Assembly (NCBI GenBank): GCA_030431255.1
Contig: JAUIJL010000003.1
Coordinates: 124,001-188,000 of the forward strand
Length of the DNA: 64,000 bases
Direction of reading: 5' to 3'
From: Thermoanaerobaculia bacterium
Lineage (GTDB): Bacteria > Acidobacteriota > Thermoanaerobaculia > Multivoradales > J023
Shown: piece after piece, positions 1 to 64,000 of the stretch
Position numbering within the stretch: position 1 is the stretch's first letter
Layout: every line of letters starts with the position of its first letter
Program-made: the position numbers and the translations under genes
Notes under the pieces: model-generated
Databases searched by the model: none
Seen by the model: the letters and a program-made list of their open reading frames with translations, nothing else
What the model was told of the DNA's origin: nothing

Positions 1-2720
1 AGCCGGCTTGGGCGGTGCCGGTACCGAGGGCCGGCAGGATGGTCGGCGCTCCGACCACCGTCGAGTTGTCGACCAACAGATCGCCGTAGTCCGATCCCGG
101 GCCGTGGAGGTAGACGGAGCCGGCACCGCCGCGCCGGTGGTTGTCGCCGCCGTAGGCCAAGAGCTGGTCGAGCACCGCGCCCGAGGCCCCGCCGTGGTAG
201 ATGGCGATGGCGCCGCCACCACCGGAGCCGTATTGCGAGCCTTCCGACTCGCCACCGCGGACCTCGATGCTGCCGTTGCCGGAGAGGCTGCCGGTGAGCG
301 AGATCCAAACGGAGCCGCCGGCGCCGCCGCGGGTGCCGCTGCGACCGCTGGGACCTTCGCCGTTGGCGCGGATGGTGCCGTCGACCACCAGATGCTGGGC
401 CTCGATGCGCACCACGCCACCGCCCCGATCGCCGTCGCTGGAGCCGTCGCCGCCACCGCCGTGCTCCTGCGGTCGGTAGACCGAGCCGTAGGTGCTACCC
501 GAGCTGAGGCCGCCCTTGCCGATGTGGCTGCCGCCACCGAGGCCCGAAGGCCCGGATTCGCCGGGGTAGGTGTGGTTGTAGCGATAACCCTTGTGGGAGA
601 CGTCGATGGTAGCGCCGTCTTCGATGGTCAGGGTGCCGGAGAGCTTCACCAGCAGGCTTTCCGGGTTGTTGGGATCGGGGGTCACCGGGTGGGTGAGCCT
701 AGCTCCGGCGCGCAGCACCAGATTGCCGGCCACGATCTCGCGGACCTCGACCTCGCCGTCGATCACCTGGGTGTCGCTGACCCGGATCGGATCATTGCTG
801 GTCACCGGCACGTCGCCTTGCACCTCGTAGTTGTCGAAGCGATAGACACCCTGCCAGCCGTCGCCGGGATCCACCGACGGCGGGGCGCCCGCTCCGGGCT
901 CCAAGATCACCGCCGTACCGTCCACGGACGCGACCCGCCAGGTGCCTTCGAGGGCGCCGCCGGGGCCACGGATCTCGACCCAATGGCCTTCGAAGTAGGC
1001 CGGAACGTCGGTTCCGCGATCGGTTTGCAGACGGCTGCCCGTGGAGCCGGCCAGGGCCGTGCCCGCGCCCAAGGACGGCAGCACGGTGGTGCCGTTTTGG
1101 ATGTCGCCGTTGGACAACAACAGGTCGCCGTATACCGACGCCGGGCCCTTGAGGTAGATGGAGCCGGCCCCGCCTTCACGGGAGTGGGCGCCGCCCCAGG
1201 CTTTCAGGTTGGCTTCCAGCACCGGATCCAAAGCGGTGCCGAATTCGAGGGCGATGGCGCCGCCGCCACCGGAGCCGTAGCTCGAGCCTTCCGAATCACC
1301 ACCGCGGGCTTCGATCACACCCGGTCCGGCGATCGAGCCTTCGGCGCTGATCCAAATCGAGCCGCCGGCGCCGGCGCGGGTGCCGCTGCGCCCGCTGGGA
1401 CCTTCGCCGTTTGCGCGGATGGCGCTGGTGGCATCGAGCAGCAGGACGTTGTCGGCGAAAAGGCGCAGGACACCGCCACCGCGATCACCGTCATTAGAGC
1501 CGTCGCCGCCGCCGCCCGCCTCCCGCGGTCGATAGACCGAGCCGTAGGTGGTGCCCGGGCTGTAGCCACCCCGGCCGATGTGGCTGCCGCCACCGAGGCC
1601 GCCGGGCCCGGATTCGCCGGGGTAGGTGTGGTTGTAGCGATAACCCTGTTTGGACACGTCGATGGACGCCCCGGCCTCGATCACCAAGTCGCCGGCGAGA
1701 TCCACCGTCAAGGCGCGCGGATCCGTGGGCGACGGGGTCACGGGGTGGGTGAGCTGAGCGTTTTGCCGCAGGCGCATGCTGCCGGCCGTGATCTCGTCGA
1801 GGGTGACGCTGCCGTCGATATCGACATTGCCCGTGACCCGCAGCACGTCGGTGCGCAGCAGAGGAATCGAGCCGCCGAGGGTCAGGTTGTCGAAGTAGTA
1901 GGCGCCCTGCCACAGGTCGCCGGGATCGACGCTCGGCGGCACTCCGTCCACGGTTTCGAGCACGATCAGACCACCGACGATGTCGGCGATGCGATAGACG
2001 CCCTCCAGCTCGAGGGACGTGCCGTCGAAGACCTCCACATAGTGGCCGATGAAGTAGGGCTGCGGTGTCAGCTCGGTTTCCAGGTTGCCGGCGCCGGAGC
2101 CCTCGAGGGCCGTGCCCGCGCCGAGCTCGGGTAGCTGGGTGCCGGCGCCGACCGTCGGGCCGTTGTCGATCACCAGGTCACCGTAGATGGATTCCGGACG
2201 CTTGAGCAGGATCGAGCCCGCGCCGCCGCGGCGGTGGTTGTCGCCACCGTAGGCCAAGGTGCGATCGAGCCAGGAGCCGGCCGATTCGGCGTATTCGAGG
2301 GCGATGGCGCCACCGCCGCCGGAGCCGTATTGCGAGCCTTCGGACCGTCCGCCCTGGGCCTCGATGCGGCCTTCGCCGGCCAGCAGGCCGTCGACCGACA
2401 ACCAAATGGAGCCACCGGCACCGGCACGGGTGCCGCTGCGTCCGCTGGGACCTTCGCCGTTGGCGAGCACAGCGCCGTCGATCACCAAGCGATCTCGGGC
2501 TTGCAGGCGGACCACACCGCCGCCGCGATCACCGTCGTTGGAGCCGTCGCCGCCGCCGCCGGATTCCAGCGGTCGGTAGATGGAGCCGTAGGTGGTGCCC
2601 GGAGCATAACCGCCATAACCGATGTGACTGCCACCACCGAGACCGGCGGGACCGGATTCGCCCGAGTAGGTCTGGTTGTAACGATAACCACGTTGGGCGG
2701 CGTCGATCTCGCCGGCACAG
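1..2720 (-). repeat. Tandem protein repeats of about 349-350 residues, glycine-rich
   Basis: Within the giant gene, the same block occurs three times with a period of 1,047-1,050 bases: the anchor gtgccgctgcg begins at 333, 1380 and 2430. Each unit encodes YRYNxTYxGESGPxGLGGGS, then YGSxYRP, GGGGDGSxDGDRGGGVxR, NGEGPSGRSGTR and YGSGGGGAIA. The units are joined by a short beta-rich linker with a LTHPVTPxPxxP motif. The units differ at many third positions, so the duplication is old rather than an assembly artefact. The copy nearest 2720 is preceded by Ig-like repeats. A glycine-rich beta-helical fold is a reasonable guess. Confidence 0.85.
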
Positions 2721-5700
2721 GCGACGTAGACCGGGCCTTGGACGTCCAGCTCGAGGCGTTTCTCGTCCGTCGGCGCGGTATGGCTGTGGGTCAGCTCACC
2801 GCCGAGCACGATCAAGCCACCGAAGGTCCGCGGCTCGTCCACGGTCAGGGTGCCGGCGCGCAGCACCGCCACCTGGGTTTCGAGGGCCGACCAATTGTTG
2901 GTGCCGGCACCGTCGGCCACCAGGTCCACGGTCTCCACCACGTGCAGGGTGATCTCGGTCTCACCGGTGTTGAAGGAGGCGTCGTGGGCCACGGCGCGGT
3001 AGCGCACCGTGGTCTCGGCGCCCAGGGCGAGGGGTAGGGTCACGGTGGTGCCGTCGCTGAATTCCGGCTCGGCGCCGGAGAGCGGGGTGAGCACCGCGAA
3101 GGGAGTGAGCTCGTCGTCGCGGAAGAGCTCCACCTGGGACACACCCAGATCGTCGGTGGCCACCACGTTGAGGGCCAAGGCGTCGCCCGACGGCAGGGTG
3201 GCGCCGGAGGACAGGCAATCGAAGCGCACCTCCGGTCGGCCCGCGTTTTCGAGCGGCTCCACGGTCACCGTGCGGGTCACGGTGCCGACGTTGCCGGCCG
3301 GATCTCTGGCTTCGGCCACCAAGTCGAAGGTGGTGATGTCGGACACCGCCGGGGCGGTCCAGCTGTAGATCACCAGCGAGCCGCCCTGGGTCACGGTGCC
3401 GTCCACGTCGAGGGAGATGGAGCTCACCTCCACGTTGTCCGACGCCGTGGCCGTGACCGTGATCCCTTCACCGGCGAAATAGGTGTCGGTGGCATTCTCG
3501 GGATCGAGGTCGATGGTCGGCACCGGCAGCTGCACGTCGCCGGAGACGGTGTAGGTCACCGCCTCGACCGTGGTGTGACCGAAATCGTCGAGGGCGCTGA
3601 CGGTGACCGTCACTTGATCGCCGCCTTCGAGATCCGTGGGCAGGGTGCGGCGGAAGGTCTCGTCCGCGGTCTGGGTGCCGAGCACCCGGATCTCGTTATC
3701 GAGCACGGCGCCGGTCATGACGAATTCCAGGCGCTCGATTCTCACGTCGTCGGACGCCGCGGCTTGCACCTCGATCACCGAGCCCGGCAGCACCGCCGGG
3801 GCGGGCAATTGGGTGAGCACCACGGTCGGCGCCAGATCCGGATTCAAGGTCACGCTTTGCTCCACCGGATCCGACGTGTTGTCGGCGAAGTCGGTGGCGG
3901 TCACCGAGAAGGTCACGGTGCGCGCCTCGGTGATCGTGCGGTCGATCTCGGTCACCAGCTCGTAGGTCGGGCCACCGTCCGTGAAGGTGGTGGTCTCGCC
4001 GTCGAAGGTGACGTCCACCCGCGCCACGCCCACCTCGTCGGTGGCCGTCAGGGTGGCGGTCAAGATCTCGCCCGAGCGGTAGACGCTCGCGACGCCGCTG
4101 AAGCCCACCACCGGCGGGGTGGTGTCGCCGGCGATCGGCAGGGTGATCGGGCCGACCACCGTCGCCGCATTGCCGAAGGCGTCGCGGATCTCGGCGCTGA
4201 CGTCGAGCTGCTCGGTCGACAAAGCGGTCTGGGACACGGTCAGCTCGAAGCTTTCGCTCGCCGCCGTGCCCGACACCGGCCGGGCCGAAAGCACCGGCGT
4301 CGCCGGTCCGGCCACGGTCAGCACGATTTCCGCCAAGCCTTCCTCGTCGGCGCCGTCGACCACCACGGTCACGGTGGAGCCGGGCAAGACCTCGGCGGGC
4401 GTGCCGTCGGCGAAGACCACCGAGCCCGTGGGCAGGGCGTTGGGGATCACTTCCAGGGCGATGGGCGCGGTTTCGAAGGTGGCGCCGAAGATGTCGGTGA
4501 TCACCGCCGTCACGCTCACCGGACCCGGGGTTGCGGTCTTGGGCACCGTCAGGTCGAAGGTTTGATCGGCGCTGACGCCGGCGACCGCCACGGTCTGGGT
4601 GTCCGGAGTCACCGGACCCACGGCCCGCAGCTCGATGGAGCTCAAGCCGTCGGGATCCTCGGCGTGGATCGCCAGGGTGGTGGATTCCTCGGGTTTCAAG
4701 ATCGACGGCTCACCGTCGGCCAACGCCAGGGTGGCCGTGGGCAGATCGTTGGGGGTCACGGAGATCACCAGGGGATCGCTCAAGCCTTGGTCGCCGGTGG
4801 CGTCGGTGACCTGGGCTTGCACGGTCAGCGGCACGTCGCCGGCGGCGTCCGCCGGCACCCGGAAGACCACGGTGAAGTCCGCGGACATACCCGAGACCGG
4901 CACGGATTGGGTGGGCGGATCCGCCGGCCCGGTGGTCAAGATGTCCACCAGCGCTAGGCCTTCCGCGTCCTCGGCGTGAATTGCCAGGGTGACGTCGTAA
5001 CCGGCCCGCGCCGCGGCCGGCGCGCCGCCGTCCATGGTGACCGTGGCCGTGGGTGCGGCGTTGCCCAACACGTTCCAGACGGCGCTGGAGGTGGCGGTGC
5101 GACCCAAGACGTCGGTGGCGGTGACGGTGTAGCTCACCTCGCCCGCCGGGGTGTCGAAGGGCACCGTGAGGGTGAACGGATCCTCGCCGAGGGTGTCGGC
5201 GGGGCCGATGTCGGTGGGTGCGTCGGTGAAGGTGGTCACCGTGTCCGCGGGGTCCAGGGACCAACGCTCGCGGACCTCCAACAGACCCAAGGGATCGAAA
5301 ACCGTCCAGGACACCTGCAGGGACGAGCCGAGCAAGATATCGCCGCTCTCGGGCACGGTGGTGAAGGCCGCTTCCGGAACGTCCGTGCGCAGGGCCACCC
5401 GGGCCTCGTCGTCGGTGGTGATGAACGAGCGATCGTTCAGCGTCGGGCCGCTGTCCGGACCCATCTCCAGATCGTCGAGGGCGACCATGCGCACGGCGCC
5501 CGTGGCGTCGATGGAGCCCAGTCGGCTGAGACCGCGATAGCTGACCTCGTTGCCGAGGGCGAGCTCGGATTCGAGGGCTTGCAGGGTGGCGACGTCGGGG
5601 TCGACGAAGAGGCGGGCGTAGGTACCCTCGGGGGCACCGGCATCGGCGACGCGGATTTGGTCGAGGATGCCGAGCTCGGCGGTCGACAATCCGCCGTCCC

Positions 5701-8700
5701 AGGTGAGCACGATCCGGTCGCCGACCAGGATGTCGTGCAGCACCGCGAGATCGAGGGTCACGCTGCCTTCCACCGAATCCGCAGCCACCAATAGGCCTTC
5801 GCCCATGGCCGGCAGCGGGGTGAACGCGGAGGGTTGGCCGGAAGCGTTGCGCAGCAGCAGGCGTCCGCCGTCGACGGGTAAGCCGAAGTCGTCCAGCTGC
5901 TCCACGTAGACGGTGCCGGCGCCGGCGAAACGTCGCGGGCTGCTGGCCGCCGTGCCACCGCCTTGGGCGATCACAGAGGTGTCGAGCTCGAAGCCGTCGA
6001 GCACGTGAACCGACAGGCTGATGCGCCCGCCACCGCCGCCGCCGGCGGTGTTACGACTGGAGCCCGGTCCGCCGGATGCGTCGATCAGGCCGTCGCCGGA
6101 CAGAGTGCCGAAGACCAAGCGCAGGGCGCCGCCCGCGCCACCACCGCCGTTGCCACTGAGGCCGCGGGCGGTGATGTCGCCGGCCAGGTGGACCGTGGCG
6201 TTTTCGGCGAAGAGACGGATCACACCGCCGCCGGTGCCGCCGGCCACGGAGTTGTTGCCCGAGGTGCCACCACCGGTGCCGGGCAGGTGCGGATCCCGCA
6301 GGCTGCCGTAGGTATGGCCCGGATCCGTGGGGCTGCTACCGCCCCAGGAGCCGTTCCAACCGAGACCGCCGTGGCTGCCGCCGGCCCAGGCGCCCGGACC
6401 GGTCTGACCCGGGAGCAGGATCACTCGATCGTCCCCACGGCGACCGAGCAGACCCCGGCCGTTCATGTCGATGCTCGCGCCGTGACCGACACCCAGCACC
6501 CGCTGCACCTCGAGCTCGAGGTTGTGGTGGGTGATGGCGGAATCGTAGGTGTTGATCTCCGGCGCCGTCAGGCTGGAGGTCCGCACCACCAAGTTGTTGC
6601 TGCCGTCGAAGTCGCCACCGGCGTAGACGAAGAGGCCGGGCACCGAGCGCACCGTGCCGTCGTTCTGGGGCTGGAGCGACACCAAGGAGCCGTCGAGCAA
6701 GAAGACCGGACCGTTTTCGTCCCCTTCGCCCGGGATCAGCAGGTCGTTGTCGCGGCTGACCGTGGTCTGCACGCCCTCGAAGACCCGTCGCGCGGGCACG
6801 GCGAGCATTTGCACCACCTGTTGGGTGGCTTTGCCGCCGGTGTCCACGGCGCGCACGGCGAAGGGCAACACCGTGCCGCTGGGGATTTGGTTCGGCACCT
6901 GCCAGAGCAATTGGTAGACGCCCTCGCCGGGACCGCCGGTGCCGCTCACCAGCTCGCCGAGCTGCCAATCCGGGGCCAGCTCCACAGCGCCTGTGTCGGT
7001 GACGATGGGTCCGCGGAAGCGCACCTCGACGATGGTGCCGGGCACCTCGTTTTCGTTCTCGTCCAGGGCCAAGTCGCTGACGTGGGCACGCAGCAGCAAG
7101 TCGGTGCCGTCCTGGGGCAGCACGGAGCTGTAATCGGCGGGCCATTCGGCGTCTTGCCACGGGGTCAGCCAATTGGCCACCGGCGCCGTGGGATCGGGCT
7201 CGGGCGCCACGTCGAAGGCCAAGTCGCGGGTATTTTCGTTGTCACCTTGATCAAAGGCGCTGACCGTGGCGACGATCGGCGTGCGCTCGAAGAAGAGATC
7301 GGGCCTCACGTCGATGAACGCGGTGCGGTAGAGATCGCTGTTGACCCGGGTCGCGACCACCGGCGACGGGAAGATGTCGTCGCGGTCGAAGCGCACCTCC
7401 ACGCGGCTCGAATCGATGGCGGTTTCCAGGTCGCGGGCGCGGAACTGCACCCGGAAGCGCTCGCCGATGAAGAATTGCAGCTGGGTGGTGTTGTCGTCGC
7501 GTCGCAGCACCAGGCTGTCGATTTGCGGGCCGTTGGCGTCGTCGGCGACCACGAAGCGGTCCGATTCCACCTCGGCCGTGGCGCCGAAGGCGTCAATCAC
7601 CAGGGCACGTACGTAGAGGTTCTGACCCTCGGCCTCGTCGAGCGGGATGTCGAAGGTCAGCTCCGGCGGAGCCAGGTCCTGCCAGCCGCCGGCCGGTTTG
7701 TTGAGGGTCTGACCGGAGCGCACGTCGAGCACCTGGCCGGTGCCCTCGCGCCGCAGCTCGGCGGAGAGGGTCAGCTGGTTGGCGTCCACATCGTCGACAC
7801 CGAAGACCGTGGCCCGGATCCGCGAGCCGGCGTAGAACACCCCGGCCACCGGCGAGATTGCCTCCTGGCTCACGCTGTCCACCGTCGGCGGCGTATTGGG
7901 CAGCACCTGCATCTCCACCAACAAGATTTCCGACTCATTGGTGCTGGTGTCGATCACCTGGACCCAAATCGGGAACGGTCGCGGATCCACGCCGTTGCCC
8001 ACATAGGCGCCTACGAAGGAGTAAGTGAACGGGAAGGTGCGGGCGGAGAAGGACGGCTGGGTGGGATTGGCCAGGTCCTCGGGATCACTGACGTAAAAGT
8101 CCACCCGGTCCACGTCGCCGCCGGGATTCTCCGGCGTGACCTCGTCGAGACCGGAGATCTGCGGGATCAGGTTGTAGCGGATGCCGCCCACCAGATCGGC
8201 GGTGCCGCCGGACTCGGCGGGGAAGGGCACGGCGTCGAGCACCGGCGGATTCTCGTCGTAGATCCGGAAGGTGCCTTCCCACACGGGCATGGGATTGTCG
8301 TAAATGTCGAGCAGGCCGGAGATCACCAACCGCCGTTGCAGGGTATCGCCGTCGATGGAGAAGCCTTGGAGCGGCTCCACCTGCAAGCTGTAATTCTGTT
8401 GGGTTAAGAAGAGCACGACCGGCAGGGGCACCCAAACCCCGTCGCCGTTCAAGCCGAAGAGCTCGGCCGCGTCGCCCACGCCGTCACCGTCGAGTTGCTC
8501 GTCGGTGGCGGTCACCGCCTCGGTGAAGTCGACCCGGATCGACGCTGTCGGGTCCACCGGTCGATCAAAGGCCGGATCCGTGCGCAGCACGCCCGGACCC
8601 ACGGAGTCGGAGGTCTTGAAGTTGGTGCCCACATTGCCGAAGTCGGTCAGCAGACGGCCGCGGAGGTCGCGCACGCCGCCGGAGCCGCCGAGGATGGTGA

Positions 8701-11700
8701 GGCTGTAGGTGGTCAGGTTCTCGTAGTCCGCGGTGGGCACGAAACGCACGGCTTGGCGACCGTTTTCGATCGTCGAGGTCCATTGACCGGCCGGGATGTT
8801 GCCGTTGGCGGAGCGCAGACGGAAGTGGTGAGGATTGTTGCCCGACGCCAGGCGAGTGGGGTCGAGGGGCTCGGAGAAGATGATCTCCACCTGGGCGCGT
8901 CGGGACACGCCTTCGAAGCCGGCCGGCGGGGTGAGTGACAGGATGCGCGGCGGCGAGGCGTCGAGCACCAGGGGCGGAATGGAATTCAAGAAGCCGTCGG
9001 GACCGGTCAAGGAGCCGGCGCCGCTGGTGAATTGATCGCCGTTGTTGTCCTGGGCTTCCACCGTGTAATTACCCACTTGCAGGGCGTCGAAGCGATAGCG
9101 GCCGAAAGCGTCGGTCAAGCGCACCAGGGTGTCGCCGCTGGAATCCCGGAGCGACACGATGGCGCCTTCCATGGGTATCAGGAGCGACGGATCGCTGGTC
9201 GGCGCGTCGTCGGGCACGGGTTGGTAGACCACGCCTTGAGCCGATACAGCCGGCGCCAAGGTGATGCTCAAGAGCAGCACGTCGTCGTCGTAGACCAGGG
9301 TGCCGGAGGCGCGGCCGGCGGAGCCGGTGACCAGGCTGGTGGCGGTGGCGGTGATGTTGCCCACGGGCACGGCGAAATAGGTCACTTGACCGTCTTGGTT
9401 GGTGACGCCCGGGAAGCCGCTGAGGTTGACGTTGGCCTGGGGCACCAAGATGCCGTTGGCGTCGCGCACGGTGACCTGCACCACACCCTTGGGGCTGAGC
9501 TGAATTTGGTAGGGCGAGGCGACGGTGCCGTCGCCGGGCAGGGTGACCTCGCTCGCCTTGGAGAAGCTTTGACTCTTGGAGCGCTGCTCGCCGGTGACCT
9601 CCTGAGCTTGGGTGCCCAATGTCCGGTTCATCAGCACTTCTGGATAGAAATAAGTGCCGGTGCCGGGGTCCGGATCCAGGCGGGTGAAGTCGTAGGATCC
9701 CCCTTGGGTCAGGCGCAGGCTGAAGATGCCGGCGGTGGTGTCGATCTCCGACAGACCCGTCGACAGACTTTCATAAAGCTTGAAGTGCAGATCGCCGATG
9801 GGCTCGAGGATCATGTCGATCAGCGCTTCGGGATTGGTGTCGGTGATCGACGCCTCGGCCGCCGCTCGGCGGGGCGTGCCCTGGACGCCGGCCGCCAATT
9901 GGAAGGTGCCTTCGGGAATGCCCTCAAAGGAGAAGGTGCCCTCCACGCCGGGCGCGCCGCTGGTGGTGGCCAAGGCCACCACTCGGCCGCCGGCGGTATT
10001 GCCCGAGAGCCTCACCGTGCCCCCGGGCACGGGCATGATGCGCAGGGCGTCTTCCCATAGGGTGCCCGCGATGGTGCCCCGCTGGTCGAGGTAAACCGTG
10101 CCTTTGACCAATTGGCTGGGGGCGGTGATGCGCAAATTGCCCACCCGACCGCTTTGGCCGGTGGGCGCGTTGAAGGCGTAGACGGAATAAGTGCCCAGGG
10201 GCAGGCTCTCCCAGAGGGCGCGGCCGTCGGCGCCGGAGATGGTCCACTCGCCGGTGGACAGCTTCACTTGGGCGTCGGCCACGGGGCCACCGGTGACCGG
10301 ATCCCGCACCAGGACCTCCAAATCGCCCACGGACGTCTTCATGACGATGTCGGGCATTTGGCGCACCTGCCAATCGGCGGTGATCTGCGACGTGGCGCTG
10401 CCTTCCCGGCTGATTTGGTAGGGATCCCGAGCGTTGACCGTCACCCGGCCGGCGAAGATGTGGGAGACCTCGTAGCGACCGTCCACATCGGCGGTGAAGT
10501 AGGTATTCGGCGCCTCGGGCAGGCGACGGAACGGAAAGGAATTCTCGCGGACGTAATATTGAGCGAAGGAAAGGGGAGCCGTGGTGTTGTTGACGCTTTC
10601 CTTGATCTGGCCCTTCACCGATCCTTGGGCCTTCATCTGCACCAAGATGTCGATCTCTTGGCCGCTGGAGGTTAGATAGGCCTGGGTGCGGCCCACCCGC
10701 TGCACCGTGCCGACGAAGCCCGCGGCGGTGACCACCACCGAGCCCTTGGGCACCAGCTCGAAGAGGAACGAGCCGTCGGGCCCGGCAAATTGCTTCTGGG
10801 GCTCGAACGCGTTGGTGAGCAGGGTCACCTCCACGTTGGGCACGGGGGTGATGCCGTCGACCCCGACCACGGTGCCGCGTACCTTGCCGGCATCCTCGAA
10901 GACGATGTCGATATCGACGATATGGCCCGGGTATTCAATCTCGCCACTGATCTCGCGCACGCCGTGGAAGGGGTTGTAGGCCACCAGGTTGAAGGCACCC
11001 ACGGGCAGTGCGGTTTCGAAATCCCCCAAAGGATTGGTGGACGTCTCCGTGTACATACCCCGCAGCACGATGTTTTTGGCCGCGCTGCTGTAATAGGTCG
11101 GTCGGTAGAAGAGGGGGGTCAAGATGCCCGTGGCCGTGGCCGTGCGAGTCTTCACTCGAATGCCGCCGCCGCCCCGCATCTGCACGGTGACGAAGGGCGA
11201 GTGGCCGCCGTAAATGACCTTGGTGGGGCGCTTGCCGATCCAGCCCACTTTGCCGGGCTGCAGACCGTCGCCGGCGTGAATCACCACCTCGTAGTTGCCC
11301 AACGGCACATTCGCGAATTCGAAGCTGCCGTCGGGGCCGGAGGTGCCCTCGGCAAAGGGGTAGAGCACCACGCCGACCCCGGAAGCCGGTCGCCCCAAGG
11401 GGTCGAGGGCCACGCCGCGCACGCTGCCGCGCATGGACTCCAAGATCACCGGCTGGGCCTCGATGACCTCCGGGCTGACGTCGAGGATCGGCGGCAGGCT
11501 GACGTTGGCCTCTTGTTGGCGGTTGAAATCGATCACTTTCAGGCCGTAGCTCTCGTTCACGCCTTGGCTGGGCACGCCTTCGATGCGGTAGCGGCCGGTG
11601 GCGTCGGTGTAGGCAAAATTGCCCGGCCCCTCGATAAAGGCCACCGCCCCTTCGATGGGAATCAAGCTGTCGGTGATCGGATCCCGGAATTGCACCAGGC

Positions 11701-14700
11701 CGGTGACCACGTGGGTGTCGACCTCGGCGATGCGCAGGTCCACTTCCACCACCTCGTTGGCCTCGAGAATCAGGTCGGTGAAAGCCGGCGTGCGGGAGAT
11801 GCGGAAATCCGCGGCTTGCAGGGAAACGCGACCCACGGGCACCTTGGTGAACTCGAAGCTGCCCTCGGGATCCTCGATGATCTTCTGGGAGATGATCCGG
11901 CCGTTGGAATACACGGCCACCTTGGCTTCCACCGCCGGCTCCAGCTCGCCGTCATCGAAGCGCAGCACCCGTCCGCGCACGGTGCCCGTGTCCTCGTTGG
12001 GCACGTTGCGTTGGATTTCGAGATGGACCTCTTCCACCTCGCCCGGATAGTCGATGCCGATGGTGGCGTAGACCTTGCGGCCGTCCTCGTCGGAGCCGGT
12101 GAGGGTGATCGGTCCCACGGGCAGGCTGTCGATGCGGAAGGTGCCGTCGTCCGGGTTTATGCTGACGGTTTTGATGTCGCTGAAGAGGGTCGAGGCGCCG
12201 ATGACCTTGCCCTTCTTGGCCGGGCCTTGGGTGTCGAGATACACCAACTTGCCGGTCACCGAGCCACGGCCGAGCAAAGCGATATTGAATTTCGCCACCC
12301 GATTTTGTTGACGGATGACCGACGAGACTTCCTCGATCTCCGCCGGCTCGAGGACCGGGTCGTCGCCCTCGGGCACGGTGGCTTGGACGACGAAATTTCT
12401 GAGCACCACCCGGTCCCAATGGGGCTCTTCCACGTAGTCGAAGAAGAAACGGCCGGTGGCGTCGGTCTTGAAGGTCGCCGCCAAGTCGCGCTTGATGATG
12501 TATCCCTCGAGGGTGAAGTATTTGCGCAGACGCACTAATTTCACCACCGCGTCGGGCACGGTTTCGCCGGTGCCGCGCACCACATAACCTTCCACCAAAC
12601 CACCGGTATGCAGGGGCGTGGTTTCGACGATCGGCGGGGCGGGCATCTCCGACAACGAGCCGCCGAAGGTGTCTTGGATCGACGCCAGATCCAGCCGATG
12701 CTCGTGGTCCGAGAGGGTGTTGCCGTCGGTGGGATCGATGTAGGCGCTGATCGGTCCGGCGTAGCGGACGTTCACCACCCGTTCGCTATTGGGCTGCAAC
12801 CAAGCGCCGGTCGCGACCTTATCGGTGAAGCCCGAGGCCGGGTCGCCGAGCACGGTTTCGCCTTCAAACGTGGAGTAGATATTCCAATGCTCACCGTTTT
12901 GCACCGAGGGCTCGTCCGGCGGACGATTGAAGAGGTAGCTGATGCCGTTGCCGTAGCGATTGGGTCGATGCCAATTGCCGAAGATGTCGGGGCCGCGCTC
13001 GCCCATGCGGAAATCCTGGCGCGATCCGATGATGCGGAAGGGGGGCAAGGGCACTTGGAAGAGATTGGGCGTGGAGCCCGCCGGGGTGCCGGAGGAGGCG
13101 TCGTAGAGGCGGAAACCACCGGAGCTGGGGCCGGCCACGCCGGCCCCCACGTCCACGGCCAGGGTGCTGCCCGGCGGTACCGCCACCAAGCCGAAATCCA
13201 CCTTACGATAGGCGCGCGTGTCGCCGTCGGGCACCATCAACACCAGGTGCCCGCGGGCGGTTTCACCACTGGAGTTGACCAAGAGGGCTTGGAGGGTCTG
13301 CTCGAGACCCAGGCGTCCGACCACGGCCAAGGGCACCGGGTCGCCACCGGCGGCGGCCTTTTGCAGGGTGAAGATCTCACCCCAAGGCAGGGTGCGGATG
13401 GCCAGCCCCTCGTCCTCGGTGACTCCGGCCAAGAGGCCGTTGGCTTCCATGTCGAGCAGCTGTAGGTCCGGGGCCGGCGAGCCGGTCTCGGGCACCACCA
13501 TGGCCATCATGAACGGCCGGGTGTAGGACATGGTCTCCGAGAAATGATCGAAGAGCTCCAGGGCGTCAAGGCCCCGATTCTCCTGCTCCATGCGCAAATA
13601 TCGGGCGAGGTGACCGGCGGATCTCAGGCCTTTGTTGGTCCGTCGCCGCAGCTCGTCGTAGCCCGCCAAAGCGTGTCGATTTCCCAGCTGGTCGAGGGCG
13701 AAGGCCTCTAGGGTTTCGAGCAATTGCTCCTGTAGGAAGAGCCGTTGACCGGCCTCCGCCAAATCGATGGCCCGGCGCTCGATGTCGTCGGTTTTGACGA
13801 ACGGCACGCCCGGCGGCAGCTTGGAGGTGGGGGCCACCGCCAGGCTGTAGGCCAGGCTGTAGAGCCGCACAAAGGAGCGCACCAGGTCGTTGTCCGGCTG
13901 GTGGGGGGGCTGCAAATATTCGGTGAAGCGGGGCATCAACAAGGTGGTGGGCGAGAGGGGAATGCCCAGCTCACCGACACCGGTGCGCAGGAGAATCGTG
14001 CCCAGCACATTGAGCGATTCCGACTGGAAGGTGGTCGCCACCACCTTGCCGGTGATCAAGGATCTGAGCTCGAATTCCAAGGTCTCCGACTGGTTGGGCT
14101 CCAACGACTCGATGGTGCGTTTCATGTCGTCGTTGGGGTCCACGGGCTCGGCGCCGACCATGTGCTCGTCGCGGATTTCGACGCTGACCAGATTCTGGAC
14201 CTGCTGCGACTGATTGGTGACCGTCACGTAAAGCGTGTATTCGGTGCCGTCCTGGACCACGTTGGGGTGGCTGAAAGTGAGGTGGAAGCGGGCGTCCACC
14301 ACCTCCACGGCCGCTTGGGCGCGGGACAGCACGGGCAGGGGATCGCGCCCCGGTCGGACGATTTCCCCGAAGATGTCCATGGACAGCACGTGGGTGCCCG
14401 GGCGTAGGCCTTCCACCGTCCATTGGGCGCTGCCCTGCTGACCGGGATGGAAGGTGCGCAGCCCGCCGGGGCCGACGATCGGCACCTCTTGACCGGCGGA
14501 GACGGGCGGGTCGGTGGCCGCCAGACGCAACGCTTGATCCCGCGGCAGCTTGACTGTGGCGCGCATCTTTTCGAGGGTCACGTCGCTGCCGTTGGGCGCG
14601 CCGTTGGCGACCATCAGCTCCGCTTCGAAAAATTGATTCAAATAGGTGATGGTGCCCGGAATGACGATGACACCGTACACCGGGAAGTAGAGGTCCTGCT

Positions 14701-15487
14701 CTTCCTCAATGGCGATGTCCAAGCCTTCGTCGAGGGGCTCCTTTTCGAGGCGGAAGGGCACGATCTGCGGCGGTTTCCACCGCTGGACTTTGGCGATGGT
14801 GTCGGCGGGCAGGTCGTCGAGCACGACTTGGGGTTTCCTCACGGCCTCCACTTGGCCGTTGCCGTGGTAGATCACCGGGAATTTGATCTCCACGACCTCG
14901 TCTTCCAGGGCGAAGCCGACGGCGAAGTCCACCGCTTGGAAATTCTCGTCCGTCACCGTGATGCCGCGCTCTTGCAGCTCTTCCAAGGTCAGGGTGCGGA
15001 CACTGGTGGACGCGAGCACGATCTGGCGCACCTGCAGGATCGCCACCGACGGCTCGGCGAAACCGACCACTTGGCCGTCGACCGTCGACACCATGCGGAT
15101 ATTTTCCAGACGGTAATCGCCCTCTTGTTGGAATCCGGGGAGCAGGAAGGTGCCGCCGGGCACGGTGGTCAGCTCTTGGGGGACCGGCAGCTCGGGACCG
15201 CGCAGCTCGGCCCGAACCTCGAGACCGGCGATGCGCGGATCCCCGGGTTTGACCGAGCCGCAGGGCACGGTGGGGCCGCCGAAACAGGTCCGCACCTGGG
15301 CCTGCTCGCCGATATCCAGCACCTGATTGGCGTCGGTGGTCTGGTCGTTGGCGAAAATCGTCAGGCGATTGCCTTGGACGATCAGTCGCTCGTGCACCAA
15401 AGGCGCGGATTGACCGAGCAGTGGGGACGAGGCAAGGAGGAGGAAGAGGACGAACAGCGCCGAGGTAACCCGGATAGTCTCGCGCAT
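1..15487 (-). CDS. Giant multidomain secreted protein (Ig-like, carboxypeptidase-regulatory-like and glycine-rich repeats), C-terminus beyond window
   Basis: The minus strand is open from an ATG at 15487 to the left edge, at least 5,162 codons without a stop. The N-terminus is a clear signal peptide (MRETIRVTSALFVLFLLLAS, then SPLLGQSA), so the protein is exported. I see, in order: a unique region with a CARDB-like stretch near 14310-14190; many carboxypeptidase-regulatory-like beta-sandwich repeats (about 12600-9100, motifs of the type GRYRFDALQVGNYTVEA); SbsA-type Ig-like domains (about 8950-8260, SLTPPAGFEG); further Ig-like repeats; a glycine-rich block (about 6570-5900); a run of Ig/cadherin-like repeats (5350-2950); and three glycine-rich repeat units (2720 to the edge). 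Long open frames on the opposite strand are in the codon-mirrored register and are shadows. An adhesin, matrix or surface-layer role is an inference; I see no catalytic motif. The preceding GGGA lies about 10 bases before the ATG. Confidence 0.9.
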   Translation of the reverse strand, partial: MRETIRVTSALFVLFLLLASSPLLGQSAPLVHERLIVQGNRLTIFANDQTTDANQVLDIGEQAQVRTCFGGPTVPCGSVKPGDPRIAGLEVRAELRGPELPVPQELTTVPGGTFLLPGFQQEGDYRLENIRMVSTVDGQVVGFAEPSVAILQVRQIVLASTSVRTLTLEELQERGITVTDENFQAVDFAVGFALEDEVVEIKFPVIYHGNGQVEAVRKPQVVLDDLPADTIAKVQRWKPPQIVPFRLEKEPLDEGLDIAIEEEQDLYFPVYGVIVIPGTITYLNQFFEAELMVANGAPNGSDVTLEKMRATVKLPRDQALRLAATDPPVSAGQEVPIVGPGGLRTFHPGQQGSAQWTVEGLRPGTHVLSMDIFGEIVRPGRDPLPVLSRAQAAVEVVDARFHLTFSHPNVVQDGTEYTLYVTVTNQSQQVQNLVSVEIRDEHMVGAEPVDPNDDMKRTIESLEPNQSETLEFELRSLITGKVVATTFQSESLNVLGTILLRTGVGELGIPLSPTTLLMPRFTEYLQPPHQPDNDLVRSFVRLYSLAYSLAVAPTSKLPPGVPFVKTDDIERRAIDLAEAGQRLFLQEQLLETLEAFALDQLGNRHALAGYDELRRRTNKGLRSAGHLARYLRMEQENRGLDALELFDHFSETMSYTRPFMMAMVVPETGSPAPDLQLLDMEANGLLAGVTEDEGLAIRTLPWGEIFTLQKAAAGGDPVPLAVVGRLGLEQTLQALLVNSSGETARGHLVLMVPDGDTRAYRKVDFGLVAVPPGSTLAVDVGAGVAGPSSGGFRLYDASSGTPAGSTPNLFQVPLPPFRIIGSRQDFRMGERGPDIFGNWHRPNRYGNGISYLFNRPPDEPSVQNGEHWNIYSTFEGETVLGDPASGFTDKVATGAWLQPNSERVVNVRYAGPISAYIDPTDGNTLSDHEHRLDLASIQDTFGGSLSEMPAPPIVETTPLHTGGLVEGYVVRGTGETVPDAVVKLVRLRKYFTLEGYIIKRDLAATFKTDATGRFFFDYVEEPHWDRVVLRNFVVQATVPEGDDPVLEPAEIEEVSSVIRQQNRVAKFNIALLGRGSVTGKLVYLDTQGPAKKGKVIGASTLFSDIKTVSINPDDGTFRIDSLPVGPITLTGSDEDGRKVYATIGIDYPGEVEEVHLEIQRNVPNEDTGTVRGRVLRFDDGELEPAVEAKVAVYSNGRIISQKIIEDPEGSFEFTKVPVGRVSLQAADFRISRTPAFTDLILEANEVVEVDLRIAEVDTHVVTGLVQFRDPITDSLIPIEGAVAFIEGPGNFAYTDATGRYRIEGVPSQGVNESYGLKVIDFNRQQEANVSLPPILDVSPEVIEAQPVILESMRGSVRGVALDPLGRPASGVGVVLYPFAEGTSGPDGSFEFANVPLGNYEVVIHAGDGLQPGKVGWIGKRPTKVIYGGHSPFVTVQMRGGGGIRVKTRTATATGILTPLFYRPTYYSSAAKNIVLRGMYTETSTNPLGDFETALPVGAFNLVAYNPFHGVREISGEIEYPGHIVDIDIVFEDAGKVRGTVVGVDGITPVPNVEVTLLTNAFEPQKQFAGPDGSFLFELVPKGSVVVTAAGFVGTVQRVGRTQAYLTSSGQEIDILVQMKAQGSVKGQIKESVNNTTAPLSFAQYYVRENSFPFRRLPEAPNTYFTADVDGRYEVSHIFAGRVTVNARDPYQISREGSATSQITADWQVRQMPDIVMKTSVGDLEVLVRDPVTGGPVADAQVKLSTGEWTISGADGRALWESLPLGTYSVYAFNAPTGQSGRVGNLRITAPSQLVKGTVYLDQRGTIAGTLWEDALRIMPVPGGTVRLSGNTAGGRVVALATTSGAPGVEGTFSFEGIPEGTFQLAAGVQGTPRRAAAEASITDTNPEALIDMILEPIGDLHFKLYESLSTGLSEIDTTAGIFSLRLTQGGSYDFTRLDPDPGTGTYFYPEVLMNRTLGTQAQEVTGEQRSKSQSFSKASEVTLPGDGTVASPYQIQLSPKGVVQVTVRDANGILVPQANVNLSGFPGVTNQDGQVTYFAVPVGNITATATSLVTGSAGRASGTLVYDDDVLLLSITLAPAVSAQGVVYQPVPDDAPTSDPSLLIPMEGAIVSLRDSSGDTLVRLTDAFGRYRFDALQVGNYTVEAQDNNGDQFTSGAGSLTGPDGFLNSIPPLVLDASPPRILSLTPPAGFEGVSRRAQVEIIFSEPLDPTRLASGNNPHHFRLRSANGNIPAGQWTSTIENGRQAVRFVPTADYENLTTYSLTILGGSGGVRDLRGRLLTDFGNVGTNFKTSDSVGPGVLRTDPAFDRPVDPTASIRVDFTEAVTATDEQLDGDGVGDAAELFGLNGDGVWVPLPVVLFLTQQNYSLQVEPLQGFSIDGDTLQRRLVISGLLDIYDNPMPVWEGTFRIYDENPPVLDAVPFPAESGGTADLVGGIRYNLIPQISGLDEVTPENPGGDVDRVDFYVSDPEDLANPTQPSFSARTFPFTYSFVGAYVGNGVDPRPFPIWVQVIDTSTNESEILLVEMQVLPNTPPTVDSVSQEAISPVAGVFYAGSRIRATVFGVDDVDANQLTLSAELRREGTGQVLDVRSGQTLNKPAGGWQDLAPPELTFDIPLDEAEGQNLYVRALVIDAFGATAEVESDRFVVADDANGPQIDSLVLRRDDNTTQLQFFIGERFRVQFRARDLETAIDSSRVEVRFDRDDIFPSPVVATRVNSDLYRTAFIDVRPDLFFERTPIVATVSAFDQGDNENTRDLAFDVAPEPDPTAPVANWLTPWQDAEWPADYSSVLPQDGTDLLLRAHVSDLALDENENEVPGTIVEVRFRGPIVTDTGAVELAPDWQLGELVSGTGGPGEGVYQLLWQVPNQIPSGTVLPFAVRAVDTGGKATQQVVQMLAVPARRVFEGVQTTVSRDNDLLIPGEGDENGPVFLLDGSLVSLQPQNDGTVRSVPGLFVYAGGDFDGSNNLVVRTSSLTAPEINTYDSAITHHNLELEVQRVLGVGHGASIDMNGRGLLGRRGDDRVILLPGQTGPGAWAGGSHGGLGWNGSWGGSSPTDPGHTYGSLRDPHLPGTGGGTSGNNSVAGGTGGGVIRLFAENATVHLAGDITARGLSGNGGGGAGGALRLVFGTLSGDGLIDASGGPGSSRNTAGGGGGGRISLSVHVLDGFELDTSVIAQGGGTAASSPRRFAGAGTVYVEQLDDFGLPVDGGRLLLRNASGQPSAFTPLPAMGEGLLVAADSVEGSVTLDLAVLHDILVGDRIVLTWDGGLSTAELGILDQIRVADAGAPEGTYARLFVDPDVATLQALESELALGNEVSYRGLSRLGSIDATGAVRMVALDDLEMGPDSGPTLNDRSFITTDDEARVALRTDVPEAAFTTVPESGDILLGSSLQVSWTVFDPLGLLEVRERWSLDPADTVTTFTDAPTDIGPADTLGEDPFTLTVPFDTPAGEVSYTVTATDVLGRTATSSAVWNVLGNAAPTATVTMDGGAPAAARAGYDVTLAIHAEDAEGLALVDILTTGPADPPTQSVPVSGMSADFTVVFRVPADAAGDVPLTVQAQVTDATGDQGLSDPLVISVTPNDLPTATLALADGEPSILKPEESTTLAIHAEDPDGLSSIELRAVGPVTPDTQTVAVAGVSADQTFDLTVPKTATPGPVSVTAVITDIFGATFETAPIALEVIPNALPTGSVVFADGTPAEVLPGSTVTVVVDGADEEGLAEIVLTVAGPATPVLSARPVSGTAASESFELTVSQTALSTEQLDVSAEIRDAFGNAATVVGPITLPIAGDTTPPVVGFSGVASVYRSGEILTATLTATDEVGVARVDVTFDGETTTFTDGGPTYELVTEIDRTITEARTVTFSVTATDFADNTSDPVEQSVTLNPDLAPTVVLTQLPAPAVLPGSVIEVQAAASDDVRIERLEFVMTGAVLDNEIRVLGTQTADETFRRTLPTDLEGGDQVTVTVSALDDFGHTTVEAVTYTVSGDVQLPVPTIDLDPENATDTYFAGEGITVTATASDNVEVSSISLDVDGTVTQGGSLVIYSWTAPAVSDITTFDLVAEARDPAGNVGTVTRTVTVEPLENAGRPEVRFDCLSSGATLPSGDALALNVVATDDLGVSQVELFRDDELTPFAVLTPLSGAEPEFSDGTTVTLPLALGAETTVRYRAVAHDASFNTGETEITLHVVETVDLVADGAGTNNWSALETQVAVLRAGTLTVDEPRTFGGLIVLGGELTHSHTAPTDEKRLELDVQGPVYVACAGEIDAAQRGYRYNQTYSGESGPAGLGGGSHIGYGGYAPGTTYGSIYRPLESGGGGDGSNDGDRGGGVVRLQARDRLVIDGAVLANGEGPSGRSGTRAGAGGSIWLSVDGLLAGEGRIEAQGGRSEGSQYGSGGGGAIALEYAESAGSWLDRTLAYGGDNHRRGGAGSILLKRPESIYGDLVIDNGPTVGAGTQLPELGAGTALEGSGAGNLETELTPQPYFIGHYVEVFDGTSLELEGVYRIADIVGGLIVLETVDGVPPSVDPGDLWQGAYYFDNLTLGGSIPLLRTDVLRVTGNVDIDGSVTLDEITAGSMRLRQNAQLTHPVTPSPTDPRALTVDLAGDLVIEAGASIDVSKQGYRYNHTYPGESGPGGLGGGSHIGRGGYSPGTTYGSVYRPREAGGGGDGSNDGDRGGGVLRLFADNVLLLDATSAIRANGEGPSGRSGTRAGAGGSIWISAEGSIAGPGVIEARGGDSEGSSYGSGGGGAIALEFGTALDPVLEANLKAWGGAHSREGGAGSIYLKGPASVYGDLLLSNGDIQNGTTVLPSLGAGTALAGSTGSRLQTDRGTDVPAYFEGHWVEIRGPGGALEGTWRVASVDGTAVILEPGAGAPPSVDPGDGWQGVYRFDNYEVQGDVPVTSNDPIRVSDTQVIDGEVEVREIVAGNLVLRAGARLTHPVTPDPNNPESLLVKLSGTLTIEDGATIDVSHKGYRYNHTYPGESGPSGLGGGSHIGKGGLSSGSTYGSVYRPQEHGGGGDGSSDGDRGGGVVRIEAQHLVVDGTIRANGEGPSGRSGTRGGAGGSVWISLTGSLSGNGSIEVRGGESEGSQYGSGGGGAIAIYHGGASGAVLDQLLAYGGDNHRRGGAGSVYLHGPGSDYGDLLVDNSTVVGAPTILPALGTGTAQAG

Positions 15488-16076
15488 AAAATATTCCCGC
15501 GTCAGAAATGTAAAGACCAGACCGAACCTAAAGATCTGAGCCATCGGATCCGCAGGCACAGTCGGGCCTGAAAAAAGGCCTTTCTGGACTAGGCGACATC
15601 TCGACGGCAATTCGATCAAGACCGCGAAAAAAAGTTCGATTTCGAGGTCTACCCCTCAAGCTACGACCTTCTCTCTGTGGTTGTTGCGTAGTCCGACCCG
15701 GAAGTGAAGCGATCTATCCCTGCCTTTCCCAGGGATGTCTCCCGGGCCGACGAGCCTGCCTGAAGCCGGAAGGGTCGAGACGGCCCAAAGGCTCTTCGTC
15801 GAGACGCGGTCGGCTGCTTCCTGTCGACAATCGGTGAATCTCCGAAAGCTCGGCAAGCGACTTCAGGCTTTTTGCCAAATAGCTTGCGGAGAATCCGATC
15901 CACTGTCGCTTTCAAGGTAAGCCTCTTCTCTGTCGGCCCTTTCTCGGGCGACCTTCCTTTATTCAGTGCTTTTGGATTCGAACCCGTCCCCTCGGATCAC
16001 CGAGCGGGTCGAGGTGTATTTGATATTGTCGAACGGTCCCCAAATTTGCCGACACCGGTCGCCGAGAGATGTCGCG
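15488..16076. other. Divergent intergenic region, 589 bases
   Basis: This stretch separates the giant secreted-protein gene (leftwards) from the winged-helix regulator (rightwards), so it should hold both promoters. Short open frames on both strands have no recognisable content. I looked for tRNA and for GEMM-type (cyclic di-GMP) or other common riboswitch signatures and could not support any. No strong sigma70 hexamer pair stands out. Confidence 0.5.
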
Positions 16077-17780
16077 ATGAGATTCGGAGATTTTGAGCTG
16101 GCCTTGGATCGATACGAGCTCCGCCTGCGCGGGCGCCTGATGAAGGTCGAGCCGCGGGTCTTGGAGGTGTTGGCCTATTTGGTCGAGCACCGGCGACGGA
16201 TCGTCTCCAAAGACGAGCTGATCGAAACGCTGTGGGAGGGCGCTTCCGTCAGCGATGCCGCCCTCGCTCGCGCGGTCGGTCAGGCCCGCCGCGTGCTCAA
16301 AGACGCCGAGGATTCCCTCTATTCCATCCAAACCGTCTACGGGCGCGGATTTCGTTTCATAGCCGATGATTCCGCCCCCGCGGAGGAGACGTCGGACGAG
16401 CCGGAGCTCGAGACGGGCGCCGACTCCTTGGAGCCCGAAGGTGCCGACGTGCCCCGTCCGCCGAGCATTGCCACAGTGCAGGCGATCGCGGTGCTGCCTT
16501 TCGAGGACATGAGCCCGGGCCAAGATCAGCGGCATTTTTGCGACGGATTGGTGGAGGAGCTGATCACCGGCTTGAGCACCCTCGCCCATCTTCGGGTCGT
16601 GGCGAGAACCTCTACGTTTGCTTATCGGGATCGGAAAACCGATGTTCGCACCATCGGTCGGGAGCTCGAGGTCGACGCGCTCATCGAGGGCTCCGTGCGT
16701 ACCCACGGCGACAAATTTCGCATCACGTTGTTGTTGGTGGACTCGGCCGGCGGCTGTGTGCTCTGGTGTCAACGCTTCGATCAGGCGCCGGACGATATCT
16801 ATGCCCTCCAGGAAAGAATTGCCCGCAGCGTGGTCGAGGTCATGCGCGAGCCCATCGATTCCAGAGTGACCCATCCAGTCCGGGTCGGACCTTCGACGGT
16901 GATCGAAGCCTACGAGGCCTATTTGCGGGGTCGAGAGCTTTTTCGGCGGTTCACGATCAGCACCCTGAGGGAGTCGCGGGAGGCCTTTCGGCAGGCTGTC
17001 GCCATCGATCCGTCCTATGCCTTGGCCTTTGCAGGAATCGCCGACAGCTCCTCGTTCCTTTTCTTCTTCAGAGGCCGATCACCGGAGGATCGTCGTCAAT
17101 CGGAGGAAGCCAGCCTGCGGGCCCTGGAGCTGGGGCCGGACCTGGCCTTGGCCCATGCCTCGCGGGGTACGGCTCTGTGGGTCGCGGGCCTCTTCGACGA
17201 AGCGGAGGCGTCGTTTCTAAACGCCCGCCGATTGGACAGCTCACTCTTCGAGGTCGAGTATTTCTTCGGTCGGTTCAATCTGGCCCGGGGTCGACACCAG
17301 GAGGCCGCCGAATCCCTCCGACGGGCCCTTGAAATTCGACCTTCCAGCTTTGATTCAGCCCTCCAGCTGTCCATGGCTCTGCGCTCCCTCGGCCAAGGTG
17401 AGGCGGCCAAGACGTATTTACGCCAAGCGGTCGCCAGCTCCCAACTCTTGCTCCAACATTTTCCGGACGACCTCAGAACGCTCGCCAACAGCGCCGTGCC
17501 TTTGCTCTTCGAGGGCCGGTCGGAGGAAGCCCTGAGCAATCTGGATCGGTGCTTTGCAAAGCACGACGGGGATCCGGTCATCCTCTACAACGTCGCCTGC
17601 GCCTATGTGGTGGCGGAGCGCTACGACCGGGCCGTCGAGGTGCTCACCTCGGCGATCGACGAAGGGTTCTCCGATTGGAATTGGATGACCCACGACCCGG
17701 ATCTCGAGCCGCTGCGGCTTCGGCCCGAATACCACCTCCTGCTCGATCGAGCCCGTCGGCAAGCTGGATCCGAGGCCTGA
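16077..17780 (+). CDS. CadC-like winged-helix transcriptional regulator with TolB/FlgO-like region and TPR repeats
   Basis: The 567-residue protein begins with an OmpR/CadC-type winged-helix DNA-binding domain (about 1-95): MRFGDFELALDRYELRLRGR, EPRVLEVLAYLVEHR, IVSKDELIETLWEG and YGRGFRFIA are typical. A middle region (about 140-265, AIAVLPFEDMSP, FCDGLVEELITGL, ALIEGSVR) matches the TolB-like/FlgO-type domain often joined to such helices. The rest is TPR-like helical repeats. No receiver domain or membrane helix is seen, so it is probably a cytoplasmic one-component regulator. I chose ATG 16077 because family members start at the MRFGDFEL motif; an upstream start at 15966 would add 37 residues of unlikely sequence. 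It is divergent from the giant gene, which may be a target, but this is inference. Confidence 0.85.
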   Translation: MRFGDFELALDRYELRLRGRLMKVEPRVLEVLAYLVEHRRRIVSKDELIETLWEGASVSDAALARAVGQARRVLKDAEDSLYSIQTVYGRGFRFIADDSAPAEETSDEPELETGADSLEPEGADVPRPPSIATVQAIAVLPFEDMSPGQDQRHFCDGLVEELITGLSTLAHLRVVARTSTFAYRDRKTDVRTIGRELEVDALIEGSVRTHGDKFRITLLLVDSAGGCVLWCQRFDQAPDDIYALQERIARSVVEVMREPIDSRVTHPVRVGPSTVIEAYEAYLRGRELFRRFTISTLRESREAFRQAVAIDPSYALAFAGIADSSSFLFFFRGRSPEDRRQSEEASLRALELGPDLALAHASRGTALWVAGLFDEAEASFLNARRLDSSLFEVEYFFGRFNLARGRHQEAAESLRRALEIRPSSFDSALQLSMALRSLGQGEAAKTYLRQAVASSQLLLQHFPDDLRTLANSAVPLLFEGRSEEALSNLDRCFAKHDGDPVILYNVACAYVVAERYDRAVEVLTSAIDEGFSDWNWMTHDPDLEPLRLRPEYHLLLDRARRQAGSEA

Positions 17781-18005
17781 GCCCGTTTCAGCAGCTTTTC
17801 GGGCTCTCGTCAGGATTCCTTCAATATTCATCCGAATTCCATCTCCCTGTCGTCGGGATTGATTCTGCGCGGGCCTCTAGAGTCTCTCCATCGTGTTGAG
17901 AGCCGGTCACGGAGCGCTTCTTTCGTCCTTCAAAGACGGGAGACGGCTCGGTGCCGGCAACCTTTACCTCAATCCACAGGACGATGTCGTCCGCAGGAGA
18001 ATCCC

Positions 18006-20105
18006 ATGTTTCAATCGCGTGTTTTTTCATGCTCTCAGCGCTCTTCGAGCGCTTCTCACAAGAGTAATGCTTCTTACAAAAGTAAACGCAGTTTTTCTAT
18101 TTGCTTTTTGATGGCACTTTTGATGGTTTCCACGTCGGCTTGGGGCCAACAGATCGAAGACGGAGCCGCGCTCTTCAGCTTCGATTCCAGCTCCGAAGGT
18201 CGGGCCAAAGCCCAAAGCAAAGCAGCCTTCGAATCCCACGATCCCGGCATTCTCTGGACCCAGCCGATCCGCGTTCACGGCCACGCTTTCGAAGGCTTGC
18301 AGAGCCGTGTGGGCGGGGCGGCCAAGAGTAATTTGACAGGAAATGTCGTGCGGATTCCCGTGGATCTCGGTGACGTATTGCACGAGGCCATGATCGAGCG
18401 GGTCTTCACCGATTCCCGGGGCGCGTTGTCCTTGGTCGGCAAGCTCGACGGCATGGAAGAGAGTCGCTTTCACGCGGTCTACTTCCGCGGCTCGTTTGCC
18501 CTGAGCGTTCAGGTGCCGGGCAATGTGTATCGGGTGCGGCCGTCCAAAGCGGGCGTGCATGTCTTGGAAAAGGTCGACTCGGCCCGCTTCGCTCCGGACT
18601 TCGAGGACGACTACCGCGAGCCCGTCCGAGTCTCGCCCTTGTCGAATGCCAAACCGGCATCGGCTAGACCCGCGTTGCCCGAGATCTCCGCGCCCCTCGC
18701 CACCAAGGCGATCACCAATGTCGATCTGATGGTGGTGTATTCCACCGCGGCCCGTCAGTCTGCCGGGGGCACCTCGGCGATCGAAACCCGCATCACCAAC
18801 GAGGTGAATCGGGCCAACACGGCCTTTACCGACTCGGATGTCGAAATTCAATACACCTTGGTGCACCTACAAGAGGTCGGCAGCCCCTCCGGCTCGGAGC
18901 TCGGCGCCCAAGTCGACAGCTTGGTCGACCCGAACGACGGCGTGCTCGACAACGTCCACGCCTTGCGTGACCAGCACGGCGCGGATTTGGTGAGCTTGAT
19001 CCACATCGCGAGCGACTGTAATGGTCAAGCGCGTTTTGCCGTGGAGCAGGGGACGTCCGGCCCGGTGGGTGACGCGTCCAAGGGTTTCAACATCACCTAT
19101 CTGTCATGCGTCGGTGCTAACGCCGCTTTTACCCACGAGCTCGGTCACAACATGGGTTGCCAGCACGCCAATGGTGATCCCGTGTCGGACACCCCGCCCT
19201 ATTCCTATTCCTTTGGATTCAAGAATACCAACGGTGGATTCCGCACCTTGATGGCCCGGTCGTGCAGCAACGGCGCTTGCAACACCGAGCTGATGCGATG
19301 GTCGAATCCGAACCAAACCTACCAAGGCGGTGCCTTAGGAGCATCGAACGCCAACAACGCCCAATCCCTCAACAACGTGCGCGCCATCGTCGCCGGATTT
19401 AGGTCCGGTGGCGGAGGAGGTGGCGGTGGTGGCGGTGGCGGCGGGACTAACGAGCTGCAAAACGGTGTGCCCGTGACCGGCCTTTCCGGAGCCGATGGGT
19501 CCGAGACCTTCTACACCATCAACATCCCGGCCGGCGCCACGGATCTCGAGGTCGAGCTTGCCGGCGGAACCGGCGACGCCGACCTCTTCCTGAAATTCGG
19601 CAGCCGGCCGACCACCAACGATTGGGATTGCCGTTCCTGGCTCGGTGGCAACAACGAGACTTGCACCGTGGCCTCTCCCCAGGCCGGTACCTACCACGTG
19701 ATGATCCACGGCTACGACCCCTACTCGGGCGTCTCCCTGACCGCTTCCTGGAATAACGGTGGTGGCGGCGGTGGAGGAGGCGGAGGCGGCACCAACGAGC
19801 TGCAAAACGGCGTGCCGGTCACGGGTCTCTCCGGCGCCGAGGACAGCGAGGTCTTCTACACCGTCGAGGTGCCGTCCGGGGCCTCCAACCTGCAAGTTCA
19901 AATCTCGGGCGGATCGGGCGACGCCGACCTCTACCTGAAATTCGGCAGCCAACCCACCACCACCAGCTGGGATTGTCGCCCCTGGCTCGGCGGCAACAAC
20001 GAGACCTGCCCGGTGAGCTCGCCCCAAGCCGGCACCTACCACGTGATGATCCATGGTTACGACAGCTATTCGGGAGTTACTCTCACCGCTTCCTACGACG
20101 AATAG
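18006..20105 (+). CDS. Secreted metzincin (reprolysin-like) zinc protease with two C-terminal PPC domains
   Basis: A 699-residue exported protein. ATG 18006 follows AGGAGA (17995-18000) at ideal spacing, and a hydrophobic signal segment (SICFLMALLMVSTSAWG) is near residue 40. The catalytic part carries HELGHNMGCQH at residues 377-387, the HExxHxxGxxH zinc motif of metzincins; the downstream LMARSC could hold the Met-turn. Residues preceding the catalytic domain look like a propeptide. The C-terminus has two near-identical PPC (bacterial pre-peptidase C-terminal) domains, each starting GGTNELQNGVPVTGLSG and containing GDADLFLKFG or GDADLYLKFG, and each preceded by a polyglycine linker. PPC domains are usually removed after secretion. 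The substrate is unknown; extracellular protein breakdown is likely. Confidence 0.92.
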   Translation: MFQSRVFSCSQRSSSASHKSNASYKSKRSFSICFLMALLMVSTSAWGQQIEDGAALFSFDSSSEGRAKAQSKAAFESHDPGILWTQPIRVHGHAFEGLQSRVGGAAKSNLTGNVVRIPVDLGDVLHEAMIERVFTDSRGALSLVGKLDGMEESRFHAVYFRGSFALSVQVPGNVYRVRPSKAGVHVLEKVDSARFAPDFEDDYREPVRVSPLSNAKPASARPALPEISAPLATKAITNVDLMVVYSTAARQSAGGTSAIETRITNEVNRANTAFTDSDVEIQYTLVHLQEVGSPSGSELGAQVDSLVDPNDGVLDNVHALRDQHGADLVSLIHIASDCNGQARFAVEQGTSGPVGDASKGFNITYLSCVGANAAFTHELGHNMGCQHANGDPVSDTPPYSYSFGFKNTNGGFRTLMARSCSNGACNTELMRWSNPNQTYQGGALGASNANNAQSLNNVRAIVAGFRSGGGGGGGGGGGGGTNELQNGVPVTGLSGADGSETFYTINIPAGATDLEVELAGGTGDADLFLKFGSRPTTNDWDCRSWLGGNNETCTVASPQAGTYHVMIHGYDPYSGVSLTASWNNGGGGGGGGGGGTNELQNGVPVTGLSGAEDSEVFYTVEVPSGASNLQVQISGGSGDADLYLKFGSQPTTTSWDCRPWLGGNNETCPVSSPQAGTYHVMIHGYDSYSGVTLTASYDE
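19404..20102 (+). repeat. Duplicated polyglycine linker plus PPC domain
   Basis: Two copies of a polyglycine-coding tract (about 19406-19445 and 19757-19789) plus a PPC domain lie about 345 bases apart inside the metzincin gene. The copies are almost identical at protein level (LSGADGSE versus LSGAEDSE, WLGGNNETC in both), suggesting a recent internal duplication. The glycine tracts are low-complexity DNA. Confidence 0.85.
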
Positions 20106-20135
20106 GGCCTAACCTCGGCACCTAACCGTCTCCAC

Positions 20136-20167
20136 GCCGTCCGGGCTCGCCCCCGGACGGCCTTTTT
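20136..20167 (+). terminator. Rho-independent terminator after the metzincin gene
   Basis: A perfect 10-bp GC-rich stem, GCCGTCCGGG (20136-20145) pairing with CCCGGACGGC (20152-20161), has a six-base loop and is followed by CTTTTT. It lies 30 bases downstream of the protease stop codon. Confidence 0.9.
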
Positions 20168-20316
20168 GCGTCCATGGCGGGGGCTGATACGCGGCGTCGC
20201 GATCTGGGCTCTGGTGGGGCGCTCGACGAAGATCAAGAAATCTCTGAGGCAGTGGCGGGATGCTCGACGGATCCTCGTACTGGGAATCAGCGGCCGTTGA
20301 TTTGCACACTCGATAA

Positions 20317-20526
20317 GCACAACACACCCCAACTAAGGATAAATCCAGCGTCGACATCTTACGCGACGGCACCAAGATCATGACCACCGCCAATGACGGG
20401 GCTCAAACCCACATGACCTGGGGCACGGGCGGCAGCGCCAACTATTGGGTCTGCGCCGCGGGCAGCATCAGCTACTACAACTCCGCGACCTGCTCCAATG
20501 TGGTGACGGTGAATTTCACCTTCTGA
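20317..20526 (+). pseudogene. C-terminal remnant of a secreted Fn3-like domain protein
   Basis: An open frame without any start codon runs from just after a stop at 20314 to TGA at 20524-20526. It encodes SSVDILRDGTKIMTTANDGA, then a linker, then ATCSNVVTVNFTF. This pattern (xVDIYRDG, ANDGAxTD, VCxAG, CSNxVTVxF) is the C-terminal beta-sandwich end of secreted proteases and similar proteins in this kind of genome. With no start, signal peptide or catalytic part, it looks like a leftover of a deleted gene. Confidence 0.6.
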
Positions 20527-20691
20527 CCTAGGGCCGAGTGTTGGGTGCTTGAATGGAGGGTCAGACATTGGGCCTGCCGACGAAGTGATTTTCGATCTGC
20601 GGACGAATAGAGCTATAGAACCCACGTCAGAACCCACGTCCGCCGGCGCCGTATCTCAGGATCTTACGCGGAATAACTCTGAGGACTCTCG

Positions 20692-21957
20692 ATGCTCAAT
20701 CGTGATCGCTTGATCAACGCCAGTCGGCCGGCCTTTCCAATACTTCTGAGCCTTGTCGTGTGGGTAGCCCTAGCCCCATGTTCCTCCCTTCATGCGGACA
20801 CTCTGTGGATCACTGGGGTCAAGATCTACCCGTCGCCCCAGGCGCAGCCGATTGAGCTCGGCGCCGTTCTCATCCGCGAGGGAGTGATCGCGGACGTGAC
20901 GACCTCGCTGCCCGAGGAGGTCAAGAGCGATGTCGAGGTGGTCGACGGTAAGGGCAAGACGCTGACCGCCGGTTTTTGGAATAGCCACGTGCATTTCACA
21001 CCGCCCGTCTGGAGCCCGCCTTCGGAGATGGGGGAGCAGAAGCTTCAGGGGCTCCTCGAGGAGATGCTCACCAGCCGTGGGTTCACGTCGGTGGTCAATA
21101 CCGGTGCAAATCCCCGCTGGATCGCCGTGCTGCGGGAGAGGATCGAAGGCGGGGTGCCCGGACCGAGGATTCTGACCGCCGCCGGCAGTTTCGTCGGTAA
21201 AGACGCGTCTCCGGCCTACCTGGATTTCAAGCTGCCGGAGCTGGAGACAGCGGAGCAAGCTCGAGCGGTCACCGCAGGGGCGATTGAGGAGCTGCGCCCA
21301 CAGGGCATTAAGATCTTCTCGGGCTCCTTCGTCGGTCCCGGAGAAGCGGCCCACATGACGTTGCCCGTGGTCAAGGCAGTGACCGAAACAGCTCACCAAC
21401 AAGGCGTTTGGGTGATTTCTCATCCCCAAAGCCTGCGCGGAGTCGAGCTGGCGGTGGACGGTGGCGTCGACGTATTGGCCCACACGGCTCCCCACGCCGG
21501 CCGGTGGCCCGAGGCCCTCGTTCATCGGGCCGTCGAGCGCAAAGTAGCCTTGATCCCGACCCTGAAGCTCTGGCGTTACGAAGCTGCCAAAGGTCCGAGA
21601 ACGCCAGGGGAGATCGAAGCCTTCCAACAAGCTGGAGTCGGCCAGCTCAGGCAATTCGCCGAGGCTGGTGGCGAGGTGCTCTTCGGCACCGACGTCGGTT
21701 ATATGACCCTCTTCGAAACCACCGAAGAATTCCAGAAGATGTCGGAAGCCGGCCTCGACTACAGAGAGATCCTCGCGTCCTTGACCACCGCACCGGCAAG
21801 TCGATTCGTGGACGAAAGCGGCACCATTGCTGTGGGGGAGCGAGCGGATCTCGTGATGCTCGACGGCGATCCGGCAGTGGATCCTACGGCGTTTGCTCGG
21901 GTCGAGATGACGATTCGAGGGGGGCGAATCGTGTTTCGGGCGCCGGCGAGCCGGTGA
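20692..21957 (+). CDS. Secreted amidohydrolase-family enzyme (imidazolonepropionase-like)
   Basis: A 421-residue protein with an N-terminal signal segment (PILLSLVVWVALAPC) and an amidohydrolase fold. Metal-binding HVH is at residues 99-101 in the context GFWNSHVHF. VISHPQ and VLAHTAPH follow further on, and EVLFGTDVGY supplies the late aspartate. The C-terminal PASRFVDESGTIAVGERADL and VMLDGDP segment is the usual strand rebuilding the beta-sandwich. GAGGA lies seven bases before ATG 20692. The substrate cannot be read from sequence; family members hydrolyse cyclic amides, peptides or related C-N bonds. It is followed after 47 bases by a co-oriented envelope operon and may or may not be co-transcribed with it. 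Confidence 0.85.
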   Translation: MLNRDRLINASRPAFPILLSLVVWVALAPCSSLHADTLWITGVKIYPSPQAQPIELGAVLIREGVIADVTTSLPEEVKSDVEVVDGKGKTLTAGFWNSHVHFTPPVWSPPSEMGEQKLQGLLEEMLTSRGFTSVVNTGANPRWIAVLRERIEGGVPGPRILTAAGSFVGKDASPAYLDFKLPELETAEQARAVTAGAIEELRPQGIKIFSGSFVGPGEAAHMTLPVVKAVTETAHQQGVWVISHPQSLRGVELAVDGGVDVLAHTAPHAGRWPEALVHRAVERKVALIPTLKLWRYEAAKGPRTPGEIEAFQQAGVGQLRQFAEAGGEVLFGTDVGYMTLFETTEEFQKMSEAGLDYREILASLTTAPASRFVDESGTIAVGERADLVMLDGDPAVDPTAFARVEMTIRGGRIVFRAPASR

Positions 21958-22004
21958 GGGATTGGATGGACTCGGATCGCCCTCCCGGCTAGAATTCGTC
22001 ACGG

Positions 22005-22856
22005 ATGGAATGTTCAAGAATACCGAAGCTTTTTCATCGAGCTCGCCTGTGGACCGTGAATTTGCATGCCTATTTGGCCGAGCACTTTTGCTTGCTGAGC
22101 CCCGTCGGAATGGTGTTGATTTTGGTGTGGAGTTTCCCGGTCCGCGCTGAAACGCCTTGCTCGAAGGAGCTCAAGTCTTCGTCTCCCAGGGCTTATCAAT
22201 GGCGCGGAGATTATTGTGAGGGCAGCTGCTCGGAAGACGTTTCCGGCGAGTGGCTGGAGCTCGTGTCTATGACCCGCTGGTCGAGTCACCTACTGCCCCA
22301 CGAGTCGATCGAGTTGGCTGACCTCCCCTTGAGCTGGGCATTGCCGCCGCTTACAAAGCGGCTCCAACTAAGTTTGCGCTCATTGGATCCGTTCGTTTGT
22401 TATCGCCTCGATGCCGAGCTGCCTGCGGAAGCCGAAAGCTTTGTCTGGCATATCGATCTGGCGGTGGCATTGGGTTTGGTGGAAAAGACACCAAACGGTT
22501 TCGCCGACATCGGTTTTTTGTTGGAAGCCACCTTGGAGAACGGGGAAAAGGTTGTGGTGCCGGTGAAGATCGGCCCGCGTCCGGAAGCTTTGGAGATGAA
22601 GATTCAACCTGGATTCGCGCTCTCGTCTCTGGAATGGTATCTCGGACCACGAGACTCTCCGCCTACCGCTGAATCGAAGCGATCCGGGAACGCGTCTGGG
22701 CGGTTCTTCCCGGCGGATGAGCCTGTAGCGCTGGAGCTAGAGTGTGGACAAAAAGGGTGGTCTCGGCTCGAGGTGTCCGCCACGACCTACCGGCCACCGA
22801 ATCGGCCCGTGACCCGTGGCTACGATGTTTATCTCGACTGCTCGGCGGCGCCTTGA
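22005..22856 (+). CDS. Secreted protein of unknown function with RGDYCEG motif
   Basis: A 283-residue protein that I do not recognise at family level. A hydrophobic segment (SPVGMVLILVWSFPVRA) ending in an Ala-Glu junction near residue 48 is a plausible signal peptide. The mature part starts with a cysteine-containing stretch (TPCSKELK, then QWRGDYCEGSCSEDVSGEWL). The remainder is predicted mostly beta, with no enzymatic motif. It is the first gene of a four-gene co-oriented set (22005-26328) whose other members are membrane or periplasmic. The next gene begins nine bases after its stop codon, so the two are surely co-transcribed. Another possibility is a lipid-free periplasmic binding or scaffold protein; function unknown. 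Confidence 0.6.
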   Translation: MECSRIPKLFHRARLWTVNLHAYLAEHFCLLSPVGMVLILVWSFPVRAETPCSKELKSSSPRAYQWRGDYCEGSCSEDVSGEWLELVSMTRWSSHLLPHESIELADLPLSWALPPLTKRLQLSLRSLDPFVCYRLDAELPAEAESFVWHIDLAVALGLVEKTPNGFADIGFLLEATLENGEKVVVPVKIGPRPEALEMKIQPGFALSSLEWYLGPRDSPPTAESKRSGNASGRFFPADEPVALELECGQKGWSRLEVSATTYRPPNRPVTRGYDVYLDCSAAP

Positions 22857-22864
22857 AGAGGGCG

Positions 22865-23935
22865 ATGATCGGCAGCTATCAGTGGTGGCGTCGTTGGTTT
22901 CGGTTGCGAAAGCTGATTCACGAAGCCCGGGATCGAGAAGTCAGCCGCGTCTTGGACGAGCCCGTGGAAGACGAGAAACAGAGCATCCCCAATTTGGAAG
23001 AGCTAGAAAAGGCATTCGAGGGTCACGACCAGCAGATGCCGGTTCTCATTCCGCTTTTGTTGATTCTCTTGATCGCCGCTTTTTTGGCATCGTCACTGAT
23101 TCTGAAGACGGATGAGTTTGACGTGGTGCTTTCCTTGGATTGCAGCGAGGTGGTTTTGCAACCGGTCGGTGAGCTCGTATTTCCGGCCCTGCTCGACGCC
23201 AAAAGCCTGCATTTAGGTGGGCTCCAACAAGTGCGTTTTCGGGATCGAGTCGAGCAGACACCAAGAGCGGTGTTGCAAGCCGAACCGGGCGGCCGCTTGG
23301 CAGTCCAGGCCTGGAAAGTTGCGGACGATCGTCCGGTGCATCTCGCCATTCGGTCTGGTCACGAGACATGGCGAGCCCGTCCGAGCCCGGAGTTGCGAGA
23401 GCTACGGATCTCCATGCTCGGTCCGGTTCATGTGGACCCACCGAGCTTCGGCTCGCTGAGCCTCGACCGACCGACGCCGTTCTCCGCGGAGCCGGCCGAC
23501 GACGATCTTCGGGTGAGCTGGGAACGGCAACCGAGCTCCGAGCCCCTCCAATTTGATCCGCCGACGATTCGTGGCCTCCAAGTGCTCTTCGAGCGCCCGA
23601 CCCGAGTCGGGACTCGAATTTCATCGGGCATTTTGTCTGGGGAGCTGATCATCGAGGATCTCGCAGGGGAAAAGACCGAGCTGACCGTGGGCGAGGCGTT
23701 GAAGCTCGAAGGAGTTGACGGTGAGCTGACACAGCTGAGCTCCGATGGCGAAAAGATCCGGCTGCGCTTCGTGGGCAAGCTGTCCGACGCGCGGCTGGGC
23801 TACTCGCAGCTTCGATCCCTTCGACCTTCCTATTTCGATGTGCTTCTTCACCATCCGGCGCTCGGCGTCTTGAGGTCTCTGATCCTCACCCTTTCATCCA
23901 TTTTGGCGTTTCTGTGGGCATGGCTTCGTCGATGA
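22865..23935 (+). CDS. Membrane-anchored protein of unknown function, TM helix at each end
   Basis: A 356-residue protein. An N-terminal basic/acidic cytoplasmic-looking segment (about 1-58, rich in Arg and Glu) is followed by one strong helix, VLIPLLLILLIAAFLASSLI (about 60-80). A long beta-rich, charge-balanced region comes next. The end has a second helix (GVLRSLILTLSSILAFLWAW) near the C-terminus. The topology suggests a periplasmic domain held at both ends. ATG 22865 follows an AAGAGGG-type ribosome site just after the upstream stop; a longer start at 22742 would overlap the previous gene by over 100 bases and is less likely. The stop codon overlaps the next gene's ATG. I do not recognise a family. 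Confidence 0.6.
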   Translation: MIGSYQWWRRWFRLRKLIHEARDREVSRVLDEPVEDEKQSIPNLEELEKAFEGHDQQMPVLIPLLLILLIAAFLASSLILKTDEFDVVLSLDCSEVVLQPVGELVFPALLDAKSLHLGGLQQVRFRDRVEQTPRAVLQAEPGGRLAVQAWKVADDRPVHLAIRSGHETWRARPSPELRELRISMLGPVHVDPPSFGSLSLDRPTPFSAEPADDDLRVSWERQPSSEPLQFDPPTIRGLQVLFERPTRVGTRISSGILSGELIIEDLAGEKTELTVGEALKLEGVDGELTQLSSDGEKIRLRFVGKLSDARLGYSQLRSLRPSYFDVLLHHPALGVLRSLILTLSSILAFLWAWLRR

Positions 23936-25101
23936 GCCGATCTCAGTCATACCGCCGGCTCGCCGGGATTCGCCGCATCTTCGCTGTGGCCGTCTTGTGT
24001 GTCGGCGCTCTGTGCCAGGTGATGAATGCCGATGACTCGCCGGCGCGCGCCAAGGATCGAGTGCTATTGATAGAAAGCGGCTTTCAGATCGGTAGTGCCT
24101 TGGTCGTCGCTACCCGCGGCAAGACACTTTGGGCGGTGACTGCTGATCACGTGATTCGCGGCTCACAGCAGCCGATCTCTGCCCGAGCCCATCCGTGGCC
24201 GGATCTTCGACTCGAAGTCCGGGTGTTGGAGCGCTTTCGGGATTCCCGCCTGGATCTTGCGATCCTTGAGCTTGACCTACCTCAAGCAGTGGCGGTATCC
24301 AAACCGGAATCCTGGCGCAGCTTGGAAGTGGTAAATCTTGCTCTCGGCAATAAATCGGACCACTTCCGGTTCATTGGCCACCCTTCCGAGCCGTGGATCG
24401 TGTCTTCCAGAGCGGAGCTGCAAGGCGTCGAAGGCCCATTCGTCACCTTTCATTACCATTGCGCAGACGGTCTCTCGGGCGGTGCAGTTTTCGACGAGCA
24501 TTGGCGATTAGTCGCTATGCCCTTGCGCAGCAAGTCGAGGCTGCTGTGCGAATCGATTCGAGCAGATTCTCTATTCCGTGTTCTGACTGAGCGCTGGAAT
24601 CTGAAGACCTCATGGCGGCTGGTGGATTCTCAAACCTCGAAGGAAACCTTCGGGTCGATCACCATACCCGTGTACCCGGCTGCACTGAAGGCCGGACCCG
24701 CTTCCGGCCTGCCCCGTGGAGCCCGCTTGAATCGGCATCATGTAGAGGCGCTGGCCTCGGATCTCGAAGGGGTCGCGATCGCCGCAGATTCTCGGGAAGC
24801 ATGGAGACTATCGGTTGAAATCCTCGACTACTCCCATCGCCGGGTCTCCGAGGCGGCTTACGGAGTATCCGTACAAAGTGATGTTTTCGAGGCGCGCATG
24901 CGGGTCGAGCTCCTAAGCCGTTCCGGCGCCCATGTCTTCTCGAAGACTTATCCAGTGGAGTGGGTGGACTACGAAGGTGGGCACAGCATGGTTGGAGGAC
25001 CGTCCCCACCGATCTCGGAGCTGATGCAAGCCCTCGTCAATCGATCTCGTCGGGATATCGCGGAGGTGATTGCAACGGCGCAACGTGCAGTCTCGAAATA
25101 G
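23932..25101 (+). CDS. Exported trypsin-like serine protease with extra C-terminal domain
   Basis: A 389-residue protein with signal segment IFAVAVLCVGALCQVMNA. The next region matches a trypsin-like fold with all three catalytic residues: His73 in AVTADHVI, Asp108 in SRLDLAILELD, and Ser182 in CADGLSGGAVFD (GxSGG). The C-terminal 190 residues form an unrecognised domain. I chose ATG 23932 because it overlaps the upstream TGA (ATGA), a sign of translational coupling; ATGs at 23914 and 23920 are alternatives. Being coupled to a double-anchored membrane protein suggests the two act together at the envelope, for example in regulated proteolysis. The substrate is unknown. Confidence 0.8.
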   Translation: MSRSQSYRRLAGIRRIFAVAVLCVGALCQVMNADDSPARAKDRVLLIESGFQIGSALVVATRGKTLWAVTADHVIRGSQQPISARAHPWPDLRLEVRVLERFRDSRLDLAILELDLPQAVAVSKPESWRSLEVVNLALGNKSDHFRFIGHPSEPWIVSSRAELQGVEGPFVTFHYHCADGLSGGAVFDEHWRLVAMPLRSKSRLLCESIRADSLFRVLTERWNLKTSWRLVDSQTSKETFGSITIPVYPAALKAGPASGLPRGARLNRHHVEALASDLEGVAIAADSREAWRLSVEILDYSHRRVSEAAYGVSVQSDVFEARMRVELLSRSGAHVFSKTYPVEWVDYEGGHSMVGGPSPPISELMQALVNRSRRDIAEVIATAQRAVSK

Positions 25102-25110
25102 GGAGGAGCT

Positions 25111-26328
25111 ATGTCTACACTTCAGGACAAGACCTGCAGCAAGGCGTGGAAAGCGACTTGGTCGCAGTGGTCGAAAAGATTTTTATGCTTGGTGATGCTT
25201 TTGAGCGCCCAGCCAGGCGCCGGTCAGGTGAGTGAGCTGGTGGGCTCATTCCGAAGGCTGGTGACCCCAGAGGTAACTCTGTCCATTGATCATCCGCCCA
25301 AGCTGTGGGTGGACATCGAGCGTGTGATCTTCGCCGAAGCAAAAGGTAAGTGCTCCGACGAGCTTCAGGCCTTGTTGGAACAGGAGTTTGTGCAGCGAGG
25401 TGTAGAGGTGGTCGATCGTCGTAATCTGGACGTCGTGTTGCAGGAACATGGCCTGATTCGCACTCGGCTCATCGAAGAGGAAACCGCTATCGAGCTCGGC
25501 AAGATCCTTGGCGGAGCGACCCTCGTGACCCTCGACGTCCAGCGTTGCCAAACCGAAACACCGACTTGGAGCAAGAGAAGCGGGAAGACCACCACAAGGT
25601 ATGCCAAGGCTCAGACTTTCGTAAAGGGCTCTGCGCAGGTGATCGATTTGGAGACCACGCGCATCTTCTCCTCCCAGGTTTTTGAAGCGGATTTTCAAAA
25701 CACCAATCGATCGTCGAGCGGCCCGGTGCAAAGGCCGTCTCAACAGTTGGTTCACGATCAAGCCATACGGCTCGCAGCCGCAGAGGTCTTGAAGCTGCTT
25801 TTCAGGTGGCAAGAAGGCGTTACCGTGCCCTTCTTCGATTCCAAGAAGTGTGGGCTCAAGAAGGTCTATCAACAGATTGTCGTCGGTGATTTCGGAGCAG
25901 CGGAGGCTCGGGCTGAGAAGGCCGTCGACGAGTGCTCGGCTGGTAAGGACAGCTTGCGGGCGCGTACCTACTACGGATTAGGGGTCACTCAATTCTTGCA
26001 GAACGACTATGAGTCGGCCCTCGGAAACTTCGAGGCGGCCTATGCCTTGGATCCTGAAGAAAGGACCCGCCGCACGGTTCTTGAAACCCAGCGGGCTCTT
26101 GAGATCGAGCGCAAGCTGCAGGGTTATTTGAGCTCTTCAAACCAGAAAGGCCACCAGCAAGCCTTAGCGGACTTTGCCGTTGCAGAGGCGGTCGAAGAAT
26201 CGAAGCGTGCCGGTAGCACAGAGTCCATCAGTGAGCGTCTGAAGGTTCTTAAAGGTCTTCTCGACGACGGTTTGATCACTGAGGACGAATATGCCGAGAA
26301 AAAGGCGGAGATCTTGAAGGATCTGTAG
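25111..26328 (+). CDS. Exported CsgG/FlgO-like protein with TPR and C-terminal SHOCT domain
   Basis: A 405-residue protein preceded by a strong GGGAGGAG ribosome site and starting ten bases after the upstream stop. A signal segment (FLCLVMLLSAQPGAGQ) is followed by a region resembling the CsgG/FlgO-type nucleotide-free alpha/beta domain (about 60-230; LLEQEFVQRGVEVVDRRNLD, ELGKILGGATLVTLDVQ). A TPR-like segment comes next (about 285-330; RARTYYGLGVTQFLQ, ALGNFEAAYALDPEER). The C-terminus, RLKVLKGLLDDGLITEDEYA plus EKKAEILKDL, is a SHOCT domain. It closes the four-gene operon. CsgG-type proteins form outer-membrane pores or sit in the periplasm; which applies here is unknown. Confidence 0.75.
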   Translation: MSTLQDKTCSKAWKATWSQWSKRFLCLVMLLSAQPGAGQVSELVGSFRRLVTPEVTLSIDHPPKLWVDIERVIFAEAKGKCSDELQALLEQEFVQRGVEVVDRRNLDVVLQEHGLIRTRLIEEETAIELGKILGGATLVTLDVQRCQTETPTWSKRSGKTTTRYAKAQTFVKGSAQVIDLETTRIFSSQVFEADFQNTNRSSSGPVQRPSQQLVHDQAIRLAAAEVLKLLFRWQEGVTVPFFDSKKCGLKKVYQQIVVGDFGAAEARAEKAVDECSAGKDSLRARTYYGLGVTQFLQNDYESALGNFEAAYALDPEERTRRTVLETQRALEIERKLQGYLSSSNQKGHQQALADFAVAEAVEESKRAGSTESISERLKVLKGLLDDGLITEDEYAEKKAEILKDL

Positions 26329-26445
26329 GACGAGCCTGGGCAGCGAATTTTCTTGATGACATCGCGGGATAGAATCGGCTATCTTCCGCCGGCCCGATCT
26401 TTCCCAGCCCGCTCACCGAATTCCCGGTAGCCCGTTTTCGTTGAG

Positions 26446-27549
26446 GTGCCGTATGTCCAGTCGGTCCGCCTGTCGAATGCTCGTTTGGCCGAGCCTCGTG
26501 CTCGTCGGCTTCGCCTCAACTCTACGCCGCTGGCCAACGCTCTCAATCCGGCGAATAATTTCTTCAACGGCTCGGTGACCGTCGGCACCCTCGCTCCGGC
26601 CGCCTCGACCATCGTGCGTTTCGCCGTGGTGGTCAACGCCGACGTGACCGACGGCACGCCGTTGGTGAATGTCGCCGGTCTGACCAGCGCCCAAACCCCG
26701 CCGGTCACGGCCCAAGTCATCAGCCTGGTGATCAGCACGCCGATGCTGGCGCTCATGAAAATCGTGGATTCCGATCCGATCGCGGCGGGCGATCTCATCG
26801 TTTACACCCTTTCCTGGGCCAATGTGGGCGCGGACGCGGCCACACAAACGGCCTTGGTCGACACGCTGCCGGTGCAAACCACCTTTGTGAGCGCGTCGGC
26901 GGGCGGGGTCTACGATCCCATGGCCGGCACCGTGACCTGGAACCTGGGCACCTTGGCCGTGGCCGGCGGCGGCTCGGTGACGGTCACCCTCCAGGCTCCG
27001 GCACCGGCCGCGGCGGGCACGATCGTTGTCAATACCGCGACCCTCTTCGGTGACGGTGTGCCGAGCGTCACCGCCGGCACCCAAACCCCCATGCGGGTGC
27101 CGCTCCTGACCTTGATCAAAACCGCCATGCCGACGGAGGCAGCGGTCGGGGAGATCGTGCTCTTCGAGCTGAGCTACGCCAACATCGGCGACGCGCCGGC
27201 CAGCGGGGTCGTGCTCACGGATCTCCTACCCCCGGGCACCGAGCCGGTGGCGATCAGCAATGGCGGGGTCTTCGATCCCATGGCGGGAGAGATCACATGG
27301 AGCCTGGGCACCCTGGCTGCGTCGGCGTCGGGCATGGTCAGCGTGGAAGTGCTGCTGGTAGAGCCCCTGAGCCCCGTGGTCAACCTGGCACTGCTCGAAA
27401 GCACGGAAACCTTGCCGATCACGGCGCGAGCGGAAGTGATCCTCGAAACCCTCCCGGCGATCGAGATTCCGACCCTCTCCCAGTGGGGAGCCCTGCTTCT
27501 GACCATGCTCCTGGGCCTCGCGGCGCTTAGGTTGCAACGGAGGCTCTAA
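26446..27549 (+). CDS. DUF11-repeat surface protein with IPTL-CTERM exosortase signal, apparent 5' frameshift
   Basis: From about 26520 this frame encodes DUF11-type Ig-like repeats (DTLPVQTTFVSASAGGVYDP, VTWNLGTLAVAGGGSVTVTL, then a second pair). The C-terminal tail is IPTLSQWGALLLTMLLGLAA followed by LRLQRRL: the IPTL-CTERM signal of motif, hydrophobic helix and basic end, recognised by exosortase H. That enzyme is encoded at 62552-63127. The first 25 codons of this frame (GTG start 26446) look spurious. A convincing signal peptide, MSSRSACRMLVWPSLVLVGF, starts at ATG 26453 in another frame and runs out of frame near 26520. The gene is therefore probably frameshifted or carries an internal deletion at the 5' end, unless the assembly is wrong. 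Confidence 0.75.
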   Translation: MPYVQSVRLSNARLAEPRARRLRLNSTPLANALNPANNFFNGSVTVGTLAPAASTIVRFAVVVNADVTDGTPLVNVAGLTSAQTPPVTAQVISLVISTPMLALMKIVDSDPIAAGDLIVYTLSWANVGADAATQTALVDTLPVQTTFVSASAGGVYDPMAGTVTWNLGTLAVAGGGSVTVTLQAPAPAAAGTIVVNTATLFGDGVPSVTAGTQTPMRVPLLTLIKTAMPTEAAVGEIVLFELSYANIGDAPASGVVLTDLLPPGTEPVAISNGGVFDPMAGEITWSLGTLAASASGMVSVEVLLVEPLSPVVNLALLESTETLPITARAEVILETLPAIEIPTLSQWGALLLTMLLGLAALRLQRRL

Positions 27550-27651
27550 AGCCGGGCATCTTCAGCGTCCGACCCACGGGGAAGCTCGGTTGTGGTCAAG
27601 CTTCGTCATGGAGACGCGACAAGCCCTTTCTGTAGGGCAGTATTGGCCGTC

Positions 27652-28311
27652 CTAGTCGGGTCGGCTAAAGTGATAGGTCACTTTTTTGTCGCCATTGATG
27701 TGGACGAAACCGTCTGACACAAGGGCTTTAATCACGCGATCCGGGTCGATTTCGATGCCCTTGCCCTTCAAAATCGCCTGGACGTGATTGCGCAAGGTTT
27801 TCCGGCTGCTCGGATTGGCAGTGCCGGGTTTCAGAGTGTTCCTGAAGAGCTGGGCCGCTTTTCGAGTCTCGGACGACACCTTCTTCGACTTTTGGGTGGC
27901 GGACGACTCGGACTGCACACGCCGGGCGGAGCGCCCATAAGCTTGCAGCAGCTCAACAACACGGTCCAGGTCCTTATCGTGGGATAAAACCAGAAATTCC
28001 GTGTTGCTCGGTAAGGTCTCGAGAAGTCTTCCGGCCCAAAAGGCGAGCCCAAAATCCGCGGCATTCTTGCCCGGATTCATCGCTACAAGCTCTAGCTTCT
28101 TGGTTTCGAAAATCTTGGCCAGCACAGGAACGAGCCCTAAACCCACCTTGGGCTCAGGGCCCGCATAGCAGCCGATGATTCGAGAAAAATCTTGCAGAGA
28201 CGCGCCGAATCTTGCGATTTCTTGTGGGCAATTGTCCAGGTCGATGAGCAGGGCTTGCGGGCCCCCTACGGAAGTCTCGTCCTTTTCCATAGGGGCATCG
28301 TATCGTATCAT
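27652..28311 (-). CDS. PIN/NYN-like domain protein
   Basis: A 219-residue protein. The N-terminal half resembles a PIN/NYN-like nuclease fold: ALLIDLDNCPQEI (first acidic cluster), KLELVAMNPGKNAADFGLAF (middle acidic residue), and FLVLSHDKDLDRVVELLQ (late Asp pair after a Ser-His). The C-terminal region (SSRKTLRNHVQAILKGKGIE and VIKALVSDGFVHINGDKKVT) looks like a small winged-helix/LOTUS-like domain, a common partner of NYN domains. It is therefore probably an RNA- or DNA-acting nuclease. The start could be ATG 28311 or ATG 28290 (MEKDETS). It is downstream of and co-oriented with amrS, 111 bases apart, with no evident functional link. Confidence 0.65.
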   Translation of the reverse strand: MIRYDAPMEKDETSVGGPQALLIDLDNCPQEIARFGASLQDFSRIIGCYAGPEPKVGLGLVPVLAKIFETKKLELVAMNPGKNAADFGLAFWAGRLLETLPSNTEFLVLSHDKDLDRVVELLQAYGRSARRVQSESSATQKSKKVSSETRKAAQLFRNTLKPGTANPSSRKTLRNHVQAILKGKGIEIDPDRVIKALVSDGFVHINGDKKVTYHFSRPD

Positions 28312-28422
28312 CGCGCCTTAGACCGACCAGACCTCTCTTTGCGACGAGGGAGTGCTTTCTGACGCTTGAGATGGGAATCGCTTTAGAAGGCAATCGATTT
28401 GAGGAGGCGATGGAATTCGACT

Positions 28423-29511
28423 TCAGCCCGACAACCGCACGGGTCGGCGTCGCGGTCCCCAAGTGCCCGGCGGTCCTTGGAAGCGGCCTGCGACTCGATG
28501 TCCGCAGCCTGCGCAGTGGCCGTCGTCGGTAAGGCCCCAATGACCGAGGTGGTAGCGGTCTCGTTCGATCAAGAGCGCGTCGCAGGATGGGCAGCGGGTG
28601 GAGCCGCCTTCGACGTCGCTGACGTTGCCGGTGTAGACGTAGGACGCGCCGTTCGCCTTGGCGATGCGGCGGGCTCGGCTGAGGGTGGAAGCCGGGGTCC
28701 TAGGTTTGTCGAGCATTTTGAAGTCGGGGTGGAAGGCGGTGAAGTGCAGCGGCACGCCGGGTCCGAGGTGCTCGACGACCCATTGGCTGAGGGCGTGCAG
28801 CTCGGCGTCGGAATCGTTTTCACCTGGGATCAACAAGGTGGTGATTTCCACCCAGACCTCGGTTTCGTGGACCAGGTATTCGAGGGTTTCGAGCACGGGT
28901 TGGAGATCGGCGCCGCAGATCTTGCGATAGAAATCGTTGCTGAACGCTTTCAGGTCGACGTTGGCGGCGTCCATGCAGCCGAAAAACTCGGTCCGGGGCT
29001 CGGGGCAGATCTCTCCGGCGGTGACGGCGACGGTGGCGATGCCCAGCTCGTGGCAGGCATCGGCCACGTCGACCGCGTATTCCAAGAAGATCACGGGGTC
29101 GTTGTAGGTGAAGGCGACGCTGCGGCAGTCGAGCCGTTGGGCGGCCTTGGCCAAGGTTTGCGGATCGGCACGGTCGGAGAGGGTTTCGATCTCGCGGGAT
29201 TTGGAAATATCCCAATTCTGGCAGAACTTGCAGGCCAGGTTGCAGCCGGCGGTGCCGAAGGAAAGCACCGGGGTGCCGGGATAGAAATGATTTAAGGGTT
29301 TCTTTTCGATCGGGTCGATACAGAACCCCGAGGACCGTCCATAGGTGGTGAGCACCATCTGCTTGCCCTGGCGGGCGCGCACGAAGCAGAGGCCTCGCTT
29401 TCCGTCCCGAAGCTTGCAGAAGCGCGGGCAGAGGTCGCATTGCAGGCGACCATCCGCCAGCTCGTGCCAATAGCGCGCGGCATGGGTTGGGCCTTCGATC
29501 GGTGCGTCCAT
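28423..29511 (-). CDS. amrS: AmmeMemoRadiSam system radical SAM enzyme
   Basis: A 362-residue radical SAM protein with the family signature CNLACKFCQNWDISKSRE (CxxxCxxC for the iron-sulfur cluster), preceded by CDLCPRFCKLRDGKRGLCFV and RSSGFCIDPIEKKPLNHFYP, all typical of AmrS. Later motifs YNDPVIFLEYAVDVADACHE and NVDLKAFSNDFYRKICG agree. A C-terminal zinc-ribbon-like segment (CPSCDALLIERDRYH, CAGCGHRVAGRF) is present. The family is named after its usual partners AMMECR1 and Memo; neither gene is in this window, so it is an orphan here or its partners lie elsewhere. The exact reaction is not established. ATG 29511 fits family length. Confidence 0.9.
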   Translation of the reverse strand: MDAPIEGPTHAARYWHELADGRLQCDLCPRFCKLRDGKRGLCFVRARQGKQMVLTTYGRSSGFCIDPIEKKPLNHFYPGTPVLSFGTAGCNLACKFCQNWDISKSREIETLSDRADPQTLAKAAQRLDCRSVAFTYNDPVIFLEYAVDVADACHELGIATVAVTAGEICPEPRTEFFGCMDAANVDLKAFSNDFYRKICGADLQPVLETLEYLVHETEVWVEITTLLIPGENDSDAELHALSQWVVEHLGPGVPLHFTAFHPDFKMLDKPRTPASTLSRARRIAKANGASYVYTGNVSDVEGGSTRCPSCDALLIERDRYHLGHWGLTDDGHCAGCGHRVAGRFQGPPGTWGPRRRPVRLSG

Positions 29512-29622
29512 GGGCTCCCTCGGTGGTGCAGATATCCTCGTCTTCCTATTCTATCGGTCACTGCCGTCGACAGTGTTTGCCAGGCGGCGTCCATCGCCGG
29601 TTGTGATGAGTGATTTCGTCTG

Positions 29623-29651
29623 TTGAAACGAATACTGTCGGGTCGTAGAAT
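29623..29651 (+). promoter_or_regulatory. Sigma70-type promoter of the MarR gene with overlapping inverted repeat
   Basis: TTGAAA (29623-29628) and TAGAAT (29646-29651) are separated by exactly 17 bases, a strong match to the consensus, about 40 bases before the MarR start. A TTCGT/ACGAA inverted repeat (29615-29619 and 29628-29632) covers the -35 box, as expected of an autorepressor operator. Confidence 0.6.
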
Positions 29652-29692
29652 GCGGCGGCTATGTCGGTGTTTACTCGAGGAGCCCCCAATCG

Positions 29693-30184
29693 GTGAGCTT
29701 GAAAGAACAGATTCAGCAACGACGTCCCTTTGCCTCCCCAGAAGAGGAGGCCTACCTCAATCTCCAGCGGACGGCGAACCTCTTATTCCAGGCGGGGGCT
29801 GGGGTGATCAAAGCCGCGGCTCCCGGCCGTCGAGGTTTGACCCCGAGCCAATACAACGTCATGCGGATCTTGCGCGGGGCTTCGCCGGAAGCTCTGACTT
29901 GCGGTGAGATCAGCGAGCGATTGGTGACCCCGGGGCCCGACGTCACCCGTCTGTTGGATCGCCTGGAAGAGCGCGGTTGGGCGGAGCGTGATCGCGACGT
30001 CGGCGACCGCCGAGTGGTGCGATCTCGCATCACCGCCGCGGGCCTCGAGCTGCTGGCGTCTCTGGACGAGCCGGTCCAGAGTTGGTTGTCGGAGAGCTTG
30101 GGACACCTCTCCCGCGAAGAACAAAAGAGCTTGATTCGCCTGTTGGAACGGGCCCGTGAAGGGGTGGAAAACCTCAAGGTTTAA
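29693..30184 (+). CDS. MarR-family transcriptional regulator
   Basis: A 163-residue protein with the MarR winged helix: LTPSQYNVMRILRG, LTCGEISERLVTPGPDVTRL, LDRLEERGWAERDRDVGDRR and VVRSRITAAGLELL, where the last two are the wing and its DxRxxxxxxT context. Helices at both ends would form the dimer interface. The start is GTG 29693, with GAGGAG about 11 bases upstream. The family usually senses small aromatic ligands and represses neighbours. The adjacent co-oriented beta-propeller amidohydrolase (140 bases downstream) and the gene's own promoter are the likeliest targets; this is inferred. Confidence 0.9.
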   Translation: MSLKEQIQQRRPFASPEEEAYLNLQRTANLLFQAGAGVIKAAAPGRRGLTPSQYNVMRILRGASPEALTCGEISERLVTPGPDVTRLLDRLEERGWAERDRDVGDRRVVRSRITAAGLELLASLDEPVQSWLSESLGHLSREEQKSLIRLLERAREGVENLKV

Positions 30185-30323
30185 CGGCGACTTCCCCCGC
30201 ACGACGGCCTGCCGTCCCAACGGTCTGGTCCGCCGGCTCGGGTTGGGTTAACCTCGCCCTTACTTTCCTACTGCGGTTTTCCTACCGCGGCCCGCGGTGT
30301 TTTCTTCTTCTCTGGAGAATTTG

Positions 30324-33300
30324 ATGACCAAGACGATTCGGTGCGTCCTGATTTCGACCCTTTCCATTTTTTGGCTTGCGGCGATGGGCACGGCACAGAC
30401 CCACTCCCGTGATCATCTCTGCCATGACCACGGCGATCCTCGTGCGGTTTCCGGCGGCGCATCGGCCGTGCAAGGGCATGGCCACCACGGCTCGGCCGCG
30501 TCGCCCGAGGTCCCCGAGAAGCCCGCCGAGTCCTCGGAAGAGGAATCCGAAAAGAAAGAAGAGTGGTCGGTGGCGGACTCGCCGCCGGACGCCTATTCCA
30601 TGGAGCTGACGGTGGAGGAGGGCACGTGGATGAATCTCGACGTGTCCCCGAACGGCCGGGAGATCGTCTTCGACATGTTGGGGGATCTCTATCGCCTGCC
30701 GATCGAAGGTGGCGAGGCGGTGGCCCTGACCTCGGGATTTCCTTGGGATATGCACCCGCGCTACAGCCCGGACGGCAAGTCGATCTCCTTCACCAGTGAT
30801 CGGGGGGGCGGCGACAACATTTGGGTGATGCCTTTGGACGAGGAAGGGGCGGAGCCGCGGGCGGTCACCCAAGAGAGCTTCCGGCTGCTCAACAACGCGG
30901 ATTGGAGCCCGGACGGCCGCTTTCTGGCCGCGCGCAAGCATTTCACCTCCCGTCGCTCGTTGGGCGCCGGTGAGATTTGGCTCTACCACGCCTCGGGGGA
31001 GGGCACCGGCGGCTTACAGCTGACGGAACGGCCCAACGACCAAAAGGATATGGGTGAGCCGGTCTTTTCAGCGGACGGCCAGTACGTCTACTTCAGCCAG
31101 GACACTACCCCGGGTGCGATCTTCCAATACAACAAAGATCCCAACGATCAGATTTACGAGATCCGTCGGGTGGAGCTGGCGACTGGCGAGATCGAAAGCG
31201 TGGTGTCCGGGGCGGGCGGTGCCATCCGGCCGACTCCGTCTCCGGACGGCGAGTATCTGGCCTTCGTGCGCAGGGTCCGAAATCACTCGACCCTTTTCAT
31301 TCGTCACTTGGAGTCGGGTTTGGAGCGACCGATTTTCGACGGCTTGGATCGGGATCTCCAAGAAACCTGGGCCGTGCACGGGGTCTATCCTAATTTCGAA
31401 TGGACTCCCGACAGCAAATCCTTGGTGTTTTGGGCCGGCGGCAAGATCCACCGGCTGGATTTCTCCGACGACATGACTGGCGCGACCTTGAGCCCGATCC
31501 CGTTCAAGGTGCGTCAGAAGATCGACTTGGTGGAGGCCCTGCGCTTTCCCCAAGATCCGGCGCCGGAGCGCTTCGACCTCAAGATGTTGCGCTGGGTGTC
31601 TGTCTCTCCGGACGGAGATCGCGTCCTTTTCCAGGCCTTGGGCAAGATTTGGGTCAAAGACCTGCCCGACGGCAAAGCCCGTCGTCTGACCCGTCAGGAG
31701 AAAAGCCAAGAATCTCATTGGGAGGTCTATCCGTCGTGGAGCCGCGACGGCAAGTCCGTGGTGTACGTCTCCTGGGATGACGAGGAGCTGGCCACGGTTC
31801 GGCTCGTCAGCGCGGCCGGAGGAGAAGGCCGAACCCTCACCTCCGACCCGGGTCACTACCTGAGCCCGGTGCTCAGCCCCGACGGCGAGACCGTGGTTTA
31901 CGTCAAGACCGCGGGAGGATTCATCACCAGCCCACTCCATTCCGACGAGACCGGTCTCTATGCCCTGCCGGTCGAGGGCGGGGAGCCCGTCCTGTTGACC
32001 GAAAACGGCGACTCACCCCATTTCGGCGCCGCCGAGGATCGGGTGTATTTCCGGTCTTTTGAAGCCGAGGACGGCCGTGCTTTGCGCAGCATCGGCCTCG
32101 ACGGTCAAGACGAGCACCACCACGCTTCGAGCGAAGCGGCCACCGAGCTACAGGTCTCTCCCGACGGTCGGTGGCTGGCATTCGTCGAGCGATTCAATGT
32201 CCATGTGATTCCCTTCACCGCGGCCGCCAAACCGCTGCAAATCGGCCCGTCCATGGCGTCCCTGCCGAAGGCCAAGGTGTCTGCCGAAGCGGGCGAGCAC
32301 TTGCATTGGAGCGGTGGCTCCGACCGTCTCTATTGGTCGTTGGGGCCGGAGCTCTTCCAAGTCGATTTGAAGGCTTCCTTCTCCTTCGTCGATGGCGCTC
32401 CCGAAGAGCTGCCGGAGCCACCGGACGAGGGCATGCCGATCGGATTCGACGTCGCCCACGACATGCCCCAGGGCTTGATCGCCCTGGTCGGCGCGCGGGT
32501 GATCACCATGCGCGGTGACGAGGTGCTCGACGACGGCGTGGTGGTGGTGGAAAACAATCGGATTCGCGCCGTCGGCAGCCGCGATGAGGTCCAGGTGCCC
32601 GCCGAGGCGGAGGTGATCGAGCTCCAGGGCAAGACCATTATTCCGGGACTGGTGGACGTGCATTGGCACGGCGCCCAGGGAACCCAAGAGATCCAACCCC
32701 AGCAGAATTGGTTCAACCTGGCGAGCCTGGCCTTCGGCGTGACCACGGTGCACGATCCGTCCAACGACACCAGCACCTTCTTCGCCGCCGCCGAGATGCA
32801 AAAGGCGGGTCAAATCGTCGCGCCCCGGCTGTTTACCACCGGCACCATCCTCTACGGCGCCACCGGTGATTTCAAAGCCGAGATCGAGAGCCTCGACGAT
32901 GCTCGCTTCCACTTGAAACGCATGAAAGCGGTCGGCGCTTTCAGTGTCAAAAGCTATAACCAACCCCGCCGCGATCAGCGTCAGCAGGTGATCGCCGCGG
33001 CCCGAGAGCTGGAGATGATGGTGGTGCCCGAGGGCGGCTCGGTGTTCATGCACAACATGTCCCAGGTCATGGATGGCCACACGGGCATCGAGCATGCGGT
33101 GCCCCTGGCCGTGCTTTACGACGACGTGGTGCAAATGTGGTCCGCGACCCGAACCGCCTACACGCCGACCCTCGGTGTGGGTTACGGCGGTATTTGGGGC
33201 GAGAACTATTGGTACGCCCACACCGACGTGTGGGCCAACGAGCGACTGCTCAGCTTCGTGCCAAGGCAGTTGGTGGACGCTCGGTCCCGGCGGCCGTTCA

Positions 33301-33734
33301 AGGCACCGGCCGAGGAATACAACCACTTCGATATCGCCGCCATGTGCAAAAAGCTCAGCGACCAAGGGGTGAAGATCAACGTCGGCGCCCACGGTCAGCG
33401 GGAAGGCCTCGCCGTGCATTGGGAGATGTGGATGTTGGAGCAGGGAGGCATGACGCCGCTCGAAGCCCTGCGCGCGGGCACGCTGAACGGCGCCCACTAC
33501 ATCGGCATGGAAGACCACCTGGGCTCGATCGAAACCGGCAAGCTGGCCGACCTGGCGATCCTCGACGTCAACCCGTTGGAGGATTTCCGGGGCACCGAGC
33601 GGGTCCACAAGGTGATGGTCAACGGTCGGCTGTTCGACGCCGCCACCATGAATCAGGAATGGCCGGAGCAAGTCCAACGAGCGCCGCTTTTCTTTGAGCA
33701 GAATGCGGAGCCGATGGTGACGAGCGGTAAGTAG
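30324..33734 (+). CDS. Exported beta-propeller (PD40/TolB-like) plus amidohydrolase fusion
   Basis: A 1,136-residue protein with signal peptide (VLISTLSIFWLAAMGTAQ), then a His-rich segment (HSRDHLCHDHGD, VQGHGHHG) that could bind metal. About residues 90-700 hold PD40/WD40-like repeats (NGREIVFDMLGDLYRLP, PRYSPDGKSISFTSDRGG, NADWSPDGRFLAARK, PTPSPDGEYLAFVR and others), a beta-propeller. From about 730 an amidohydrolase domain follows with metal motif HWH (GLVDVHWHGA, near 779) and the ending GSIETGKLADLAILDVNPLE. This arrangement is known for periplasmic, predicted peptidase or cyclic-amide hydrolases. ATG 30324 follows GGAGA; the upstream GTG 30297 lacks one. The substrate is unknown. Confidence 0.9.
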   Translation: MTKTIRCVLISTLSIFWLAAMGTAQTHSRDHLCHDHGDPRAVSGGASAVQGHGHHGSAASPEVPEKPAESSEEESEKKEEWSVADSPPDAYSMELTVEEGTWMNLDVSPNGREIVFDMLGDLYRLPIEGGEAVALTSGFPWDMHPRYSPDGKSISFTSDRGGGDNIWVMPLDEEGAEPRAVTQESFRLLNNADWSPDGRFLAARKHFTSRRSLGAGEIWLYHASGEGTGGLQLTERPNDQKDMGEPVFSADGQYVYFSQDTTPGAIFQYNKDPNDQIYEIRRVELATGEIESVVSGAGGAIRPTPSPDGEYLAFVRRVRNHSTLFIRHLESGLERPIFDGLDRDLQETWAVHGVYPNFEWTPDSKSLVFWAGGKIHRLDFSDDMTGATLSPIPFKVRQKIDLVEALRFPQDPAPERFDLKMLRWVSVSPDGDRVLFQALGKIWVKDLPDGKARRLTRQEKSQESHWEVYPSWSRDGKSVVYVSWDDEELATVRLVSAAGGEGRTLTSDPGHYLSPVLSPDGETVVYVKTAGGFITSPLHSDETGLYALPVEGGEPVLLTENGDSPHFGAAEDRVYFRSFEAEDGRALRSIGLDGQDEHHHASSEAATELQVSPDGRWLAFVERFNVHVIPFTAAAKPLQIGPSMASLPKAKVSAEAGEHLHWSGGSDRLYWSLGPELFQVDLKASFSFVDGAPEELPEPPDEGMPIGFDVAHDMPQGLIALVGARVITMRGDEVLDDGVVVVENNRIRAVGSRDEVQVPAEAEVIELQGKTIIPGLVDVHWHGAQGTQEIQPQQNWFNLASLAFGVTTVHDPSNDTSTFFAAAEMQKAGQIVAPRLFTTGTILYGATGDFKAEIESLDDARFHLKRMKAVGAFSVKSYNQPRRDQRQQVIAAARELEMMVVPEGGSVFMHNMSQVMDGHTGIEHAVPLAVLYDDVVQMWSATRTAYTPTLGVGYGGIWGENYWYAHTDVWANERLLSFVPRQLVDARSRRPFKAPAEEYNHFDIAAMCKKLSDQGVKINVGAHGQREGLAVHWEMWMLEQGGMTPLEALRAGTLNGAHYIGMEDHLGSIETGKLADLAILDVNPLEDFRGTERVHKVMVNGRLFDAATMNQEWPEQVQRAPLFFEQNAEPMVTSGK

Positions 33735-33749
33735 GTTTCTGAGCGTTCA

Positions 33750-34006
33750 CCCCCCAGCCCCATAGGCGCTAACTTAGACTGCTGATAGCCCTACACTGAG
33801 CCCTCACCCCCCAGCCCCCTCTCCCTACGCGGGCCGCCCGCAGACGGGAGAGGGGGAGCCGGAGAGCCCGCCCAACTTGCTCGGTTTATTGGGAGATTTT
33901 TCTACGCCCAGACGGCTCAAGACCACCTTCAGTTGAGCGCGCGAAGCGCATCCAATCATTCCCCCCTCTCCCGCTGCGGGAGAGGGGGGGGTAGGGGGGT
34001 GAGGGC
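33750..34006. repeat. REP-like palindromic repeat element with inverted copies
   Basis: CCCTCACCCCCCAGCCCCCT followed by CTCCC (from 33801) recurs in inverted orientation ending near 34006. Each copy carries a hairpin: CCCCTCTCCC (33816-33825) with GGGAGAGGGG (33846-33855), and CCCCCCTCTCCCGC (33961-33974) with its near-perfect complement (33976-33989). A partial third copy lies near 33756. Such paired palindromes resemble repetitive extragenic palindromes found between genes in many bacteria. No coding potential seen. Confidence 0.7.
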
Positions 34007-34035
34007 CCGCTCCAAACTTTTTCGACTTTTTTCGA

Positions 34036-34069
34036 CCCGGGCGTAACAAAAACGCCCGGGTTTCGTTTT
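34036..34069 (+). terminator. Hairpin with T-rich tail upstream of the TrmB gene
   Basis: CCCGGGCGT (34036-34044) pairs with ACGCCCGGG (34052-34060) across a seven-base loop and is followed by TTTCGTTTT. It lies 298 bases after the beta-propeller amidohydrolase gene and is the best candidate for its terminator, insulating the TrmB operon. Confidence 0.75.
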
Positions 34070-34072
34070 AAC

Positions 34073-34096
34073 TCTCATAATTGTTATTACTGAGAG
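34073..34096 (+). promoter_or_regulatory. AT-rich palindrome, candidate TrmB operator
   Basis: CTCTCA (34073-34078) and TGAGAG (34091-34096) flank a TAAT...ATTA core, and a further TGAGAG lies at 34111-34116. The stretch is strikingly AT-rich against its surroundings. TTGTTA (34081) and TAAATA (34104) are 17 bases apart and could be a promoter. An autoregulatory site for the TrmB protein encoded directly downstream is plausible but unproven. Confidence 0.45.
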
Positions 34097-34172
34097 CTAC
34101 TAATAAATAATGAGAGCGAAACAAGAAAGAAACAACGACTCGGCATCGTTTCTGGAACGAGGGGCCACGGGC

Positions 34173-35093
34173 ATGGACCCCTTGGTGGAACTCGGGTTTA
34201 CCCAGCTCGAAGCGGAGATTTATGGATTGCTTTTGGACGAGCCGGGCTCGACCGGCTATCGGTTGGCCCAACGGCTGCGCAAGCCGGCGCCGAACGTCTA
34301 CAAAGCCATCGAGTCCCTGGAGTCGAAAGGGGCGGTGATGGTGGTCGACGGTAAGCACCGGCATTGCTCGGCGGTGCCGCCCGACGAGCTGCTGAGCCAT
34401 TTGGAACGGCAATTCCAAGCCTCGAAGCGCCAAGCCGCCAAGATGTTGGCGGAGCGCTCGAAGCCGCCCACGGACGATCGCGTCTACCAGCTGAAGTCGG
34501 CGAGCGCGGTCTTTGAAAAAGCCCGCTCGATGCTGGAGCGGGCCAAGGATGTGGTCATCTTAGACGCCTTTCCTGGAGCGGCTGCCGAGCTGTTGAAAGA
34601 GCTCGTCTCGGCATCGGCGCGCGGCGCGGAGGTGGGCGCCTTGCTCTATGAGCCGTTGGCCGTGAGGGAGGCGGAAATCGACTTCGAGGTGGTGATCGAT
34701 CCGCGTGGGGCGTCGACCATGGCGAGGTGGCCTGGGCAATGGCTGCTGTTGGTGGTGGACGCGTCCGAAATGCTGATGGCCTTTCTGAGCCCAGATCTCA
34801 GCAAGGTCCATCAGGCGATTTGGTCCCGCAGCCCCTATTTGGTGTGGGTGCAACACGGAGGGGCCGCCTCGGAGCTGGTGCTGGCGGCGGTGGAGACCGC
34901 CCTGGCCGAGTCGGATTTCGAGGAGGCGCGACGGGTTTTGGATCGGGTCCGGTCACTCAAGGCGTATAGCTCGTCGGCCTATCGGCAGCTGCGGAACACG
35001 TTGGAGGCGGCGGTTGAGGACGGGCCGTCCGGCGAGGGACCGTCGGGAGAGGAGCCGTCGGGAGAGGGATCACCAAGAGAGGGATCGTCGTGA
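34173..35093 (+). CDS. TrmB-family transcriptional regulator
   Basis: A 306-residue protein. The N-terminus is a TrmB/MarR-like winged helix: MDPLVELGFTQLEAEIYGLL, GSTGYRLAQRLRKPAPNVYK, AIESLESKGAVMVVDGKHRH. A coiled segment (LERQFQASKRQAAKMLAERS) and a ligand-sensing or phospholipase D-like C-terminal domain (about 110-285) follow. The tail has 15-base direct repeats encoding GPSGEGPSGEEPSGEG. I chose ATG 34173 because the family motif begins there and an AGGGG precedes it; ATG 34110 would add 21 atypical residues and overlaps the possible promoter. The ABC transporter/peptidase genes start 37 bases downstream and are the obvious regulon. Confidence 0.85.
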   Translation: MDPLVELGFTQLEAEIYGLLLDEPGSTGYRLAQRLRKPAPNVYKAIESLESKGAVMVVDGKHRHCSAVPPDELLSHLERQFQASKRQAAKMLAERSKPPTDDRVYQLKSASAVFEKARSMLERAKDVVILDAFPGAAAELLKELVSASARGAEVGALLYEPLAVREAEIDFEVVIDPRGASTMARWPGQWLLLVVDASEMLMAFLSPDLSKVHQAIWSRSPYLVWVQHGGAASELVLAAVETALAESDFEEARRVLDRVRSLKAYSSSAYRQLRNTLEAAVEDGPSGEGPSGEEPSGEGSPREGSS

Positions 35094-35130
35094 GATCAAA
35101 GCAACAGGTACTACATAGAGGATTCGGATC

Positions 35131-36099
35131 ATGTTGAAAGTACGAAATTTAGTCAAAGTATATCCGGGTGGCGTCGCGGCTCTGCGGGGCATCGACTTGG
35201 ACGTGCCCAAGGGAATGTACGGTCTGTTGGGGCCTAACGGGGCCGGCAAGTCCACCTTCATGAAGATCCTCTCGGGTCTGCTCGAGCCCACCGGTGGCGA
35301 GGTGACGCTCGACGAGATCGACGTGGTGGCGAATCCGGAGGCGGTTCACGCCCGCCTAGGTTATTTGCCCCAGGATTTCGGCTTCTATCCACACCTCACC
35401 GGCGAGCAAATGCTCACGTATTTGCTGCGGCTCAAGGGCGTGTCCGCACCGAAAGGGCTGCCGAGCCTGGTGGCCGAGCTGCTCGAACGGGTGAATCTGA
35501 CCTTTGCCGCGAAGCGCAAGGTGAAGGGATATTCCGGCGGCATGCGCCAACGGCTCGGCATCGCCCAGGCGGTGGCCGGCGATCCCCGATTGATCATCGT
35601 CGACGAGCCGACGGCGGGTTTGGATCCCGAGGAGCGTCAGCGTTTCTATCGTCTGCTGGCGGAGCTGGCGGACGAGCGTTCAGTCCTGCTGTCGACCCAC
35701 ATCGTGGAAGACGTGGCCGTGCTTTGCCCCCGCTTTGCGGTGATCTCTAAGGGGCGATTGAAGGCCGAGACCACGCCCAGCGAGGCTCGGGAGCGCTTGC
35801 AGGGCAAGATTTTTGAAGGTCAAGGCAGCAACGACGAGCTGCGATCCATCCGTGACCGCTATTTGGTGACCCAAGCGATTTTGGTGGCGGGGCGCAATCG
35901 AGTCCGAATCTACGTGCCGGAAGGTCCGGCTCCGGGCGGCTTCGTGGCGGTCAACGCGACCCTTGAAGATGCATATATGACCTTGGTCAATGCCGGGGAG
36001 CAGACTATCGCCGGCCCCGATGATTCGAGCCCGGAGGGTCGAGAAGCGCAGGTCGACGCCTCGGCAGAGCGGGATTCGGCAGAGGAGCAAGTGGCATGA
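35131..36099 (+). CDS. ABC transporter ATP-binding protein
   Basis: A 322-residue ATPase with Walker A GPNGAGKST (near residue 35), Q-loop LPQDFGFYPHLTG, signature YSGGMRQRLGIAQ, Walker B RLIIVDEPTAGLDPEE and H-loop LLSTHIVEDV. The C-terminal extension of about 100 residues (after the ATPase core) is typical of single-domain exporters of the ABC-2/CcmA type. Its stop overlaps the permease ATG (ATGA at 36096-36099), so the two are coupled; they should form one inner-membrane exporter or mechanotransmission complex. The substrate is not evident. Confidence 0.95.
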   Translation: MLKVRNLVKVYPGGVAALRGIDLDVPKGMYGLLGPNGAGKSTFMKILSGLLEPTGGEVTLDEIDVVANPEAVHARLGYLPQDFGFYPHLTGEQMLTYLLRLKGVSAPKGLPSLVAELLERVNLTFAAKRKVKGYSGGMRQRLGIAQAVAGDPRLIIVDEPTAGLDPEERQRFYRLLAELADERSVLLSTHIVEDVAVLCPRFAVISKGRLKAETTPSEARERLQGKIFEGQGSNDELRSIRDRYLVTQAILVAGRNRVRIYVPEGPAPGGFVAVNATLEDAYMTLVNAGEQTIAGPDDSSPEGREAQVDASAERDSAEEQVA

Positions 36100-39000
36100 A
36101 CGGCTCGAGACTTCGCACCTTGATGGAGATGGACCTCCGCTTCCACTTCACCCGACCGATGTTTTGGGTGCTGGTCGTGGCCTTGGGATGCATTACTTGG
36201 GGGCTGTCTAGCGGCGGCCTGACCATTTCCACCGGCGACAGCTCCATCGGCGGCACGGCCCGGGCCTGGGTCACGTCAGAATTCGCCATCGCCCTGATGC
36301 TGCCGATGCTGGCTTTCATTCTTTATTCATTTTTTGTGGCGGTGGCTGCGGGCATGCTGATCCCCAGGGACGACGAGCTCAAAGTGGGACCTGTGCTGCA
36401 CGCCACGCCCCTTCGACCCTCGGAGTACATCTGGGCCAAATTCGCCGCCGTGATGGTAATGTTCCTGGTGGTCCTGGGGCTACACCTGCTTTTCAGCATG
36501 TTCTTTAATCAAGTGCTTCCCAACGCCCAGGCGGAGCTGATCCGAGGGCCGTTCGAGGTCGTCAACTATCTGCGTCCCGCCGTAGTCATGACCCTGCCTT
36601 TCCTGATCTTCATCATCGGCGTATCGTTCGCCGTCGGTGAGCTGACCCGCAGCCCGATTTTGATCTTCGCCACCCCGGTTTTTCTTTTCGTCGCCTGCGT
36701 GGCTTTCCTTTGGAGCTGGTCGCCGAGCTGGCTCGATCCGCGGATCAACGAGCTTTTGATGTGGCTCGAGCCGTCGGGTTATCGGTGGCTGCAAGAAACC
36801 TGGCTGAAAGTCGACTTGGGGGTGGAGCACTACAACCATCAGCCGGTGGGTTACGATCTACCGTTTTTGATCTCCCGCTTGGTTTGGAGCCTGGTCGGCG
36901 TCGGTTCTGTGGCTTTGGCCGGTCGGCATTTCGCCGCGTCCTTGCGTGGCACAAAGGTCCACCCTAAGGTCGGTGCAGAGGCCGCTGCCGGTGCCGACGC
37001 CAAACGACGGTGGCCCTGGAACCGTCGAGGGAAGGCATCCCACATCGACGCCGTCTCGGACGCCAAAGCCCTGGACTTTCTCGACGAGCGTCCGGTCGCG
37101 GAGATGAAAATGTCCACCGGCAAGCCCGGATTTCTGGCGTCGGTGATGGACGTCGCCCGCTTCGAGGCGAAAAATCTAAGGTCACAGCCCGGGCTTTATA
37201 TCTTCATTCCGCTCATTATTTTACAAGTGTCCGGCTCCGGCTTCACTCGGGTGGGTGCTTTCGACACACCCCTCCTGCTGACCCCGGGGGCCGCGGCCGT
37301 CGGCGCCATGAACACGCTGACGCTCTTGATTTGCTTTCTGCTGCTCTTCTACACGGTGGAGTCCATCGGCAGGGAGAGGCATACGGGGCTGGCACCCATG
37401 TACTACGCCACGCCCGCCGGCACCGCCGCTGTCTTGACCGGCAAAGCCGTGGCCAACAGCTTGGTGGGCGCGGCGATCCTCATCGCCGCCTATGTGTCGG
37501 CGGCCGTGGTCATGTGGTACCAAGGCAAGGTGTCGCCGGATATCGGTCCCTTCTTGCTGGTTTGGGGTTTTTTGCTGCTGCCGACCTTCCTGTTGTGGTC
37601 CACGTTCGTCGCCTTCGCCTGGGCGCTGACCCGCAATCGCTACGGCGCCTACGCTTTGGGCTTGGCGGTCTTGGCTTTCACCGGCTGGAAGCAATTCAAA
37701 GGTGAGATGAATTGGGTGGGCAATTGGAATTTGTGGAACGCTGCCACCTGGACGGATTTTGGAGGATTGGACCCGAATACCTATGCCTTGGCGTTGAATC
37801 GCGGTTTCTGGTTGGCGGTGGCGGCCTTTTTGGTGGTGCTGACGGTGCGGATTTTCCCCCGCCGGGAGCACGACCCGGGCAGGGTGGTGGACCGGCTGCG
37901 ACCCGGCATGCTGGTCAAGTCCGCCTTGAGATTGTCACCGATCGCCTTGCCGGCCGTAATCCTGGGGGTCGCGGTCGGGGTGGAAGTCAGCAACGGCTAC
38001 CAAGGCGGCGCCGTGGAACGGCGGGAAGAGGAATACCGCGGTCGCAATTTAATCACCTGGGGCGAAGCGGAGACTCCGTGGATCACCGGGGTCGAGATCG
38101 ATCTGAGCCTCGATCCCGAGGCTTCGAGCTTCGAGGTGCAAGGCACCTACGAATTGGCCAATCGATCCGACCAGCCGATGCGACGGTTCCCCATGTCGGC
38201 GGGCGACCATTTCGAGGATTTGAAATGGACCCTGAACGGGAAAGAGGTGGAGCCGGAGGATTGGGCCCGCATGCACGTCTTCACCCTCGATGAGCCTTTG
38301 GCCACCGGCGACACCGTGCGCGTGGGTTTCAGCCACACGGGCAGATATCCGGCCGGCGTCAACAAGAACGGCGGCGGGCTGGGCCAATTCGTGCTGCCCA
38401 GCGGCGTGGTGCTGACGTCCCTTTCGAGCGATTTTCTGCCCATGCCCTTCTTCGAGCCGGGGCGAGGGGTGGACGAGGACAATGCCCTCGAGCCCCGTGA
38501 CTACGAGCTCGACCACTGGCATGGACGCACGCCGCCGGGTTTCGGCGCCGGATCTCGATATCCGGTCACTACCCGCATCACCGTGCCCGAGGATTTCAGG
38601 GCCAACGGAGTGGGTGCTCTGGAGTCGGAGACTGTGGTCGACGGTCGGCGCACCATGGAATGGCGCAGCGACTATCCGGTGAATTTCTTCAACGTGGTGG
38701 CCGGGAAATGGGATGTTTGGGAAGGGGATGGGGTAAAGATCTTCCACCATCCCGAGCACACTTACAATCTGGAGGAAATGGGTGAGGCCCTCGAAGGGGC
38801 TCGAAAATATTACTCGCAGTGGTTCTACGAGTATCCGTGGAAGGAGCTCAAAGTGAGCGAGTTCGCCGGTTTGGCGAGGTATGCCCAGGGTTTTCCCACC
38901 AACATCACTTTTTCGGAAGACATCGGTTTCCTGACCGAAAGCAAACCGGAGGCTCAGGTGGCCTTCATGGTCACCGCCCACGAGGCCGCTCACCAATGGT

Positions 39001-39743
39001 GGGGCAATATCCTGATGCCCGGCCGCGGGCCCGGTGGCAATATCCTTTCCGAAGGCATGTCCCATTTCTCGACGGCTTTGTTGTTCGAGCAGGTCAAGGG
39101 CGACGAGGATCGCATCGGCTTCCTCAAGCAAATTGAGGAGCGCTACGGCGATGCTCGGCAGGTGGATTCGGAAAAGCCGCTGGTGAGGATCGACGGCTCC
39201 AAGGCCGGTGACACCACCGTGACCTACGACAAGGGTGGATGGGTCTTCTGGATGTTGCTCCAACACATGGGGCGCGAGGCCGGGCTGGCCGGCTATAGGG
39301 ATTTCATCCATCGCTATGCGGAAAGCGACGACTATCCCGTGTTGGAGGACTTCATCGCCGTCATGCGCGAGCACGCCGGTGATGTGGAGGCCTTCGACGC
39401 CTTCACCCATCAATGGTTCTTCGACGTGGTCTTGCCCGAATATAGATTCGGTGATCCCGAAGTGAGCCGTGACGGCGAGCTCTGGGTGGCTGAGGTGGAG
39501 GTGACCAACACGGGAACCGGAATCATGCCGGTGCAAGTCGCCGCGGTTCGCGGCGAGCGATTCCCCGAGGACGACGCCGAGCAGCCCGAGCCGTGGCATG
39601 AGTCCAGGACCGAGGTGAAGCTAGGGGAAGGGGAGTCCACGACCGTTCGGATCGAATGCGATTTCGAGCCGGAGAAGGTCTTGGTCGATCCCGACGCCAT
39701 GGTCCTGATGCTCAAGCGAGAGAAGGCGGTGGTCGAGCTGTAG
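36096..39743 (+). CDS. ABC-2-type permease fused to M1-family metallopeptidase domain
   Basis: A 1,215-residue fusion. Residues 1 to about 620 contain roughly a dozen membrane helices (FWVLVVALGCITWGL, AIALMLPMLAFILYSFFVAV, VMVMFLVVLGLHLLFSMFF and so on) in two sets separated by a charged loop (around 290-350), as in ABC-2 permeases. After the last helices (about 640) comes an aminopeptidase N-like beta domain. The M1 zinc site is HEAAHQWWG at residues 962-970, with the third ligand Glu in LSEGMSHF near 986. The exopeptidase motif GxMEN is not obvious, so peptidase specificity is uncertain. Such fusions sit next to a dedicated ABC ATPase, as here. Topology puts the peptidase on the periplasmic side if the helix count is even. 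Confidence 0.9.
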   Translation: MNGSRLRTLMEMDLRFHFTRPMFWVLVVALGCITWGLSSGGLTISTGDSSIGGTARAWVTSEFAIALMLPMLAFILYSFFVAVAAGMLIPRDDELKVGPVLHATPLRPSEYIWAKFAAVMVMFLVVLGLHLLFSMFFNQVLPNAQAELIRGPFEVVNYLRPAVVMTLPFLIFIIGVSFAVGELTRSPILIFATPVFLFVACVAFLWSWSPSWLDPRINELLMWLEPSGYRWLQETWLKVDLGVEHYNHQPVGYDLPFLISRLVWSLVGVGSVALAGRHFAASLRGTKVHPKVGAEAAAGADAKRRWPWNRRGKASHIDAVSDAKALDFLDERPVAEMKMSTGKPGFLASVMDVARFEAKNLRSQPGLYIFIPLIILQVSGSGFTRVGAFDTPLLLTPGAAAVGAMNTLTLLICFLLLFYTVESIGRERHTGLAPMYYATPAGTAAVLTGKAVANSLVGAAILIAAYVSAAVVMWYQGKVSPDIGPFLLVWGFLLLPTFLLWSTFVAFAWALTRNRYGAYALGLAVLAFTGWKQFKGEMNWVGNWNLWNAATWTDFGGLDPNTYALALNRGFWLAVAAFLVVLTVRIFPRREHDPGRVVDRLRPGMLVKSALRLSPIALPAVILGVAVGVEVSNGYQGGAVERREEEYRGRNLITWGEAETPWITGVEIDLSLDPEASSFEVQGTYELANRSDQPMRRFPMSAGDHFEDLKWTLNGKEVEPEDWARMHVFTLDEPLATGDTVRVGFSHTGRYPAGVNKNGGGLGQFVLPSGVVLTSLSSDFLPMPFFEPGRGVDEDNALEPRDYELDHWHGRTPPGFGAGSRYPVTTRITVPEDFRANGVGALESETVVDGRRTMEWRSDYPVNFFNVVAGKWDVWEGDGVKIFHHPEHTYNLEEMGEALEGARKYYSQWFYEYPWKELKVSEFAGLARYAQGFPTNITFSEDIGFLTESKPEAQVAFMVTAHEAAHQWWGNILMPGRGPGGNILSEGMSHFSTALLFEQVKGDEDRIGFLKQIEERYGDARQVDSEKPLVRIDGSKAGDTTVTYDKGGWVFWMLLQHMGREAGLAGYRDFIHRYAESDDYPVLEDFIAVMREHAGDVEAFDAFTHQWFFDVVLPEYRFGDPEVSRDGELWVAEVEVTNTGTGIMPVQVAAVRGERFPEDDAEQPEPWHESRTEVKLGEGESTTVRIECDFEPEKVLVDPDAMVLMLKREKAVVEL

Positions 39744-39746
39744 GGG

Positions 39747-41558
39747 CTAGGATTCCGGCTCGACCAATTCTAGGGTCGAGCCGGAATCGGCGGGTCCGTG
39801 GGAGCTGACGATGCCCGAAGGCCAGTGGATCGTCAGGCTGTCCACCCGGGGAAAATCTCCGAGACCCACCAGGATCTCCGGCGGGCCTTGGGAGAGATAT
39901 CCGGAGGCGGCGCGCTGGAAGCGGGTCAAGGTCTTCTGGCCGACTTTGAGCTCTATCCGAGCGCCGAATCCTTGGGCATTGCTCGCCGAGCCTTTCAAAC
40001 GGATTTTGACCCACTTACCCCCGGTCTGCTGGTTGATCAACACCAGGGCCGGGCCGTTGTTTTGGGTCAGCACCAAGTCCGGATCGCCGTCGGCGTCCAA
40101 GTCGGCGGAGACCAGGCCTCGGCCGACCAGGGTTTCAGTGCCTTGCAGCGCGCCGGGGACCTCCAGGAATCGACCCCCCACATTCTCCAAGAGCTGCGCC
40201 GGCTGGCGGTAGGAGCGATCCGGGGAAAAGAGCTCGACATTGTCGAGAATATGACCGTTGACCACGGCGATATCCAAGTCGCCGTCGAGGTCGAAGTCGA
40301 GGAACGACGTGCCGAAGCCGACCCAGGGCAAGCTCGGAGCGGCGAGCCCTGAGGCGTCGGTGGCGTCGGTGTAGAGGCCATCGCCGAGAGGGCGGTAGAG
40401 GGTGTTGGTTTCTTGATCCAGATGGGTGAGATAAAGCTCTGGACGGCCGTCGCCGTCGAGGTCGCCGAATTCCACGCCCATGCCGGCTTCGGCGCCTCCG
40501 GAGCGATTGAAACCCACGCCGGAAAGCAACGCCGATTCCTCGAAGCGGCCCTTGCCGTCGCCAAGGTAAAGCTGGTTCATGGTCGAGTCGTTGGCCACGA
40601 AAACATCGGGGTGACCGTCGCTGTTGAAATCCGCGGCGAGGACCCCCAGGCCTTTGGCGTCCGGGGACGGTCGGATGCCGGCTTCCAAGCTCACCTCGCG
40701 GAATTTAGCCTGGCCGCCGTTGATGAAGAAGGCGTCGGGGCTCGCGGCGTAGACATCGGGATGGCAATAGGAACGCAGCTTCTTGGCCGCGTTGCCGCAG
40801 AATTTGTGGTTGTCTAGCCGGAAGTCCACGTAGGCGGCGACGAAGAGATCCAAATCACCGTCCGCATCGGCGTCGAAGAAGGTGCAGCCCGTGGACCAAG
40901 CTGTGCTGCCCTTACCCTTACCCAAGCCGATCTGGTCGGCGACCTCATCGAAGACCCCGTCGCCTCGGTTGCGAAAAAGGAGGTCTGCCCCGTATTGGCT
41001 GACGTAGAGGTCCAAGTCGCCGTCGCGGTCGATATCGCCGAAACAAGCACCCATGCCGATGCCCGGCCGATTCACCCCAGCGGCTCGGGAGTGATCTCGA
41101 AAGGTGCCGTCCGATTGTTGGAGGTAGAGACGATGGCCGGTGGAGGTCTCGGAGGCTGAATGCTTCTCGGAAACCGGCGCGCCCTGGACGAAGAAGATAT
41201 CGAGACGGTCGTCGCCGTTGACGTCGAGGACCGCTAGGCCCGGCCCCATGTTTTCGGGCATATATTTCTCGCCAGTGCCGAAGTGGCGGTGACGAAAATC
41301 GATGCCGAGATTTTCAGGGGCTTGAGCAAAAGCCGCCGGTTTCGATTGGGCCGGCTTCTCGGAGGACTTTCCTTTTTGTTGAGCGGCAGCGAAGCCCGTC
41401 GATGCCCACCAGAAAGCGGCCGCGAGCCATAGGAGGCGGCAACTAGCAAGCGTGTTTCGCCCGAACGACCTCTGAGCATTCGAGTCGAGATGTTTCGAGT
41501 CTTTTGGAAAGCTCCTCGCTTCAGCCTTCGCCACGGGCTGAAGCCCGAGGCTACACAT
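39747..41558 (-). CDS. FG-GAP/VCBS repeat protein with ASPIC/UnbV domain (CRTAC1-like)
   Basis: An exported protein of about 603 residues. After a hydrophobic segment (LLWLAAAFWWASTGFAAAQ) there are six or more FG-GAP-type beta-propeller blades with calcium-binding DxDxDGxxD loops (VLDVNGDDRLDIFFVQ, GDIDRDGDLDLYVSQYG, FFDADADGDLDLFVAAYVDF, ADLDADGDPDLVLTQNN). The C-terminus is an ASPIC/UnbV domain (FGARIELKVGQKTLTRFQ, SLTIHWPSG). The start is uncertain: the only in-frame ATGs near the signal peptide (41558, and 41705 or 41678 further up) lie inside a hairpin-rich repeat. It is the third gene of a minus-strand operon behind the TPR and phosphodiesterase genes, 168 bases from the TPR stop. Likely a periplasmic or outer-surface protein. 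Confidence 0.85.
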   Translation of the reverse strand: MCSLGLQPVAKAEARSFPKDSKHLDSNAQRSFGRNTLASCRLLWLAAAFWWASTGFAAAQQKGKSSEKPAQSKPAAFAQAPENLGIDFRHRHFGTGEKYMPENMGPGLAVLDVNGDDRLDIFFVQGAPVSEKHSASETSTGHRLYLQQSDGTFRDHSRAAGVNRPGIGMGACFGDIDRDGDLDLYVSQYGADLLFRNRGDGVFDEVADQIGLGKGKGSTAWSTGCTFFDADADGDLDLFVAAYVDFRLDNHKFCGNAAKKLRSYCHPDVYAASPDAFFINGGQAKFREVSLEAGIRPSPDAKGLGVLAADFNSDGHPDVFVANDSTMNQLYLGDGKGRFEESALLSGVGFNRSGGAEAGMGVEFGDLDGDGRPELYLTHLDQETNTLYRPLGDGLYTDATDASGLAAPSLPWVGFGTSFLDFDLDGDLDIAVVNGHILDNVELFSPDRSYRQPAQLLENVGGRFLEVPGALQGTETLVGRGLVSADLDADGDPDLVLTQNNGPALVLINQQTGGKWVKIRLKGSASNAQGFGARIELKVGQKTLTRFQRAASGYLSQGPPEILVGLGDFPRVDSLTIHWPSGIVSSHGPADSGSTLELVEPES

Positions 41559-41700
41559 GTCTTGCCCCTGACGGGGCTGCCCTGCATCTCTCCGGGCCGC
41601 GTAGGCCGGGCCGCCCCCGTGAGGGGGCAAGGGAAAGGTAGCCTCGGAATTTATTCCGTGGCGCGCGGAGCCGCGCATTCCAAATCCCAGAAAGGATCGT
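41526..41700. repeat. Hairpin-rich dispersed-type repeat at the 5' end of the FG-GAP gene
   Basis: The stretch contains CGGGCTGAAGCCCG (41534-41547), cccc-tgac-gggg (41565-41576), ggccgcgtaggccgggcc and gcgcgcggagccgcgc. Such mosaics of CGGGCTGAAGCCCG, GGGGCTG and GCGGAGCCGCGC recur as intergenic repeats in related high-GC genomes, from memory. Translated, it gives implausible sequence. Confidence 0.55.
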
Positions 41701-41725
41701 TTCAAGACAGGATTCAGCTAACCGT

Positions 41726-43282
41726 TTATCGACCACCCAACGCACGGTACACCTCCATCTGCCTTCGACTCTCTTCCTCCCGCCCCATGGCCGCCAGCAG
41801 GCGCCCGTAGGCCAAGCGTAGGCTCGGATCCGTGGGTTTGAGTGCCAGGGCGCGCTCGAACGCTCCGGCGGCGGCTTCGAGCTCACCGAGCTCCGCCAGC
41901 ACGGCGGCCAGCAAGGCCTGGGCATCGCCGTTTTCCGCATCGATGGCGACCGCAGCTTCCAAACGCGCTCGCGCTTCGTTCAGCTCCCCCATTTGGCTGA
42001 GGAATAGACCTTCGAGGTAGTGATTCTCAACCCGACCGGGCATCAGCTCCCTGGCGCGTCGGGCCGCCTCCAGGGCCCGGGGACGTTGGTCCATGGAATA
42101 GAGGACCTTGGCTTTTAGGGTCCAGACGCGATCGTCCTCCGGGGATGCCTCGATCAGCTCTTGAAGCAGCTCCAGGGCCGAGCCCAGCCGTCCTTGGGCC
42201 GCCAGCTCTTGGGCTTGGTTGAGGCTCGCTCCGGTCGATCGCTTGCCGTGGTCTCGCGCCTCGGACTGCCGGTTGAGGCGCTGAAACTCGGCGAGGGCTG
42301 CCTTGGCCCCTTCTAAGTCGCCACAGGCCCGAAGCCCGTTGCCGAGGCGAAAGTGGGCTTCGGCCGAATCGGGCAGGAGCTGCCGCGCGGCGCGCAGGTG
42401 CTCGATGCCCTTGGAATCGCAGCCGTTTTCCGCCAGCTCCAGAAGCAGGGTTCCGAGCTCGAGGTGGGCTTTGCCCGCTTCGGGAACGTCTTTCTCGATG
42501 GCCGCCTCCAGGAGCTCGACCGCCGAGGCTCGGGTCTCGGGGTCGGCGGCCAAGGCCAGGCCGAGGGCGAGCTGAATCGAGGCGTTCTCGGGGTGCTGCT
42601 CCAAGCCTCTGCGGGCCACGGATTGAGCCGAGGCCGCGTTGCCCAGGGCCAGCTCCAGGAGGGCGAGCTGGTGAAAAATCGACGCCGAGGCCAAGCCCCG
42701 ATCGAGGGCGGACCTGAGCAGATCCGCAGCCTCTTCGACCCGTTGGACATCGCGCAAGACCAGGGCCGCGAGCACATAGGATTCGACGTCGTCGGGTCGA
42801 AGCGCTCGCAGGGCGGCCAAGCTCTCCAGGGCCTCCGCGGGGGCGCCGACTCGAATTTGCAGCCTTGCGACTTGGCGCACGGTCTCGGGTTGATCCGGTG
42901 CCAGGGATTGGGCTCGGCGGGCTGAGGTCAATGCCTCCAGATGGTTGCCCCGACGCCTCTGTGCTTCCGAAAGACCGAGCCAGGGCATGGCTGAGTCGGC
43001 GTCCAGCTCACGGGCCTGCTCGAAGAGCCGCGACGCTTTTTCGAGCTCGTTCAGCTCCAGGGCTCGACTTGCCTCGCTGAGTAACCCGGCCATGGTGGCC
43101 GCGGTGTCGTCCGTCGGCGTGGCCGGTTCATCCAAGGAATCCTCGTCCCAGGAATCCTCGCTCAGGGACGCGGTCGGCACCTTTGCGACCGCGGGGGCGA
43201 TCCACGGGCCTACGAGCCAGAACAGCAAGCCCGACAGCAAAGCAGCCCGCGGCATGATCCATTGATGTGATTGAGCCCTCAT
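41726..43282 (-). CDS. Exported TPR-repeat protein
   Basis: A 518-residue protein with a signal segment (AALLSGLLFWLVGPWIAPAVA) and a disordered acidic linker (SEDSWDEDSLDEPATPTDDT). About twelve TPR-like helix pairs fill residues 65-510 (ASRLFEQARELDADSAMPWL, ALTSARRAQSLAPDQPETVR, AAGAFERALALKPTDPSLRL). Its ATG overlaps the upstream TGA (bases 43279-43282), so it is translated with the phosphodiesterase-like gene and presumably acts with it outside the cytoplasm, as a scaffold. No catalytic motif is seen. Confidence 0.85.
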   Translation of the reverse strand: MRAQSHQWIMPRAALLSGLLFWLVGPWIAPAVAKVPTASLSEDSWDEDSLDEPATPTDDTAATMAGLLSEASRALELNELEKASRLFEQARELDADSAMPWLGLSEAQRRRGNHLEALTSARRAQSLAPDQPETVRQVARLQIRVGAPAEALESLAALRALRPDDVESYVLAALVLRDVQRVEEAADLLRSALDRGLASASIFHQLALLELALGNAASAQSVARRGLEQHPENASIQLALGLALAADPETRASAVELLEAAIEKDVPEAGKAHLELGTLLLELAENGCDSKGIEHLRAARQLLPDSAEAHFRLGNGLRACGDLEGAKAALAEFQRLNRQSEARDHGKRSTGASLNQAQELAAQGRLGSALELLQELIEASPEDDRVWTLKAKVLYSMDQRPRALEAARRARELMPGRVENHYLEGLFLSQMGELNEARARLEAAVAIDAENGDAQALLAAVLAELGELEAAAGAFERALALKPTDPSLRLAYGRLLAAMGREEESRRQMEVYRALGGR

Positions 43283-45390
43283 CGGTCAGCCGTGGAGGTG
43301 TTGGAGCCGGGAATGCCGGTTTTTCGCAGCCCGATTTTTTGCGGTCCGATTTCTTGCGGCCCGATTTTTCGCAGAGTCTCGAAAACGACCCGACCGCAGG
43401 CCTGTGCGGGAGGGCGAATGCCCAGCAGGGCGGAGAGGGTCGGTGCGACATCGATTTGTGACATCGCCGGCACGGTGACCTGCTCAGCGACCCCGGGTCC
43501 GGCGATGAAAAAGATGGCGTGCATGTCTCGATTCTCCGGCCAATTGCCATGGGTGCCGCCTCCCCAAGGGCGCCCTGAAGGTCCGGCGACCGCTTCGGGA
43601 AAGCCGCTGATGGGGTAGTAGCCGGGCGCGGGGTCGAGGTAGAGGTCACCGCCGAAACGGTCGAGCTGGAGGTGAGAGACCTCCTCGGACAAATGAATGC
43701 GTCGGATCACGGAGCGACCGGTTTCCGGGTCTTTGGCGCTGAGCAGGGCCGTCGCCGCCTGCGCCAACACCTCCGCACGCTGATCGTCGGCGACGATACC
43801 TTCGCGCCACTGCAGCTCGTTGAGGCGTAAGAAGAACGACGATTCCGATGCCAAGATTTTGGTACGGCTCAAGTCGATACGGCCGTCGGTATCGCGGGTC
43901 AGAAGACCTTCTTGCTCGAGGATCCGATTGATCGCCACATCGCGGGTGGAGTAGGTCATGCCATGGTCCGAGACCAAGGCCAAGATAGTGTCGTCACCGG
44001 CCATCTCGACAAGCTCTCCGAGCCAACGGTCCAGCTGGGCCGCAATCTTGGAATAAACACCCCAGATGGCTTCGCCCAATTCAGGATCATGGATCTCGCT
44101 ATCGGGATGCAGCACGGCCATCCACTGATGGCCCGCATGGTCGAGATACGGGGCGTAGTGAAAAAGCGCCTCCGGCCGCCACTCGGTCCATGCGAAGCGG
44201 GAATTGGCGATCAGGTGATCGACGTCGAAGGTCACGGTTTCCAATAGGCGCGCTTCCGCCGAGCCGTCACCACCGAGCATCATCGGCCGCCCGAGGCGTC
44301 CGAAGCGATATGCGTGAAAAGCGTCGTCGTAGGAAGCCGCTCCCGAGGCCATGTAGGCGGCTCGATCTCGCTCGGAGATGGAGCCGACGGCCGTGTTGAC
44401 CTCGCGCCGATAGAGAATCATCTCGGAGCCGTCGGGAGCGAGCTGAAAAAGTCGAAAGTAGAGCAGCCCTCCGTTTGACCCGTCGCGGATCGGAAACCCT
44501 CGGCTCCAGCCCCTGGGCTGGTCGGCGGCCGCATGGGGTTTGAGCAGGGCTTCGAAGCCGGCTTCGCGGGTGCGGGAGTTGAGTCGCAAGAGCACGGAAT
44601 CGTATCCCTGGGTGGGGTCGTCAGGGTGGTCGAAGACCCAGCCATAAACCGCGTCGTCACCGACTTGCAGCTCCAGCTCCAGGGGTTGGCCGATCCACGG
44701 GGGGACGTCGGTCCACGGCTCGGAGACCGGATTCAAATCCTCCTCCCCTAGGGCTCCCGACGGCAAGATTTGCTGCTCGAAGCTGCTCAGGGAACGAAAT
44801 CTACTTTCGGCTTTCCGGCTCTCGAGCGCCGCTGCGATTGGTGAATGGGGGAAGTAGTGAGTGGCACCCAACACGGTGGTGTCGAGCCCTTCGAGCGCGG
44901 TGGTCACGAAGAGTGGCTCCGCTTGCAAGGCGAGGGCGGAGAAGCCACGGAATGCATCCCGGACCGAATGTTGATGTCGATCCTTTGAGTAGACGGTCAT
45001 GTTGCCGCTCACTCCGTGGGTTCCGGGTCCGCAGCCGGTGTAAATCGACGCGTGGGACGGCGCCGTCTTGGATGGCCAAGTGCCGATCATATGCTCGGCT
45101 CTCACGCCCCGCTCGGCGAGGGCCTTAAGGTGGGGCATCTTGCCTTCGGCCAGGAGGCGATCGATCAACACATCGCCGGCGCCGTCCCAAGAGATCAGCA
45201 TCAGCCTGGGAGACCTGGACGGGGACGGCCCGGAAGGTGACCCGGAAGATGAATCAGTGGCGGTGTCGGAGAGCAGGGCCTCCGGAGCTCCATCCGGGGG
45301 GGATCCCCAAGTGTTCGGGACGACGACGAAAGCGAGGGAAATCAAAGTCAGGATACAAGTGAAGAGAGAGTCGCGAGAGTGACAAATCAT
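43279..45390 (-). CDS. Exported type I phosphodiesterase/alkaline phosphatase-superfamily protein
   Basis: A 703-residue protein with signal segment FTCILTLISLAFVVVPNTWG. It matches type I phosphodiesterase/nucleotide pyrophosphatase: LMLISWDGAGDVLIDRLLAE (first metal Asp), WPSKTAPSHASIYTGCGPGT (nucleophile Thr or Ser region; THGVSGN), APYLDHAGHQW (metal Asp and His), ALVSDHGMTYSTRDVAINRI (Asp-His pair) and GTHGNWPENRDMHAIFF (last His). Phosphate or sulfate ester hydrolysis is expected; the substrate is unknown. I chose ATG 45390 because GGAG is six bases ahead; a TTG at 45411 is less likely. The C-terminal tail carries five-residue repeats (IGPQE, IGPQK, IGLRK) from 15-base tandem DNA repeats. 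First gene of a three-gene operon. Confidence 0.85.
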   Translation of the reverse strand: MICHSRDSLFTCILTLISLAFVVVPNTWGSPPDGAPEALLSDTATDSSSGSPSGPSPSRSPRLMLISWDGAGDVLIDRLLAEGKMPHLKALAERGVRAEHMIGTWPSKTAPSHASIYTGCGPGTHGVSGNMTVYSKDRHQHSVRDAFRGFSALALQAEPLFVTTALEGLDTTVLGATHYFPHSPIAAALESRKAESRFRSLSSFEQQILPSGALGEEDLNPVSEPWTDVPPWIGQPLELELQVGDDAVYGWVFDHPDDPTQGYDSVLLRLNSRTREAGFEALLKPHAAADQPRGWSRGFPIRDGSNGGLLYFRLFQLAPDGSEMILYRREVNTAVGSISERDRAAYMASGAASYDDAFHAYRFGRLGRPMMLGGDGSAEARLLETVTFDVDHLIANSRFAWTEWRPEALFHYAPYLDHAGHQWMAVLHPDSEIHDPELGEAIWGVYSKIAAQLDRWLGELVEMAGDDTILALVSDHGMTYSTRDVAINRILEQEGLLTRDTDGRIDLSRTKILASESSFFLRLNELQWREGIVADDQRAEVLAQAATALLSAKDPETGRSVIRRIHLSEEVSHLQLDRFGGDLYLDPAPGYYPISGFPEAVAGPSGRPWGGGTHGNWPENRDMHAIFFIAGPGVAEQVTVPAMSQIDVAPTLSALLGIRPPAQACGRVVFETLRKIGPQEIGPQKIGLRKTGIPGSNTSTADR
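43325..43374 (-). repeat. In-frame 15-base tandem repeats at the 3' end of the phosphodiesterase gene
   Basis: About three and a half units of the gcggcccgattttt type (minus-strand reading encodes RKIGPQEIGPQKIGLRK). Units differ by one or two bases. This is a likely slippage site changing only the protein's tail length. Confidence 0.75.
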
Positions 45391-45559
45391 AGAATCTCCG
45401 AGTGACAGCAAGCGGATGGCCGGAGGCGGATTCTATCGCTAACAGCGCAAAGGTCCGCAGATTCGCTCCAGTCCGCTAAGCTAGCGTTGCTCGCGCGGCT
45501 CATTCCGGAGCTCGTGGGCTGAAGGGGCGCATCGGGGAAGGCCCGTTGGAGAAAGCGGA

Positions 45560-46162
45560 ATGGCAAAATCAATCGTGGTAGAGAGAGGCGGGGTAGAGTC
45601 CTCGTTCGCGTTTAGGAAGATAGACCGTTCGAAGCTATATGGCCGCCGACGCCGCATCCATTTGGATCCCGCGGGGCGGACGTGTGCTCGGGCGTCGTTG
45701 ACCGACGACGGCTCGTTGATCCTACGCCAGGGCATGACCGCCCAAGGCTATTTCGATGAGACCGGTCGATGGGTTTCCCAAAAAGACCTGGTGGGGCTGG
45801 ATGCCCAGGGGCAGCCCCTCGAGCCGCAGCCGTCGACCCTCGGCCAAGCCGTGCCGTTGGAAGGGCCGATTCCCGCTCGGGATTTCCTCTCCGTTCGGGT
45901 CTACTCGGTGTACGCCCTCGAGCCCGAGCAGGTGGACGACGAGCTGGCGAGCGGCTTGCGCAACGGCGAAATCTACCGATTGCCGTTCAACTATCGTCCG
46001 GGTTGGGACGAAGGCTCCGCGTGGTTGGTGGCGTCCATGGAAGGCGACCTCTTCGCTCTGGTCGGCCGCCAGGTCGAGCACGACTGGTGCGCCCCCCATC
46101 AGCTGCCGCAAATAGACGACGAAGACGAATTCGAGGACGACCTCGACTTCGAGATGTTCTGA
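45560..46162 (+). CDS. Unrecognised protein, first gene of ligase-like operon
   Basis: A 200-residue soluble protein with no signal peptide or membrane helix. Visible features are FAFRKIDRSKLYGRRRRIHL (very basic), then ARASLTDDGSLILRQGMTAQ, GYFDETGRWVSQKDLVGLDA, and a C-terminal acidic tail (QIDDEDEFEDDLDFEMF). HDWCAPHQLP contains a Cys-His cluster that could bind metal. I do not recognise a family. GGAG lies seven bases before ATG 45560. The next gene starts eight bases after its stop and the third overlaps, so the three are one transcript. The basic start and acidic end may suit nucleic-acid or protein docking, which is speculation. Confidence 0.65.
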   Translation: MAKSIVVERGGVESSFAFRKIDRSKLYGRRRRIHLDPAGRTCARASLTDDGSLILRQGMTAQGYFDETGRWVSQKDLVGLDAQGQPLEPQPSTLGQAVPLEGPIPARDFLSVRVYSVYALEPEQVDDELASGLRNGEIYRLPFNYRPGWDEGSAWLVASMEGDLFALVGRQVEHDWCAPHQLPQIDDEDEFEDDLDFEMF

Positions 46163-46169
46163 GGAAAGC

Positions 46170-46922
46170 ATGCGCAAAGTCCATCTCACCAACGCCGCCG
46201 GCCGGGACGCCACGGTCGATTTCGTCGGCGCCAAGCCGCCTTCACCGCCCCGTCTCGGTCTGCCGGACCACGATGTGCGTTTTCAACGATATTTGGCCAC
46301 CACCGAGGCCGGGCTGCACGACGAGCTCAGCCGTCGGTTCGCGTCCGAGGACTACGGCCAAGAGCTGATCCAGGGCGATCCGGAAATCGACCTGGAGCAA
46401 GTGGGTCGCGCCATCCGAGAAACCTCCCAGGTCTACCTCTCCGCCGACGGCGAGGTCTTGCACGCGCCGCCCGAGGTGGTCGAGCTGATCGTCGGGCCCG
46501 ACGGCGAGGAGAAGGAGCGACGGGTGCCGGTGGACGTGCCGGCCAACGTCAACGAGGAGCTGCCGATTCGCTGGGGAGACCGGCGGTTTCCACGCACCGA
46601 GCTGCCCCGACGTTTCGTCATTCAACGCACCGTGCAGATCCGCCACTACGACGGTTTGACCTACGACTACCTCTTCGGCATGGCCAAGGAGTTGGATGAA
46701 GCGGACGAGGTGGTGCTGATCGGCGGCGGCGCCAAGGGCAGAAAGCCGTTGATCTTCCAAACCAACGGCACTCCCTATCGAGGATTTCTCGAAGGACGCA
46801 CGGACGGTGATCGCTATCAATTGCTTTTGCACCTTTCGAATATGGAGCTGCGCTTGCCGGGTCGCGGTGAAAAAGCCGACGAAGAAAACAGTGAAGAGAA
46901 CACAGCGAGCACCGACTCATGA
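46170..46922 (+). CDS. Unrecognised protein, second gene of ligase-like operon
   Basis: A 250-residue soluble protein of unknown family, starting eight bases after the previous gene with GAGGAAA upstream of ATG 46170. It has an N-terminal segment RKVHLTNAAGRDATVDFVGA, a helical charged middle (LATTEAGLHDELSRRFASED, QVGRAIRETSQVYLS) and a conserved-looking C-terminal part: TVQIRHYDGLTYDYLFGMAK, EADEVVLIGGGAKGRKPLIF and TNGTPYRGFLEGRTDGDRYQ. The glycine-rich VLIGGGAKGRKP could be a loop for a nucleotide or phosphate, but no standard Walker or Rossmann motif fits. Its stop overlaps the ligase-like ATG (46919-46922). Confidence 0.65.
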   Translation: MRKVHLTNAAGRDATVDFVGAKPPSPPRLGLPDHDVRFQRYLATTEAGLHDELSRRFASEDYGQELIQGDPEIDLEQVGRAIRETSQVYLSADGEVLHAPPEVVELIVGPDGEEKERRVPVDVPANVNEELPIRWGDRRFPRTELPRRFVIQRTVQIRHYDGLTYDYLFGMAKELDEADEVVLIGGGAKGRKPLIFQTNGTPYRGFLEGRTDGDRYQLLLHLSNMELRLPGRGEKADEENSEENTASTDS

Positions 46923-48397
46923 GCTTTTACACCACGGTTCAGGCCGGTCCTTTGGGAGCCGGCAGTCTTTCTCCCGCCGGCAGCGTGACGGATCCCGAGC
47001 TGTCGTCGCGGGTGGCCGGCTACAAGCGGCAAATCGCCGGACGCTATCGGGCGATCTCCCCCGACGAGGTGCATTTTCTACCCAAATCCAACATGTTGGT
47101 TTCGCCGAAAATCGACGGTCAATTCTGGTGTTTGGTGATCGACGAAGGCGACGTCGTCCTGGTGTCGCCGAAAGGCAAGGTCATTTCCGGGTCGATTCCT
47201 CTGTTGGACGAAGCCCGCAAAAAAGTGTTGCCCCGTGCCCACGGCAGGTTGATCGTGCCTGGAGAGCTCTTCGCACTGCGCAAGGGCGGACGACCCCGGG
47301 TCGGTGACGTGGGCAAAGCCTTGGGTGGCGGTGAGCAGGCGGAGGTCGCTCGGCTGGGCTTCTTCGCCTTCGACCTTATGGCAGGCGGGGATTCTGAGAC
47401 TCCCGAGCCGCCGGCCGACTATCCGGGCCGTCTGGAGGTGATCCGCAGGCTCTTCGAAGGCGGTCAGCGGATCCAGGCCATCCGGACCGAGTCCGTGCAC
47501 GGTCCCGAAGAGGTGCAGCGGCTCTTCGGAGAGTGGGTGGAAGGGGGCAAGGGCGAAGGCTTGGTGATCCGGCCCGAAGACGGACGCATCTTCAAGCTCA
47601 AGCCGATCTTCACCCTCGACGCCGCCGTCATCGGTTTCACGGAGAAATCCGAGGAGCCGGATCACGTGCGATCCCTGCTCTTGGCCCTGATCCGCGAAAA
47701 CGGTCAATTCCAGCTCATCGGCTCCGTGGGCAACCTGGGCACCGACTCCCTGCGCGCCGAGCTGTACCAGCGCTTGAGCACCGCGACCGTGGAGTCGTCC
47801 TATCGTTTTGCCAGCTCCACCGGCGCCCTTTATCGATTCGTCAAGCCGGAGATCGTGGTCGAGGTCAAAGTGACCGACCTGCAAGTCGAGGACACCTCGG
47901 GCCGCTTGATCCGCAGGATGGTCCTGGAGCTCGACGAGGCGGGTTGGACGCCGATCCAGCTCAAGTCCGGGGCCAGCCTGATCCATCCGATCATGACCCG
48001 GGTACGGGACGACAAAAACGTCGACGGCACCGATGTCCGCGCCGCGCAAATCCTAGAGCGGTGTGAGATCGAGGAGCTGGATCAAGCGGTCCAGCGGATC
48101 CGTCATCCGAAAAGCGAGATTCTGCGGCGGGAGGTCTACGCCAAAACCACCAAAGACAAAACCGCCGTGCGCAAGCTGGTGATCTGGCGCACGAATAAGG
48201 ATGAGATCGACCCGCTCTTTCCGCCGTACGTGGTCCATTGGACCGACTTCAGCCCAGGACGCAAAGCGCCGATCCAGCGCGAGGTGCGCCTCGCCCCCGA
48301 CGAAGCCACGGCCCTTGAGCTGGGGGACGAGATGGTGGCGTCCGGGGTGAAGAAGGGCTGGGAAAAGGTGGAGCCGGAGGTCGACGTACCCTCCTGA
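46919..48397 (+). CDS. ATP-dependent DNA/RNA ligase-like nucleotidyltransferase
   Basis: A 492-residue protein with the covalent nucleotidyltransferase motifs in order: motif I KIDG at residues 64-67 (lysine for adenylation) in LVSPKIDGQFW, a glutamate in VPGELFAL (about 116), motif IIIa FFAFDLM (149-154), motif IV EGLVIRPEDG (213-222) and motif V FKLKPIF (225-231). A following region (LIGSVGNLGTDSLRAELYQR, LYRFVKPEIVVEVKV) looks like the ligase OB-fold. About 150 further C-terminal residues (QAVQRIRHPKSEILRREVYA and onward) are unassigned. It is shorter at the N-terminus than replicative ATP ligases and lacks a DNA-binding helical domain there. It is third in a tight operon with two unknown proteins. 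Nick or end joining of nucleic acid is likely; polymerase or Ku partners are not present. Confidence 0.8.
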   Translation: MSFYTTVQAGPLGAGSLSPAGSVTDPELSSRVAGYKRQIAGRYRAISPDEVHFLPKSNMLVSPKIDGQFWCLVIDEGDVVLVSPKGKVISGSIPLLDEARKKVLPRAHGRLIVPGELFALRKGGRPRVGDVGKALGGGEQAEVARLGFFAFDLMAGGDSETPEPPADYPGRLEVIRRLFEGGQRIQAIRTESVHGPEEVQRLFGEWVEGGKGEGLVIRPEDGRIFKLKPIFTLDAAVIGFTEKSEEPDHVRSLLLALIRENGQFQLIGSVGNLGTDSLRAELYQRLSTATVESSYRFASSTGALYRFVKPEIVVEVKVTDLQVEDTSGRLIRRMVLELDEAGWTPIQLKSGASLIHPIMTRVRDDKNVDGTDVRAAQILERCEIEELDQAVQRIRHPKSEILRREVYAKTTKDKTAVRKLVIWRTNKDEIDPLFPPYVVHWTDFSPGRKAPIQREVRLAPDEATALELGDEMVASGVKKGWEKVEPEVDVPS

Positions 48398-48404
48398 GTT
48401 TCGT

Positions 48405-48485
48405 CCTGGGGTAGCTTCGCAACCCCAGGCTACCGCGATCCTTGTGATCGCCCTTTCTTCGAAGAAGGCGAATACAAGATTCGCC
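48405..48485. repeat. Four consecutive hairpins after the ligase-like gene
   Basis: Stems in order: CCTGGGGT/ACCCCAGG (48405-48412, 48422-48429), GCGATC/GATCGC (48435-48440, 48446-48451), TTCTTCGAAGAA (about 48456-48467), GGCGAAT/ATTCGCC (48467-48473, 48479-48485). None has a T-tract; the last resembles a short gtaggggcgaat repeat type seen in many genomes. It could act as a bidirectional transcription or mRNA 3' end structure between convergent genes. Confidence 0.65.
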
Positions 48486-48555
48486 CCTACGCAATGGAAA
48501 CGACGACACGATTCATTCGATGCTGCGGATGGCTACCCTGGGAGCCGGAGGCACC

Positions 48556-51500
48556 CTAGCTCGGAAAAATTTCCGTGTCCGCGCCGCCGCAAAGCTGGCC
48601 TTCTGGATTGTCGTAGATCGCCTCCTGGCCGGTGGTGGTGTCGAGGACCCGGAGGGTATATTCCACGTCGGTCAAGGCGCCGTAGTAGAACCAGAATTGG
48701 CCGTTGATCGCCCCGCCGTCGAGCATCTTGACCACCAGCTCGGTGTTCTCCGAGTCGAAAAACCAGAAGAAACCCGTTTCGTCGGTGCCGGCGCTCGCAA
48801 AACCCGGGCCGGCGCCGTCCTCGCTGATCCAATCCACGGTGATCTGGAATCGATCCAACAAGCAGAGCTTTTGGCCGTCGGTCACGCAGCCGGAAATGTC
48901 GTCGGTTTTGGCAGCTTCGGCAGCGCGTGCGACATCTGAGCCGGGTGAAGGAACCGGTTCCCAGAGCATCGACGGAGACAGGCCGCCGATCGATCCCACC
49001 GGGAAGGCCGACACGTCGGCATCGCCGCAGAAGCGGCCCGGCGGGTTGTGCCACGAGCGGGTAGCGCCGGTGGCCAAGTCCTGGACATCGATCCAATATT
49101 CCACGTCGGAAAGCGCGCCGTAGAAGAACCAAAACGCCGAGTTGATCGAAGTGCCGTCGAGCACCTTGACCACCAATTCGTAGTTGTCGGCGTCGAAGAA
49201 CCAAAACAGGCCGCTCTCGTCCGTTTGGGTGATCGCCTTGGCGGTGCCGGTTTCGCCCGATGCCGGTACCCGCCAGCGGGCGGTCACCTCGAATCGGCCG
49301 TCCTGCAAGCACAAGGTCTCGTTATCGTCGGCGCAGAGCTCGAAGGATGAAATGGGCCATGCCCACAGCTCCCGGCCGCTCGAGCCGTCGTCGGCGGTGA
49401 AGACTAGGAATTCCGTGCCCGCGGAGCTGGTGACGGTCGTGAAGTCGCGGGGGGACGACGGCTCGGAGCCCGGCGCCAAATCCGTCAACCGGATGGGGGT
49501 GGCGTCGATGGCGGGGCGGTATCGCCAAGCCTCTCGCCCGTGAGCGCCGTCGTCGGCACTGAAGTAGAGCCCGTCGTCCACGGCGGTCAAAGCCTCGGGG
49601 AAGCTGCCCAAAGGACCGCTGCGTAGGTCGACTCTGCGCAGGCGAAGCGTCTCCTCGGCCGCGGGGTCGTAAGTCCACAGCTCGGCGCCGAAGTCGGCGT
49701 CGGCGGCGACGAAGAAGAGTCGACCCGCGGCTTCCACCAATTGGTTGCTCGGCGCCACACCCGTGGGTAGCTCCAGGCGTTGCAGGTCCGTGCCGTCGCT
49801 GGAGCCGAGCGCGAAACCCTCGTCCGTCAGCTCCAGCCAGTAGGCCCGTCCGTCCAGTGACGCGGTCGCGTAGGCCTCGATCGTCGCTCCTAGCCGGGTC
49901 GGCTCTTGTCCGAGCGACCACGACCACCAGGCCGGTCCGTCACCGGAATCGGCTTTGAAAATCAGGTGCTCTGGGGTCGACACTAGGAATTCAGGATCGG
50001 ATCCGCTGGAGCCAGGATCAAGATCGGCGATCAAGAAGGTGCCCTGGGTGGTGCCGTCGCTGAACCAAGGCTCAGGCCCGCTGGCGTCTTGGAGAGCGAC
50101 GAAGGCCAGACCCTGGGAGCCCACTACAGTCAGGTCGCGGGGGTAGATCGGTCCGGGAGGAACCGGCGGCGAGCACACCCCGCAGCCCACGTGCACGTTG
50201 ATCCACTCGGGATCGATGTCGATCAACAGCTGAGGATCGCTCGGATCCGTCGCGATCCAAATCTTCTGCCCGTTGCCTTGATCGCCGAAGAAGACCAGCT
50301 TGCCCTGAAAGGCCCGGGGCTCCCGTGACCAGGAGATGGGGGAGCCGTTGAAGAGCAGGGGAGACGTGCCGGCTACCGTGCCGTCGGTGATCGAGGTCTC
50401 GCGAGCGGCGATGAAATCGCCGTAGCCACCAAATAGGGCCCGGGGACCGGCATCGAGATCGACGGCTTCAAAGCTTTCTGGATCGACCCGCGGCGCGAGG
50501 GATTGGGACGTTCCCGTGCCGTCCGCGCCGAGCGAGATCCGTCGGAGCTCTTCGGCGCTGAACGCGTCCGGGTCTCGGGCGGTGTAGATCAACGTCGAGC
50601 CCAGAGGCAGCAAGTTCTCCGGCAAGGCGGTCCCCGGTCGCTCGGTGGAGCCCAACAAGATTTCCGGACCTTCGGAATCGATGGTCCACAAATCCTGTCC
50701 GGAACGATCTGCGTTGGTATAGGCGTTGACCACGGCCCGGTCGCCCAGCTGAATTGGAATCCCGGAGTAGACCGCTGCGCCGGCTCCGACCAAGTTGCCC
50801 ACAAGGGTCGTGCCCGCGGCCGTGCCGTCGGTTCGGTAGACGGCGAGGTCGGATTGCGAGTAATTATTCACCGCCACGGCGTACGGACCCACGGATCCGG
50901 AGGCCAGAAGCCCATCGACCTGAACCAAGGGCGCTGACAGACCGCCGGCGTCCAATCGGTAGAGACCCGAGGTAAAACCCTTGGTCTCGACATTCACCAA
51001 CACGGTGCCGTCGTCCAAGCCCAAAACTCGCTGCACGATCCGGCTGCCCAAAGGCAGAGTCGCGACCGGGCCGGTGCCTTGGGGCGTCAAATCCGTGGAC
51101 CACAGCTCACCGTTGGTTTGGAAATAGAAGCGATCGCCGGCCGGGTACAGGAATGAAATCAGGTTGTCGCATCCACCATTGGCGCACAGCTCGCCGAGCT
51201 TCAGCGGCTCCGAGCCCGGGCTCATCAAGTAGATCGGCTCGGTGACACCGTCGGAAACGCTGAAGAGAATGGAGCCGTCGACAGCCACGGGATTGTTGGA
51301 AATCGCCGGACAGGCGCCGGGGCAGAGATCCGTCAGGGGCTCGGTGCCTTCGGGGGTTCCGTCGCTCTGCCACCACTCAATGCCCAGCGAGTCGGAAAAG
51401 GCTTGGAAAGCGACCTTATCGCCGAGGGGAAGAAAGTGCCGAGGGTGCGAGCTGAGGTTGATGACGCTCAAATTGCCCAATGTGACGGTGCCCTGGGCCG

Positions 51501-52026
51501 TTCCGTCGGACACCCAGGGCTCACGGCCTTCGACCGGAGTCTCAATACTGAACCAGGCACGACCTCCCACCAGGGTCAGCTCCTCGATCTCCGAGCTGCA
51601 AGGGCCAGGGCATAGGTCAGCTACCAGTCGAGTGCCGCCCTCCGTGCCGTCCGAGGTCCAAAGCTCCACCCCATGAACCCCATCGTCGGCGGCGAAAAAA
51701 GCCCGGGTGCCGTCGAAAGCCAGCGCGCCGAATTGCGCCGGCAGCTCCGGATCCAGGACGCAATCCCCGGGGCAAACCTCCGCCCACAACCGAGTGCCCT
51801 CAACGGAGCCGTCGGTGATCCAAAGCTCCAGGCCCCGTCGTCCGTCATCGCCCCGAAACAAGACCGAATCCCCACCTTGCGCCAAGGCGAAGCTGCGGAA
51901 GATCGTGCGCTGGGCCGGTGCCTCGATGAGATCCTCCACCAGCGTCGGTGGGCCCTGGGCGAATGCCGATGTGCTGAGAGTGATCGCGAGGGTCAGGAAG
52001 ATCCGGAGCTGAGAGTTTAGGGGCAT
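48556..52026 (-). CDS. Exported ELWxxDGT-repeat protein with duplicated C-terminal domain
   Basis: A 1,156-residue secreted protein (MPLNSQLRIFLTLAITLSTS, cleavage near AFAQG). Most of it is ELWxxDGTxxGT-type repeats (LELWITDGSVEGTRL, VELWTSDGTEGGTRLV, EPWVSDGTAQGTVTL, AELWTYDPAAEETLRL), each with an FAADDGxHGxE-like turn, suggesting a beta-propeller. The end carries two copies of a roughly 105-residue domain: CLQDGRFEVTARW, GLFWFFDADNYELVVKVLDG, FWFFYGALSDVEYWIDVQD; then CLLDRFQITVDW, GFFWFFDSENTELVVKMLDG, FWFYYGALTDVEYTLRVLD. Function unknown; a surface protein is probable. The preceding region (RC of 52027-52045) has no strong ribosome site, so the start rests on the signal peptide. Confidence 0.9.
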   Translation of the reverse strand: MPLNSQLRIFLTLAITLSTSAFAQGPPTLVEDLIEAPAQRTIFRSFALAQGGDSVLFRGDDGRRGLELWITDGSVEGTRLWAEVCPGDCVLDPELPAQFGALAFDGTRAFFAADDGVHGVELWTSDGTEGGTRLVADLCPGPCSSEIEELTLVGGRAWFSIETPVEGREPWVSDGTAQGTVTLGNLSVINLSSHPRHFLPLGDKVAFQAFSDSLGIEWWQSDGTPEGTEPLTDLCPGACPAISNNPVAVDGSILFSVSDGVTEPIYLMSPGSEPLKLGELCANGGCDNLISFLYPAGDRFYFQTNGELWSTDLTPQGTGPVATLPLGSRIVQRVLGLDDGTVLVNVETKGFTSGLYRLDAGGLSAPLVQVDGLLASGSVGPYAVAVNNYSQSDLAVYRTDGTAAGTTLVGNLVGAGAAVYSGIPIQLGDRAVVNAYTNADRSGQDLWTIDSEGPEILLGSTERPGTALPENLLPLGSTLIYTARDPDAFSAEELRRISLGADGTGTSQSLAPRVDPESFEAVDLDAGPRALFGGYGDFIAARETSITDGTVAGTSPLLFNGSPISWSREPRAFQGKLVFFGDQGNGQKIWIATDPSDPQLLIDIDPEWINVHVGCGVCSPPVPPGPIYPRDLTVVGSQGLAFVALQDASGPEPWFSDGTTQGTFLIADLDPGSSGSDPEFLVSTPEHLIFKADSGDGPAWWSWSLGQEPTRLGATIEAYATASLDGRAYWLELTDEGFALGSSDGTDLQRLELPTGVAPSNQLVEAAGRLFFVAADADFGAELWTYDPAAEETLRLRRVDLRSGPLGSFPEALTAVDDGLYFSADDGAHGREAWRYRPAIDATPIRLTDLAPGSEPSSPRDFTTVTSSAGTEFLVFTADDGSSGRELWAWPISSFELCADDNETLCLQDGRFEVTARWRVPASGETGTAKAITQTDESGLFWFFDADNYELVVKVLDGTSINSAFWFFYGALSDVEYWIDVQDLATGATRSWHNPPGRFCGDADVSAFPVGSIGGLSPSMLWEPVPSPGSDVARAAEAAKTDDISGCVTDGQKLCLLDRFQITVDWISEDGAGPGFASAGTDETGFFWFFDSENTELVVKMLDGGAINGQFWFYYGALTDVEYTLRVLDTTTGQEAIYDNPEGQLCGGADTEIFPS

Positions 52027-52110
52027 GATGGGCTCGCTGGAGGGGAGTCGAAGTGATGTCTTTGAGAGTAGTTTGATCTGGTGAATGTCATAATAGCATT
52101 TTTGTGATTC

Positions 52111-52132
52111 GAAAGCGATGTCGAACGCTTTC
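52111..52132. promoter_or_regulatory. Inverted repeat between divergent genes
   Basis: GAAAGCG (52111-52117) and CGCTTTC (52126-52132) form a perfect 7-bp inverted repeat with an eight-base spacer, in the 227-base region between the ELWxxDGT gene (leftwards) and the 424-residue helical protein (rightwards). It could be an operator or small hairpin. The evidence is only the symmetry. Confidence 0.3.
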
Positions 52133-52253
52133 AGCCTTCACTGCTCCACACGAGCTTGGCTTGAGCCCGAAGTGGGATGGTAGGATTCATTTGAAAGAGA
52201 ATTCTTTGAAATAGAAGTTTTTCTACGAAAAATGAGGTTTAGCTCGAGCTACG

Positions 52254-53528
52254 ATGGGTAGAAACGGCGCTAACGACGACACTGGCTCTCCAATGTCTCC
52301 CATAGGCGAGGAGGAGAGGAAGAAGCTGCTGATTGAGCTGAGCCGACCCCATCATGCCGAGGCCTGGGAGGGAGTCTCCGAAGAGGGTTGGAGCAGCAGA
52401 TTGCTGGATTGTTGGGGAGAGCCCATTTGCCAGGCTCTGGGGCTCTGGTTGAAGACTCGCGACGACCCTGCGGTGTTGAGGGATGAGTTGAAATACCTCT
52501 CGCCGGCCCACGGGTACTGGCTAGAGCATGCCGACTCCATGCCACTCGGTTTTGCCCGGTTGATGGTGGAGGCGGCTCGGCGAGAGATTCTCGTCGGCAG
52601 CGCTACCTGGCAAGAAAGCTGCCGAAGAGCTCTGGGCTACTTGAAGTTGAAAGATCTGGCTGAGGTGGCCGAGCGGCGTCGACTGGTAGACCTACAAGCC
52701 CTGGGGACAGCCTATTTGGCCGACGGGCATCGTTTGAGCAACGAGCATCTGGAAGCCGGCGAGCTCTTGAGAGAAGCCTGCCGTTTGCTTGGCGATCACA
52801 CAGAGGTGGAGATTCGAGTCACCATCCTCCAGCTGCATGCGCAGTGGCTACGTGACGATAGGTCTCCTGCGTCGGCTAGGCTCCGATTGGAGGAAGCTGC
52901 AAAATTGCTTTCTCAGGATCAAATGCCGGGACGGTGGTCCGAGCTTCAACTGGTTCGTGGCCTCCAATTCTTGAACCACGCCCCGAAGGAGGCCCTGAAA
53001 GTCTTGCGTGACGCCTTGCGGTGTTGTCCGGAGGATCGGGCGCGATACCTCCGCTTCGAGGTGCTTCATTTTCTGGCGGCCGCAGAGGTGAGACTCGGGA
53101 TGTTGGACCAAGCCGAAGTGCATTTGAACGTGGCGGAAAGCTACGAAGCCTACGGTCATCCGGCTACTTTGGGTCAGCGACTTTGGCTGTTGGGGCACTT
53201 GGAGGCGAAAAAGGGCCGCTCAGAGCAGGCGGCGGGCTTCTTTAGGAAGTCCTTGGTAGCTTTCCGCGATCTGGGCTGTTGGAGAAGCGCCGCGGATGCT
53301 TTCATCGCTCTGATGGAAGTCTATATCGCGGCAGATCAAGTGGCCGAGCACGCGCAGGAAATCGTAAATTGGCACTCGATTCTATTGGGCACTGGCGAGC
53401 TGGGCCGCTACTCTCGGTCGAGGCTGGGAAAGCTCAGGCGGCGGCTCGTCGAGAAAGGCGTTGTGATTCCGGGGCTCGATGGTTTCTTAGCCGCGCGAAA
53501 CCCATTTGGTGAGCCACCAGTGAATTAG
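52254..53528 (+). CDS. TPR-like helical-repeat protein
   Basis: A 424-residue cytoplasmic protein, all-helical. From about residue 170 it shows TPR-like pairs (LEAGELLREACRLLGDHTEV, ARLRLEEAAKLLSQDQMPGR, ALKVLRDALRCCPEDRARYL, QAEVHLNVAESYEAYGHPAT, QAAGFFRKSLVAFRDLGCWR). The N-terminal 160 residues lack a visible DNA-binding helix or enzyme motif. Similar proteins in related genomes have been seen as scaffold or regulator components, but I cannot name this one. ATG 52254 is chosen for lack of a better site; ATG 52293 (MSPIGEEE) is an alternative. Its stop overlaps by four bases the stop of the convergent gene at 53525. Confidence 0.65.
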   Translation: MGRNGANDDTGSPMSPIGEEERKKLLIELSRPHHAEAWEGVSEEGWSSRLLDCWGEPICQALGLWLKTRDDPAVLRDELKYLSPAHGYWLEHADSMPLGFARLMVEAARREILVGSATWQESCRRALGYLKLKDLAEVAERRRLVDLQALGTAYLADGHRLSNEHLEAGELLREACRLLGDHTEVEIRVTILQLHAQWLRDDRSPASARLRLEEAAKLLSQDQMPGRWSELQLVRGLQFLNHAPKEALKVLRDALRCCPEDRARYLRFEVLHFLAAAEVRLGMLDQAEVHLNVAESYEAYGHPATLGQRLWLLGHLEAKKGRSEQAAGFFRKSLVAFRDLGCWRSAADAFIALMEVYIAADQVAEHAQEIVNWHSILLGTGELGRYSRSRLGKLRRRLVEKGVVIPGLDGFLAARNPFGEPPVN

Positions 53529-54028
53529 CTTTTATCCTCGGAATCCTGAGATTCGATGACTTTTCGAATTTCCCGGCACCAAAATTCGAGCTTGTCGAGC
53601 GCTTGCTCCGGGGGCAGCTTTCCGGCCGAGATGAGACCGAGGGTGAGGTCACCCAGCAGATCGTAGATTTCGTGAGCTCCGTGATGCAGAAATTCCGACG
53701 TGCTGGTTGCTTCTGAGTGCAAATAAGGCTTGTAGTCTTGAAAGACGTCTACCCCAGGCTCCGACTGGATGTTCTCAGGACGCATAAGAGGGGTGTGCTG
53801 GTGGAACATCTCAGGAAGGTCGTGGGTCTCATCCTCGACGGGCGTCGGGCGGCGACCGGAGATCTCATGGACCCAAGCAATGAGGTCGTCGGCCACTTTA
53901 GAAAAAGGCGCTTCCTCGGGTTTGTCCCACCAAGGTGAGGTCGCTGCGAGCTTTGGATTCGACTCTGATAAGTCTTGAATCGTTCGCAGAAACGCTTCCG
54001 ACAAGCGCAGACCCTTGCTGTCACTCAT
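53525..54028 (-). CDS. Small soluble protein of unknown function
   Basis: A 167-residue acidic protein (MSDSKGLRLSEAFLRTIQDL at the start). No signal peptide or helix for the membrane is visible and no motif is recognised; WVHEISGRRPTPVEDETHDL and FWCREIRKVIESQ are the most regular parts. ATG 54028 is preferred over a TTG at 54073. It is divergent from the xanthine dehydrogenase gene (91 bases between starts) and convergent with the 424-residue helical protein. Divergence from a catabolic cluster could hint at a regulatory role, though no DNA-binding motif supports it. Confidence 0.5.
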   Translation of the reverse strand: MSDSKGLRLSEAFLRTIQDLSESNPKLAATSPWWDKPEEAPFSKVADDLIAWVHEISGRRPTPVEDETHDLPEMFHQHTPLMRPENIQSEPGVDVFQDYKPYLHSEATSTSEFLHHGAHEIYDLLGDLTLGLISAGKLPPEQALDKLEFWCREIRKVIESQDSEDKS

Positions 54029-54119
54029 GGTGTGATTATTGCCTGCGGCTCTCTGATCATGCAAGGAGCCCAAGAACCCATGGGATATGATGTTTATCCA
54101 GCTTCAATGGAGGACGCAT

Positions 54120-56840
54120 ATGGCCGAGGTTTCTTTCAAGCTCAACGGTCGCGAGACGACGGTGGAATACCGGCAGGGGATGAATCTTCTGGAAGTCTTG
54201 CGGGAGCGTTGTGGGGTCGTGACCCCCAAGGATGGATGTGCTCCGCAGGGCTATTGCGGATGTTGCACGTCGTTGATCGATGGGAAACCCGTGCCGATTT
54301 GTTTGCGCAAGCCGGAGCAGGTGGCGGGCAAGAGCATCACCACCCTCGAAGGCCTGTCGCCGGAGCGTCGTGAGCTGCTGTCCCAAGCATTCGTCAAAGA
54401 AGGGGCGGTGCAATGCGGTTATTGCACGCCCGGCTTGGTGGTGCGGGCGAGCGCGATCGTCGACCAAGGAAAAACAGAGCGCCGTGAGATCGCCCGCTCG
54501 CTCTCGGGTCATCTGTGTCGCTGTACCGGTTATGCGCGCATTCTCGACGCCGTGCAAACCGCGTCGGAGGCCGCCCAACAAGGTGGGAAGGTCGAGGCCG
54601 GCGAGCCGCGCCGAGCGGAGATGATCCGTCTGCCCGTGGGCGGAGCCGATCGCGAGAACGGGGTCGGCTCGTCGAGCTTGCGATACCGCGGAATCGACCA
54701 CGCGTTGGGGGAAAAGGCCTATATCGCCGACATGACGGTCGATGGCGTCGACGGTCGGCCCATGTTGCATGGTGCGCTGGTCCTGGCGGAGCATCCTCGG
54801 GCCGTAGTGTCGGCGATCGATACCTCGGCGGCGCTGGCCGAGCCGGGGGTCGAGCGGGTGTTGACCGCCGCCGATGTGCCGGGTGAGCGCTTTGTGGGAT
54901 TGATCCGGCGCGATTGGCCGGTGTTTGTCGCCGTGGGCGAGACCACCCGTTGTGTGGGTGACGTGTTGGCCATGGTCGTGGCCGACAGCCAATTCGGCGC
55001 TCGGCAGGCGGCTGAGCGTGTCCGGGTGAGCTACGAGGTGTTGGAGCCGGTGACGGATCCGGTCCAGGCGTTGGAAGAGCGTGCGCCGGCGGTCCACGGC
55101 TCGAGCAACCTCTTGGATACCTGCGCGTTCTCCAGGGGCGACGCGGAGGCGGCGTTGGCCGACTCGGCCCACGTGGTGGAGGGAAAATACGTCACCCAGC
55201 GGATCGAGCACGCCTTTTTGGAGCCCGAGGCCTGCTTGGCGGTGCCCACGGACGATGGCTTGCACATCTATTCCCAAGGCCAAGGCGTGCACGACGATCA
55301 GCGGCAGATCGCCGAGGTCTTGGGGCTCGACGCCACGGCCGTCGAGGTGGAGCTGGTGACCAACGGCGGGGCGTTCGGCGGCAAGGAGGATCTCTCGATT
55401 CAGGCTCAAACCGCTCTGGCGGCCCGCTTGCTCGGTCGTCCCGTGCGCTGTGTGCTGACCCGGGAGCAGAGCATTTGCATGCACCCGAAGCGGCATCCCA
55501 TCACCATGGATTACCGCATCGGTGCCGACGAGCAGGGGCGTTTGACCGCCGTTTGGGCGCGCATGGTGGGCGATACCGGCGCCTACGCCTCGGTGGGCAT
55601 GAAGGTGTTGGAGCGGGCAGCGGGGCATTCCTGCGGTCCGTATCGGGTGCCGAATGTGGATATCGAGGCGAAAACCGTCTACACCAACAATCCGCCCTGC
55701 GGCGCCATGCGCGGGTTCGGCGCCAATCAGGCGTCGTTCGCGGTGGAGAGCTTGATGGATCGGCTGGCGGAAAAGGTCGGCGTGGACGGCTACGACATTC
55801 GGGAGCGCAACATCCTGGCCCCCGGCGATCTCTTCGCCACCGGCCAACGGATGACCGGCAGCTGCGGTATTCGGCAGACCCTGGAAGCGGTCAAAGATAT
55901 CTACAAAAGCGCCGAGTACGCGGGCATCGGCTGCGGCATCAAAAATACGGGTATCGGCAACGGCATGGACGATAGCGGCCGATTGTTGATCCGGGTGCTC
56001 GGGGCGGATCGCCTCGAGATCCTCACCGGATATACCGAGATGGGGCAGGGCTTGTTCACCATCCTGCGCCAGGTGGTGTGTCAAGAGACCGGTCTGCCGC
56101 CGGAGATCATGGACGTCAAAACCGCCAGCGATCCGCGGGTGCTGTGCGGCATGACCACCGCGTCGAGGGCCACGGCCTTGTTGACCGCGGCGGGGCAGCG
56201 TGCGGCCGGGGATCTGCGCGCGGCCATGGACGCGGCCGCCGACGGATCCTCGTCTGTCGGCCTTGGGCTTTCGGAACTAGTGGGTCGAGAGTTCCTCGGC
56301 GAATTCATCTGCGACTTCACCACCAAACCCGGGGCCGACACCGATGAGCCCAAAACCCACATGACCTTCAGCTATGCCACCCAAGTGGTAATCCTCGACG
56401 AGAAGGGAAGGGTCGAACGGGTGGTCGCCGCCCACGACGTGGGACGGGCGATCAATCCCCTGCAATGCGCCGGGCAAATCGAAGGGTCCGTGCACATGGG
56501 CTTGGGTTACGCCCTGACCGAGGATTTGCCGTGCACGGACGGCAAGCCCGAGTCGCTGCTGCTGAGGGATTTGGGGGTTTTGAAACCCAAGGATACGCCC
56601 GAGATCGAGGTGATCTTGGTCGAGGTGCCCGACGAGGTGGGGGGCTACGGCTCCAAGGGTGTGGGCGAGATCGGCTTGGTGCCCACGGCCGGCGCGGTGG
56701 CCGGGGCCCTATACGCCTACGACGGGGTGCGACGCTTCCGCCTACCCCTGGTGGAGGCGCCGGCTTGCAAGGGGATCGTGCCGAAGGGGAGGTCCAGCTA
56801 CGACGACAAACCCGCCGGCGGGCTGGAGATCGGATTTTGA
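54120..56840 (+). CDS. Selenium-dependent-type xanthine dehydrogenase (2Fe-2S plus molybdopterin, no FAD domain)
   Basis: A 906-residue molybdenum hydroxylase. Residues 1-160 carry two 2Fe-2S clusters: Cys40, 46, 49, 61 (KDGCAPQGYCGCCTSLIDG) and QCGYCTPG plus LCRCTGY. From about 190 follow the aldehyde oxidase/xanthine dehydrogenase Mo-pterin domains (LRYRGIDHALGEKAYIADMT; GGAFGGKEDLSIQAQTALAA; AMRGFGANQASFAVESLMDR; EVGGYGSKGVGEIGLVP). A FAD-binding subunit is absent, and the fused layout matches the family of Se-dependent xanthine dehydrogenases (TIGR03311-type). GGAGG six bases ahead of ATG 54120 fixes the start. It is first in an operon with YgfK, a hydantoinase-like enzyme and SsnA, the usual neighbourhood. 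Purine or related heterocycle hydroxylation is expected; the selenium dependence is a family inference. Confidence 0.88.
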   Translation: MAEVSFKLNGRETTVEYRQGMNLLEVLRERCGVVTPKDGCAPQGYCGCCTSLIDGKPVPICLRKPEQVAGKSITTLEGLSPERRELLSQAFVKEGAVQCGYCTPGLVVRASAIVDQGKTERREIARSLSGHLCRCTGYARILDAVQTASEAAQQGGKVEAGEPRRAEMIRLPVGGADRENGVGSSSLRYRGIDHALGEKAYIADMTVDGVDGRPMLHGALVLAEHPRAVVSAIDTSAALAEPGVERVLTAADVPGERFVGLIRRDWPVFVAVGETTRCVGDVLAMVVADSQFGARQAAERVRVSYEVLEPVTDPVQALEERAPAVHGSSNLLDTCAFSRGDAEAALADSAHVVEGKYVTQRIEHAFLEPEACLAVPTDDGLHIYSQGQGVHDDQRQIAEVLGLDATAVEVELVTNGGAFGGKEDLSIQAQTALAARLLGRPVRCVLTREQSICMHPKRHPITMDYRIGADEQGRLTAVWARMVGDTGAYASVGMKVLERAAGHSCGPYRVPNVDIEAKTVYTNNPPCGAMRGFGANQASFAVESLMDRLAEKVGVDGYDIRERNILAPGDLFATGQRMTGSCGIRQTLEAVKDIYKSAEYAGIGCGIKNTGIGNGMDDSGRLLIRVLGADRLEILTGYTEMGQGLFTILRQVVCQETGLPPEIMDVKTASDPRVLCGMTTASRATALLTAAGQRAAGDLRAAMDAAADGSSSVGLGLSELVGREFLGEFICDFTTKPGADTDEPKTHMTFSYATQVVILDEKGRVERVVAAHDVGRAINPLQCAGQIEGSVHMGLGYALTEDLPCTDGKPESLLLRDLGVLKPKDTPEIEVILVEVPDEVGGYGSKGVGEIGLVPTAGAVAGALYAYDGVRRFRLPLVEAPACKGIVPKGRSSYDDKPAGGLEIGF

Positions 56841-59026
56841 GCGAGCTGGTGCCCATCCCCTTCGTCGATCTCTTGCGACGCATGAAGCGTGAGGCGGAGT
56901 CGAGCCAGGCGATCTTCGATCTGCCGGTCCGCAAATGGTGGATTCCGGGGGCGGACGAGCCCGACTATTCAGCCCTACACTTCGGACGTCGGGCGTCGAC
57001 ACCCGTGGGACCCGCCGCCGGTCCTCATACTCAATTGGCGCAGAACCTGGTGTTGTCGTGGCTGGCGGGAAGCCGCATCCTGGAGCTGAAGACGGTTCAG
57101 ATCAACGACCGGCTCGACATCCCGCGTCCGTGCATCCACGCGCCGAATATCGGCTTCAACGTGGAATGGTCGCAGGAGCTGCGCATCGGCCAGTCGATCG
57201 AGGAATATGCCAAGGGCGTGTTCTTGATCGAGATTTTGAAGCACAGCCGAGCCTTCGGCTTGTTGCCGGAGGGCCTCGAAAGCCGTTTCGACACCATCTA
57301 CGACATCAGCGTGGGCTACGATCTGGAAGGCATTCGGTCCGAGCCTGTGTCGGCGTTTTTGGACGCCTTGCGACATCCCCAGGAAGCCTTCGACCATCTC
57401 AGGGCCCAGCTGCCCGACGATCTGGCCGAGTATCGTGATCTCGAGCTGCCGGACCGGATCTCTGATTGCATCACCCTCTCGACCTTTCACGGCTGTCCGG
57501 CGGATCAGATCGAGGCGATCGCCCGACATCTGCTGGAAGAGAAAGGCTTGCACACCCTGATCAAGCTTAATCCCACCCTGCTCGGATTTGAGCGGGTGAA
57601 GGATTTGGTCCACGAAACTTTGGGTTACGGGCATCTGGACCTGCGACGGGAAGCCTTTGAGCACGATCTGCAATACGAGGACGGTCTCGACATCTTGCGG
57701 CGTTTGAAGGCCGTGGCGGAAGCCCAAGGCTCGATCATCGGTGCCAAATTCACCAATACCTTGGTGGTAGCCAACGATCCGGCGGCGTTTCCCACCCAAA
57801 GTGACGCTTACATGTATGTGTCTGGGGCGCCGCTTCATGTGCTGGCCATGACACTCATGCAGCAATTCCGCTCGGATTTGGCGACGGGCCCCGACGGTTT
57901 CGACATGCCGGTGTCGTTTTCGGCCGGCATCGACTCCCGCAACTTCGCCTCGGCCGTGGCCTGCGGCATGGTGCCGGTGACCACCTGCACGGATCTGTTG
58001 AAGGCTGGTGGTTACGGTCGACTGCCCGCCTACCTGCGAAGCCTCAAGAAAGCCATGAAAGCCTGCGGCGCGAGCTCGAGAGCGGCCTATGTGTTGGCCT
58101 GTCAGGCTCATGGAGCGGAAGCGGTCCGAACGGCCGTCGACGGCGCCCACGGGCAGGGCACCTGCGAGCAGTTGGGCTGGGGGAAGGAGCGACTCGCAGG
58201 GCTCGGCGCCGACGATCTAGTGGCCGCCGTGAAAGAGCTGGCGGTGGCGTTGGGCGACGATCCCGAAGACACTTTGATCGAGGACGCCTTTATCGAGGAC
58301 GCGCTGATCGGCGCCACGCGGGTCGCCGGTCGGCTCAACGGCGAGCAGATCGTCGCGGGCTTGCCGGACGACACCCGCTACCACGCCGCGCGCAACTCCA
58401 AGGCGCCCAAGCGGGTGGACCTGCAGCTCGAGCTCTACGATTGCATCAACTGTGATCTGTGCATCACCGCTTGTCCCAACGACGCGGTTTTTGCCTACCG
58501 AGCAGAGCCGACGGAGCGGGCGACGGAGATCTGGGCGGTCGGGTCGGGCGGCGGGGTCGAAACGGCCGCGAGCGGCCTTGGATTCAAGGTGGCGGAGAGC
58601 CACCAGCTGGCGATTTTGGACGGCGCTTGCAACGAGTGCTCCAATTGCGAGGTCTACTGCCCCGAGCATGGAGCGCCGTTTCAGCTCAAGGAACGGGTGT
58701 TTCACGATTTGGCGACCTTCGACAGCTCGGCCGCCGACGGTTTTTGTTTTCACGACGGCGCCTTGCACGGACGTCTCGGGGGTCGCCGCATGCGCTTGAG
58801 GAAGGGTGGGGGTCGCGCGGAATTGTCGGGGGAAGGGTTTCATTTCAAATTGGATTGGGAATCCCTCGAGCTGATCTCGGCCCATTCGGAAGGGCAATGG
58901 TTACCCCTGGACACGGCGCTGATCCAGCGATTCAAAACCGTTTGGCAGGGGATCTTCTTCGGCCCCGGAGCCAATGGGGTCAGCGTTCAAACCAGCTCGG
59001 AGGCAGGCGGACAAGCAGGGAGGTAA
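56837..59026 (+). CDS. ygfK: YgfK-like protein, short form lacking the flavin/NAD module
   Basis: A 729-residue protein similar to YgfK: VPIPFVDLLRRM at the start, ATPVGPAAGPHTQLAQNL-type motif (STPVGPAAGPHTQLAQNLVL), ELKTVQINDRLDIPRPCI, SVGYDLEGIRS, TLSTFHGCPADQIEAIARHL, KLNPTLLGFERV. These belong to the dihydroorotate dehydrogenase-like barrel. Two 4Fe-4S motifs end it: CINCDLCITACP (from residue 536) and CNECSNCEVYCPE (from 598). E. coli YgfK is about 1,030 residues and has a GltD-like FAD/NAD(P) module between these parts; here it is missing. The start is TTG 56837, overlapping the upstream TGA and matching the family N-terminus. It is likely an electron-transfer partner of the neighbouring hydroxylase; the true reaction is unknown. 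Confidence 0.85.
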   Translation: MSELVPIPFVDLLRRMKREAESSQAIFDLPVRKWWIPGADEPDYSALHFGRRASTPVGPAAGPHTQLAQNLVLSWLAGSRILELKTVQINDRLDIPRPCIHAPNIGFNVEWSQELRIGQSIEEYAKGVFLIEILKHSRAFGLLPEGLESRFDTIYDISVGYDLEGIRSEPVSAFLDALRHPQEAFDHLRAQLPDDLAEYRDLELPDRISDCITLSTFHGCPADQIEAIARHLLEEKGLHTLIKLNPTLLGFERVKDLVHETLGYGHLDLRREAFEHDLQYEDGLDILRRLKAVAEAQGSIIGAKFTNTLVVANDPAAFPTQSDAYMYVSGAPLHVLAMTLMQQFRSDLATGPDGFDMPVSFSAGIDSRNFASAVACGMVPVTTCTDLLKAGGYGRLPAYLRSLKKAMKACGASSRAAYVLACQAHGAEAVRTAVDGAHGQGTCEQLGWGKERLAGLGADDLVAAVKELAVALGDDPEDTLIEDAFIEDALIGATRVAGRLNGEQIVAGLPDDTRYHAARNSKAPKRVDLQLELYDCINCDLCITACPNDAVFAYRAEPTERATEIWAVGSGGGVETAASGLGFKVAESHQLAILDGACNECSNCEVYCPEHGAPFQLKERVFHDLATFDSSAADGFCFHDGALHGRLGGRRMRLRKGGGRAELSGEGFHFKLDWESLELISAHSEGQWLPLDTALIQRFKTVWQGIFFGPGANGVSVQTSSEAGGQAGR

Positions 59027-59030
59027 GGCG

Positions 59031-60473
59031 TTGAGGCGTAGGTTTTTTCATCTTCAGCTCCCCATCGGTGGCGACGCCACGGCCCCCGGTGAGCTTTGGT
59101 GTGAGGACGGTCGGTGGATCGGGGTCTATCGAGTCGGTCTAGGAGAGGAGCCGCCCGCGGATCTGCACGCCGATGAGGAGATCGACCTCAGCGGCCTTTG
59201 GGTGCTGCCCGGGGTGATCGACGGCCACGTGCATTTCGACGATCCGGGCTTCACCGACCGCGAGGATTTCGAAACCGGTACCCGGGCTGCGGCTGCCGGG
59301 GGAGTCACCTGCGTGGTGGACATGCCGTGCACTTCCTTGCCGCCGGTGACGTCCGCGGCGAATTTGCAGAATAAGCTGGAAATCGTGTCGCCCAAGGCCC
59401 ACGTGGATTTCATGTTTTGGGGCGGCGTCAGCGGCAACTCCATGGCGGAGGACGCCTGGCGTGATCATCTGGCGGAGCTGGTGGAGGAGGGGGTGGCGTC
59501 GATCAAGATGTACATGCTCTCCGGCATGGACACCTTTCTCGATTTGGGCGTGGATCAAATCGGTGAGGCGCTGGGGGAAACGGCTCGTCTCGGCATTCCG
59601 GCGGGATTTCACGCCGAGGATCGGGATCTGGTCCGCCGGCTGACCGCGGACCTCCAAGCCCAGGGACGCAACACACTGATCGACTACGCCGCCTCCAGGC
59701 CCCACGCTGCCGAAACCCGAGCGGTCCGGAATCTGAGACGGTTATGCGGAGAGACCGGAGCCCGAGTCCACGTGGTACACGTGGGCTGTGGGCGGGCTTT
59801 GGATGAGATCGCCGAAGCGCGGTCGGAAGGGCTGCCCATGTCGGGGGAGACGTGCCCCCACTTTCTCGAATTCACCGTCGAGGATTTTGCCGTCGCGGGA
59901 TCGGCCCTAAAAACCGCGCCGGTGGTGAAATCGACCAAGGATCGGGACCGGCTTTGGCAAGGCTTGAAAAACGGCGACTTGGAATTCATCGCCACCGACC
60001 ACGCCGCCGGCGTATGGCCGGACGAAAAACACACGGGATCCGCCTGGACAGACTACGGTGGCATTCCCGGGGTGGAGCTGGCGTTGTCGTACGTCTATTC
60101 CGAGGGCGTCCGCCGTGGACGGATCTCGCTGCAACGGATGATTGAGCTGATGTCCGAGGCACCGGCTCGATTTTTCGGCATCGAGGATCGAAAGGGACGG
60201 CTGGCGTCGGGATTCGACGCCGATTTCGTGGTTTTCGATGCCCATGAGGTGTGGCAGGTGCGCGGCGCCGAGCTGCACAACAAGAATCCCTACACACCCC
60301 ACGAGGGAGCTACGCTGACCGGTCGCGTGTGCCAGACCTTTGTCCGTGGGCAGCAAGTCTTTGAGCGACGGGTTTCGGAGGATCCGGAATCGACGCCGGC
60401 TGATGCGGTCGATGGCGCGTTTGGGCCGCCGGGTTTCGGTCGATTCCAGCGACGGCGGACGACAGGCCCGTGA
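59031..60473 (+). CDS. Dihydroorotase/allantoinase-family amidohydrolase (HydA/AllB-like)
   Basis: A 480-residue cyclic amidohydrolase: metal motif GHVHFDDPG (with DREDFETGTRAAAAGGVTCV after), carboxylated-lysine candidate in GVASIKMYMLSG, GFHAEDRDL and MSGETCPHFLEFTV histidines, and the late Asp in FIATDHAAGVWPDEKHTG. The end (GIEDRKGRLASGFDADFVVF) is usual. The context (xanthine dehydrogenase, YgfK, SsnA) agrees with a ureide or hydantoin-ring hydrolase in purine or pyrimidine breakdown; sequence alone cannot decide between allantoinase and D-hydantoinase. The start is TTG 59031, seven bases after GGGAGG and four bases after the previous stop; an ATG at 58974 lies inside the YgfK gene. Confidence 0.85.
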   Translation: MRRRFFHLQLPIGGDATAPGELWCEDGRWIGVYRVGLGEEPPADLHADEEIDLSGLWVLPGVIDGHVHFDDPGFTDREDFETGTRAAAAGGVTCVVDMPCTSLPPVTSAANLQNKLEIVSPKAHVDFMFWGGVSGNSMAEDAWRDHLAELVEEGVASIKMYMLSGMDTFLDLGVDQIGEALGETARLGIPAGFHAEDRDLVRRLTADLQAQGRNTLIDYAASRPHAAETRAVRNLRRLCGETGARVHVVHVGCGRALDEIAEARSEGLPMSGETCPHFLEFTVEDFAVAGSALKTAPVVKSTKDRDRLWQGLKNGDLEFIATDHAAGVWPDEKHTGSAWTDYGGIPGVELALSYVYSEGVRRGRISLQRMIELMSEAPARFFGIEDRKGRLASGFDADFVVFDAHEVWQVRGAELHNKNPYTPHEGATLTGRVCQTFVRGQQVFERRVSEDPESTPADAVDGAFGPPGFGRFQRRRTTGP

Positions 60474-60489
60474 TCCGGGGGAGGCGGCT

Positions 60490-61875
60490 ATGAGCGCGGA
60501 GAACGGCTCGGGATCTACGTGGGATCGCACTTTGCTTTCCGGCGACGCCACCGTGGTGGTGGATTGGGCGGGTCCAGTGCTCGCGGACGGGGCGGTGGTG
60601 TGGAGCGGGGAGCGCATCGAGGCGGTCGGTGATCGTCAGGAGCTGGCCGCCGCCTACCCGGATGCTCGTCGGGTGGACGCCGCCGGCGGAGTGATCGTGC
60701 CCGGGCTGATCAATCTTCATCATCACTTTTATTCGGCGCTCGCCAGGGGCTTGGATCCCGGGGTAGCGATGGCGAATTTTCCCGAGGTCTTGGATCGGCT
60801 CTGGTGGCGATTAGATCGAGCACTCGATCTCGAAGCCGTAGCCCTTTCCGCGCAGCTCGCCCTAGTGGACTGCATCCGCTGGGGGTGCACCACAGTCTTT
60901 GACCACCACGCTTCGCCGTCGGCGATCGAGGGGAGTCTAGATCGGATCGCCGACAGCGTGGACCAAGCGGGTTTGTCGGCGCTGCTTTGTTATGAGATCA
61001 CCGACCGCAACGGGCGGGATGGCGCGGATCGCGGTCTGGAAGAGAATCTTCGTTTTCTCAACAGCCGCCGGAACGACCCCCGGATCCGCGGGGTGATGGG
61101 ACTGCACGCCAATTTCACCCTCACCGACCGCACCCTGGAGGCGGTTGCCCGGGATCTCGAGCCTAGGGTCGGCTGTCATATCCATCTGGCAGAGGACGCC
61201 GCCGATGGGACCTTCACCCAGGAAGAATTCGGGGTCGGTCTACTGAAGCGATTGGAGCGTTTCGAGCTGCTCGACGGCTTCGCTTTGCTCGCCCACGGCA
61301 TCCATCTCGAGGAGTCGGACTACCGGCATATCGGCGATACCGGCGCGACCCTCTTGCACAATCCGGAGTCCAACGCGAACAACGGCGTGGGTCGTTTGGA
61401 TCCGGCGATCGCCCAGGCCGCGGGCTGCGCGGTGGGTCTGGGCACCGACGGCATGGCGGGAAATATGATGCGCGCCCTTCGAGTGGCCTTCCTAGTGCAT
61501 CGTCACGCGAGACTGGATCCCGCGGCAGGATTCGAGTCCATGCCCAAGCTCTTCGAAACCAACGCCACAGTGGCCCGCCGATTCTTCGATGAGCCCCAGC
61601 TGGGCCGTCTGGAAGCCGGAGCACCGGCGGACCTGGCGGTGATCGAAGGACCGCCTCCGACCCCCATGCACGACGACAACGTCTTCGGGCATCTGATCTA
61701 CGGTCTGTCGGAGGCCAGGGTGCGTCACACCATCGCCCGCGGGCGGATGCTGATGCGGGATTTCGAGCTGCTGACCCTTGATGCCCGTGAAATCGCGGAC
61801 CGAGCGCGGTCGGCGGCGCCGGAGGTCTGGCGTCGATTCCACGCCCTTGAATGGGGAACGCCCTACTTGGGCTAA
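60490..61875 (+). CDS. ssnA: SsnA-like aminohydrolase
   Basis: A 461-residue amidohydrolase of the SsnA type, member of the guanine/cytosine deaminase-like group. GLINLHHHFYSALARGLDPG carries the HxH metal site; VFDHHASPSAIEGSLD, HIHLAEDA, LLAHGIHL, LLHNPESNANNGVG and LGTDGMAGNMM (final Asp) follow in the right order. GGGGAGG five bases before ATG 60490 sets the start. It is the last gene of the xdh-ygfK-hydantoinase-ssnA operon. Family members deaminate or hydrolyse heterocycles; the reaction in this pathway is not established. Confidence 0.88.
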   Translation: MSAENGSGSTWDRTLLSGDATVVVDWAGPVLADGAVVWSGERIEAVGDRQELAAAYPDARRVDAAGGVIVPGLINLHHHFYSALARGLDPGVAMANFPEVLDRLWWRLDRALDLEAVALSAQLALVDCIRWGCTTVFDHHASPSAIEGSLDRIADSVDQAGLSALLCYEITDRNGRDGADRGLEENLRFLNSRRNDPRIRGVMGLHANFTLTDRTLEAVARDLEPRVGCHIHLAEDAADGTFTQEEFGVGLLKRLERFELLDGFALLAHGIHLEESDYRHIGDTGATLLHNPESNANNGVGRLDPAIAQAAGCAVGLGTDGMAGNMMRALRVAFLVHRHARLDPAAGFESMPKLFETNATVARRFFDEPQLGRLEAGAPADLAVIEGPPPTPMHDDNVFGHLIYGLSEARVRHTIARGRMLMRDFELLTLDAREIADRARSAAPEVWRRFHALEWGTPYLG

Positions 61876-61889
61876 TTCTGTGGTGCAGC

Positions 61890-62549
61890 TTATTCCTGAG
61901 ACCGACGTTGGGGGATCAGCTCTCGGATGTAGAAGGTGGCCCATAACATCAAGGGCATGCCGAGCTTGAACGGCAGGTCCGCCAGGTGTTTGGCCAGACC
62001 CCAGACGTTTCTTTGGGTCGGGCTGTAGTTGTCGATGCTGAATTCGCCGAGCTGGGTGGCGTAGGCGAATTTCACCCACAGGAAGAGCGAGAAGATGTGG
62101 AAGAAGATGATGATCAGGCAAGCCCACGCCAGATTTTCGAGCTTCTTCTTCCACGGCACCCCGGGCACGGCGAGGAAGAAAGCGAACATCATGATCAAGG
62201 GAAAATGGGTGTCCGTCACGCGCACGGAGTAGAGCCATCCCTTGGCCGACGGCACGTCCGTTCGGGTGATGACGAAGTGATGGGGTGGTTTCGCCAACAA
62301 GCGGGTCACGCTCGGGCTTTCGGTGAGCCGAACCAGATTCTCGGCAGCTTTGGTCAAGAATGGGTTGTAGACGTTGGTGAGACCGATCCACGCGATGGAC
62401 GCCGGCACCATCCACAGCAAAATGCCGATGACGAATCGGTTCGCCCAAGCTCGTCGATCCATGGGCGGCTTCTTGGCTGAAACCCCGCGGCTTTTAGGGG
62501 CCTGTGCAGCCCCCTTTTTCGGGGCGTTCTTTGGCGCGCGGTCGCTCAT
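61890..62549 (-). CDS. Exosortase H-associated membrane protein
   Basis: A 219-residue membrane protein with a basic N-terminal tail and about four helices (FVIGILLWMVPASIAWIGL, FPLIMMFAFFLAVPGV, ENLAWACLIIIFFHIFSLFL, LPFKLGMPLMLWATFYIREL). Its gene follows exosortase H by two bases, the fixed pairing of this family (TIGR04177-type, from memory). It has no catalytic residue set and is probably a partner or accessory of XrtH in the inner membrane. Convergent with ssnA, 14 bases apart. Confidence 0.85.
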   Translation of the reverse strand: MSDRAPKNAPKKGAAQAPKSRGVSAKKPPMDRRAWANRFVIGILLWMVPASIAWIGLTNVYNPFLTKAAENLVRLTESPSVTRLLAKPPHHFVITRTDVPSAKGWLYSVRVTDTHFPLIMMFAFFLAVPGVPWKKKLENLAWACLIIIFFHIFSLFLWVKFAYATQLGEFSIDNYSPTQRNVWGLAKHLADLPFKLGMPLMLWATFYIRELIPQRRSQE

Positions 62550-62551
62550 GG

Positions 62552-63127
62552 TCAGGCGGTGCTACCGTCGGCCTTCGGCGGCAGAGCAAATCGATTCGCC
62601 CAGAAGATCCATAAAACGACGCCGAAGAGAATCACGATCGACTGCCAAATCACGGTGTGAGAGCTGTCGAAAAACTCGGGGAAATAGGCGCCGGTCAAGA
62701 AGAGGGAAACGACCCGGAGAAGGTTGACCCCTTGAATCGCCAAAGAGCCCAAGACCAAACCGATCAGCCGAGCCTTCCACGGTGCGGGAAAAGCGATCAC
62801 CGCGGCGAGGAAAATGATCATGGTCTCCACGCCGTTGCAGCCGTTCATAATGTTGACGGCGAATCGTTCGTTGCGAATGACCGTGCCCTGCATCTGGATG
62901 CCCTGGCCGATGGCGTTCAAGGACCAACCGCTGGCCTTGGCGACCAAACCCGTAAACGGCTCGATCAGGTTGTCGTTGATCGGGGTCAGGGAAATGAAGG
63001 TAAATCCACCTCCCAAGATACCGACAAAGAGGGTGATGAAAACAATCTCTTGTCGGTAGCTCTGCCAGAAGCCGGAGGGCTCCGGCGCGTTGGGTTCTGC
63101 CTGATCTTTCGGTTCTTTATTGGCCAT
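62552..63127 (-). CDS. xrtH: Exosortase H (IPTLxxWG-CTERM-specific)
   Basis: A 191-residue integral membrane cysteine protease/transpeptidase. The exosortase triad is visible: Cys97 in NGCNGVETMIIFLAAV, Arg138 in NLLRVVSLFLTGAYFP and His157 in DSSHTVIWQSIVILFG, each at the edge of a helix. The short length, lacking the long N-terminal helices of larger exosortases, matches XrtH. It is expected to remove C-terminal IPTLxxWG sorting tails from exported proteins; one such protein is at 26446-27549. ATG 63127 is the natural start, and the following membrane protein overlaps functionally. Where the mature substrates go (surface or matrix) is not known here. Confidence 0.92.
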   Translation of the reverse strand: MANKEPKDQAEPNAPEPSGFWQSYRQEIVFITLFVGILGGGFTFISLTPINDNLIEPFTGLVAKASGWSLNAIGQGIQMQGTVIRNERFAVNIMNGCNGVETMIIFLAAVIAFPAPWKARLIGLVLGSLAIQGVNLLRVVSLFLTGAYFPEFFDSSHTVIWQSIVILFGVVLWIFWANRFALPPKADGSTA

Positions 63128-63476
63128 AGGACATCAAATTCTGGGGTGGATCACTCTGTTGGACCACTTTGGTCTAATCGCGGGGATCGCCCGAAGCGTC
63201 TAGAGAAGGCGTTGGCGAGCCATGGGGTCATGGATCGCGTTTTTCGGCGTTGGGATCGCCCGATCTCGGATCGGGGCCCGGGTCCCCCGGGGCCGACGAG
63301 AGCGGAGGGAGCCCTGGCGGCGGATTGTACCTCGGCAGCGCCTCGACGGAAACCTCTGTTCAACCCACTCTTGGCTGTGGCTTGCCTGCCGCGTCCCGTA
63401 TCGTCAGACGCTTCGGACGTTGACAATCCTCCGATGCGGACGTACCATCCGCCCGGCTCGGGAGGCCGTTCAAGAT
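63128..63476. other. Divergent intergenic region, 349 bases
   Basis: It lies between xrtH (leftwards) and pyrR (rightwards). Apart from the pyrR promoter (63420-63448) I see a GC-rich inverted repeat near 63277-63296 (ggggcccgggtcccccgggg) and no convincing gene or RNA. The promoter for xrtH was not identified. Confidence 0.5.
63420..63448 (+). promoter_or_regulatory. Sigma70-type promoter of pyrR
   Basis: A perfect -35 TTGACA (63420-63425), a 17-base spacer and TACCAT (63443-63448, four of six matches). Transcription would start about 63455, leaving only some 20 bases before the pyrR ATG, so there is no room for a pyr-type attenuator before pyrR itself. Confidence 0.65.
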
Positions 63477-64000
63477 ATGAAAAAACAAGACGATTCGCGT
63501 TTGGAGCTCAAGCGCCAGATGCTCGACGCCCAGGAGATGAGGCGCATTATCCGCCGGATGGCCGGCGAGATCTTGGAGCATTGCCCGGACCTTGAGCAAG
63601 TTTTGCTGGTCGGTATTCGGACCCGCGGAATTCCCCTGGCGGAGAGGCTCGCCGCCGAGATCGAAGCCATGGAAGGGGTACGGCTCGACATCGGTGCTTT
63701 GGACATCACCTTTTATCGCGACGACCTGTCGATGATCGGCCCCCAGCCGGTGGTCAAGGGCACGGAGCTGCCCGAGCCGGTGACCGATCGGGTGGTGGTG
63801 CTTTGTGACGATGTGCTCTACACGGGTCGCACGGTGCGAGCCGCCCTGGACGAGCTGGCCGACTACGGTCGCCCCAAAGCGGTTCGTTTGGTGGTGTTGG
63901 TAGATCGTGGTTGCCGCGAGCTGCCGATTCAAGCGGATGTGGTCGGTAAAACCATTCCCACCGCCAGAACGGAATTGGTCGAGGTCGGCTTCAAGGAAGT
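63477..64000 (+). CDS. pyrR: Bifunctional pyr operon regulator/uracil phosphoribosyltransferase PyrR, C-terminus beyond window
   Basis: At least 174 residues, open at the right edge. [40 protein letters not shown] and [20 protein letters not shown] (the PRPP-binding loop) are diagnostic of PyrR. In many bacteria PyrR binds the pyr mRNA to cause attenuation and also has weak uracil phosphoribosyltransferase activity. The likely start is ATG 63477 with GGGAGG some 12 bases upstream. Pyrimidine biosynthesis genes probably follow outside the window. Confidence 0.93.

Follow-up and report, generated by a model that had tools for sequence, protein, structure and literature searches.

Ku is a ring that grips broken DNA ends, and the mycobacterial LigC is a small ATP-dependent ligase that acts with the AEP PrimC. 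Bacterial end-joining (NHEJ) is described as the work of one Ku homodimer and LigD (PMC12784961, PMC5124664), and LigC appears with PrimC in a further paper (PMC8068969). Among the open-access titles and first lines of abstracts listed, none describes an operon of the kind reported here. It lies in the window, i.e., the whole stretch of 64,000 nucleotides of Thermoanaerobaculia DNA that was analysed, and comprises genes for two small proteins, P1 and P2, and an ATP-dependent ligase. We propose, with a probability of about 0.55, that this operon encodes a divergent bacterial end-joining (NHEJ-like) machine in which a dedicated ligase works with a pair of Ku-like subunits, joined in one family by a polymerase-phosphatase.

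Like Ku and LigD, the module has its own ATP-dependent DNA ligase, whose motifs do not vary, and, in one family, an AEP polymerase and a phosphatase; in addition, the low-confidence models of its partners rank Ku first. It differs in that two small partners, unrelated in sequence, would replace the single Ku, and in that the ligase is far below the cut-off of the LigD ligase model TIGR02779 (54.7 vs 227.75 bits) and carries a tail that may be WGR-like. Moreover, the phosphatase is a HAD domain (family f36 only) in place of the LigD phosphoesterase domain, and the polymerase is either missing or a protein of its own. Because PF02735 (Ku) had no match and TIGR02779 remained so far from its cut-off, the first-pass annotation was right to set this operon apart from the known Ku-LigD one. 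As in our proposal, the eukaryotic system pairs two distinct Ku subunits, Ku70 and Ku80, with a ligase that is a separate protein, and many Ku70/80 entries are found among the VIA-align rows of P2; however, P1 and P2 are only 200-250 aa long, matched neither vWA nor SAP in the Pfam search, and would form a heterodimer only by our proposal. The LigC-PrimC pair also associates a small ATP-dependent ligase with an AEP, whereas the module adds two conserved partners and the WGR-like tail, and its AEP is fused to a HAD phosphatase, in one family only.

The positions of the genes and of their features are given in Table 1. The tight packing of the three genes, the basic start and acidic tail of P1, the VLIGGGAKGRKP loop of P2, the ligase motifs KIDG (residues 64-67), FFAFDLM (148-154), EGLVIRPEDG (213-222) and FKLKP (225-229), and a probable OB-fold had all been reported by the first-pass annotation and are indeed present, the OB-fold as Pfam PF04679. 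The ATGA overlap of P2 and the ligase (46919-46922) was also correct, but P1 and P2 are separated by 7 bases (46163-46169) and not by 8. Motif VI of the ligase (R361, R363, D365, K366) and a C-terminal domain of about 110 residues had been overlooked.

Table 1. Features of the three-gene locus (positions in the window).
Feature	Position	Strand	Basis
Possible ribosome-binding site GGAGAAAG, 5' of P1	45548..45555	+	Sequence, inference
P1, 200 aa, proposed first Ku-like subunit	45560..46162	+	ORF; low-confidence model
P1 residues 90-175, Ku-aligned stretch	45827..46084	+	VIA-align
P1 acidic C-terminal tail, ending D/S-F-x-hydrophobic-hydrophobic	46130..46159	+	Comparison of relatives
P2, 250 aa, proposed second Ku-like subunit	46170..46922	+	ORF; low-confidence model
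P2 residues 125-232, Ku-aligned stretch	46542..46865	+	VIA-align
ATP-dependent DNA ligase, 492 aa	46919..48397	+	Pfam PF01068 and PF04679, above cut-off
Ligase nucleotidyltransferase domain, residues 55-222	47081..47584	+	PF01068
Ligase motif I KIDG, expected catalytic lysine K64	47108..47119	+	K, D, G in 12/12
Ligase OB domain, residues 249-366, motif VI RxRxDK	47663..48016	+	PF04679
Ligase C-terminal domain, divergent WGR-like (tentative)	48059..48394	+	hhalign

The three genes form a conserved module. P1, P2 and the ligase were found together in all of the first 12 loci (the window and 11 fetched loci, 10 from its phylum and one from Bacteroides), with the same direction in 11 of them, which bears out the earlier view of the genes as a unit. 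Bacteroides sp. 519 keeps P1, P2 and the ligase in this order, with 29, 38, and 33% identity, and this places the three-gene observation far beyond chance. From one pair of loci to another, the identities of P1, P2 and the ligase rise and fall together (r 0.96-0.97, kinship not corrected), and the P1 tail is located at the extreme C-terminus in 12/12 members. Within the phylum of the window, the P2 profile matches 11 of 396 genomes, the window's own included. P1 is on the opposite strand in L018 (G288) and L080 (G843); in G842, it was not found within two examined stretches of 7.8 and 3.9 kb, and in G895, P1-P2 and ligase-AEP are on separate contigs.

Judged from its domains and motifs, the third protein has a DNA ligase core, with a nucleotidyltransferase domain, an OB domain, and motif VI, which supports the ligase-like enzyme of the first-pass annotation. 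A 12-row profile matched archaeal/LigI-type DNA ligases in the PDB over profile positions 51-373 (best E 2.6e-20), unlike the window sequence alone, which retrieved nothing convincing. The catalytic motifs are invariant in the 12 members, R361 excepted (9/12; R363, D365, and K366 in 12/12). No other PF01068 match was found in genome G000; in G288 and G403, even the ligase of the module goes unmatched by PF01068, and a further diverged ligase might likewise escape detection.

The WGR domain is a domain that binds DNA breaks. When the ligase tail was aligned to six WGR sequences with hhalign, the local score (23.3) was reached by none of 100 shuffles (maximum 14.8), nor was the global score (17.3; 0/100), with hhalign's own probabilities at 20% and 5%, respectively. 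Pfam WGR (PF05406) matched none of the 12 ligase members at E<=10, and the tail profile had no convincing match among PDB sequences. We tentatively regard this domain as divergent WGR-like. Genome G387 holds a ligase-WGR-PARP fusion (L115:2269-5193), which, as the module ligase would, joins ligase and WGR in one protein; it differs by its own PF14743 OB domain and its PARP domains, and the module is on a different contig. Searched against the PDB, the WGR part of L115 matched no chain at E<=0.001.

At the sequence level, P1 and P2 are as unrecognised as had been stated: neither matched in Pfam (no family at E<=1, Ku PF02735 included), NCBIfam, PHROG or PADLOC, Ku was absent among the matches at E<=10 of four P1 and three P2 relatives, and PDB sequence searches with both profiles gave no convincing match. 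The two profiles also resemble each other weakly (E 0.12). Both were compared by hhalign with a set of Ku proteins (20, later 39), and shuffling, circular shifts, and reversal served as controls. The P1 score was reached by 10/100 shuffles (5/60 with the wider Ku set) and that of P2 by 47/100 (20/60); central P1 alone gave 47/60, and the C-terminal part of P2 6/60. The first P1-Ku alignment ran colinearly over as many as 102 columns, but once the Ku set was enlarged, P1 matched best, in local mode, over eight residues in its tail. In global mode, the P2 score was reached by 29/40 shuffles and the P1 score by 0/40, but the latter was not counted because 7/13 shifted or reversed Ku controls matched it and the aligned stretch was not sensible. 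With these controls, hhalign gave no significant sequence-level support for Ku identity.

The predicted folds tentatively point to Ku. The models of P1 and P2 were built independently of each other and are of low confidence (pLDDT 47.9 and 35.0). In Foldseek searches of the PDB, the P1 model ranked Mtb Ku first and B. subtilis Ku second, and the P2 model had Ku at ranks 1, 2, and 4, with a non-Ku entry at rank 3 whose probability (0.75) was higher than those of the Ku rows; in a viral library, phage Ku was rank 1 for P1 (TM-score 0.10, probability 0.04). None of these matches had E <= 0.001, and the Ku matches had an rmsd of 16-22 and, in the PDB, query-normalised TM-scores of 0.13-0.30 and probabilities of 0.03-0.41. 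By VIA-align, in which Z < 8 may reflect mere common arrangement, Ku or Ku-containing entries filled rows 1-7 for P1 (Z 5.6 to 4.6, the lowest tied with Sld7 at row 8, Z 4.6) and rows 1-33 for P2 (Z 4.7-3.4). P2 residues 125-232 align to Mtb Ku 104-174, about 356-435 in Ku80 numbering. The claim that the operon contains no Ku is thus probably wrong, since both low-confidence models rank Ku first, albeit without significance.

A different reading of the same data is that the ligase is the centre of a gap or single-strand-break repair complex, comparable to mycobacterial LigC with PrimC, in which P1 and P2 would have nothing to do with Ku and serve as new scaffolds or clamp-like proteins. This would agree with the pairing of DNA ligase and AEP in one family, with a WGR-like domain suited to nick or break binding, with the fact that Ku is supported by low-confidence models and not by sequence profiles, and with the presence in the P1 Foldseek list of an archaeal ligase-PCNA entry (rank 8) and the T4 sliding clamp (ranks 9 and 13). 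However, we consider it less likely than the end-joining machine, as three Foldseek searches with two separately modelled proteins all put Ku first and Ku fills the top VIA-align rows.

The distribution of canonical Ku and of polymerases was also considered. Canonical Ku (PF02735) is present in 0/12 module genomes vs 18/38 others, a count in which kinship is not corrected, six of the 12 belong to one family, and 19 further module genomes lie outside; 20/38 genomes have neither the module nor canonical Ku. In one bacterial family, a fourth gene beside the ligase encodes an AEP primase-polymerase fused to a HAD phosphatase. In the class of G095, AEP-HAD is found in 23/25 P2-bearing genomes vs 1/137 others, on the same contig as P2 in 19/23, and 6/12 module genomes carry the gene. 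The discordant genomes, G887 (AEP present, P2 absent) and G882 and G896 (P2 present, AEP absent), are fragmented and 75-89% complete. The L021 HAD domain matches the polynucleotide-kinase family phrog_415 (E 2.5e-7), with phrog_1238 higher, and also TIGR01689. A PF22548 match in G432 (L028) was discarded as a module part, being a separate 983-aa frame on a different contig. The window genome has no AEP-TOTE or AEP-HAD match, but for the wider family the earlier statement that the set lacks polymerase and primase is probably wrong.

It is improbable that the module serves anti-phage defence or stress and has a ligase only incidentally. In favour of this reading, the distribution is patchy, a Panacea-type antitoxin-domain gene adjoins P1 in one relative (L018), and the AEP is closest to TOTE/CRISPR-associated primases; however, PADLOC gave 0 families at E<=1 for the three window proteins, no P2 or ligase relative was found in viral contigs, and P2 was not found in plasmids and phages. 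The neighbours of the operon in the window were read by eye only. A phage or plasmid origin found no support: the searches with P2 (viral contigs, plasmids, phages) and with the ligase (viral contigs, plasmids) gave no relatives beyond two Bradyrhizobium LigD, the only plasmid matches of the ligase at E<=1e-5. Part of one Ku locus, compared with plasmids by megablast, had no match and is not used as evidence. An RNA-repair or RNA-sealing module is the least probable, for although PF09414 (RNA_ligase) does score, albeit below its cut-off of 27 bits (19.9; 25.4 in one relative), the DNA-ligase domains and the OB domain with motif VI, the 31/31 DNA ligases among the PDB matches listed, and the linked AEP of one family all speak against it. 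Overall, the first-pass interpretation survives in part: the unit, the ligase core, and the unrecognised partners stand, the exclusion of Ku is probably wrong, and RNA sealing and defence found no support in the Pfam, PADLOC, and PDB searches.

In the end-joining machine that we propose, P1 and P2, as very diverged Ku-like proteins, would assemble on double-strand DNA ends into a hetero-oligomeric ring. This ring would recruit the dedicated ligase, perhaps through the acidic C-terminal tail of P1 and the WGR-like domain, and the ligase, as its motifs suggest, would self-adenylate on K64 and then seal the break. In one family, AEP-HAD could fill gaps and clean 3' ends, such that the module would spread over separate proteins what LigD does in one; the window genome has the three-gene form. 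With somewhat less confidence than for the machine itself, and a little short of even odds, we suggest that bacteria have an independent system for end joining whose Ku is a heterodimer of two tiny, extremely diverged subunits. It would act with a dedicated ligase bearing a WGR tail and, in one lineage, with a polymerase-phosphatase, would go undetected by the Ku and LigD models tried, would probably have spread between phyla, and would serve genomes without canonical Ku.

This module would be overlooked in a census that depends on PF02735 for Ku and on TIGR02779 for the LigD ligase. If the proposal is true, counts of bacteria able to rejoin breaks would change, small proteins would be at hand for studying how a Ku ring recruits a ligase, and bacteria would have a parallel to Ku70/Ku80.

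The P1, P2 and ligase genes follow one another in the window (G000:C45:124001-188000, in a genome of 10.2 Mb). The first-pass annotation had given their motifs and sizes correctly, but the gap between the first two genes measures 7 bases and not 8. The large upstream open reading frame is encoded on the opposite strand and the large downstream one is oriented towards the operon, so the three genes appear to form a separate unit. The downstream frame encodes a large protein in which, by eye, 'ELW..DGT' units recur, and no link between it and the adjoining operon was seen. A minus-strand gene run, which also encodes TPR-like and alkaline-phosphatase-like proteins, contains a repeat protein, presumably FG-GAP/ASPIC-like from the look of its sequence.

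Coordinates of the three-gene module and of other features discussed in the text
Feature	Sequence	Position	Strand	Remarks
P1, P2, ligase	window	45560-48397	+	consecutive; 200, 250, 492 aa; 7-base gap, then ATGA overlap
Upstream large ORF	window	43279-45411	opposite to operon	
Downstream large ORF	window	48556-52026	minus	
Repeat protein	window	39747-41705	minus	
P1	L002 (Bacteroides sp. 519)	6541-7143		
P2	L002	7205-7915		
Ligase	L002	7905-9344		
Ligase-WGR-PARP frame	L115 (G387:C20)	2269-5193	minus	975 aa
AEP-TOTE match	L028 (G432:C75)	83748-84452		
Panacea-domain gene	L018	7910-8710		
Gene similar to that in L018	L021	6101-6940		

A ligase search of genome contigs returned one relative, in Bacteroides sp. 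519, where the genes keep the order seen in the window and the three proteins share 29-38% identity with their counterparts. Among 396 genomes of the window's phylum the P2 profile matched 11, counting the genome that holds the window, and among 395 of the Bacteroides phylum it matched one, namely Bacteroides sp. 519; the module genomes of these two samples probably belong to different phyla. Across a set of 12 loci (the window, L002 and L017-L026) all three genes were found every time, and in 11 they were co-directional. The exception is L018, with P1 in reverse orientation at a distance of about 1.8 kb. Ten of the 12 loci have an overlap of 4-14 bases between P2 and the ligase gene. Pairwise identities of the three proteins are correlated (0.96-0.97), which fits co-inheritance and, equally, shared phylogeny. 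In the class of genome G095, P2 is present in 25 of 162 genomes; of the 27 P2 pieces examined, to which two genomes contributed two each, 24 had the ligase within 1.5 kb and 21 had P1. By our reading, two of the three ligase misses and four of the six P1 misses concern pieces at contig ends. Two genomes carry similar genes near the module (L018, L021); the product in L018, immediately adjoining P1, is a Panacea (SocA-like) antitoxin-domain protein.

The ligase has the catalytic and OB domains of ATP-dependent DNA ligases, both over the Pfam cut-off, which bears out the motifs and probable OB-fold read earlier; the RNA ligase family scored under its cut-off and the LigD ligase model far under. 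In a PDB search, a 12-row ligase profile aligned with DNA ligases across its positions 51-373, with E 2.6e-20 for the best, and each of the 31 matches listed is a DNA ligase. K64, D66, G67, E116, E213, G214, K226, K228, R363, D365 and K366 are invariant in the 12 ligases, and R361 is kept in nine. The module ligase is the single PF01068 match of G000 at E<=0.001, with a model that is blind to the module ligases of G288 and G403; an additional ligase match occurs in G095, G208, G391, G387 and G432.

The final ~112 residues of the ligase had no PDB sequence match, and the handful of matches to Pfam, each from a single member and none of them to WGR, look like chance (best E 0.019). WGR is a PARP domain that binds DNA breaks, and a likeness of the tail to it was first spotted by eye. 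In a single chosen test against six WGR sequences, one from L115 and five from plasmid-encoded proteins, with a near-identical pair among them, hhalign scored 23.3, compared with a mean of 10.1 and a maximum of 14.8 for 100 shuffles, but its own probability was only 20%. The L115 frame, which joins an ATP-dependent DNA ligase and OB domain to WGR, PARP regulatory and PARP catalytic domains, comes from G387, which also bears the module.

P1 and P2, like seven relatives, had no match in sequence family searches, and the suspicion of Ku arose from reading alignments. AlphaFold models, made for each protein separately from two-row alignments, were weak (pLDDT 47.9 for P1, 35.0 for P2), and the tool warns that matches from such low-confidence models are meaningless. 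With the low-confidence P1 model, the two top Foldseek matches in the PDB were Ku structures, from M. tuberculosis at E 0.17 and from B. subtilis at E 0.29, and the first match in a viral protein library was again a Ku, encoded by Mycobacterium phage Dylan (E 0.075). VIA-align rows 1-7 were Ku or Ku-containing entries (Z 5.6-4.6, Sld7 tied at 4.6; in large complexes the chain was taken as Ku80 from the aligned range), and later rows included INTS13/14, SPOC and MED25 ACID domains, which have the Ku barrel in common. For the low-confidence P2 model, Ku held Foldseek ranks 1, 2 and 4 and VIA-align rows 1-33 (Z 4.7-3.4, residues about 125-232; first non-Ku row Z 3.3). None of these structural matches to Ku is significant; TM-scores were 0.13-0.30 for the Ku entries of the PDB and 0.10 for the one from the phage, with rmsd 16-22. 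Against the Ku reading, neither protein gave a significant score when its profile was compared with those of 20 and 39 Ku proteins. The structure prediction and Foldseek search suggested in the first-pass annotation rank Ku first for both partners, but short of significance. The Ku reading is favoured because Ku comes first for each of two distinct proteins encoded in a single operon next to a DNA ligase.

Canonical Ku (PF02735) was found in none of 12 module genomes versus 18 of 38 others (p 0.002), in a phylogenetically unbalanced sample in which 20 of the 38 also lack Ku and outside which lie 19 further module genomes. Ku occurs in 16 of 26 other genomes of the window's order and in 19 of 148 of the Bacteroides phylum, Bacteroides sp. 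519 not being one of them. Ku heterodimers exist in Sinorhizobium. According to passages of PMC12784961 and PMC5124664, bacterial NHEJ consists of Ku and LigD, Ku being a homodimer (PMC12784961). The sections consulted of two surveys (PMC11936186, PMC7719229) make no mention of a two-subunit bacterial Ku, and the titles and abstract openings listed by literature searches offered no description of a P1-P2-ligase operon.

In six of the 12 loci, all from one bacterial family (f36), the ligase gene is adjoined by a fourth, encoding a protein of about 386-429 aa (AEP-HAD). Its AEP part was over the PF22548 cut-off in the three proteins tested and in five of six in a genome search, and it matches PDB 7nqd/7nqf (E 1.7e-6), which we take to be a CRISPR-associated prim-pol, as well as, weakly, an NCBIfam model of that type. 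DxD and SNGxGGxH, which we read as AEP motifs, are retained in all six. The AEP part is fused to a HAD phosphatase domain (PDB match 1xpj); the L021 protein matched phrog_415 polynucleotide kinase (E 2.5e-7), but phrog_1238 scores better. In the class of G095 (n=162), AEP-HAD (E<1e-36) occurs in 24 genomes, P2 in 25 and both in 23 (Fisher p 1.4e-24, kinship ignored), on one contig in 19 of the 23 by our own count; three further matches were restricted to the HAD part. Neither PF22548 nor an AEP-HAD protein was found in the window genome. Bacteroides sp. 519 (G432) has a strong AEP-TOTE match (L028; E 4.4e-98, 983-aa frame) on a contig other than the module's.

We consider it somewhat probable (about 0.55) that the module is an end-joining system, a variant of the known bacterial kind. 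P1 and P2 would form a ring on broken DNA ends, and the ring or the conserved acidic tail of P1 would recruit the ligase. The WGR-like domain may hold the break, by its similarity, while the ligase, as its motifs suggest, would be adenylated at K64 and then seal. AEP-HAD, where present, would fill gaps and remove 3' phosphates. LigD joins phosphoesterase, ligase and polymerase in one protein, according to a passage in PMC5124664, and its phosphoesterase shows 3'-phosphatase activity, according to passages in PMC8656161. Since LigD has 3'-phosphatase, ligase and polymerase activities, the f36 module would supply similar activities, but from separate proteins.
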